Source: Opitutaceae bacterium
Lineage (GTDB): Bacteria > Verrucomicrobiota > Verrucomicrobiia > Opitutales > Opitutaceae
NCBI GenBank assembly: GCA_031263125.1
Contig: JAISGL010000334.1
Coordinates: 1-35,367, forward strand
DNA: 35,367 bases
Direction of reading: 5' to 3'
Shown here: positions 1 through 35,367 of the stretch, piece by piece
Layout of the letters: every line of letters begins with the position of its first letter
How positions within the stretch are numbered: the stretch's first letter is position 1
Translations under genes and position numbers: made by a program
The notes under the pieces: model-generated
What the model saw: the letters and a program-made list of their open reading frames with translations, nothing else
What the model was told of the DNA's origin: nothing
Database searches by the model: none

Positions 1-1539
1 TTCCTTGTCTGCGCCGGCGCGACGGCTCACGCCGCCCAAAAATGGATTAAACTCTCAAGCGAACATTTTGATTTGTTCAGTTGCACGTCGGAAGGCGACT
101 CGCGGCAGCTCCTCGTCGAATTGGAACAATTCCGCGAATTCTTCTTCACCGTCATCCCGCAAGGCCGCGTTTATGACGCGAAACCGGCAATATTCATATT
201 TGATACGCAAAAACAATACAGCCCCTACCAAATCCTCACGCCCGACGGAAAAGAACGGCCCAATATCGGCGTTTACATGGGCGGCCCATTGCAGGCGCGC
301 ATCATGCTGTTAAATCATAATATCGAACAGGGCCTCTCCACGATCTTTCACGAATATGTACACTCGCTCGCGCACGCCCGCATGGGGACAAAAATCCCCG
401 CGTGGTTCAACGAAGGCCTCGCCGAAGTCTACGAAACATTCAGCGTCTCCCGCGACACCGTCATCTTTGGCAAAGCGCACGAGGGCCACGTCCGCGCCCT
501 GCGAACCACGCCCATGATTCCATTGGGCACCTTGTTTTCCGTGGATCATAAAAGCCCGTATTATAACGAGCGCGAAAAAATGAATATATTCTATTCCCAG
601 TCGTGGGCGCTCATCCACTACGCGATGCTCGGAACAAACAATGAGCCTTACACCATGAAAAACATCCTTCGCTTTGTGGATGTGATTTCGCGTCCCAACA
701 GCGTGTACACGGAAGCCTTCGCCAAAATATTCGGCACGGATTACAAACAACTGGAAAAGGCTCTCGGCGCCTATCTGCGCGCCGGAAAATACACGCAAAT
801 GACCACCAAAATCCCCATGAAACCCATCGCGGGAAAAATCACGGTCACGCCCATGACGGACGGGGAGCGCGACATCGAACTCGCCGGACTGTTGTGGCGC
901 TCGCGCAAAGCCCTCGCAGCCGAGGTGGCGCTGTTCCAGCTTATGGAACAATATCCCGAAAATCCGCGCCCCTATGAAATCTTCGCGGAAATAAAAATGG
1001 CGGAGCGGGAAAAAAGCAGCGTCACGGATTACCTGCGCAAAGCCGTTGATAAAAAATCCACCAACCCGATGGTGTACACCTGGCTCCTGAGAAATTATTA
1101 CAGCGGCTCGAACCAGCCGCCCGGTTACATGATGCCCGACGACATGGCCGCCGAATACACCGCCCTCGTTGACCGCGCGCTGGAACTCGCGCCCGACTGC
1201 ATGGAAGCCTACGAAATGCTCGCCATCATCGAATCGCAACGGGCCAGCATACGCGTCAAAAAAATGAATGCCGTGCTCGAAGCCCTCATCTCCATGCGTG
1301 AACGCGGCAGGACATGCCTTGCGCTGGCCACCGTCTACTGGCGCCTGAAACGTTACGACGACGCGGAATCCGCGTTGAAAGTCCTGTCGGCGGACCCGAA
1401 ATCCACCTACGACATAAAGCGTCGCGCGCGCGATTTGGAGCGCCGCATCGCAAAGGAAACCGGCAGGGAAGTTCCGCCGCCCCTGCCCCGCCCGCCCAAA
1501 CAACGGCAGCCATTCACCCTGCCGTTCGGCGAAAAGTGA
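1..1539 (+). CDS. Exported peptidase-MA-like (gluzincin) protein with TPR-like C-terminus, 5' partial
   Basis: The reading frame is open from base 1, so the start lies outside the window. The first residues (FLVCAGATAHA, then AQKW) look like the end of a signal peptide, so the protein is probably exported. A zinc-protease motif HEYVH is encoded at 349-363, followed by WFNEGLAE, whose Glu would be the third metal ligand; this is the peptidase MA-like/DUF1570 arrangement found in proteins of this type. The last 200 or so residues are helical and TPR-like (for example the stretch around YEIFAEIKMAEREKSSVTDY) and end in a proline-rich tail. The substrate cannot be read from the sequence. The frame closes with TGA at 1537. 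It has no obvious partner gene; what follows is 1.1 kb of repeats. The internal ATG at 73 is not a credible start because the frame upstream is clearly coding. Confidence 0.75.
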   Translation, partial: FLVCAGATAHAAQKWIKLSSEHFDLFSCTSEGDSRQLLVELEQFREFFFTVIPQGRVYDAKPAIFIFDTQKQYSPYQILTPDGKERPNIGVYMGGPLQARIMLLNHNIEQGLSTIFHEYVHSLAHARMGTKIPAWFNEGLAEVYETFSVSRDTVIFGKAHEGHVRALRTTPMIPLGTLFSVDHKSPYYNEREKMNIFYSQSWALIHYAMLGTNNEPYTMKNILRFVDVISRPNSVYTEAFAKIFGTDYKQLEKALGAYLRAGKYTQMTTKIPMKPIAGKITVTPMTDGERDIELAGLLWRSRKALAAEVALFQLMEQYPENPRPYEIFAEIKMAEREKSSVTDYLRKAVDKKSTNPMVYTWLLRNYYSGSNQPPGYMMPDDMAAEYTALVDRALELAPDCMEAYEMLAIIESQRASIRVKKMNAVLEALISMRERGRTCLALATVYWRLKRYDDAESALKVLSADPKSTYDIKRRARDLERRIAKETGREVPPPLPRPPKQRQPFTLPFGEK

Positions 1540-1595
1540 CGGAAATACGCGATTGGTTTTCCCAAAAAACGCGGCAGCGCCTGGGGGCTTGGGAG

Positions 1596-1690
1596 CCTGG
1601 GAGCACGGGCATCTTTGCCCGCGATGCGTCATCGAAAAACACCAAGCGGGCGCACGGTATTTCGCGAGCAGAGATGTCCGCGCTCCCAGG
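1596..1690. repeat. 95-bp hairpin repeat element, copy A
   Basis: The element begins CCTGGGAGCACGGGCAT and ends ATGTCCGCGCTCCCAGG, so its ends are inverted repeats that could form a long stem. A second copy of exactly the same length lies at 32957-33051, and a truncated right half starts at 1951. It looks like a REP/MITE-type non-coding repeat. Confidence 0.8.
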
Positions 1691-2237
1691 CGGGGTCTTC
1701 GCGTTGCCTCCACCCAACACCTAATCGCAGGATTCCGGTTTGGTTGGCGGAGTTTATTTGACGTTTGACGTTGACGTTGACGGTGACGGCGGAAGTGCGC
1801 CCTTGCAGCAGTTACGCATCGTTGCCCTTAAGTGATATTGTGCAATTCATTGATATATAAAGAATTGCAAACATCATTTTTCGCAAAATTTAGATGTAAA
1901 TTTTAATGTTAATGATGTACATAATCTGTCCCTGTTTTTCTGTTTTTCCCCAAGCGGGCGCATGACGTTTCGCAGGCAGAGATGCCCGCGCTTCCAAGAA
2001 GGGCCTTCGCGTTGCCTCCACCCAACACCCAATCGCGAGATTCGGGTTTGGTTGGTTGGCGGGGTTTATTTGACGTTTGACGTTGACGTTGACGGCGGAA
2101 GTGCGCCCTTGCAGCAGTTACGTATCGTCGCCCTTAAGTGATATTACGCAATTCATTGATATATAAATAATTGCAAACATCATTTTTCGTAAAATTCAGG
2201 TGTGAATTTTAATGATGTACATAATCTGTCCCTGTTT
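1643..2237. repeat. Direct duplication of about 290 bp, two copies
   Basis: Copy 1 spans 1643-1937 and copy 2 spans 1951-2237, separated by 13 bases. Both run from CAAGCGGGCGCA, the middle of the 95-bp hairpin element, through GTTGAC repeats and an AT-rich part (ATTCATTGATATATAA) to ATAATCTGTCCCTGTTT. They differ at scattered bases and small indels, so the duplication is not recent. Neither copy encodes a protein. Confidence 0.85.
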
Positions 2238-2645
2238 ATGTCTCTGTTTATCCCGATTTATTCGGCTTCGATCTTGTCTGCTTGCGTGCCAGTTATTTTT
2301 ACGATTTTCCCGGGATCACCGTCGCCGCCCCGGGCAATCACCAAACGCATGCCGGGCAGGCTGCCTGTGTCACCCAACCCCGTGTCACCCACCCTCCCTG
2401 CCACCCAATCCGCAATCATCGCCTCTGCTTTCGGGGTTGATCCATCCCTCCCCGTTACTTCCCCATTACTTCCCCGTTACTTCCTCATCACTGCTTCTCC
2501 CCAGATTGCGTCTCCCCGGATAATCCGCCTTCGGAAATCGAAAATGAGAAGCCATGTGAAAAAACAAACAAACCGGACATAAAAACTTTTCACCGGCCTG
2601 ATCTTGTCAGACGATCCCGCGTCACGCACCCACGCACCCATCCAT

Positions 2646-4754
2646 ATGAGCACAAACGCCCCCATCTCCACCACACTCCCCACACGCCCCACACGCCCCG
2701 CACGCCGGTTTCCCAAGCTGCCCAAACTGCCCCGCGTCATCCTCTGGACGCTTGTCGTCACCATCGGAGCCGCCTCGCTCGGCGTGCTCGCATTCTCGCG
2801 CGGCGAACAAATCAACGCGCTCTGGATCGTCGTCGCCTCGGTGTGCGTGTTCGCGGTCGCGTACCGATTCCACTCCGCGTGGCTCATGGCCAAAGTGCTC
2901 ACGACCGACGACCTCCGCGCCACACCCGCCGTCACCCACGAGGACGGACGCGACTACGTGAAGACAAACCGCTGGATCGTCTTCGGACACCACTTCGCCG
3001 CCATCGCCGGACCCGGCCCGCTCGTCGGCCCCGTGCTCGCCGCGCAATTCGGCTTCATGCCCGGACTTCTCTGGATGCTCATCGGCGCCACGCTTGGCGG
3101 CGCCGTCCACGACTCGGTCATCCTCTTCTGCTCCATCCGCCGCGGCGGAAAATCCCTCGGCCAAATGATTCGCGACGAGACCGGTCCGCTCGCCGGCTTT
3201 CTCGCGCTCGTGAGCATCGTGTCGATCATGGTGATCATCCTCGCCGTGCTCTCGCTCGTCGTCGTCAACGCCCTCGCCGAAAGCCCCTGGGGACTCTTCA
3301 CCATCGCCGCCACCATGCCGCTCGCCATGCTCATGGGCTGCGCGCTCCGCTTCTGGACGCCGGGCCGCATCGGGCTTGTCAGCGCGTTCGGCGTCGTCGG
3401 ACTCCTCGCCGCCGTGGTCGGGGGAAAATTTTTGCAGGGCAGTCCGCTCGAATCCCTTTTCCTCCTTAAAAACACAACACTCGCCTGGTGGATCATGGGC
3501 TACGGCCTCCTTGCCAGCGTGCTCCCCGTGTGGCTCCTGCTCGCGCCGCGCGACTACCTGAGCACGTTCATGAAAATCGGCGTCGTCGCCGTGCTCGCCC
3601 TCGCGATCGTGTTCATCGCGCCCGCGCTGCAAATGCCCGCCTTCACCGCGTTCATCGACGGCAGCGGGCCGGTTTTTGCGGGACCGGTTTTTCCATTCTG
3701 CTTCATCACCATCGCGTGCGCCGCCGTGTCGGGTTTCCACTCGCTCATCGCCTCCGGCACCACGCCCAAAATCATCGCGCGCGAAAAAGACATCCGCGTC
3801 ATCGGCTACGGCGCGATGATCACCGAAATGCTCGTCGGCGTGATGGCGCTCATCGCCGCGTGCACCATGCACCCCGGCGAATATTTCGCGATCAACATGA
3901 AAGGCGAACCCGCCGCCGTCACCGCCCGCGTCACCTCGCTCGGCTATCCCATCACCGAGGCGCAAATGGCGCAACTCGCCGACGACGTTGGCGAGCACAC
4001 CATGATCGGACGCGCGGGCGGCGCGCCCACCTTCGCCGTCGGCATGGCCGAGATGCTCTCGCGCGTCTACGAAAGCAAAACCGCGAAACAAATCTGGTAT
4101 CACTTTGCCATCATGTTCGAGGCGCTTTTCATCCTGACGACCGTCGACGCCGGCACGCGCGTCGGACGTTTCCTCGTGCAAGACCTGCTCGGCATGGCGT
4201 GGAAACCGCTTGGGCGCACCACCTCGCGCGCCAGCGCATGGCTCGCGAGCCTCCTCTTCGTCGCCGCGTGGGGCTGGTTCCTTTACCAAGGCGTCATCGA
4301 TCCGCTCGGCGGCATCAATTCCCTCTGGCCGATCTTCGGCGTGGCGAACCAGCTCCTCGCCGTGCTCGCGCTCTCGCTCGGCACCACCGTGCTCATTAAA
4401 ATGGGCAAGGCGCGCCACATCTGGGCAACGCTGCTCCCGCTCGCGTGGCTCTGCTCCGTGACGATCAGCGCCGGCCTCATGAAAATTTTCAGCGCCGACC
4501 CGCGCCTCGGATTCCTCAGCCACGCCGCCGTGTTGCGCGGCAACATCGCCGCCGGCGGCGCCGAAGACCAACTCGCGCAATGGAGCCGTCTCCTCACGTC
4601 GGACTGCGTGAACAGCATCGTGACCGGCGCGTTCCTCGTGCTCGTGCTGCTCGTCGTCGGCGTCAGCGCGCGCCAGTGGTGGCGGCTCCTCACCAAACGC
4701 GAAACGCCAGTGCTCACCGAGGAACCCTACGTGGCCGTGAAAAACGAAACATAA
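2646..4754 (+). CDS. cstA: CstA-family carbon starvation protein / pyruvate-type transporter
   Basis: This 702-residue membrane protein belongs to the CstA family, which imports pyruvate (and has been linked to peptide uptake) across the inner membrane. The family signature GHHFAAIAGPGPLVGPVLAA is present near residue 120, many hydrophobic segments follow to the C-terminus, and the length equals E. coli CstA (about 701). The ATG at 2646 is preferred to an in-frame TTG at 2604 because it gives the family length; neither has a ribosome binding site. The N-terminal TLPTRPTRPARRF segment is encoded by short tandem CACACGCCC-like repeats and is probably dispensable. The gene stands alone between repeat-rich spacers. 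The third codon base is strongly C-biased. No adjacent two-component sensor such as BtsSR is present. Confidence 0.93.
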   Translation: MSTNAPISTTLPTRPTRPARRFPKLPKLPRVILWTLVVTIGAASLGVLAFSRGEQINALWIVVASVCVFAVAYRFHSAWLMAKVLTTDDLRATPAVTHEDGRDYVKTNRWIVFGHHFAAIAGPGPLVGPVLAAQFGFMPGLLWMLIGATLGGAVHDSVILFCSIRRGGKSLGQMIRDETGPLAGFLALVSIVSIMVIILAVLSLVVVNALAESPWGLFTIAATMPLAMLMGCALRFWTPGRIGLVSAFGVVGLLAAVVGGKFLQGSPLESLFLLKNTTLAWWIMGYGLLASVLPVWLLLAPRDYLSTFMKIGVVAVLALAIVFIAPALQMPAFTAFIDGSGPVFAGPVFPFCFITIACAAVSGFHSLIASGTTPKIIAREKDIRVIGYGAMITEMLVGVMALIAACTMHPGEYFAINMKGEPAAVTARVTSLGYPITEAQMAQLADDVGEHTMIGRAGGAPTFAVGMAEMLSRVYESKTAKQIWYHFAIMFEALFILTTVDAGTRVGRFLVQDLLGMAWKPLGRTTSRASAWLASLLFVAAWGWFLYQGVIDPLGGINSLWPIFGVANQLLAVLALSLGTTVLIKMGKARHIWATLLPLAWLCSVTISAGLMKIFSADPRLGFLSHAAVLRGNIAAGGAEDQLAQWSRLLTSDCVNSIVTGAFLVLVLLVVGVSARQWWRLLTKRETPVLTEEPYVAVKNET

Positions 4755-4823
4755 AATGCAACCGTGAAAAAACACGAAGGACCCGGCGCGACGAAGCCGC
4801 AACCAAAGGTGGAGTGTTTTTAA

Positions 4824-4930
4824 TTCACCGCGGAGAACACTGAGAGCACGGAGAACCTGAGAGCACGGAGAACATTGAGAACGCGGAGAAATGCTTCCGC
4901 CTCCGTGTCCTCGGTGTCCTCCGTGGTGAA
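4824..4930. repeat. Inverted repeat of the 'accacggaggacacggag' type
   Basis: A left arm at 4824-4853 (TTCACCGCGGAGAACACTGA...) and a right arm at 4901-4930 match in 25 of 30 positions when one is reverse-complemented. Between them are short GAGAGCACGGAGAAC repeats. It sits 70 bases after cstA and could act as a transcript-end hairpin, though no T-run follows. Confidence 0.75.
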
Positions 4931-5045
4931 TTGGTCTGGATGGGATTGTCCCGTAGGAAAATCGTGCGCAAAAAAATCAATTCTCAAAGTCAGCAGCTCG
5001 AAGAATGCGAAGCGCGGAAAAAGTGAAACCGAAAACAACAGCAAC

Positions 5046-5117
5046 CCTCAACCTTCAGCCCTTCCGCAATCTTCAACCTTCAGCCCTTCAGCTTTTCAGC
5101 CCTTCAGCCCTTCAGAC
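5046..5117. repeat. Short tandem repeat, CTTCAGCC type
   Basis: Imperfect head-to-tail repeats of about 9-10 bases (CCCTTCAGC/CTTCAACCTT) fill the spacer before the HTH/SEC-C gene. The rest of 4755-5233 holds the inverted repeat listed separately and no credible gene. Confidence 0.75.
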
Positions 5118-5233
5118 CCTTTCCTCCTTCGCGATTGGACAAACCGAAACACAAACCGGGCTACAAACCGAAACATGCCCCCAAATATAAAAGCTGGCGC
5201 ACCTCCGCCCGACTGGTTTTTCTTCCGTATAAC

Positions 5234-6097
5234 ATGCCGCATATGAATCCCGACAACAACATCCCCGCCACCGAAACCAAGAGGCAAAAAATCAACCGCC
5301 TTCTCGCGCAGGGCATGACGCCCACGCAAATCGCGAAGGAAGCCGGCGTCTCGCGATACTACGTTTACATCGTCAAAAACAACCTCACCCTCCCGCGCTA
5401 CGCACGCCCGGGACTCAAGAACACGGAACCCCGGCGCCCGGGACCCGGACGCGGCAATCGCAAAGCCGTCCCCTTCACCGACGAGGAACGCGCCGCCTTC
5501 GCCGCCGTCCTCTCCGGCCCGCCGCCGGTCCCCACGCGCGCCCGGAAAAAGAGCGCGTCCCCCCCCGGCGATTTGTGGACCGCCAAGCAGTCGCGCGCCT
5601 GGTTTTTAAGGCACTTCGGACGCTACCCGCAACGCCGCCAGCTCGCCGACTTCGCCGAGGAACACGGCATCATCTTCGCGCCGGAAGACCCCGATGACAT
5701 GGAATGGGATTCGCTCAATTTTTTCGACGCCACCTTCTACGCCACGCAAGCCGCGCGCATCCAGGCGCGCAAGGAATCCGGCGGGGCCAAACCGCGCGAT
5801 GCCATCGCGACAAACCCCGATGAACCCACGCCGGAGAAGAAATACCGCCGCCGTTCCGCGCGCGTGGAAATCCTCACCGAGGCCGACATCGCCGAGATGG
5901 AACGCGCCAACAAAAGAGTGCAGGAGGAAATGGCCCGCAACGCCGTCGCCATCGCCGCCAAATCACACGCGCAACCCATCCGCTCCCCCGGCGTCAAACT
6001 CGGCCGCAACGACCCCTGCCCTCATAACCCCGGCATCAAGTTCAAACGCTGCTGCGGCGCCGACGGCGACCACTTCTGCACCCGCGACGCGCAATAA
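5234..6097 (+). CDS. Small HTH protein with C-terminal SEC-C zinc motif
   Basis: This 287-residue basic protein has a resolvase/Trp-repressor-like helix-turn-helix near residues 14-45 (KINRLLAQGMTPTQIAKEAG, followed by VSRYYVYIVKNN) and ends with a SEC-C motif (GRNDPCPHNPGIKFKRCCG), the zinc-binding tail known from SecA and many small proteins. The middle is rich in Arg, Pro and Lys. DNA binding is a fair guess; the target and job are unknown. An in-frame TTG at 5135 would add a lysine/proline-rich stretch made from repeat DNA, so the ATG at 5234 is preferred; the ATG at 5243 is equally possible. It stands alone. Confidence 0.7.
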   Translation: MPHMNPDNNIPATETKRQKINRLLAQGMTPTQIAKEAGVSRYYVYIVKNNLTLPRYARPGLKNTEPRRPGPGRGNRKAVPFTDEERAAFAAVLSGPPPVPTRARKKSASPPGDLWTAKQSRAWFLRHFGRYPQRRQLADFAEEHGIIFAPEDPDDMEWDSLNFFDATFYATQAARIQARKESGGAKPRDAIATNPDEPTPEKKYRRRSARVEILTEADIAEMERANKRVQEEMARNAVAIAAKSHAQPIRSPGVKLGRNDPCPHNPGIKFKRCCGADGDHFCTRDAQ

Positions 6098-6160
6098 CCC
6101 AAGACAGGCGAAGCTCCGCCTGAATGCAGCACAAACATAGCACGCAGCCGCCGGATTGAC

Positions 6161-6214
6161 GTAGCACGGGCATCTTGCCCGCGTTCCGGGAGTAGCGCGG
6201 GCGTCCCGCCCGCG
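6161..6214. repeat. Two copies of the 23-bp GTAGCGCGGGC palindromic repeat
   Basis: Copies at 6161-6183 and 6192-6214 read GTAGCRCGGGC-AT/GT-CYYGCCCGCG. They are the same repeat as the array at 7978-8092, each able to form a small GC-rich hairpin. The rest of 6098-6373 contains the element at 6312-6355 and no gene. Confidence 0.85.
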
Positions 6215-6311
6215 TCGGAGACGTCATGCCGGCTTCGATACAGGCAAAATGTCCGTGCCGCGGCGTCTTGCTTGTCCGGTTTTTGTTACGCGCCCCGCGG
6301 CGGCAGATTTC

Positions 6312-6355
6312 GTAGCCTGACCTTGTGTCAGGCCGCGCACGCCGCGTAACATCAG
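6312..6355. repeat. CTGATGTTACGCG hairpin element, partial copy
   Basis: It contains the hairpin GCCTGACCTTGTGTCAGGC followed by CCGCGTAACATCAG. The same parts occur in a complete element at 31769-31895 and in another partial copy at 35114-35155. It ends 18 bases before the pectate lyase start. Confidence 0.8.
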
Positions 6356-6373
6356 TAATTATATTTTTGAGAA

Positions 6374-7867
6374 ATGATATTAACCGCCATGCAACCTGAA
6401 AAATCCCATCCTCTCCACCGCTCCGCCAGCCGCTCCGTCAGCTGCGCCGCCAACCGCTTCGACAACCGCTCCGTCAGCCGCGCCGCCGGCCATGTCGCCC
6501 ACCGTGTCGCGGCCATCGTGTGTTTTGCGATATCCTGCTGTTTCTGTTTTCCCAACCGCGCCGCCGCGGCCGTGTGGCATGTCGCGCCTGATGGCGATGA
6601 CGCCGCCGCCGGCTCGCTGGCGAAACCCTTCGCCACGGTGCAACGCGCGCAAAAGGCCGCCTCGCCCGGCGACACGGTTTATTTGCGCGGCGGCGTCTAC
6701 AAAATGCAGGAGGCGCAAATCGCGCGGCGCGACGGCATTTTTGCCTACCTCATGGTTTTGGACAAAAGCGGCGAAAAAGGAAAACCGATCACCTATGCGG
6801 CGTATCAGGACGAAAAACCGGTGTTTGATTGCACCGACGTGAAGCCCGCCAACTGCCGCGTGGACGCCTTCCTCGTTTCCGGTTCGTGGCTGCACCTGCG
6901 CGGCATCGACGTGACCGGCGTGCAAGTCACCATCACGGGCCACACGCAATCCATCTGTTTTGAAGTCCACGGCGACAACAATATTTTCGAACGCCTCACC
7001 ATGCACGACGGACAGGCCATCGGCGTTTATCTGGCGCGTCGCGCGTCGCAAAACCTGATCCTCAACTGCGATGCCTGGAACAACTGGGATTATACTTCCG
7101 AGGGCGGCGCCGGTGGCAACGCCGATGGCTTTGGGTGTCATGGCGATGGCGCCGGAAATATATTCCGGGGCTGCCGCGCCTGGTATAATAGTGACGACGG
7201 TTTTGATTGTATCAATCAAGCCCAGGCCGTGGTGTTCGAAGATTGCTGGGCGTTTTATAACGGCCTCAACAAAGCCGGAAAATCACTCGGTGACGGCAAC
7301 GGTTTCAAGGCCGGCGGCTACGGCATCAGAAACTCCAACGTGCCGAATCCCATCCCGCGCAATACCGTGCGCAACTGCATCGCCGTTCGCAACAAAGTCA
7401 GCGGATTCTATGCAAATCACCATCCGGGCGGCGGTGATTGGTATAATAATTCCGCCTACGCCAACGGGCGGGCCAATTATAATTTCCTCTGCCACAAACC
7501 CGACCCCGACAAAACCAAACGCGGTGTGGATATCCCCGGCGCCGGCCATGTGATACGCAACAACCTCAGCCACGGCACGCCACCGGACAGGGCGGTCATC
7601 CAGCTTGCGGCCACCGGCAATCAAATCGATCACAACGCCTTTCCTCCCGGAATGGTTTTGTCCGATTCGGATTTTGAAAGCCTTGACGAGACGCAACTCA
7701 CCGCACCCCGCCAGCCCGGTGGCGGCCTGCCCAAACTCACCTTTCTCAAGCCAAAAGCGGGAACCCCGCTGATAGGCGCCGGTGTAAATGTCGGTCTGCC
7801 CTTTGCCGGTGAAGCCCCGGACATCGGCGCGATTTCGCAGTCCCCCGAAAAGGGCAACCGCAACTGA
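6374..7867 (+). CDS. Exported pectate lyase-like beta-helix protein (PL9 type)
   Basis: The 497-residue product has an N-terminal export segment ending near FPNRAAAA-VWHV (about residue 65) and then a right-handed parallel beta-helix fold of the PL9 pectate lyase kind. Family-like motifs are NADGFGCHGDGAGNIFRGC, AWYNSDDGFDC, FEDCWAFYNG and GDGNGFKAGGYG; Lys312 in the last motif is in the place of the PL9 catalytic lysine. It would cleave polygalacturonate by beta-elimination outside the cytoplasm. The ATG at 6374 gives a long N-region with SRSVS/NRSVS repeats; the ATG at 6389 is an alternative. Neither has a ribosome binding site. It stands alone, bounded by repeats, and shows no ROK-type operator, so it is probably regulated separately from the locus to its right. 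The exact substrate is not certain. Confidence 0.82.
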   Translation: MILTAMQPEKSHPLHRSASRSVSCAANRFDNRSVSRAAGHVAHRVAAIVCFAISCCFCFPNRAAAAVWHVAPDGDDAAAGSLAKPFATVQRAQKAASPGDTVYLRGGVYKMQEAQIARRDGIFAYLMVLDKSGEKGKPITYAAYQDEKPVFDCTDVKPANCRVDAFLVSGSWLHLRGIDVTGVQVTITGHTQSICFEVHGDNNIFERLTMHDGQAIGVYLARRASQNLILNCDAWNNWDYTSEGGAGGNADGFGCHGDGAGNIFRGCRAWYNSDDGFDCINQAQAVVFEDCWAFYNGLNKAGKSLGDGNGFKAGGYGIRNSNVPNPIPRNTVRNCIAVRNKVSGFYANHHPGGGDWYNNSAYANGRANYNFLCHKPDPDKTKRGVDIPGAGHVIRNNLSHGTPPDRAVIQLAATGNQIDHNAFPPGMVLSDSDFESLDETQLTAPRQPGGGLPKLTFLKPKAGTPLIGAGVNVGLPFAGEAPDIGAISQSPEKGNRN

Positions 7868-7977
7868 TGCCAGTCGTCGAAAACCGTCGTCGAAAACCGG
7901 CCCGTTCGAAGCATTCGCGATATGATGCTGTTACAGGACGCATCACAAAAACTGAACGGGCCAGGCCGCCGGATCGA

Positions 7978-8092
7978 GTAGCGCGGGCATCCCGCCCGTG
8001 AGTCTGCGTAGCGCGGGCGTCCCGCCCGCGTTTCGGGAGTAGCGCGGGCATCTTGCCCGCGTTCCGGGAGTAGCGCGGGCGTCCCGCCCGCG
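7978..8092. repeat. Array of four 23-bp palindromic REP-like repeats
   Basis: Units at 7978-8000, 8008-8030, 8039-8061 and 8070-8092 share GTAGCGCGGGC..CGCCCGCG and are separated by 7-8 bases. An inverted, degenerate unit follows at about 8130-8152. The array lies between two convergent genes. Confidence 0.88.
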
Positions 8093-8108
8093 CCGAAAAC
8101 GGCATGGG

Positions 8109-8129
8109 GGGCGGCGCTTCGCGCCGCCC
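8109..8129. terminator. GC-rich hairpin between convergent genes
   Basis: GGGCGGCGC-TTC-GCGCCGCCC forms a perfect 9-bp stem with a 3-base loop. It lies between the 3' ends of the pectate lyase and the ROK gene. No T-run follows on either strand, so a terminator role is a guess from position. Confidence 0.45.
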
Positions 8130-8176
8130 ACGGGCAAGATGTCCGTGCTGCGCGAGACAGGTCTTCGGCCCGACGT

Positions 8177-9385
8177 TCACCTCGCGGGGCGCCATTCGTG
8201 CAGGGCCAGCGCGGCGGCGCCGAGGGCGCCGCTGAACTCGCCCATCGTCGAATAAACGACCTCGGGCATGCGCGATTCGGAGAGCGCGAGGATTGACTCC
8301 ATCGTTGCGCGCAGAGGTTGCAGCAGGGCGTCCCCGAATTGCGTCAGCGGACCGGCGATCACGATTTTTTCCGGATCGGCCACAAGCGACAGATGGGCGA
8401 TGGCCCAGCCGAGACATTTCGCGGCTTCGCTGACGACGAGCGTGGCAAGCGGGTCGCGGCACTGGATGGCCTGCACGATGTCTTCGAGCGTCACGGCGGA
8501 AGCCTTTTTTTTCAAAATGGATTTTTCACCGCTGGAAATGGCGTTTTGCAGCGCCCGCTGGATGGCTCGCGCCGAGGTGGCTTCCTGAAGTTCGACTCCG
8601 GGGAGTTCCGGGTTTTGCGAGCCGTTGCCAAACCACGCCGCCGCGCGTTTGAGCAGGATGGGGCAGCGCCAGCGTCCAAACTCGCCCGCGCCGTGGCGCG
8701 CGCCGCTGTAGAGGCGCCCGTTCAGGACCATGCCCGCGCCGACGCCGCTGCGGATGCCCACGCAGATGAAATCCCGCACCCCGAGTCCCTGCCCGAACCA
8801 AAGCTCGGCGAGCGCCATTGAGCGCACGTTGTTTTCAAGGTAGACCGGCACGCCGAACTTCGTCGTCAGGCGCTTCGCCAGCATGATATTTTTCCATTTG
8901 GAAATATATTTGTAACGGAGCGCGACGCCTTCGGTTGAATTGACCAGGCCCGGCACGCCCACGCCGATTGCGAGCAGGCGCCGGGAGTCCGACGGGAGGA
9001 CTTGCGCGATGGTTTGCTCGATTTTTTTGACAACGTCGGCCGCGGAGTCGTTTGCGCTGATTTCCGTGTGCGCGCGGCGCAGGGGCGTGTCGGCAAAATC
9101 CACGGCGGTGGCCATGATGTGACGCGCCTCAAAGTCGATGCCCGCAAACTCGCCGCCGTCGGGGTTGAGCTTGAGTTGCATGGGGGGGCGGCCTGATTCG
9201 CGCGTGGCTTTTTCGGTTTCCAGCAGGAAGCCGTCGGCAATGAGGCGTTCCACGTAGATGCCGGCGGTGGACGGCGAGAGATGCAGCGAGCGCGCGAGTT
9301 CCACGCGGGATATGCCGCTCGAACTGCGCACCAGTTTCAAAATGTCGGACTCCAGATCGGATACTTTCAAATGACTGCGTCTCAT
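8177..9385 (-). CDS. ROK-family transcriptional regulator (NagC/XylR/Mlc type)
   Basis: The 402-residue protein starts with a winged HTH (about residues 12-55, ISRVELARSLHLSPSTAGIY) and continues with a ROK sugar-sensing domain: ATPase-like first half with GVGVPGLVNSTEGV (141-154), LENNVRSMALAE (183-194) and SGVGAGMVLNGRLY (213-226). ROK repressors bind AT-rich palindromes and let go when they bind a sugar or sugar phosphate. The family's zinc site (GEIGH followed by CxCGxxGCxE) is altered: GEFGR at 234-238 with no cysteine cluster. It is transcribed away from the transaldolase operon; the 230-bp gap holds one of three matching palindromes, so self-regulation and control of all three downstream blocks is likely. 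The ATG at 9385 has no ribosome binding site. The effector may be sulfoquinovose or sulfofructose. Confidence 0.9.
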   Translation of the reverse strand: MRRSHLKVSDLESDILKLVRSSSGISRVELARSLHLSPSTAGIYVERLIADGFLLETEKATRESGRPPMQLKLNPDGGEFAGIDFEARHIMATAVDFADTPLRRAHTEISANDSAADVVKKIEQTIAQVLPSDSRRLLAIGVGVPGLVNSTEGVALRYKYISKWKNIMLAKRLTTKFGVPVYLENNVRSMALAELWFGQGLGVRDFICVGIRSGVGAGMVLNGRLYSGARHGAGEFGRWRCPILLKRAAAWFGNGSQNPELPGVELQEATSARAIQRALQNAISSGEKSILKKKASAVTLEDIVQAIQCRDPLATLVVSEAAKCLGWAIAHLSLVADPEKIVIAGPLTQFGDALLQPLRATMESILALSESRMPEVVYSTMGEFSGALGAAALALHEWRPAR

Positions 9386-9501
9386 GGGTGCTGTTTTTAC
9401 AGTTTAATTGGACGGCCGGTGCAAGCGTATTCCGGTTTTTGCAGCGGGAAAAACAGGCATGTGCGATTTTTTAAAAAAACTTCTTGCCATGTCGGGGTTA
9501 T

Positions 9502-9521
9502 TTATTTTGATTTCGTAATAA
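9502..9521. promoter_or_regulatory. Predicted ROK operator 1 (transaldolase operon / ROK gap)
   Basis: TTATTTTGATTTCGTAATAA is palindromic at 14 of 20 positions and shares TTATT...TTCGTAATAA with sites at 13170 and 19657. A possible -35 box TTGCCA lies at 9484-9489, so the site would cover the -10 region. It is 93 bases before the transaldolase start and 116 bases before the ROK start. Confidence 0.65.
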
Positions 9522-9614
9522 ATGACCAATCCTTCATCCGGCCTCCTCTGAAAGACGACCCTGAATCTCCCAAAAAAACACGCCTGTCCCGCCCAAGCCT
9601 TTTTTCCTCAACCT

Positions 9615-10262
9615 ATGAAAATATTCATCGACACCGCTGATATTAAGCAAATTGAAGAAGCCCTCCAGTGGGGCGTCATTGATGGCGTGACGACCAATCC
9701 GTCGCACGTATCCAAAACCGGCCGTCCCGCCGCCGATGTCTATCGCGACATTTGCGGGGCGGTGAAAGGCCCCGTCAGCCTGGAGACCATCGCGCTTGAC
9801 GCGCCCGGAATCATCAAGGAGGGCAGGGCGCTCGCCGCGCTTGGCGAAAACGTGGTCGTGAAAGTCGTGAACACGGTCGAGGGCCTGAAGGCGGTCAGGG
9901 CGCTTTCCAGCGAAGGCATCAAGACGAATGTCACGGTGACGTTCTCGCCGACGCAGGCGTTGCTCGCCGCGAAATGCGGCGCGACGTATGTCAGCCCGTT
10001 TGTCGGGCGCCTCGACATGTTCGGCCACGTGGGCATGGAGCTGGTGCGCCAGATCAGGACGATTTATACAAACTACGGCTACAAGACCGAGATCATCGTC
10101 GCCGCCGTGCGCCACCAGACGCACGTCCTCGAATCCGCCCTGTGCGGCGCGGATGTTTGCACGATGGCCTGCGACATCATCAGGCAGATGTTCGAGCATC
10201 CGCTCACCGAAATCGGCATTCAAAACTTCCTCAACGACTGGAAGAAGGTGCCGCTGAAATGA
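9615..10262 (+). CDS. Transaldolase, candidate sulfofructose transaldolase
   Basis: The 215-residue product is a short-type transaldolase (Fsa/TalC family, cytoplasmic TIM barrel). FIDTADIKQIEEAL opens the chain, GVTTNPS is at 24-30, and Lys83 in VVVKVVNT is the Schiff-base lysine. Phe129 in SPFVGRLD and Glu57 in VSLE are the residues that mark true transaldolases; fructose-6-phosphate aldolase has Tyr and Gln there. So it should pass a dihydroxyacetone unit to an acceptor rather than release it. In a sulfo-TAL pathway it would split sulfofructose, giving sulfolactaldehyde and fructose-6-phosphate or sedoheptulose-7-phosphate. The YihU-like reductase next door supports that. A housekeeping transaldolase is the alternative. 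It is the first gene of block 1, after operator 1. Confidence 0.9.
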   Translation: MKIFIDTADIKQIEEALQWGVIDGVTTNPSHVSKTGRPAADVYRDICGAVKGPVSLETIALDAPGIIKEGRALAALGENVVVKVVNTVEGLKAVRALSSEGIKTNVTVTFSPTQALLAAKCGATYVSPFVGRLDMFGHVGMELVRQIRTIYTNYGYKTEIIVAAVRHQTHVLESALCGADVCTMACDIIRQMFEHPLTEIGIQNFLNDWKKVPLK

Positions 10263-10270
10263 GTCCGTGG

Positions 10271-10320
10271 GCGTACGTGCGTGCGCGTGTGCGCGTGTGC
10301 ATGTGTGCATGTGTGCGTGT
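10271..10320. other. 50-bp perfectly alternating purine-pyrimidine tract
   Basis: Every base from 10271 to 10320 alternates purine and pyrimidine (GCGTACGTGCGTGCGCGTGT onward), the sequence type that can flip to Z-DNA under negative supercoiling. It lies in the 110-bp gap between the transaldolase and reductase genes; the rest of that gap is T-rich. Confidence 0.85.
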
Positions 10321-10372
10321 CCTCGCGCTCTTTTTTAATTTTTCCCAAATTTTCCAGTTTAAAAATATAATC

Positions 10373-11254
10373 ATGAATATCGCATTTATCGGGCTTGGCG
10401 TCATGGGGCTGCCCATGTCGTTGAACTTAATCAAGGGCGGGCACAGGGTGCGTGGTTACACGCTGCTTGAAAAAGACATGGCGGCGTTTGTCGCGGGCGG
10501 CGGCATCGCGGCGAAAAGTTCCGCCGAGGCGGTGCGCGACGCCGGGTTGATCATCAGCATGCTGCCGGCGGGCGAACACGTGCGCGCCGCCGTCTTCGAT
10601 CCGGGCGGCATTGCCGGGGGCATGCCGGAAAGCGCGCTCTATGTGGACATGTCCACGATCGGGCCGCTTGAAACCGACCGGATTCGCGGGCAGCTCGCCG
10701 GACGCGGCCTGTCGATGATGGACGCGCCCGTGGGCCGGACATCGGCGGCTGCGCGCACGGGCACGCTCCTGATTTTCGCCGGCGGCACGCCGGAGCAGAT
10801 CGCGCGCGCCGAGCCTGCCTTCAAGTGCATGGGCGAGCGCACGATCGACTGCGGCGGCGCGGGCCGGGGCATCCGCATGAAGCTCGTGAACAATTTCATG
10901 AGCATTTCGCTCAACGCGCTTGCGAGCGAATGCATGGTGTTTGCCGACGCGCTGGGTGTTTCGCGCCCGCTCGCCATCGACGTGATGGGCGGCACGCCCG
11001 CGGGCAGGGGACATTTCACCACGACGTATCCAAAAAAAGTTTTCGCCAACGATCTCGCGCCCGATTTCGCGCTCAACCTCGCGCACAAGGACCTCGGTCT
11101 CGCGCTCGACGCCGCGAACACGCTGCACGTGCCGCTCCCGCTCGGAGCCGCCGCGCGCGAAATATATTCGATGGCCCGCGCGAAAAAAATGGGCGCCCTG
11201 GACTGGACGGCCCTGCTGCGCTTCTACGAAGAAACCGCGAACCCGAAGGGCTAG
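10373..11254 (+). CDS. yihU: 3-sulfolactaldehyde reductase, YihU-like
   Basis: The 293-residue enzyme is a beta-hydroxyacid dehydrogenase with a Rossmann motif GLGVMGLPM (8-16) and catalytic Lys170 (RMKLVNN). Most relatives have DAPVSGG in the substrate loop; here it is DAPVGRTS, as in E. coli YihU. Arg122, Asn173 and Ser177 fall where YihU has Arg123, Asn174 and Ser178, the residues reported to hold the sulfonate. Long stretches such as GHFTT, LAHKDLG and HVPLPLGAA also match YihU as I remember it. It should reduce sulfolactaldehyde to 2,3-dihydroxypropanesulfonate with NADH. The ATG at 10373 follows a T/A-rich leader with no ribosome binding site. It lies between a transaldolase and a TauE-type exporter, which agrees with this role. 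Confidence 0.87.
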   Translation: MNIAFIGLGVMGLPMSLNLIKGGHRVRGYTLLEKDMAAFVAGGGIAAKSSAEAVRDAGLIISMLPAGEHVRAAVFDPGGIAGGMPESALYVDMSTIGPLETDRIRGQLAGRGLSMMDAPVGRTSAAARTGTLLIFAGGTPEQIARAEPAFKCMGERTIDCGGAGRGIRMKLVNNFMSISLNALASECMVFADALGVSRPLAIDVMGGTPAGRGHFTTTYPKKVFANDLAPDFALNLAHKDLGLALDAANTLHVPLPLGAAAREIYSMARAKKMGALDWTALLRFYEETANPKG

Positions 11255-11267
11255 TTTTATTATCGGG

Positions 11268-11284
11268 CAGATCGGTCCGATCTG
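11268..11284. repeat. Perfect 8+1+8 palindrome with GATCAG repeats
   Basis: CAGATCGG-T-CCGATCTG is perfect. It is followed at about 11294-11335 by repeats of CGATCAG/CAGATCAGCC. It lies in the 103-bp gap before the exporter gene; it could be a processing or attenuation hairpin or simply repeat DNA. Confidence 0.6.
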
Positions 11285-11357
11285 TTAGATATGTCCGATC
11301 AGACCGCTCAGACAGATCAGCCCGATCAGCCCGCTCCCCCTCCCAAAAAAACCACTC

Positions 11358-12110
11358 ATGGATTTCCCCGCAGGCACACTCGTCTGGATATGCGGCGTGG
11401 CGCTCGTGGCCAGTTTTGCGCAGGGTCTCACCGGCTTCGGTCTGGCCGTGATCTGCACGCCGCTGCTCTCGGTGATGCTGCCCGTGCAAACAAGCGTGCC
11501 CGTGGCGGCGGTGTGCGGCGGGGCGGTGACGATTCCAATCATCATGACACTGCGCCGGCATATATTGTGGAAACCCGTGCTCACGCTGGCGGTCAGCGCG
11601 GTGCCGGGAATATTTCTCGGCGCGCGACTGCTCAAGGGCGTCCCGTCCGCGTGGATCATGGGTGCGATGGGGGCCGTGCTCACGTGCCTGGGGCTGTTTC
11701 AATTGTGCAACGGGCGCGTGCCCCCGGCGTTTCGCGGGCGGGCGCTCGGCGCGGCGTGCGGATTTTTTTCCGGCATGATCGGCGCCGCTGTGGCCGCGCC
11801 CGGGCCGCCGGTCATCGCCTACACGAGCCTGCAAACCACCTGGAGCGTGGACGAAACGAAGGCCGTCATGAACGTGTTTTTTCTGCTGCAATCGCTCGTG
11901 GTCGTGCCCGTTTACTGCATGAACGCGCAAATGACGCCTGACGTGCTGCGCGCGGTCGCGCGGGCGTTTCCGTTTGTCGCGGCGGGGCTGGGCGGCGGCT
12001 TGGTTTTGTCGCACCTGTTGCGCAATCAAATGCCGGTTTTGCGCCGCATCATCCACGCGGCGGTTTTGCTGCTCGGCGTTTATATGCTTTGCCGCGCCGC
12101 GCTGGCCTGA
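11358..12110 (+). CDS. TauE/SafE-family anion exporter
   Basis: The 250-residue inner-membrane protein has about eight hydrophobic segments and the two related half-repeats of the TauE/SafE family: GLTGFGLAVICTPLL near residues 24-38 and GFFSGMIGAAVAAPGPPVIA near 135-154. Members export sulfite, sulfolactate, sulfoacetate and other small organosulfonates. Placed straight after a sulfolactaldehyde reductase, it most likely exports dihydroxypropanesulfonate, or less likely sulfite or sulfolactate. A TauE-type exporter is found in several sulfoglycolysis clusters. The ATG at 11358 has no ribosome binding site. Confidence 0.85.
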   Translation: MDFPAGTLVWICGVALVASFAQGLTGFGLAVICTPLLSVMLPVQTSVPVAAVCGGAVTIPIIMTLRRHILWKPVLTLAVSAVPGIFLGARLLKGVPSAWIMGAMGAVLTCLGLFQLCNGRVPPAFRGRALGAACGFFSGMIGAAVAAPGPPVIAYTSLQTTWSVDETKAVMNVFFLLQSLVVVPVYCMNAQMTPDVLRAVARAFPFVAAGLGGGLVLSHLLRNQMPVLRRIIHAAVLLLGVYMLCRAALA

Positions 12111-12159
12111 ATTTCCAACCAAGGCATCCGTCAACCCAATCACCCCGTCACCATTTCCC

Positions 12160-13080
12160 ATGATCAAAATCGTCCCCTACAAAGGCTGGCAAAACAACCT
12201 CAGTCTCGGCAACGGCACGGTGGAGCTGATCGTGACGCTCGACGTGGGGCCGCGCATTTTATCCTACACGAAAAACGGCGGCTTCAATCCGCTCAAAAAC
12301 AACGATGACCAGATGGGCGGCACGGCCGAGGCGGCGTGGAAAATCCGGGGAGGGCACCGCTTGTGGGCCGCGCCGGAAAATCGCGCGACAACCTATTTTC
12401 CCGACAACGCGCCCGTGTCCTGGAAGCAACTCGGCGGGCTGGGGCTGGGCGCGCGCGTGACGCCGCCGCCCGAAAAATCGAACGGCCTTCAAAAGGAAAT
12501 CGACATCGTCCTCGACGCGCAAGGCGCCGGCGTGACACTCACGCACCGCATCACGCGCATCGCCGCCACACCCGTGACGCTCGCCCCGTGGGCGTTGACC
12601 GTGATGACCCCCGGCGGCGTCTGCATCATGTCGCAACCGTCTTTCGGCGAACATCCGCGCGACCTGCTGCCAAACCGGACGCTTGTGCTCTGGCCTTACA
12701 GCGACCTCGGCGACCCGCGCTGGCATTTCGGAAAACACCACTACCTGCTGCGGCAGGACGCGACGCGTGGCCCCAACAAACTCGGACTCGCGCTCACGGC
12801 GGGGTGGGCGGGCTACGCGGTGGGAGGCGTCCTGTTCATAAAAAGATTCCCGTGGGAAAACGGCGCGCCTTATCCGGACGGCGGCTGCAATTTCGAAACC
12901 TTCACCAACGCCAGAATGCTCGAAATCGAAAGCCTCGGCCCGCTCGTCACGCTTCAGCCGGGGCAGACGGCCGGGCACGTCGAGACATGGGAATTGCACG
13001 ACGGCCCGGACGTGGCGGCGCCCGACTTTGAGCAGGCGCTTGCCGCGCGACTCGGGCAACTCGAAGGCATGAAAATGTGA
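12160..13080 (+). CDS. DUF4380-family protein, possible sugar mutarotase
   Basis: The 306-residue protein resembles DUF4380, a family with a galactose-mutarotase-like beta-sandwich. Visible family features are VELIVTLDVGPRILSY (about 22-37), GGHRLWAAPE (66-75), and a C-terminal EIESLGPLVTLQPGQTA (about 265-281) followed by ETWELHDG. No signal peptide is seen, so it should be cytoplasmic. In sulfoquinovose clusters a separate mutarotase (YihR family) converts the anomers; this gene is at the matching place here, so I infer the same job for it, without proof. The ATG at 12160 is 49 bases after the exporter stop, so it probably ends block 1. The next block has its own operator. Confidence 0.72.
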   Translation: MIKIVPYKGWQNNLSLGNGTVELIVTLDVGPRILSYTKNGGFNPLKNNDDQMGGTAEAAWKIRGGHRLWAAPENRATTYFPDNAPVSWKQLGGLGLGARVTPPPEKSNGLQKEIDIVLDAQGAGVTLTHRITRIAATPVTLAPWALTVMTPGGVCIMSQPSFGEHPRDLLPNRTLVLWPYSDLGDPRWHFGKHHYLLRQDATRGPNKLGLALTAGWAGYAVGGVLFIKRFPWENGAPYPDGGCNFETFTNARMLEIESLGPLVTLQPGQTAGHVETWELHDGPDVAAPDFEQALAARLGQLEGMKM

Positions 13081-13169
13081 GGAGCGCGACGCGGGAAAGC
13101 GCACTGATCCGGCAATCCAAAAAAAATCCGAAAAAAACCGACAAAAGCCCTTGACATGCCTGAATATAT

Positions 13170-13189
13170 TTATTTCGATTTCGTAATAA
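13170..13189. promoter_or_regulatory. Predicted ROK operator 2 with -35 box (isomerase operon)
   Basis: TTATTTCGATTTCGTAATAA is palindromic at 16 of 20 positions. A consensus -35 hexamer TTGACA is at 13151-13156, so the site would overlap the -10 region. It lies 115 bases before the isomerase ATG at 13305. It differs from operator 1 at one base. Confidence 0.72.
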
Positions 13190-13304
13190 TGATGCTTCCA
13201 ATGTCCCCATTTCCTCCGCGAGCCTCCCATTTTGCATGGCGCGCATCCGCCAAAAAACCCTTTCGCACATATTCAAACAGCCGTTGAAAAAGCCGGAAAA
13301 TCCA

Positions 13305-14666
13305 ATGAACACGAACGAGACGACACAACCCTGCATCGGGGTGATTTTCCTCGGACGCAAGCGTCCGGGGTTTGACATGGATTGGGGGAGCGCGATGGAG
13401 AAGCGCGTGCGCGACGTGCTCCAGACGCTGCCCTGCCGCATCGCCGAGCCGCCCGAAAAAGTCATGGACGAAGACACACTGCGCGGCGCGATGAAATCGT
13501 TCGGCGACCGGCGCATCGAGGCGCTTGTCGTTTTGCAAGGCACGATGGGCGACGCGCGCCTCTCGCAATCCGTCGCGCAAATGTGGCGGGACCCCGTCGT
13601 TATCTGGGCCACGCCGGAAAATCAAAGCGGTGATATGATCAGCTCGTGCTCGCTCGTCGGCACGCACAACTGGGGGTCGGTGCTGCGCCAGCTCGGTCAT
13701 CCGTTTGAGCTTGTTTACGGCACGCCGGAAGAGGACGGCACCCAACGCCAGTTTGCCGAAGCCATCAACATAGCCCTCACATGCCGCCGTCTGCGCAACA
13801 CGCGCCTCGGCCTCGTCGGCGGACAGGCGCCGGGATATTTCGCGATGGCCGCGGACACATTTGTCACCTACCGCGCCCTCGGCGCGCAAACGCAGTCGTA
13901 CAGTCTGATCGAATTTGACAACATCGTCCGCGTCATCAGCGACAGGGAAATCGCCGATGACATCGGGCGCTTCAAAGCACTCGGCATCCCGCACAAGGAC
14001 ACGACCGACGCCGACCTCCCGATGGCGTCGCGCCTTTATCTTGCGATGCGCGCCTGCCTCGACAACGAACGGCTCGACGCACTCACCGTCCGCTGCTGGC
14101 CGGAAATGGCCGCGCATTTTGGCCAATGGCCCTACGCGGGCATCGCGCGCCTCCTCGACGAAGGCCGCGCGGTCGCCTGCGAAGGCGACGCCGACGGCGC
14201 GCTCACCACGCTCATCGGAAAACACCTCGGCATGGGTCCCTGCTACATTACCGACTGGCTGGAGCACGACCACAGGACGATCACGACCTGGCACATCGGC
14301 GCGGCGCCCACGTCGTTCTGCCCGCCCGCCGGCCAGCCCGGAGGCCCGCGCCTCGCGAAACATTTTAATATAAGAAAACCGGCCGTGTTCGAGGCGACGC
14401 TCCTCGAGGACATGCCTGTCACCATCGCACGCTTCTGGCGTTGCGACGGCAAATATCTCGTGACCGCTCGCGAAGGCCGCACGATCAAGCCGCGCCGCCA
14501 CCTCAAGGCGACCAACTCGCTCGTCGAAATGACCGCCGTGGACCCGATGGTCTGGTTCGACACCCTCATCCACGAAGGCATGCCGCACCACGCGCTCGTC
14601 TTCCGCGGCCACCACGAAGCCCTGCTCCGGCGCTTCGCAAGGACAATGCAGATGCAATTCATATAA
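13305..14666 (+). CDS. L-fucose/L-arabinose isomerase-like protein, candidate sulfoquinovose isomerase
   Basis: The 453-residue cytoplasmic protein has the layout of fucose/arabinose isomerases: an N-terminal Rossmann-like part (IGVIFLGRKRPGFDMDWG; VVLQGTMGD; VVIWATPENQSG), a middle part with RLGLVGGQAPGYFAMAAD, and a C-terminal domain ending in EGMPHHALVFRGHHEALL, close to the GMxHH ending of arabinose isomerases. These enzymes interconvert aldoses and ketoses with a metal. In sulfo-TAL clusters the sulfoquinovose/sulfofructose isomerase comes from this superfamily, which fits the neighbours; a plain sugar isomerase is the alternative. The ATG at 13305 is preferred to one at 13236, because the extra 23 residues are not family-like. 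It opens block 2. Confidence 0.75.
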   Translation: MNTNETTQPCIGVIFLGRKRPGFDMDWGSAMEKRVRDVLQTLPCRIAEPPEKVMDEDTLRGAMKSFGDRRIEALVVLQGTMGDARLSQSVAQMWRDPVVIWATPENQSGDMISSCSLVGTHNWGSVLRQLGHPFELVYGTPEEDGTQRQFAEAINIALTCRRLRNTRLGLVGGQAPGYFAMAADTFVTYRALGAQTQSYSLIEFDNIVRVISDREIADDIGRFKALGIPHKDTTDADLPMASRLYLAMRACLDNERLDALTVRCWPEMAAHFGQWPYAGIARLLDEGRAVACEGDADGALTTLIGKHLGMGPCYITDWLEHDHRTITTWHIGAAPTSFCPPAGQPGGPRLAKHFNIRKPAVFEATLLEDMPVTIARFWRCDGKYLVTAREGRTIKPRRHLKATNSLVEMTAVDPMVWFDTLIHEGMPHHALVFRGHHEALLRRFARTMQMQFI

Positions 14667-14719
14667 TCTGACCCTGCCGCCACGGCATTCCGGTAATAAT
14701 AATCAAATAAACATATCCC

Positions 14720-16183
14720 ATGACGACACAGACTGCAATTATCATTGGCTTGTTACTATACGGCTTGCTGATGCTTGGCGTATCCATATTCTTCATGCTC
14801 CGTGTGAAGAAGGCGACGGACTATCTTGTCGCGGGGCGCGGCCTTCCGGCGTTTATTCTTGCGGGCACAATCGTGGGAACCTGCATCGGCACCGGCGTCG
14901 TCATAGGCGCGTCGGGGCTGTCGTACCAGCACGGTTGGGCCGGCTGTGCGTATCCCATCGGGCTGGGTTTTGGCACGCTGATCACGGGCATCATGTTTGC
15001 CGTGATGCGACGTTATCAATTCATGACACTGGCGGAAGAAATAGCCTGTTATTACGGCAACCACCGCATTGTCGTCGAATTTTCCAACATCGGTCTCTTT
15101 TTGTCGCAATTGTGCTGGCTGACAGTGCAGATCATGGGCGGCGCGGCGGTTCTCGGCGCCGTCACCGGGTTGCCCCGTGAAATGTGCATGGTAATCGCCG
15201 GCGCCGTGACAGCCGTCATTTCAATTCCGGGCGGGCTGAAAACGGTTGTATATACTGACTTTTTGCAGGCAGGCATATTATTGGTGGGGTTTGGTCTTCT
15301 GTTTTATTCGGCGCTGAGTCACCACGGTGGTTTTGCCGGCATTGAACAGGCTGTTCCCCCGGCTTATCTGTCGATTCTTGGCACGGAATCATACGGCACA
15401 TGGAAAGTCTTCGGGCTTATGATCGCCTTGATTCTTGGTGTCATCGCCGATCCCGGAAGACGGCTGACAATGTTCAGCGCGCACAGCGCCAGGGGAGCCA
15501 GGGGAGCGATGGTGACCGCCGGTATTATTGTAATGGCCTTTTCCGTGATAGTGGGAGTGGTCGGCATGTATACATACCGGCTCAATCCCAATCTTCCCGC
15601 CGCCGACCAGGCGTTGCCGTGGCTTGTGATGAACGTGCTCCCCCCGTGGCTCGCGGCGGTGATCGTGGTATCAATCGCATCCGCTGTTTTCTCCTCGGCC
15701 AATGGAAACGCGGCAGCCGCCGGGACCTTCTTTGTGCGTCATATATTTCCGCTTGCGACGGGGCGTTTCCCAAAAAATCCCCTGAAGGCCGTGCGACGCG
15801 CGCTGGCGGCGGCATTTGTGATAGCGACCTGCATAGGTTTTTATACGGGCGACATCGTCAATTTTGTGGCGAAATTCCTGCCTGTGACAATGAGCGGACT
15901 CGCGGTTATTATTCTTGTCGGGCGCTTCTGGAAACGCGCCACATGGCAGGGCGCGCTGGCGGCGCTGATCGTCACGCCGGTGGTTTCACTTGTCATCATG
16001 TTCATGCCCACGCAAGGCGCCTTCTGGAGCAATCCCGTGATTCCGGCATCCCTTGCGGGCTTGGTGGCGCATATTATCGCAAGCCTGTCGACACCGCGCA
16101 ATACGCACGCCTTCGATGATATCGTCAGACAAATGCACCAGGTTCGGGAATCCATCGAGAACGCCCCGCCCGAGGGCCACTAA
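14720..16183 (+). CDS. Sodium:solute symporter (SSS family)
   Basis: The 487-residue protein has about 13 hydrophobic segments and SSS motifs: an N-terminal YLVAGRGLPAFILAGTIVGT (residues 35-54), GTGVVIGASGLSYQHG (56-71) and GVIADPGRRLTMFSA (236-250). It would bring a sugar or organic anion into the cytoplasm with sodium. Lying 53 bases after the isomerase and 22 before the aldolase, it is probably co-transcribed with both and takes up the sugar they use. Sulfoquinovose is the proposed cargo. No ribosome binding site precedes the ATG. Confidence 0.88.
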   Translation: MTTQTAIIIGLLLYGLLMLGVSIFFMLRVKKATDYLVAGRGLPAFILAGTIVGTCIGTGVVIGASGLSYQHGWAGCAYPIGLGFGTLITGIMFAVMRRYQFMTLAEEIACYYGNHRIVVEFSNIGLFLSQLCWLTVQIMGGAAVLGAVTGLPREMCMVIAGAVTAVISIPGGLKTVVYTDFLQAGILLVGFGLLFYSALSHHGGFAGIEQAVPPAYLSILGTESYGTWKVFGLMIALILGVIADPGRRLTMFSAHSARGARGAMVTAGIIVMAFSVIVGVVGMYTYRLNPNLPAADQALPWLVMNVLPPWLAAVIVVSIASAVFSSANGNAAAAGTFFVRHIFPLATGRFPKNPLKAVRRALAAAFVIATCIGFYTGDIVNFVAKFLPVTMSGLAVIILVGRFWKRATWQGALAALIVTPVVSLVIMFMPTQGAFWSNPVIPASLAGLVAHIIASLSTPRNTHAFDDIVRQMHQVRESIENAPPEGH

Positions 16184-16205
16184 TTTAATCTGATCACAAA
16201 TTATC

Positions 16206-17069
16206 ATGAGATTATACAACGCAAAACAACTCTGTGACAAAGCCGCCGCGAAAGGTTTCGCCATTCCGGCCCTCAACAACAACGGAGGCAGCTACGACAT
16301 TGGCCGCGCCATCATTGAAGCGAGCGAAGAACTGCAATCGCCGCTCATCATCCAATGCTTCGAGCCGAATCTCGAATATCGCGGCTTTGATTACGCGGGC
16401 AAACTGATCCGCGAACTCGCCGCCGGCATCACCATCCCGATGGCAATCGCGCTCGATCACGGCAGCAGTCCGCAGACCGTCCTGCGCGCCGTCCGCGCCG
16501 GCTTTACGCACGTGATGATCGACTACGCGCACAAGCCCATTGCGGAAAACATCGCCGGCACGAAACTCGTGCTCGACCTCGTGCGCCCGCTCGGCATCAG
16601 CGTCGAGGCGGAAATCGGCCATATTATAAAAAGCGGCGACGATTCGGATGCGCGCGCGCCCAAGGTATCCGTTGAGGAGGCGAAGGAATTTGCCGCCGGT
16701 GTCGACGTTGATCTGCTGGCGGTCGCGGTTGGCACCACGCACGGCATCTTTGTGAAGCAGCCGTGCCCCGACTTGAAACTGATCTCCAAAATCCGCGACG
16801 CGGTGAAGCAGCCGCTTGTGCAGCACGGCACCTGCGGCATCTCCATGCGTGATATTTCAAAGGCCGCGAAAGCCGGCATGACGAAGATCAACTTCGGCGA
16901 AGGTCTGCGCATGAATTATATAAAATACTTCAACGAGCTGACCGTGACGCTCAGGCACGAGGGCCACGCCTGGCGCATCGAGCGCGCCGCGAAGGACAGG
17001 CTCAAGGAAGACATAAAAACCATAATCCGCGCCGTAGGCTCCGAGGGGAAGGCGCATTTGTTCAAATAA
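16206..17069 (+). CDS. Class II (fructose-bisphosphate-type) aldolase with altered phosphate site
   Basis: The 287-residue enzyme is in the FbaA/GatY/KbaY family. The metal and catalytic residues are kept: ALDHG (Asp/His), SVEAEIG (Glu), GTTHG and QHGTCG (His). Residues that hold phosphates in the family are not: HG(A/G)SG is HGTCG, KIN(V/I)xT is KINFGEG, DASH is DYAH, and the IIQxS segment is IIQCF. So a phosphorylated ketose may not be the substrate; a non-phosphorylated ketose such as sulfofructose is possible, but that is inference. There is no sugar kinase in the locus. The gene starts 22 bases after the symporter and ends 31 before the GH2 gene. Confidence 0.85.
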   Translation: MRLYNAKQLCDKAAAKGFAIPALNNNGGSYDIGRAIIEASEELQSPLIIQCFEPNLEYRGFDYAGKLIRELAAGITIPMAIALDHGSSPQTVLRAVRAGFTHVMIDYAHKPIAENIAGTKLVLDLVRPLGISVEAEIGHIIKSGDDSDARAPKVSVEEAKEFAAGVDVDLLAVAVGTTHGIFVKQPCPDLKLISKIRDAVKQPLVQHGTCGISMRDISKAAKAGMTKINFGEGLRMNYIKYFNELTVTLRHEGHAWRIERAAKDRLKEDIKTIIRAVGSEGKAHLFK

Positions 17070-17100
17070 AATTCCCATTCCGCCCGGCAATCATTTACTG

Positions 17101-19563
17101 ATGTTACATCCGATAATGAAAAAGAACATGCACCAGCCGTCCGGACTTACCCGGCGTGATTTTATGCAAAGTTGCGCGCTCGGCGCGGTTGCGCTTGCTT
17201 CCGACAGCGTGCTTGGGTCGCGTATTTTTGCGGCCACGGGTTCAGGCTCCGCAAATATTCCCAACGGCCCTGCGAGCCGGCGTGTGTTGTTTAATAAGGA
17301 TTGGGTGTTTGTCGGGAAAACATCAACGGGCGCGACCGCGGCGTCGTTCAACGATGCGAAGTTCAACCGCGTCACGCTTCCACATTCCGCGGTGAAACTC
17401 TCCTGGCAAAACTGGGACTACCACAAATGGCATCATCTGTGGACATACAGGAAACATTTCACCCTGCCGAAGGAAATGCGGGGCATGCGTGTCTTTCTTT
17501 ACTTTGAAGGCGTGATGGCGGGCGTTGCGCCCACGATCAACGACCGCAAACTGCCCGCGCACACCGGCGGTTATCTGCCCGTGCGCTACGAAATCACCAG
17601 CCACCTCAAGGATGGGAAAAACGTGATCGCGCTCGAGGTCGATGGGCGCTGGCTCAATACGCCGCCGTCGGGTTCGCCCGAGGGTCCGCGCAACATCGAC
17701 TTTCTGGAACCAGCCGGCATCCATCGTTCCGTCTGGCTGGAAGCCGTGCCCGCGGCATATATCAATAATGTTTTTGCGAAGCCTGCCGACGTGCTCCAGC
17801 AATCACGCCGCCGCGTGGAGGTGTCATGCACTCTGGATTCAACGGGCGTCACAGGCGATGCGCAGGTGGTTGCCGAATTGCGTGACGGAACCCGTGTTCT
17901 CGCGCAGGCGAAGAAGCAGGTTTCCATCGGGAAAAAAGGCGGAACCAAATGCGCGCTCGTCCTCCCAAGTCCGGGTGACATCGGCCTCTGGTCGCCGGAT
18001 TCCCCGCAACTCTACGACGTGGTCACCACGCTCCACGTGGGCGGACAACCCGTGCATGATTACAAAACGCGCATCGGGTTTCGCGAGGCGAAGTTCACGG
18101 TGGACGGTTTTTTCCTCAACGGAAAACGCCTCCAGATATTCGGCCTCAACCGCCACGAATTGTATCCGTACGTCGGATACGCCATGCCGCCGCGGGTGAT
18201 GCGCCGCGATGCCGAAATACTGAAGCACGAATTCAACTGCAATTTCGTCCGCTGCTCGCACTATCCGCAAACGGAGGCGTTTCTCGATGCGTGCGATGAA
18301 CTCGGCCTGCTTGTCTGGGACGAGATACCGGGCTGGCAGTACATCGGCGACGACACATGGAAGAACCGGCTCGTGCGCGACGTGATCGACATGATCATGC
18401 GCGACCGGAATCATCCGTCGGTTGTCATTTGGGGCACGCGCGCCAACGAATCGAAAAGCGACGTGGAACTCTACCGGAAGACGCGCGCCGTGGCAAAGCG
18501 CCTCGACGGCTCGCGCCCGACCTCCGGCACGATGACCAACGGCACACGCAGGACATGGAAAGACAACTGGGAGGAGGATGTGTTCACTTATGATGATTAT
18601 CACGCCGAACCCGACGGCACCGTCGGCATTTTTCCCCCGGTTGAAGGCCATCCCTATTTGATCGGCGAGGCGGTGGGTCAGTTTAATTATAAAAGACGAA
18701 GGGATTTCGACAGCAAGTACCGCCGCGCGGGCGACGTGGCGTTGCAGCAAAACCAGGCGATCTATCACGCGCAGGCGCACAACAAGGCGGGTTATGATCC
18801 GAATATTTGCGGCGTCATCGCGTGGTGCGCGTTTGATTACGCAAGCATCATCAATAATTACAACATGATGAAATGTCCGGGCGTGGCGGACTGCTTCCGC
18901 ATCCCGAAACCCGGCGCATCGTTTTATCGCGCGCAAGGCGATCCGTCCGCGCGCCCCGTGATCATCCCCGGTTTTTATTGGGACTTCAACGGCTCCATGC
19001 CGATGGGGCCGGGAAAGCAGTCGGCAATTTTCTCCAACTGCGAGCGGCTCGAAGTTTTTGTCGATGGCAAAAAACACGCGACGCTTGAGCCTGACACAAA
19101 AAATTATCCGAATCTCAGGCACGCCCCTTTTTTCGTTGATCTGGAAATCGACGGCGCCATGCGGCCCGGGTTGAAAATCGACGGTTACGTTGGCGGAAAA
19201 TGTGTGCTGTCCCGGCAGTTTTCGAGCAATCCGGCCAGGGATCGCCTGAGCCTCGCGGCTGACGACACGGAGATTGCAGGCGACGGCACGGATGCCACCC
19301 GGATCGTCTTCAAGGTGACCGACGAATTCGGCTCCGAGCGCGCATTTGCCTCCGGCGATGTGACATTCGAAATCAAGGGCGCGGGCGTGCTCGTCGGCGA
19401 CAATCCGTTTTCCCTGGCCGACTCGGGCGGGGTGGGCGGGGTCTGGCTCAAAGGCAAGCCGGGCGGCACGGGCGCGGTCACGGTGACGGCCACGCACCCG
19501 CGGCTTGGCTCGCAAACGGTCACCGTGAATCTCTCAACCCGGTATGATGCGTTTGGCGCATAA
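17101..19563 (+). CDS. Tat-exported glycoside hydrolase family 2 enzyme
   Basis: The 820-residue protein has a twin-arginine signal (LTRRDFMQSCALGAVALA, residues 17-34), then the GH2 order: sugar-binding jelly roll (about 60-215), an immunoglobulin-like domain, a TIM barrel (about 330-620) and C-terminal Big-like domains. The likely acid/base is Glu450 (NHPSVVIWGTRANES) and the nucleophile Glu523 (YLIGEAVG). GH2 members cleave beta-galactosides, beta-mannosides, beta-glucuronides and relatives; which one cannot be told. It ends block 2. A sulfoquinovosidase would normally be GH31, so its link with the sulfoglycolysis genes is unclear: it could free a sugar from a mixed sulfonated or sulfated glycoside. 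The ATG at 17101 or 17116 (five residues shorter) is possible. Confidence 0.9.
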   Translation: MLHPIMKKNMHQPSGLTRRDFMQSCALGAVALASDSVLGSRIFAATGSGSANIPNGPASRRVLFNKDWVFVGKTSTGATAASFNDAKFNRVTLPHSAVKLSWQNWDYHKWHHLWTYRKHFTLPKEMRGMRVFLYFEGVMAGVAPTINDRKLPAHTGGYLPVRYEITSHLKDGKNVIALEVDGRWLNTPPSGSPEGPRNIDFLEPAGIHRSVWLEAVPAAYINNVFAKPADVLQQSRRRVEVSCTLDSTGVTGDAQVVAELRDGTRVLAQAKKQVSIGKKGGTKCALVLPSPGDIGLWSPDSPQLYDVVTTLHVGGQPVHDYKTRIGFREAKFTVDGFFLNGKRLQIFGLNRHELYPYVGYAMPPRVMRRDAEILKHEFNCNFVRCSHYPQTEAFLDACDELGLLVWDEIPGWQYIGDDTWKNRLVRDVIDMIMRDRNHPSVVIWGTRANESKSDVELYRKTRAVAKRLDGSRPTSGTMTNGTRRTWKDNWEEDVFTYDDYHAEPDGTVGIFPPVEGHPYLIGEAVGQFNYKRRRDFDSKYRRAGDVALQQNQAIYHAQAHNKAGYDPNICGVIAWCAFDYASIINNYNMMKCPGVADCFRIPKPGASFYRAQGDPSARPVIIPGFYWDFNGSMPMGPGKQSAIFSNCERLEVFVDGKKHATLEPDTKNYPNLRHAPFFVDLEIDGAMRPGLKIDGYVGGKCVLSRQFSSNPARDRLSLAADDTEIAGDGTDATRIVFKVTDEFGSERAFASGDVTFEIKGAGVLVGDNPFSLADSGGVGGVWLKGKPGGTGAVTVTATHPRLGSQTVTVNLSTRYDAFGA

Positions 19564-19656
19564 CGCGGCGGCGCATAAAATCCGCTCACAACCCGCTGAA
19601 TTTGAAAAATAAAAAAATCTGCGGCAAAATGCTTGACGGATGATTTAACATTTCAA

Positions 19657-19676
19657 TTATTCCGAATTCGTAATAA
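19657..19676. promoter_or_regulatory. Predicted ROK operator 3 with -35 box (autotransporter operon)
   Basis: TTATTCCGAATTCGTAATAA is palindromic at 18 of 20 positions, the best of the three. A -35-like TTGACG lies at 19633-19638, and the site starts 18 bases after it. It is 37 bases before the autotransporter ATG. Confidence 0.75.
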
Positions 19677-19713
19677 GTAATACCTTTAACCTAACCCTGT
19701 CACAATCCCCGTC

Positions 19714-22700
19714 ATGAAGCCTCTGCATTCCGTGAAAGCCATCAAACCCCTTGGCGCATTCCTTGTGTGCCTCGTCGCAACCATCGCCGCCGCCACCGCC
19801 ACAGCGGACACATTGTATTTTGAAGGCGGCACTTTTTTTAATTACAACACCGAGGTCAAAGCCGGCGACACCATCGTCATGAAGGCCGACCTCGCCCTGG
19901 GCGAGGGCCTCTTTTTTGGAGCCACGGGGCAACCGTTGAAATCGTTTTCAATAATATCGGACGATCCCAACACATGGCGCACATTCACCCACGACGGCGG
20001 GACAGGAGGGCGCCTCATGCAGCTCCAGAATGGCGCCATCGAACTGACTTTTGACCACATTATTTTTTCCTCGGGAACGGCCCCGGCCACGCCCGGCGGC
20101 GGATTCAATTTCAGTGGCGGAACCACCAACCAGACACTCACGATAAATGGCGATTTTATCGTGCAGGATTGCTACATCGGCACGAATGGCGGCGGTATGT
20201 GGATCGCCAGCCAGGCTGTGTTCACGGGGTCGGTGTCGTTCCTGCGCAATCGCGCGATGACTACGGGCGTGGCCAATGGCGGCGCGATAGCCACTAACAA
20301 CGCCGACGGCCTGACCTTCCGGGGCATCAGCCTGTTCGCCAGCAACACATCCGTCTATCAAGGCGGCGCCATCAGCCAGATAAAGGACAGTCTTCCGAGA
20401 TACGGCGTTATCTTTGAAAACAAAACCACTTTCACGGACAACTACGCCGGGGTGAGGGGCGGCGCCATTTCCGCGCACAGCGTCGATATTCAGAAGGACG
20501 CGGATTTCATCAATAACCGTGCCGGCACCGAAGGCGGCGCGCTTTATGCAAGGAGCACTTCGAGCAGCGTGAACAGCGTGCGAATCGCGCCCGTTTCCGG
20601 CGCGGTCGTCTTTTCAAACAACGCCGCAATAAATGGCAGCGGCGGCGCCATCTATGCCCAGGGCGCCATGTCGGTTTCCGGCTCCACCTCCTTCGCCGGC
20701 AACAGCGCCGGCGCCAGCGGCGGCGCCATCTACGCCCAGGGCAATCTGTCGGTTTCCGGCTTCACTTCCTTTGTCAACAACAGCGCCGGCGCCTTCGGCG
20801 GCGCCATCTATTTCAGGTCGGCCAATGGCACGCATACGCTGACCCTCAACGCTTCCGAGTCCGATATTCTTTTTGAAAACAACCAGGACCACACGTCCTC
20901 CACGCCCGGGCGCAACGCCATCAGCATCTACACCGATGCCGCGCAGACCTCCGCGCCTTCGCTCGTCCTCAACACCGGCAATGCCGCCGCGGCGCACGTG
21001 ATCCGCTTCCACGATCCGATCAGTGTTTCGGATGTCACGGCCCTCGCCCGAATCACGCAGACGGGCAACGGCATTGTTCTTTACGACACTTGGCAAAGCG
21101 CCGTTTCCGCGACCACGACACTCTCCAGCGGCACCATGCTGCTCACGCGCGGGGCGGTTTACGGCACGTCGGACAGCATCGGCGATTTTATCGTCTCGGG
21201 CAGCGCCACGCTTTCCGGCAACGGCGCCGTCAGGGCCGCCACGATCACCCTCGCTGACGGCGCGCACATTCAGGTCAACGGCAACGGCACGCTCTCGCTC
21301 CAGGCCGCGACCTTTGCCACCGGCACGGACCTCAAGCTCTCCGGCCACGGCGTCATCGCCGCCGCCACGACGCTCAATGTTTCGCTCATCGAAGTCGGCT
21401 CGCCGTTCACGGACAATCCGCTCTCGCTGACAGGCGCGAATTTTGCGCAGACACTCACGCTCGGCTCCTCCACTCCCGTCGTGCTCGCAGACGGCGGCAG
21501 CATCGAAATCGATCTCTTCGGCAGCGCCGGCGACCTGCTCGTCGCCGACTCGTTCACGCTCAGTGGCTCCGCCTATGTCAACCTCACCGGTATCGGCAAC
21601 GGAGCTTACAAAGTCCTCGTTTCATCGGGCAACCTCGCCACAAACACCGCCGATCTTATCGCGCTCGTAAACGGCTCCGCGCCCGCGGGCCACTACGAAG
21701 CCGCGAAAGATTATCGCAATTCCAACACCGAACTCTGGATCAACCTCATCACCAAAAATCTTGTCACCACGTGGACCGGCACCGCGCTCGAAGGCGGCAT
21801 CTGGAAACACTCGCCCGACGACGCTTTCAGTTGGACTGACGGCGATGCGACCCAACCCGACCTGTCATTCCTCAACGGCGACGCGGTGGTTTTCGATGAC
21901 AGCGCGACCGTCAGGACAGTCGCCGTCGACGCGGCGGGCGTCATCACCGCCAACATGACCGTGAGCAACGCGTCCGGCAACGACTACACGATCACCGGCG
22001 CCGGCGGCATCGTCGGCAGCGCGACCAACAGCAGCGGCGGAGTCGTCGTCTCGCCCGACGGCAAACTCGTCAAGACCGGCGCGGGCGCGCTCACTTTCGA
22101 GAACACCGGCGCCAACACCTTCGAGGGCGGCATTGAAATCGGCGGCGGCACGCTCGGCTTCACCGCAGCCAGCCAGCTTGGAGACGGGGGCAACGGCATC
22201 CGCTTCACGGACGCCGCCGTGCTTCTCGCCAGGACAAACAACATCACCCTCGCCAACACCCTCAAAATCGACGCGGGCAAAACCGCCACGCTCGACATTG
22301 GCGCGAACACGCTTGCCCACGCGGGCGCCATCGTGTCCACGGGCACGCTCGCCAAGATCGGCTCCGGCATGTTGCGACTCACCGCGGACAATGCCACCGG
22401 CGCGGGTGACACGCACGTCATGCAAGGCTCGCTCATCCTCGACGGCGCCTCCGCAAAACTCGGCGGGCGCATCGACGTCGACGCCGGCGCCATCCTCGGT
22501 GGCAGTGGCGTCGCGACCGGCGACGTGCATGCCGCGACCGGCGCCATCATCCGCCCCGGTATCCCCGCCGCGGCCGATCCCGTCACGCTCACCATAAACA
22601 ACCTCCACCTCGATTCCTCGATACTCCGCTTCAACCTCTTCACAACCGGAACCAACGACCGCATCAACGTGACCGGCATGCTCACGCTCGCCGGCAACAA

Positions 22701-25700
22701 CACCGTCGACATCAGCGCATTTCGCACCGGCACGTTCAACCTCGGGCGCATCGCCGGCCTCAATGTCGCCGGCACGGAAATCACCATCAGCGGCGTCGCG
22801 CAAATCCCAGGCTCCCGCCAGACCGGCGTGCTTTCCAGCAGTGGCGGCGACCTGCTCCTCATCGCCGGCGCCGACATGTCGCGCATCCTCCGCTGGACCG
22901 GCGTGACCAGCGGCACGTGGATATCCATTGATTCCAACTGGACCGACGGCGCCGCCGTTTCGCTCTACTCCGGAGGCGACCGCGTCATCTTCGACGACTC
23001 CGCCGCCGGCGTCTTGCGCGACATCACCATCGCCGGCTCCGGCGTGACCGTGTCCGACATGCACGTGCAAGGCACATCCAGCTACGCTTTCACCGGTGCC
23101 GGCATCACGGCTGATCCCACCAGTGTCGTATCCGGCACGGTCATCACCACCGGCGCCGGCAAACTTGTGAAGGCGGGCGGCGGCACGCTCGCCTTCACCA
23201 ACGCCGCCAACATTTTCCAAGGCGGCATCGAAATCGACGGCGGCGCGATCACCTTCACCGGCGCCGGTCAACTCGGCGACGGCGGCAATGGCATCAGTTT
23301 CACCGGCGATGCCGCGCTCGCTTCGCTCTCCGACGGACAGACTCTCGCGAATGACATCGCCATTTCCGCCGGCAAGACCGCGACCCTCGACACCGGCGCG
23401 AACACACTCATCCTCACCGGTTCGCTCACGGCCTCGGGCGGCGCCGCGACACTCGCCAAGACAGGCGCGGGCATGCTCGTCCTCAGCGGTATGGAAACCG
23501 GCGGGGCAAATCTCCTCGCCCGCATTGATGAGGGCAGCATCGGTCTCGACGACATTCGTCTCGCGGGCGCCATCGAACTCGGCGCAAACACGACGCTCAT
23601 CGGCACTGGCGCCGTCGGCGCCGTCCGCGCGGACGGCAACGCGACCGTCCGGATCGACGCCGGCACGCTCCATGTTGACGACATGCGACTCGCCGCCGGC
23701 GCCACGCTCGCCGGCAGCGGCATACTGGGCGGCGCCGCCGTTCTCGACGGACAAGTCATTGCCGACATCGCGGCTGGCGGCACGCTCACACTCGCCAGTT
23801 CGATCACCGGCGCGGGCGGTTTTCTCAAAACAGGAAACGGTTATTTGAATTTCGACGGGGCCGCCGCCTTGCAAAATACGGGGACAATGCAAATCGACCA
23901 AGGTGTGGTGATCTTTGCCGGAATATCCGCAACCGACGCCTCTCTTGTTTCACAGAACATCATGCTCAACGGCGGAATTCTTTCGCTCAATTCCGATTCC
24001 GCGGGAACAAGTGAAAGTGCGGCGGCCAACTGGTCCGGCCTCCATTTGATCCAAGGTGCAAACGCCGCCGACAGCTGGGTGACTGGCGCCAATGAAATGC
24101 TCACCGTGGGCAGCGGCACCATGTCCTGGGGAATGCGTGGCGGCATCCATGTGATTGTGGATGCGGGCAACGGCGTCACGGTATTGGGCAATGCAAACAA
24201 TACCTTTGACGGCATCGTCCGCGTCGACAGTGGCACACTGCGCGTTGACTCCATCGGCCAGCTCGGCGCCACCGGCACCCTCGCCTCCGCCAAAGTCGCG
24301 CTCACCGGAGGCGCGCTCCAAATCAGCGGCACTGGCATCACCACCACGCGCGCCATCGAACTCCGCGCCGACGGCGCCGTCACTGTCGATTCCGGCATCG
24401 AAACCACGTGGGGCGCGATCACCAAACCCGTCTCAACCGACGCCGCCACTTTCACCAAGGCCGGTTCCGGCACGCTCGCCGTGATGGGCGCCAACGCCGC
24501 CACCGGCATGACCGTTGCCGGGGGCGTCTACATCGCGCGTTCAGCCGCCGCCTCGCCCGCAACCACCGTTGCTGTCAACAGCGGCGCGGCCTTCGTGCTC
24601 AGTCCGACCAACGCGCCCTCCGGCGCAGTCATCGGCTCCACGGGTGGCCGCGACATCATCGCCACCGGCACGGTCGCAAGCGACTTCACCGGCTCCGGCA
24701 CGCTGATTGTCAGCAACGGCACACCTCTGCTCACCGGTGGTTTGACCGACATCGCGCACATCAACGTCACCGGAAACGATGTCACCGCCATCGTGATGCC
24801 CAACCAACGGCAGGCGTTTTTCGGGCATCATTCCGCTATCACCGTTGACCGAGGCTCGCTCGTGCTGGGCGCGGCAAACCAGACGATGGGTGACGTCACG
24901 CTCGCCAACGGCGGCACGCTCGGTTTCCTGATGAACGCCGGCACCGTCCAGGAAGCCTTCAAAACCGCCACACTCTCCAGCCTCGCCGGCAACGGCGCGC
25001 TCGTCTTCAACGCCAATCTCGCCCGTGGCAGCGCCGATATGCTCACCGTCAATTCGGCCATCACCGGAACCTACGGCATCCACGTCGGCAGGGTCGGCGA
25101 CGCCCCCAGGGAATACCACGCCGCGATCACCCTCATCAACGCCCCCGATTCCGGCGACGTCACCTTCAACACGCCCGGCGCCATCGATGTCGGACTCTAT
25201 TCCTACGCGGTCAGCGCCACCACCGCCGGCGGCAAGACAGGCATCACCATCTCCGGCACCGGCGCGATGAGCAACTCCGCCTCGCTCGTCAACGCCATGT
25301 CCGGCGCGCTCCCGCTCAGCTGGTTCGCCGAACTCAACACCGTGGCACAACGCATGGGCGAACTGCACATGGAAACCCGCGATCGCGAAGGCGGCCCCGG
25401 CACATGGGTGCGCGGCTACGGCCAGTCGCTCGAGTTCAAGGATAACGTCACCGGCACGCCCTTCGACGAACGCCTGATGGCCGTCGAAGCCGGCGTCGAC
25501 TATAAAATCCCCGATGTCCGCCACAACGTCTACCTCGGCGCATTCTTCGGTTACGGCCAGACGGATCGCGCGTTCTCCATGGCCGGCGAAGGCGGCACCG
25601 AAAGTTTCTTCGGCGGCGTCTACGGCACGCTCGGCGCCGCGTCCGGCTGGTACGTTGACGGCATCCTCAAACTCAACGGCTTCAAAAACACATTCACCGC

Positions 25701-26208
25701 CATCTCGCCCACCGGCGAAAGCATGACCGCCAACTATGATACTTGGGCGCAGGGCGCTTCGCTCGAAATCGGCAAATACTGCCAGCTCAAACGCGGCTGG
25801 TACTTTGAACCGCAAATACAAGGCGCGTTCACCACCATGATGAAAAAAGAATACGTGACCAGCAGCGGCATGAATGTCGAAGTCTGCGCCGGCACCACCG
25901 CGCAAGGCCGCGTCGGCTTCATGTTCGGGCGCATTATTAAAACCGGCGCCGAAGGACTCCTCCACGTTTACGTGAAAGGCTACGGCGCGAGGCAATGGAC
26001 AACCGACGGCCAGATCATCGTCACCCTCCGGAACGGCCAAAGCGAACGCTATTCGCCCAAAATCGAAGGCGACCGCATCGAAGGCGGCGGCGGCATCGCG
26101 TGGCGTGCCACCAGGCGCATGCAATACTACTTCGATTTTGAAACAGCCTCGGCGGATTGCTATGTCAAACCTTGGGGCGTCAACTTCGGCATCCGCCGCA
26201 ACTGGTAA
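19714..26208 (+). CDS. Giant autotransporter with chlamydial Pmp-like FxxN/GGA[IL] repeats
   Basis: The 2164-residue surface protein has a signal peptide (GAFLVCLVATIAAATATA, about 14-31). Residues about 170-400 carry alternating FxxN and GGA[IL] motifs (FLRN, FASN, FTDN, FINN, FSNN, FAGN, FVNN, FENN; seven GGAI/GGAL), the signature of chlamydial polymorphic membrane proteins. The middle has two diverged autotransporter-repeat modules, each opening with a WTG...W stretch (about 688 and 1060) and passing through LVKTGAGALTF or LVKAGGGTLAF and GLGDGGNGI-like motifs. The last 280 residues (from about 1885, GTWVRGYGQ) are a type V barrel ending in aromatic Trp. It is the first gene of block 3; 41 bases separate it from the TonB receptor, so it is likely an adhesin or glycan-binding surface protein of this locus. 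Confidence 0.9.
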   Translation: MKPLHSVKAIKPLGAFLVCLVATIAAATATADTLYFEGGTFFNYNTEVKAGDTIVMKADLALGEGLFFGATGQPLKSFSIISDDPNTWRTFTHDGGTGGRLMQLQNGAIELTFDHIIFSSGTAPATPGGGFNFSGGTTNQTLTINGDFIVQDCYIGTNGGGMWIASQAVFTGSVSFLRNRAMTTGVANGGAIATNNADGLTFRGISLFASNTSVYQGGAISQIKDSLPRYGVIFENKTTFTDNYAGVRGGAISAHSVDIQKDADFINNRAGTEGGALYARSTSSSVNSVRIAPVSGAVVFSNNAAINGSGGAIYAQGAMSVSGSTSFAGNSAGASGGAIYAQGNLSVSGFTSFVNNSAGAFGGAIYFRSANGTHTLTLNASESDILFENNQDHTSSTPGRNAISIYTDAAQTSAPSLVLNTGNAAAAHVIRFHDPISVSDVTALARITQTGNGIVLYDTWQSAVSATTTLSSGTMLLTRGAVYGTSDSIGDFIVSGSATLSGNGAVRAATITLADGAHIQVNGNGTLSLQAATFATGTDLKLSGHGVIAAATTLNVSLIEVGSPFTDNPLSLTGANFAQTLTLGSSTPVVLADGGSIEIDLFGSAGDLLVADSFTLSGSAYVNLTGIGNGAYKVLVSSGNLATNTADLIALVNGSAPAGHYEAAKDYRNSNTELWINLITKNLVTTWTGTALEGGIWKHSPDDAFSWTDGDATQPDLSFLNGDAVVFDDSATVRTVAVDAAGVITANMTVSNASGNDYTITGAGGIVGSATNSSGGVVVSPDGKLVKTGAGALTFENTGANTFEGGIEIGGGTLGFTAASQLGDGGNGIRFTDAAVLLARTNNITLANTLKIDAGKTATLDIGANTLAHAGAIVSTGTLAKIGSGMLRLTADNATGAGDTHVMQGSLILDGASAKLGGRIDVDAGAILGGSGVATGDVHAATGAIIRPGIPAAADPVTLTINNLHLDSSILRFNLFTTGTNDRINVTGMLTLAGNNTVDISAFRTGTFNLGRIAGLNVAGTEITISGVAQIPGSRQTGVLSSSGGDLLLIAGADMSRILRWTGVTSGTWISIDSNWTDGAAVSLYSGGDRVIFDDSAAGVLRDITIAGSGVTVSDMHVQGTSSYAFTGAGITADPTSVVSGTVITTGAGKLVKAGGGTLAFTNAANIFQGGIEIDGGAITFTGAGQLGDGGNGISFTGDAALASLSDGQTLANDIAISAGKTATLDTGANTLILTGSLTASGGAATLAKTGAGMLVLSGMETGGANLLARIDEGSIGLDDIRLAGAIELGANTTLIGTGAVGAVRADGNATVRIDAGTLHVDDMRLAAGATLAGSGILGGAAVLDGQVIADIAAGGTLTLASSITGAGGFLKTGNGYLNFDGAAALQNTGTMQIDQGVVIFAGISATDASLVSQNIMLNGGILSLNSDSAGTSESAAANWSGLHLIQGANAADSWVTGANEMLTVGSGTMSWGMRGGIHVIVDAGNGVTVLGNANNTFDGIVRVDSGTLRVDSIGQLGATGTLASAKVALTGGALQISGTGITTTRAIELRADGAVTVDSGIETTWGAITKPVSTDAATFTKAGSGTLAVMGANAATGMTVAGGVYIARSAAASPATTVAVNSGAAFVLSPTNAPSGAVIGSTGGRDIIATGTVASDFTGSGTLIVSNGTPLLTGGLTDIAHINVTGNDVTAIVMPNQRQAFFGHHSAITVDRGSLVLGAANQTMGDVTLANGGTLGFLMNAGTVQEAFKTATLSSLAGNGALVFNANLARGSADMLTVNSAITGTYGIHVGRVGDAPREYHAAITLINAPDSGDVTFNTPGAIDVGLYSYAVSATTAGGKTGITISGTGAMSNSASLVNAMSGALPLSWFAELNTVAQRMGELHMETRDREGGPGTWVRGYGQSLEFKDNVTGTPFDERLMAVEAGVDYKIPDVRHNVYLGAFFGYGQTDRAFSMAGEGGTESFFGGVYGTLGAASGWYVDGILKLNGFKNTFTAISPTGESMTANYDTWAQGASLEIGKYCQLKRGWYFEPQIQGAFTTMMKKEYVTSSGMNVEVCAGTTAQGRVGFMFGRIIKTGAEGLLHVYVKGYGARQWTTDGQIIVTLRNGQSERYSPKIEGDRIEGGGGIAWRATRRMQYYFDFETASADCYVKPWGVNFGIRRNW
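20637..20820. repeat. In-frame tandem repeats coding Pmp-like units
   Basis: A 75-base unit reading GGCGGCGCCATCTAYGCCCA... CCGGC... AACAGCGCCGGCGCC is repeated in head-to-tail fashion inside the autotransporter gene. Each unit encodes one GGAIYA and one FxxN motif, so the surface repeat number could change by slippage or recombination. Confidence 0.75.
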
Positions 26209-26249
26209 ATTTTTGCACCACCCATAACCAATCAACCGACTGCCTCACC

Positions 26250-29200
26250 ATGTTCTCCAAGCAAACCCACGGCAAAATCAAACTCCTGGTCATTCACGCC
26301 GCGCTCGTGTTCTCCACGGCGCTCTTCGCCCAACGCGTGGAACAACCCTCCATTGACGACGCGCAGGCGCAACCCAATCCTCCCGTCAATATCGCGACCA
26401 CTCCCCCGACGGCGGCAACCGACGATGACGACATCGTGGAAATGTCCGTCTTCAACGTCACCGCGCAGGATGACGACGCCTATCAGGGCATCAGCACCAC
26501 GAGCGGCAGCCGCCTCAAAACCTCGCTCAGGGACACTGCCGCCTCCATCTCGCCCTTCACCGAGGAGTTCCTCTCCGACATCGGCGCCACCAACCTCGAC
26601 GACATGCTCGCCTTCGCGGGCAACGTCGAGGTGGACGTCGAGGACTCCACAAACGGCTTCAATAATAACAACACCCTTCGCGCCGCCGGCAGCAACAACA
26701 ACGGCTTCCGCATCCGCGGCATGGGCGCCAGCATCTCCTCCAACTTCGTGGACAGCTCCATCCCGATGGATATGTATAATGTTGACCGCGCCGAAGTCGC
26801 CAGCGGCGCCAACTCAATCCTCTTCGGCATGGGTTCCCCCGGCGGCATCGCCATCCTCAGCCCAAGGAAAGCCAATGTCCGGCGCAACAGGTTCAGGGTC
26901 TCCAACACCGTGGGCACATGGTACGACCCCGGCCAGTCGTGGAGCTACGAGCGCCTGGTGCTTGATTATAATATTGCCCTCATTCCCAGGACACTGGGCA
27001 TCAGGCTCATCGGCCTTTATCAAAACGCCGGCGACTGGAAATACTGGGTGTATAATGACGCCAAACGCATCAACCCGCTCGTGATGATAAAGCCTTTCAG
27101 GAACACAGTCATTCATATTGGCTACGAGGCCGGCGTGATAAACAACAGCACGACCCGCTCGTTTGGCTACGACGACAAATACACGGCCTGGGATGATGCC
27201 GGACGCCCCCTCTCCCCGGCCCTCGGCCAGTTCCCCATAGGCACCACGCCCGAAGGCAACCCCATCGCCAATCTCATGGGCACAAGCGACGACTACGTCT
27301 TTGTGGGAAACAACAACACTCTCTATAATTTCAGAAACGCCGCCCAGTCGCTCAGTCGCTATAATGCCAATCCCGCGACGCTTGAGATGAACGACAATTA
27401 TAAATACAGCAGCGCCGGACCGGGCGGCCACCGCGAGCAGAAATTCCAGGCATGGTCCGTCGTGCTCGAGCAAAAAATCGGAAAACTCAATCTGCAACTG
27501 GGCTACTACCATAACAGGAACGACATCATGGCGCAGTCGCCCGGCAACAACGTCGAGACCCTGCGCGGCGACCCCAATCCCATGATTTCGCCTCCGCAAT
27601 GGCGCGGCACCGGCACCTCGTTCCTTGAGGAAAACCCTTACGCGGGCGGACTCTACGTGCAGTCCGTGTGGTTTCAGAACACGCTCACCGGCATCAACGA
27701 CGTCGCCCGCCTGACCGGCGAATATGCGGTCAACCTCAAAAGACTCGGACGCCACCAGATAGTCGGCATGTATGAGCACGCCGAAAACGAAATGCTCCGT
27801 GATCATAAAAATGAAATCCTCGTGGATGGCAGGGGCGTGCCCATAGCCTCCACGCTTACAAGCGGCACCAACGCGACCAACTCAGCCAATCAACTCTGGC
27901 GCCGGCAATACGTGACCGAGGGCGATTTCAGCACCTATTACGATGGCAACGGCGATATTCCCGTCGCCAGCTTCAGCATCGGCGACAGGGTTTTTCACTC
28001 CACTTTTGCCCAGGCCGCCCAGAACGCTTCGCACACCTTCAGGACCACCGATTCCTTTATGATCGCTCTGCAAAGCTACTGGTTTAATAACAGAGTCGTG
28101 ACCACCCTTGGCGGACGCATCGACAATCTCACATTCCAAGGCGAGCGCAACAACCCCGATCTCTATCCCGACTGCCGCATTACCGACGTGAACGACCCCC
28201 GCGTGCTCAGTGGAAAAAAATCATTGTGGGAGGTGGATTTCAACGGGGTTTACGATACCTACAAATTCACTCCATTCACGTTCACCGGCGGCATCGTATA
28301 CCATCTCACCAACCGTTTTTCCCTTTTCTACAATCACGGCACCAACCGCGGCGCCCCCAACCTCGACGGGCGCACCGTCCTCCCCGTGGATGCGGACCGT
28401 TATGCGCCCTCAAAAACGATGCCGCCCCTGACCGACGGCATCACGCAGGACTACGGCGTCATGATCGACGTGTTCGGCAATAATAAAGTATTCCTGCGCC
28501 TCACCCGTTATGACACGCACCAGTTGCACGACGCCGCGATGATCCCCAACGGCATTGCCGGCGCCGACAGCGTCTTGGCCGGATCGGCCAATCTGGCCGT
28601 CATCTACGCCCGCCTCTATGAGAATCCGCTCGTTCCCGCCGAGGAAGGCGGCAGCCAGCGTGAACTGATCACGGCGGCGCAATATGCAAACCGGCCGCAC
28701 TGGAACGCCGGCATGACCGACATACACACAAAAGGTTACGAGGTGGAACTGACGGCCAATCCCACCAAAAACATCACCATGCGGTTCACCTATTCCTATT
28801 CCGACCGCAACCGTGAAAACCTGTATCAGGAAGTGATTGATTATTATAACAGTGCCATTCCCTGGTTCTGGGAATTGACCCGCGACGATCTCGCCGCCCG
28901 CCAGCTCATTTACCGCGCCCTCTATGACCCCCTCACCAACCAAAGCGGCGGCATATTTTGGGATTCCCTCGAGGACACGGGCACCCGGTATCAAGTCGCG
29001 AACAGCGTGCGTTATGGCCTGGCCGACCAACTCTCCCTGCAATCCGGCCCGCTCGGCTCACGCCCGCACAAATTCAACGTCACCATGCGCTACCGGCTCC
29101 CCGGCGCGCTCAAGGGCGCCGCCATCGGCGGCGCGGTCCGCTACCAGTCGCCAAATCTCATGCCCGCCCCCGTTCGTACGCACAGCGAGGAATGGCCGAA

Positions 29201-29501
29201 TGGTTTGCGTCCCGATGAAATCACGCTCAACACCGAAATGCCCCGGACCCTTGAATTATATTCCACGGATTATACCCAGGATATGGTCAAGGGCCAGTCC
29301 ACGCTGTTCTATGACGCATTCATCAATTATCAGCGCAAAATATTCAGGGGCAAAACGACCATGAAAATACAACTCAACGTGCGCAATATGTTCAACAACG
29401 ACACGATTCTTGTCGGACGCATAAACGAGGACGGCACCGTCCGCCGTTATTATACAAATGAGCCGCGCACCATCCGCCTGATGGCGGAGTTTATATTTTG
29501 A
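26250..29501 (+). CDS. TonB-dependent outer-membrane receptor
   Basis: The 1083-residue protein has a signal peptide (LLVIHAALVFSTALFA), a TonB-box-like VEMSVFNVTAQ near residue 63, and a plug domain with DTAASISPFTEEFL (about 92-105), FRIRGMGASIS (about 153) and DRAEVASGANSILFGMGSPG (about 176-195). A long beta-barrel follows, ending in RTIRLMAEFIF with an aromatic last residue. It would import a nutrient, likely a glycoside or glycolipid head group. No SusD partner is present; the Pmp-like autotransporter takes its place in the operon. An earlier start at 26157 overlaps the previous gene; the ATG at 26250 gives a clean signal peptide and a 41-base gap. It shares the transcript driven from operator 3. 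Confidence 0.93.
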   Translation: MFSKQTHGKIKLLVIHAALVFSTALFAQRVEQPSIDDAQAQPNPPVNIATTPPTAATDDDDIVEMSVFNVTAQDDDAYQGISTTSGSRLKTSLRDTAASISPFTEEFLSDIGATNLDDMLAFAGNVEVDVEDSTNGFNNNNTLRAAGSNNNGFRIRGMGASISSNFVDSSIPMDMYNVDRAEVASGANSILFGMGSPGGIAILSPRKANVRRNRFRVSNTVGTWYDPGQSWSYERLVLDYNIALIPRTLGIRLIGLYQNAGDWKYWVYNDAKRINPLVMIKPFRNTVIHIGYEAGVINNSTTRSFGYDDKYTAWDDAGRPLSPALGQFPIGTTPEGNPIANLMGTSDDYVFVGNNNTLYNFRNAAQSLSRYNANPATLEMNDNYKYSSAGPGGHREQKFQAWSVVLEQKIGKLNLQLGYYHNRNDIMAQSPGNNVETLRGDPNPMISPPQWRGTGTSFLEENPYAGGLYVQSVWFQNTLTGINDVARLTGEYAVNLKRLGRHQIVGMYEHAENEMLRDHKNEILVDGRGVPIASTLTSGTNATNSANQLWRRQYVTEGDFSTYYDGNGDIPVASFSIGDRVFHSTFAQAAQNASHTFRTTDSFMIALQSYWFNNRVVTTLGGRIDNLTFQGERNNPDLYPDCRITDVNDPRVLSGKKSLWEVDFNGVYDTYKFTPFTFTGGIVYHLTNRFSLFYNHGTNRGAPNLDGRTVLPVDADRYAPSKTMPPLTDGITQDYGVMIDVFGNNKVFLRLTRYDTHQLHDAAMIPNGIAGADSVLAGSANLAVIYARLYENPLVPAEEGGSQRELITAAQYANRPHWNAGMTDIHTKGYEVELTANPTKNITMRFTYSYSDRNRENLYQEVIDYYNSAIPWFWELTRDDLAARQLIYRALYDPLTNQSGGIFWDSLEDTGTRYQVANSVRYGLADQLSLQSGPLGSRPHKFNVTMRYRLPGALKGAAIGGAVRYQSPNLMPAPVRTHSEEWPNGLRPDEITLNTEMPRTLELYSTDYTQDMVKGQSTLFYDAFINYQRKIFRGKTTMKIQLNVRNMFNNDTILVGRINEDGTVRRYYTNEPRTIRLMAEFIF

Positions 29502-29533
29502 CGCCCCGCCTCGCGGCGGTATTTTGCCCAAAC

Positions 29534-31717
29534 ATGAAATCCCTCGTCAAAACCTCCGCCCTGTTTGCATCCATGGCGGCGACCCTCACGGGCGCCGGCG
29601 CCATCGCCTCCGCCCGGGAGAGCGCGCCCAGGCCCAATATAATATTCATACTCACGGACGATCTCGGTTACGGCGACGTTGGTGTTTTTTATCAAAACAT
29701 GCGCCGCGGCTCCCGCAACCCGGCGATGCCCTGGCATTCCACGCCGCAACTCGATCGCATGGCCGCGGAAGGCGCCCGGCTCACGCATCATTACTGTCCC
29801 GCCCCGGTGTGCGCGCCCTCGCGCGCATCCTTCCTTGCCGGTTTGTCGCAAGGTCATGCAAACGTGCGCAACAACCAGTTCGACAAGGCGCTTGCGGACA
29901 ACCACACCGTCGCCACCGTGCTGCGCCATGCGGGTTACGCGACGGCGGCGATTGGCAAATGGGGTTTGCCGGGGGAGGGTGGGGGAGCCGGCCAGCCCGC
30001 GCATCCGTTGAATCGCGGCTTCGATTATTATTACGGCAGCCTCCGGCATGTCGAAGGGCACGAGCACTACCCGAAGGAACAGCTTTATTTTTCCGATGCC
30101 AAAAAGAAGCGCGGCAAAATCATCGTCTGGGAAAACCGCACCGATGTCACCGCGGGTCTCGACAAATGCTACACGACCGACCTCTTCACGGCGCGTGCCA
30201 AATCGTGGATTGCCGATCATCGCAAATCAGAACCCGGAAAACCGTTTTTTATGTATCTGGCCTTCGACACGCCGCACGCCGTGCTCGAATTGCCCGCGCA
30301 GGCATACCCTTCGGGCGGCGGCCTCAAGGGAGGCGTGCAATGGCTCGGAAAACCGGGCGGCATGATCAACACCGCCTCGGGCAAACCCGACTCGTGGATG
30401 CATCCCGATTACGCGCACGCCACGTTTGTGCAGGACGGCAGGGAAAAAGCGTGGTCCAATGTATCCAAGCGATACGCAACAAGCATCCGCCGTATCGACG
30501 ATGCCGTGGGCGACCTCCTGAAATTGCTCAAGGACCTCGGCATCGACCAAAACACAATCGTCGTTTTCACCTCGGACAACGGCCCCTCCGATGAATCCTA
30601 TCTGCCCGGAAAGCAGATGCCCGGATTCTTCAGCAGCTTCGGGCCGTTCGACGGCATAAAACGCGACACATGGGAAGGCGGCCTGCGTGCGCCGGCGATT
30701 GTGCGCTGGCCCGGAAAGATCGGGGCCGGCGGCGTCGTGACCGCCCCTTGCGCCATGTGGGACTGGCTGCCGACATTTGCCGAGGCCGCGCATATTGCCC
30801 CGCCCGCAAAAACGGACGGCGTTTCGCTTTTGGGAAATCTTCAGGGCCGCGAGTCGGACGGCCAGGGTCGTGGGGCGGACGGCCAAGGCCGCGGGAGCGG
30901 TCGCGCCGATGATTATCTCTATTTCGAATATTTTTATGCAGGCCGGACACCCAATTATAAAAAATTTGAACCAAGTCGACGCGGACGCGAAAGACAGCAA
31001 ATGCAGGCCGTGCGCCAGGGTGACTACATGGCGGTGCGCTATAATATAAAAAATGCCCGGGATGATTTTGAAATTTATAATATAGTCCGTGATCCGAAAC
31101 AAACGCGCGACTTGGGCGTCGAAGCCGTGGCAGCGGGGTTGCAGGCCCATTTCAAGGCGCTTGCCCTGCGGGCACGCCGCCCGCTTGAAGACGCGCCCCG
31201 TCCCTATGACAGGGAGTTGATGCCCGCGATTGCCGCGCCAGCCCAGGTGCAACTCAAATCCGGCCTGACATGGCGGTATTGTGAGGGTGATTTTCCCTGG
31301 GTTCCCGATTGCTCCGGATTGCGCGCCGTGAAAACAGGCGCTTCCGCCGAGGCATTTGACCTTGCCGGCACGCCTTTGCACCGCGGGCAAAATGCCGCGA
31401 TTGCCTACGAGGGATATTTGCGAGTTCCCGCTGACGGCGAATATATTTTTAATGTTGCGACGGACACAGGTCTGATCATGCGCGTGCATGAGGCGACTGT
31501 TATTGACGCGGACTATGGTTACAAAACCGGCGAAACCCGCAAAGCCGCGGTCCGGATGCAGGCTGGCTTGCATCCGTTTTCCCTGACCTATCGGAACGAT
31601 GGCGAACGCATACCTTCGTTAATCCTGAAGTGGAGTGGCCCGGGCATGTCGGAGCAAACGCTCAAGTCATCAGACTTTGTCTGCCTGCCGCCATTTCGCG
31701 GCCAGACGGATTCTTGA
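29534..31717 (+). CDS. Secreted type I sulfatase with C-terminal PA14 domain
   Basis: The 727-residue protein has a signal peptide (SALFASMAATLTGAGAIASA). The sulfatase core has ILTDDLGYGDVG near residue 39, the formylglycine motif CAPSR at Cys93 and HAGYATAAIGKWGLP. The domain ends near residue 560; a PA14-like domain (about 575-720, GLTWRYCEGDF; EGYLRVPADGEYIFNVATD; LIMRVHEATVID) follows and is often carbohydrate-binding. Between is an odd Gly/Arg/Gln-rich insert (about 440-455, DGQGRGADGQGRGSGR) encoded by short repeats. It would remove sulfate esters outside the cytoplasm. The ATG at 29534 is preferred to a TTG at 29498 in the TonB stop region. It ends block 3, so it probably acts on the same surface-bound substrate. 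Formylglycine needs a maturation enzyme not in this window. Confidence 0.92.
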   Translation: MKSLVKTSALFASMAATLTGAGAIASARESAPRPNIIFILTDDLGYGDVGVFYQNMRRGSRNPAMPWHSTPQLDRMAAEGARLTHHYCPAPVCAPSRASFLAGLSQGHANVRNNQFDKALADNHTVATVLRHAGYATAAIGKWGLPGEGGGAGQPAHPLNRGFDYYYGSLRHVEGHEHYPKEQLYFSDAKKKRGKIIVWENRTDVTAGLDKCYTTDLFTARAKSWIADHRKSEPGKPFFMYLAFDTPHAVLELPAQAYPSGGGLKGGVQWLGKPGGMINTASGKPDSWMHPDYAHATFVQDGREKAWSNVSKRYATSIRRIDDAVGDLLKLLKDLGIDQNTIVVFTSDNGPSDESYLPGKQMPGFFSSFGPFDGIKRDTWEGGLRAPAIVRWPGKIGAGGVVTAPCAMWDWLPTFAEAAHIAPPAKTDGVSLLGNLQGRESDGQGRGADGQGRGSGRADDYLYFEYFYAGRTPNYKKFEPSRRGRERQQMQAVRQGDYMAVRYNIKNARDDFEIYNIVRDPKQTRDLGVEAVAAGLQAHFKALALRARRPLEDAPRPYDRELMPAIAAPAQVQLKSGLTWRYCEGDFPWVPDCSGLRAVKTGASAEAFDLAGTPLHRGQNAAIAYEGYLRVPADGEYIFNVATDTGLIMRVHEATVIDADYGYKTGETRKAAVRMQAGLHPFSLTYRNDGERIPSLILKWSGPGMSEQTLKSSDFVCLPPFRGQTDS

Positions 31718-31768
31718 ACTGCGGAACTCGGGCTAATCTTCTCACTCACGCGTGTTTTTGGTTAATCT

Positions 31769-31895
31769 CTGATGTTACGCGGTGCGTAGGGCCTGACCTT
31801 GTGTCAGGCCGCGTTCGCGTGGGAGGCCACACAGGTAATTCGCGGCCTGACGCAAGGTCAGGCCCTACAAAACCCTGCCGGTCGCGTAACATCAG
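31769..31895. repeat. 127-bp hairpin element with 12-13-bp terminal inverted repeats
   Basis: It starts CTGATGTTACGCGG and ends CGCGTAACATCAG; inside, GGCCTGACCTTGTGTCAGGCC and GGCCTGACGCAAGGTCAGGCC form two hairpins that are also inverted copies of each other. Partial copies occur at 6312-6355 and 35114-35155. It fills most of the 277-base gap between the sulfatase and lpxA, where no gene was seen. Confidence 0.85.
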
Positions 31896-31994
31896 TTAAT
31901 CCTTTTGCGGGTTTGGATTTTTGGGTGGTGCTCGCGTGTTTTTTACGTTTACGCGGGGCGGGGAATGGTGTTGGGTTTGGGTAACTTTTCTTGC

Positions 31995-32837
31995 ATGGCC
32001 ACTTTTATTCATCCTTCCGCCATCATCGAACCGGGGGCGCTTGTCGGCGCCGACTGCGAGGTTCTCGCGGGCGCCGTCGTCAAGGACGGCGTCGTGCTCG
32101 GCGACCGCGTGGTCGTGGGCGAATATGCCGTGCTCGGCGGGTTGCCGCAGGATGTCAGGTTTGACAGGTCGGTCAGGTCCGGCGTGCGCATCGGCGCGGG
32201 TTCGGTCATCCGCGAACATGTCACCATCAACCGGGCGACGCACGCGGGGCACGCCACGGTGATCGGCAGGGCGTGTTTCATCATGGCGGCGGCACATGTG
32301 GCGCATGATTGCGTGCTGGGGGACAATGTCATCATGGCCAACGCGGTGCTGCTGGCGGGGCATGTGTGCGTGGGGGCGCATGCGTTCATAGGCGGGGGCG
32401 TGGGGGTGCATCAGTTCGTGCGCGTCGGCGAGAGCGTGATGATCAGCGGCAATGCGTCGGTGTCGCGCGATCTGGCGCCGTTTGTCATGGCGGCGGAGCG
32501 GGATTTCGTGATCGGGCTTAATGGCGTGGGGTTGCGGCGGCGGGGGTTCGCGCGCGAGTCGGTTCGCGAAATAAAGGAGGCGTATCGCGAGGTGTTTTAT
32601 GCGCGGGGCAATATCCGCGCGGCGGCGGCAGCGGCGCTGGCCGGCGGGCGTTATGCGTCGGCGGAGGCGAGGCGTTTCCTGGAGTTTTTCGCAGGGGGCA
32701 AACGGGGTTTCGTGCGCGCGCGGCGGCAGTCCGATGGCGGGGAAATGAGCGCGGACGCGGGCGCGGCGGAGCAGGGCGCGGACGGCGGCAGGGAACAAGG
32801 CGCGGGCGCGGTTGACCAAGCGGGGTGCATTAAATGA
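31995..32837 (+). CDS. lpxA: UDP-N-acetylglucosamine acyltransferase
   Basis: The 280-residue protein is a left-handed beta-helix acyltransferase that starts lipid A synthesis in the cytoplasm. IHPSAIIEPGALVGADC opens the hexapeptide repeats; the catalytic His104 lies in AHVAHDC, and GVGVHQFVRVGESVMISGN matches the next LpxA motif. Gly in ISGN sits where E. coli has ruler residue Gly173, which suggests a 14-carbon-type acyl chain. It lacks about one N-terminal coil relative to E. coli LpxA and has a 40-residue tail of Gly/Ala/Glu repeats (about 240-280). It stands apart from other lpx genes. The ATG at 31995 is the only family-like start. The coding strand is strongly G-rich at the third base. 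Confidence 0.9.
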   Translation: MATFIHPSAIIEPGALVGADCEVLAGAVVKDGVVLGDRVVVGEYAVLGGLPQDVRFDRSVRSGVRIGAGSVIREHVTINRATHAGHATVIGRACFIMAAAHVAHDCVLGDNVIMANAVLLAGHVCVGAHAFIGGGVGVHQFVRVGESVMISGNASVSRDLAPFVMAAERDFVIGLNGVGLRRRGFARESVREIKEAYREVFYARGNIRAAAAAALAGGRYASAEARRFLEFFAGGKRGFVRARRQSDGGEMSADAGAAEQGADGGREQGAGAVDQAGCIK

Positions 32838-32875
32838 TGTTTCGGACGATGAATAACCATGAACCGCAGCCGGGC

Positions 32876-32965
32876 GAGCGCAACGCGAAGGGTTTTCCTG
32901 AGAGTGAGCGCAACACGAGGGTGTTTCCCGGGTGTGAGTGCAACGCGAAGGGTTTTCCTGGGAGC
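32876..32965. repeat. Three 30-bp tandem repeats
   Basis: Units start at 32876, 32906 and 32936 and read GAGYGCAACGCGAAGGGTTTT-like, the second being more diverged. The last unit runs into the 95-bp hairpin element. Confidence 0.8.
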
Positions 32966-33051
32966 GCGGGCATCTTTGCCCGCGTGGCGTGCTCGAAATA
33001 TTTCAAGCGGGCGCACGGTGTTTCGCGGGCAGAGATGCCCGCGCTCCCAGG
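32957..33051. repeat. 95-bp hairpin repeat element, copy B
   Basis: CCTGGGAGCGCGGGCAT at the left end and ATGCCCGCGCTCCCAGG at the right are inverted repeats; it has the same length and order as copy A at 1596-1690. The rest of 32838-33135 is tandem repeats and no gene. Confidence 0.85.
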
Positions 33052-33074
33052 AAAGGCATTCGCGTAATATCAAT

Positions 33075-33126
33075 GGATGCCCATGATGGATGCCCATGAT
33101 GAATGCCCGTGATAAATGCCCATGAA
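33075..33126. repeat. Four 13-bp tandem repeats before the protease start
   Basis: GRATGCCCATGAT-like units start at 33075, 33088, 33101 and 33114. They end ten bases before the protease ATG and provide several ATGs out of frame, so the real start needs N-terminal data. Confidence 0.8.
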
Positions 33127-33135
33127 TAACCACGC

Positions 33136-34797
33136 ATGACCATGAATGACAAACCGCGCAGTCCTGTCGTCCCCGCGCTTGTCGCGGTGGCGTTGATTGG
33201 TTTTCTGGCGTGGTCGCTCGTGAGACATCAGCGGCGCGCGGATGCGTTGCTGGCCGGGGAAGGGGCGCGGGCGGAGTCGGGGGACGGGCGGGTCGCGGTG
33301 GCCGAGGCGGCGCGGAGGGCGCGGGAAAACGCGCTCGCGGCGGAGGCGCGGCGGGCGGGGCGCGCGGCGTTCAGGGAGCGGCTGGCGGCGCATTTGGACA
33401 ATAAAAACATGCGCGAGGGTGAGGTGTCGTTCGCGTTCAAGGACGCGGATGCGTTGCGGCGTTTTCTGGAGCGGGCCGGGGCGGCGGGGTTGCGCGTGCT
33501 TTCGAGTTCGGGGACTTTGCTCGCGGCGCGCGTGCGTTATTCGTCGCTCGATGCGCTGGCCGCCGAGGTGGTGGACAACGCTGACGATTACGACGAGGTG
33601 GGCGGCAATGTCATCGCGACGATTCCCGAGACGCCCGCGCTTGACGAGCGCGCGGCGCGCGCGCAGGTGCCGGTGCGCAACAATCTGCTCGACGCCATCG
33701 GCGCGGCGGGCTTGGACAACAGCTTGTGGGGGCGCGGGGTGACGATTGCGGTGCTCGACAGCGGCGTGATGGGCGACGCGACTTTCGGGCAGGGGCGGCT
33801 GCGCGCGCTCGATGTCGGGTACGGGTTGTTCGCGGACTCGGGGGCGGGGCATGGCACGGCGGTCGCGGCGCTCGCGGCGGGTGCGTCGGATGACGCGCCG
33901 GGCGTGGCGCCGGGCGCGGATATTTTGAGCATTCGCGTGACGGATGCGGATGGTGTGAGCGACATGTACACCATCGCGCAGGCGATCATCATGGCGGCGG
34001 ACGCGGGGGCGCAGATTATCAATGTGAGTCTGGGCGGCAGCGGCGGGAGCACGGTGTTGATGCGCGCGATTGATTATGCGATGGGGCTGGGGGCGGTCGT
34101 CGTGGCGTCGGCGGGCAACGACCAGGCGAGCCGGCTGGCGTGGCCGGCGGCGTATGCGCCGGTGATCTCGGTCGGCGCGACGGACGCGGTGCAGCAGCAG
34201 GTGATTTTTTCAAACTCGGGCGAGCAGTTGCAGATCGCCGCGCCGGGGTATTTTGTGCAGACGGCGTGGGTGGATGGTGAGCGGATCAATTTCACGGGCA
34301 CCTCGGCGAGCGCGCCGGTGGTGGCGGGCGCGATCGCGGCGTTGATGTCGGTGAATCCGGGCATGACGGCGCAGGAGGCGTGGGTGGTTTTGTCAACGCA
34401 CGCGGACGACGCGGGTGCGATGGGGCGCGACAACGACTACGGCGCCGGCGGCATCGATTTGGGGTGGGCGATGGAGAGCGGCGATCCGACCCGCGTGGAC
34501 ACGGCGGTTTCGAGTCATTACTACAACGCGAGGGAGGGCACGATTGAGGTGGTGGTGCAGAATCGCGGCGCGACGGGCATGTCGGGTATGACGTTGGTCG
34601 TGGATGTCAACGGCGCGGTGTCGAACGTGGCGCTGCCGTGGGTTGATCCGGGCGCGTCGGCTGTGGTGAAGGTGCCGGTGCAGGCGGGCGCGCAGACGGT
34701 GTTGCGCACCACGTTGCTCAATGCCGATGGCGTGACCGACAGGAATCCGGCGAACAACCAGCGTGCGAGTGTCGTTGCGCCCGCGACGGGCGGGTAG
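33136..34797 (+). CDS. Membrane-anchored S8 subtilisin-like serine protease
   Basis: The 553-residue protein has one N-terminal membrane segment (VVPALVAVALIGFLAWSLV, residues 11-29), a charged, Ala/Arg-rich helical stretch to about 80, an inhibitor-like prodomain (about 85-170) and a peptidase S8 domain. The triad is Asp208 (AVLDSGV), His239 (GHGTAVAALAAG) and Ser390 (GTSASAP). The C-terminal 100 residues resemble a CARDB/Ig-like domain (VEVVVQNRGATGMSGMTLVV, NPANNQ). It should act outside the inner membrane; substrate unknown. The start ATG at 33136 has no ribosome binding site and follows ATGCCC repeats. It stands alone after lpxA, and like lpxA has G-biased third bases. Confidence 0.9.
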   Translation: MTMNDKPRSPVVPALVAVALIGFLAWSLVRHQRRADALLAGEGARAESGDGRVAVAEAARRARENALAAEARRAGRAAFRERLAAHLDNKNMREGEVSFAFKDADALRRFLERAGAAGLRVLSSSGTLLAARVRYSSLDALAAEVVDNADDYDEVGGNVIATIPETPALDERAARAQVPVRNNLLDAIGAAGLDNSLWGRGVTIAVLDSGVMGDATFGQGRLRALDVGYGLFADSGAGHGTAVAALAAGASDDAPGVAPGADILSIRVTDADGVSDMYTIAQAIIMAADAGAQIINVSLGGSGGSTVLMRAIDYAMGLGAVVVASAGNDQASRLAWPAAYAPVISVGATDAVQQQVIFSNSGEQLQIAAPGYFVQTAWVDGERINFTGTSASAPVVAGAIAALMSVNPGMTAQEAWVVLSTHADDAGAMGRDNDYGAGGIDLGWAMESGDPTRVDTAVSSHYYNAREGTIEVVVQNRGATGMSGMTLVVDVNGAVSNVALPWVDPGASAVVKVPVQAGAQTVLRTTLLNADGVTDRNPANNQRASVVAPATGG

Positions 34798-34976
34798 CGG
34801 GGCGGGAGGCGGAGTGGGAGCGGAGGCGGGAGGCGGGGCGAGAGCGGGAGTGGCGGGGCGGGGCGGGGCGGGGCGAGAGCGGGAGTGGCGTGCTCCAGGT
34901 CGCCGGACGAGGCGCAAGGCGTCTCGTGCATGCGCACGCAGAGCGTCTCGCGCATGCGCACGCAGAGCGTTTCGCG
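34798..34976. repeat. G-rich low-complexity tract and 24-bp tandem pair
   Basis: Straight after the protease stop are G-rich purine-heavy repeats to about 34890, including four GGGG runs joined by single C at 34855-34874 (G-quadruplex-capable on the plus strand). Two 24-bp units CATGCGCACGCAGAGCGT-like follow at 34929-34952 and 34953-34976. The frames here are low complexity and I do not call them genes. Confidence 0.75.
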
Positions 34977-35113
34977 CGCGGTGGATTTTTGTATACGACG
35001 GAAAAACTGTTTACGGTGGGTGCTTTGCCTGCCGCACGCCGCCGGGGGTTTGTTTTTTTCGAACAGGGCGAGGCTTCGCCTCGTCGGCAGGCTTGGCAGC
35101 CTGCGCTACGGGC

Positions 35114-35155
35114 GGCCTGACACAAGGTCAGGCGCTGCACACCGCGTAACATCAG
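35114..35155. repeat. CTGATGTTACGCG hairpin element, partial copy
   Basis: GCCTGACACAAGGTCAGGC followed by CCGCGTAACATCAG is the right half of the 31769-31895 element. Just before it, 35070-35109 holds two more small hairpins (GAGGCTTCGCCTCG and GGCAGGCTTGGCAGCCTGC). Confidence 0.8.
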
Positions 35156-35178
35156 TTATATGGATAAAATATGAGAAG

Positions 35179-35218
35179 TTCCGAACGGTTGCCGCACATG
35201 CCCGGCAACCGTTCGGAA
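35179..35218. terminator. Perfect 16-bp-stem hairpin, possible terminator
   Basis: TTCCGAACGGTTGCCG pairs exactly with CGGCAACCGTTCGGAA over an 8-base loop. A T-rich stretch follows within about 25 bases on the plus strand and an AT-rich one on the minus strand, so it may end transcripts from either side; an AT-rich region with no credible gene follows to the window end. Confidence 0.55.
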
Positions 35219-35270
35219 GGATATGATTTTATTTTTCAAAATCAATCCCTTTTTTTATTTTGGACGTTCT

Positions 35271-35344
35271 CGAAAATAACACATCTTACATTCGAGGACT
35301 GCTGCGAGCGATAAGGTGACTTAAAGACAACAATGTTATTTTCG
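35271..35344. repeat. 11-bp inverted repeat in AT-rich end region
   Basis: CGAAAATAACA at 35271-35281 pairs exactly with TGTTATTTTCG at 35334-35344, with 52 bases between. It may be part of a regulatory region or a mobile-element end running out of the window; nothing else identifies it. Confidence 0.5.
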
Positions 35345-35367
35345 GGCGCATCCTTTGCGTCTGATTA

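Follow-up and report, generated by a model that had tools for sequence, protein, structure and literature searches.

An aldolase-fold gene with an altered C1-phosphate pocket pairs with sugar isomerases at sulfo-TAL- and sulfo-TK-type loci

The window, by which we mean the whole stretch of DNA analysed here, comprises 35,367 nucleotides of contig JAISGL010000334.1 from an Opitutaceae bacterium (assembly GCA_031263125.1; Verrucomicrobiota). It carries the following genes and motifs, among which the gene of main interest is referred to as ALD:

8177..9385, minus strand: ROK-family regulator with an N-terminal HTH (PF00480 and PF13412), divergent from the cluster
9615..10262, plus strand: TalC-type transaldolase (TAL), candidate sulfofructose transaldolase (TIGR00875, 293.9 bits, over the cut-off; PF00923)
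10373..11254, plus strand: YihU-like 3-sulfolactaldehyde (SLA) reductase (NF012005, 368 bits against a cut-off of 348; 53% identity to E. coli YihU)
11358..12110, plus strand: TauE/SafE-family exporter (PF01925, 86.7 bits)
12154..13080, plus strand: TTE1925-type mutarotase, start codon inferred (NF052227, 284.7 bits, under the cut-off of 550)
13236..14666, plus strand: SftI-like sugar isomerase of the FucI/AraA superfamily (NF048012, 153.9 bits, under the cut-off of 700)
14720..16183, plus strand: sodium:solute symporter, putative sulfosugar importer (PF00474; orthologues of 55-63% identity occupy the same place in related loci)
16206..17069, plus strand: ALD, a class II aldolase-fold protein with its C1-phosphate pocket replaced (287 residues; PF01116, 223.5 bits)
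16455..16460, plus strand: Asp84-His85 of ALD, catalytic acid and metal ligand, both kept (invariant in alignment A1)
16740..16742, plus strand: His179 of ALD, metal ligand, kept (invariant in alignment A1)
16824..16838, plus strand: HGTCG motif of ALD, residues 207-211 (aligned with GatY, KbaY, YdjI, SqiA and the FBA of the same genome)
16884..16904, plus strand: KINFGEG motif of ALD, residues 227-233, in which Glu232 replaces the phosphate-contacting Thr
17101..19563, plus strand: GH2 glycosidase with a putative export signal (GH2 domains; GalA model 260 bits, below the cut-off)

The window has the transaldolase (TIGR00875) and the SLA reductase (NF012005) expected of a sulfo-TAL locus, both scoring over their cut-offs. 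The transaldolase contains SLET and SPFVGRLD, which we take to be of the transaldolase type rather than of the FSA type. For the isomerase, NF048012 was the best model, and an isomerase homologue in the related locus L036 matches PF02952. ALD lies 22 bp 3' of the symporter gene and 31 bp 5' of the GH2 gene. Upstream of the sulfosugar genes, a Pel9A/PelN-like pectate lyase is encoded at 6374-7867; the GH2 gene is followed by a 2164-residue autotransporter with Chlamydia PMP-type repeats (19714-26208), and a TonB-dependent receptor (26157-29501) and a sulfatase with a PA14 domain (29498-31717) are encoded in the same 3' region.

The reading frame of ALD is unbroken over its 287 residues, and in a profile search its PF01116 match spanned residues 5-282 with a score well above the gathering score of 25.5 bits. 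Sequencing error and decay of the gene were both excluded, since full-length orthologues of 64-78% identity share its motifs. The AlphaFold2 model of ALD had a mean pLDDT of 93.5, and the sole very weak stretch was the flexible loop (residues 144-148). The best PDB match of the model was SqiA of Yersinia aldovae (8q57/8q59; Z 39.9, rmsd 1.8 Å, 31% identity), with FBAs trailing by one to three Z units. SqiA (sulfo-EMP2; PDB 8q57, 8q58, 8q59, 8q5a) resembles ALD in its fold (278-279 residues at 1.8 Å), in its metal ligands and in its sulfoglycolytic context, but it keeps the C1-phosphate site (HGGSG and KVNVDTE) where ALD has Cys and Glu, and it acts after the PfkA-family kinase SqiK, whereas the ALD loci are without a kinase. 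The tagatose-bisphosphate aldolases GatY and KbaY (PDB 1gvf) and the class IIb FBP aldolases share PF01116, the metal triad and Asp84 with ALD at about 30% identity; ALD differs from them in a two-residue insertion after N26-G27 and in newly invariant H251, H254 and W256. YdjI of E. coli (PDB 6ofu) is, like ALD, a PF01116 member with an altered substrate, yet its HGASG motif and its Thr (KINIHTE) are unchanged and the kinase YdjH is its neighbour, and ALD differs in both respects.

A preliminary description of this DNA had claimed that the metal and catalytic residues of ALD are intact while four phosphate-contacting positions are replaced. The metal ligands H85, H179 and H207 and the aldol Asp84 were all invariant in alignment A1, which bears out the first part, except that the flexible-loop Glu (aligned with E142 of Helicobacter pylori) reads Ser, Gly or Ala in the clade that includes the window, where Asp or Glu follows at the next position; in the transketolase (TK)-associated clade this Glu is kept in 10 of 11 members. 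As for the phosphate site, the Ser of HGxSG and the Thr of KxNxxT are the established C1-phosphate contacts of the aldolase family. In ALD these FBP/TBP aldolase contacts are absent: Cys210 occupies the Ser position, Glu232 the Thr position, and both substitutions stood when ALD was aligned against GatY, KbaY, YdjI, SqiA and the FBA of its own genome. Cys210 is found in 22 of the 24 aligned members of the subfamily (one has Ser, one Gly) and F230-G231-E232 in 24/24, so that chance was excluded as the source of the altered motifs. The other two proposed replacements held in part. The Ala in place of the Ser of DASH (MIDYAH, residues 104-109) is general in the window clade (13/13), but the Ser is kept in 9 of the 11 members of the TK-associated clade. 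The Phe after IIQ (IIQCF, residues 48-52) is Tyr or Phe throughout the subfamily; however, GatY and KbaY have Thr there and SqiA and YdjI have Gly, so a phosphate-contacting residue at this position is not general to the family.

The altered pocket is the mark of a monophyletic subfamily, judging from the aligned sequences. In a maximum-likelihood tree, the 24 members formed one clade (support 100/100, stem of 1.23 changes per column), and SqiA, GatY, KbaY, YdjI and the FBAs all fell outside it. Besides F230-G231-E232, the residues T209, N24, N26, G27, Y30, H251, H254 and W256 are invariant among the 24, and Thr or Ser stands at the position of Glu232 in every one of 26 further PF01116 proteins, a set drawn mainly from these genomes and completed by E. 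coli GatY, KbaY and YdjI and by SqiA. The search for orthologues with the HGTCG/KINFGEG pattern that had been recommended at the outset recovered the subfamily in three phyla, Verrucomicrobiota, Planctomycetota and Spirochaetota, and within sulfonate loci. A scan of genome contigs gave 19 loci; those of Verrucomicrobiota and Planctomycetota showed 64-78% identity, those of two Spirochaetota 46-47%. Ten of 388 Verrucomicrobiota genomes are carriers, and nine of these ten are more distant (49-55% identity). The subfamily is rare: about 390 Spirochaetota and about 390 Planctomycetota genomes each yielded one carrier, which in both cases was the genome used as the search centre, and among 150 genomes of the same family the gene occurred only in the window's own. 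No plasmid-borne relatives were found at E 1e-40.

The identity of ALD as the housekeeping FBA was rejected, as a canonical FBA is encoded on contig C478 of the same genome and in nearly all carrier genomes; membership in the SqiA family was rejected on the tree, the pocket and the absent kinase. An ordinary FBP/TBP aldolase, or a sulfofructose-1-phosphate aldolase of the SqiA type, that merely tolerates the substitutions would agree with the PF01116 membership and with SqiA as the best structural neighbour. This reading is nevertheless highly improbable, given that ALD reached none of the NCBIfam equivalog cut-offs (best 210 against 423 bits; TIGR00167, 176 against 215.6 bits), that the phosphate-contacting Ser/Thr are exchanged for Cys/Glu across the subfamily, that no kinase lies at the loci, that its own genome has a canonical FBA and that SqiA lies outside the clade.

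The neighbourhoods of ALD fall into two pathway types. Related loci in Verrucomicrobiota and Planctomycetota repeatedly show the gene order TAL, ALDH, isomerase, symporter, ALD, and SuyB-like, ComC-like and SlcC-like genes often stand ahead of this series. In Spirochaetota and in the clade of more distant members, ALD is found beside a split transketolase and an RpiB-like isomerase, in loci that further carry either SauS with SucCD-like genes and DASS, or an iron alcohol dehydrogenase with TauE; these TK-type loci match the described sulfo-TK pathway (PMC9594981). The sulfonate genes at ALD loci include a SauS-like gene (528 bits), a ComC-like gene (282 bits), a SlaB-like ALDH and SorA (over the cut-off). 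The loci share with known sulfo-TAL and sulfo-TK systems the isomerase with TAL, or the isomerase with split TK, RpiB-like protein, SauS and SucCD, and also the genes for disposal of SLA or sulfoacetaldehyde. They differ in the extra class II aldolase-fold gene, in a divergent isomerase or NagB-like substitute, in the lack of any YihQ homologue found at the locus and in their hosts, Verrucomicrobiota and Planctomycetota. Several other features were observed at these loci. Among the loci L011-L015 and L005, those of Planctomycetota have SlaB-like, SlcC-like, ComC-like and SuyB-like genes beside the sulfo-TAL genes, which probably make up full sulfolactate desulfonation sets, and the SorA sulfite dehydrogenase was over its cut-off in one Verrucomicrobiota locus. 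In two Verrucomicrobiota, the sulfosugar genes also enclose a threonine synthase gene (L005:10900-12120, over the cut-off, and L101:10474-11925).

Across the two types, the constant partner of ALD is a sugar isomerase and not the C-C cleaving enzyme. All 27 ALD loci have nearby an SftI-like isomerase (18 loci) or a NagB-like protein (10 loci), one locus having both. The C-C cleaving enzyme, in contrast, is TAL in 11 of the 27 and split TK in several others, and in some (e.g. L004, L016, L017 and L037) neither is visible, owing to a short contig or a split cluster. Conversely, of the 7 Verrucomicrobiota genomes in which an SftI orthologue reaches ≥ 43% identity, 5 carry ALD, and the pairing gave a Fisher p of 8e-8, a value that ignores relatedness and pools two slightly different samples. 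There are exceptions. One SftI-like locus, L101, is truly without ALD. In a sulfo-TK-type locus of genome G347 (L102:10794-11093), ALD has an in-frame internal deletion that removes about residues 59-238 and is either a real loss or a misassembly. In genome G152 (L103:7856-9981), a second SftI paralogue lies directly 3' of a deoxyribose-phosphate aldolase gene (DeoC, over the cut-off), and ALD, TAL and TK were not found at that locus. The NagB-like protein adjoins ALD at loci most of which lack the SftI-like isomerase (L034:8842-9696, L035:10193-11047, L037, L038, L039, L040, L020:10887-11744, L016 and L017). These proteins keep MDEY and the GH.AFN core but have Thr or Asn in place of the Asp that precedes GH in NagB, and Asp in place of the Glu. 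Their sequences suggest that they are possibly a new sulfosugar isomerase or a deaminase.

The preliminary description had also stated that no kinase is encoded in the locus. This was confirmed and extended: with E. coli PfkA, three PfkB-family kinases and GlpK as tblastn queries, no sugar kinase turned up in the window or at 29 other loci, within the limit that distant homologues may escape such a search. Nor did tblastn detect homologues of YihQ, YihS or YihT at the 30 loci. At the TK loci, tblastn gave no SlaB, apart from a local match of 25% inside the SauS gene of L034, and no homologue of the SLA reductase. The glycosidases at ALD loci belong to GH2 or GH116 and are not YihQ-like; GH31 genes lie elsewhere in the genomes. 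GH116 is best known for beta-glucosidases, and in the TK-associated clade GH116-type glycosidases adjoin the isomerase-ALD pair (L033:5722-8076, L036:4258-6624 and L041:7819-10332). The dihydroxyacetone kinase Dak1 was not found in 20 of 21 carrier genomes, several of which are incomplete (the window's own is 66% complete); it was also missing from all six carrier genomes that are ≥ 90% complete and ≤ 5% contaminated. Glycerol kinase, which can phosphorylate dihydroxyacetone, had a match in 11-12 of the 21 genomes; G176 (95% complete) and G152 (97% complete), both also without Dak1, had none.

Because the C1-phosphate site is lost and no kinase is present at the loci, the substrate of ALD probably carries a free C1 hydroxyl, that is, it is unphosphorylated at C1. 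Because the loci carry sulfonate genes (YihU-like, SlaB-like, ComC-like, SorA, or SauS with SucCD), it is also probably a sulfosugar. That ALD is a class II enzyme specific for a sulfoketose, either as a 4-epimerase or as an aldolase, we consider a good deal likelier than any other kind of role. Between these two, we tentatively favour a 4-epimerisation of the sulfoketose by retro-aldol and re-aldol chemistry upstream of TAL or TK, while granting that it has somewhat less than an even chance of being right. ALD would act on a 6-deoxy-6-sulfoketohexose whose C1 hydroxyl is free and which the isomerase encoded nearby supplies. In the active site, a divalent metal on H85, H179 and H207 would polarise C2/C3, Asp84 would handle the C4 hydroxyl, and Glu232 and Cys210, standing in the C1-phosphate contact positions, would fit a hydroxyl and repel a phosphate. 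The C3-C4 bond would be opened by a retro-aldol step and re-closed with the aldehyde flipped, converting, for example, sulfotagatose into sulfofructose. The ketoses used by transaldolase and by transketolase are 3S,4R, and the product ketose would have this configuration that both need.

Several observations argue for 4-epimerisation. The pocket change is found in 24/24 members from three phyla and is absent from the 26 other PF01116 proteins; the isomerase is constant over 27 loci while the C-C cleaving enzyme varies; and a step between the isomerase and TAL or TK suits both locus types. Furthermore, the missing Dak1 in 20/21 genomes, and the lack of a GlpK match as well in G176 and G152, speak against free dihydroxyacetone, and the TK loci have no SLA-handling homologue. 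Sulfofructose is an analogue of fructose-6-P. The class II enzyme FbaA epimerises fructose-6-P, a C1-hydroxyl ketose, to tagatose-6-P (PMC5434028), and GatZ/KbaZ carry out the 4-epimerisation between fructose-6-P and tagatose-6-P (PMC11907403). Both are metal-dependent retro-aldol/aldol activities on ketoses with a C1 hydroxyl and an anionic C6, which ALD may resemble, although GatZ/KbaZ belong to a different family and these activities are not known to extend to sulfonated ketoses. On the other side, nothing at the ALD loci points to a galacto-configured sulfosugar, the flexible-loop Glu is retained in the TK clade so that loss of a protonating residue is not general, the DeoC-type aldolase beside the SftI paralogue in L103 would suit an aldolase role, L101 indicates that the step is not always needed, and about half of the genomes have a glycerol kinase able to phosphorylate dihydroxyacetone.

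The same evidence bears on ALD as a sulfoketose aldolase, which would split unphosphorylated sulfofructose or an epimer into dihydroxyacetone and sulfolactaldehyde and so bypass or complement TAL/TK without a GAP acceptor. The class II fold with its intact metal site and Asp84, a nearest solved fold (SqiA) that is itself a sulfofructose-1-phosphate aldolase, the absence of a kinase from every locus, the SLA reductase or SlaB at TAL loci, the GlpK that could rescue dihydroxyacetone in 11-12 of 21 genomes and the DeoC gene adjoining the SftI paralogue all speak for it. Yet TAL or TK is already present at well-covered loci, SLA-handling homologues are missing from TK loci, and Dak1 is absent from 20/21 genomes, with Dak1 and GlpK both missing from two near-complete ones. 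Direct cleavage of sulfofructose makes chemical sense but is less favoured because a C-C cleaving enzyme is present, no SLA-handling homologue was found at TK loci and a dedicated outlet for free dihydroxyacetone is usually lacking; we regard the aldolase role as unlikely, if still a serious candidate. The preliminary description had suggested cleavage of a non-phosphorylated ketose, possibly of sulfofructose in a second aldol step beside the transaldolase. The free C1 hydroxyl in that suggestion is supported by the pocket and by the absence of a kinase at 30 loci, while net cleavage of sulfofructose is only possible; the second aldol step itself runs against TK loci that lack SlaB and the SLA reductase, the absence of Dak1 in 20/21 genomes and a partner that is the isomerase.

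Two further roles were weighed. ALD might be an aldolase for a 6-phosphate unphosphorylated at C1, for example cleaving F6P to dihydroxyacetone and GAP and thereby restocking the GAP acceptor of TAL/TK. The altered pocket, which predicts a free C1 hydroxyl, is consistent with this, as are the need for GAP as acceptor in both sulfo-TAL and sulfo-TK (PMC9594981) and the ability of FbaA to use F6P (PMC5434028). A canonical FBA distinct from ALD is encoded in nearly all carrier genomes, however, and GAP should be obtainable from F6P via phosphofructokinase; moreover, free dihydroxyacetone would arise without a dedicated kinase, and ALD tracks the sugar isomerase and not triose-phosphate genes. We therefore rate this role as very doubtful. 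Alternatively, ALD could serve the sulfoketose trunk without any aldol chemistry, for example in 3-epimerisation or ring opening, or could act as an aldolase on an unrelated, co-imported unphosphorylated ketose. Firmicutes sulfo-TAL/TK loci do have a conserved extra gene, SqvB/DUF4867, whose role is uncertain and for which a mutarotase or ring-opening function has been considered (PMC11968277, PMC9594981). The invariant metal ligands and aldol Asp of ALD point to C3-C4 chemistry, and a mutarotase is already present at three ALD loci, which leaves such a role improbable.

The sugar that enters the pathway may not be sulfoquinovose (SQ). The SftI-like isomerases scored 124-165 bits, far below the 700-bit cut-off of the SQ isomerase model, the loci yielded no YihQ homologue, and their glycosidases are of the GH2 and GH116 families; these weak hints leave room for a non-SQ sulfosugar. 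The loci could be sulfoglycolytic modules for such a sugar, for example a galacto-configured one, in which ALD would be a dedicated sulfoketose 4-epimerase supplying either TAL or TK and the NagB-like protein would in certain lineages stand in for the isomerase, a proposal that we consider speculative and rather unlikely as a whole.

The fold and chemistry of ALD are known in kind, while the subfamily, its altered pocket and its occurrence at loci of both the sulfo-TAL and the sulfo-TK type appear to be so far undescribed. To our knowledge, each known sulfoglycolytic route uses one C-C cleavage enzyme. A conserved extra aldolase-fold enzyme that accompanies both routes and is adapted to an unphosphorylated substrate would mean either that an aldolase route runs without a kinase or that an epimerase admits another sulfosugar. 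In the open-licence literature, we found no report of sulfoglycolysis with the ALD gene in Verrucomicrobiota, Planctomycetota or Spirochaetota; sulfo-TAL is listed for Firmicutes, Thermotogae and Chloroflexi, and sulfo-TK for Firmicutes, Spirochaetes and Thermotogae (PMC12890257, PMC9594981). If our reading is correct, a class II aldolase for unphosphorylated ketoses would be gained, which would be useful in synthesis, and sulfoglycolysis of the TAL and TK types would be extended to Verrucomicrobiota and Planctomycetota, phyla that open-licence reviews do not list.
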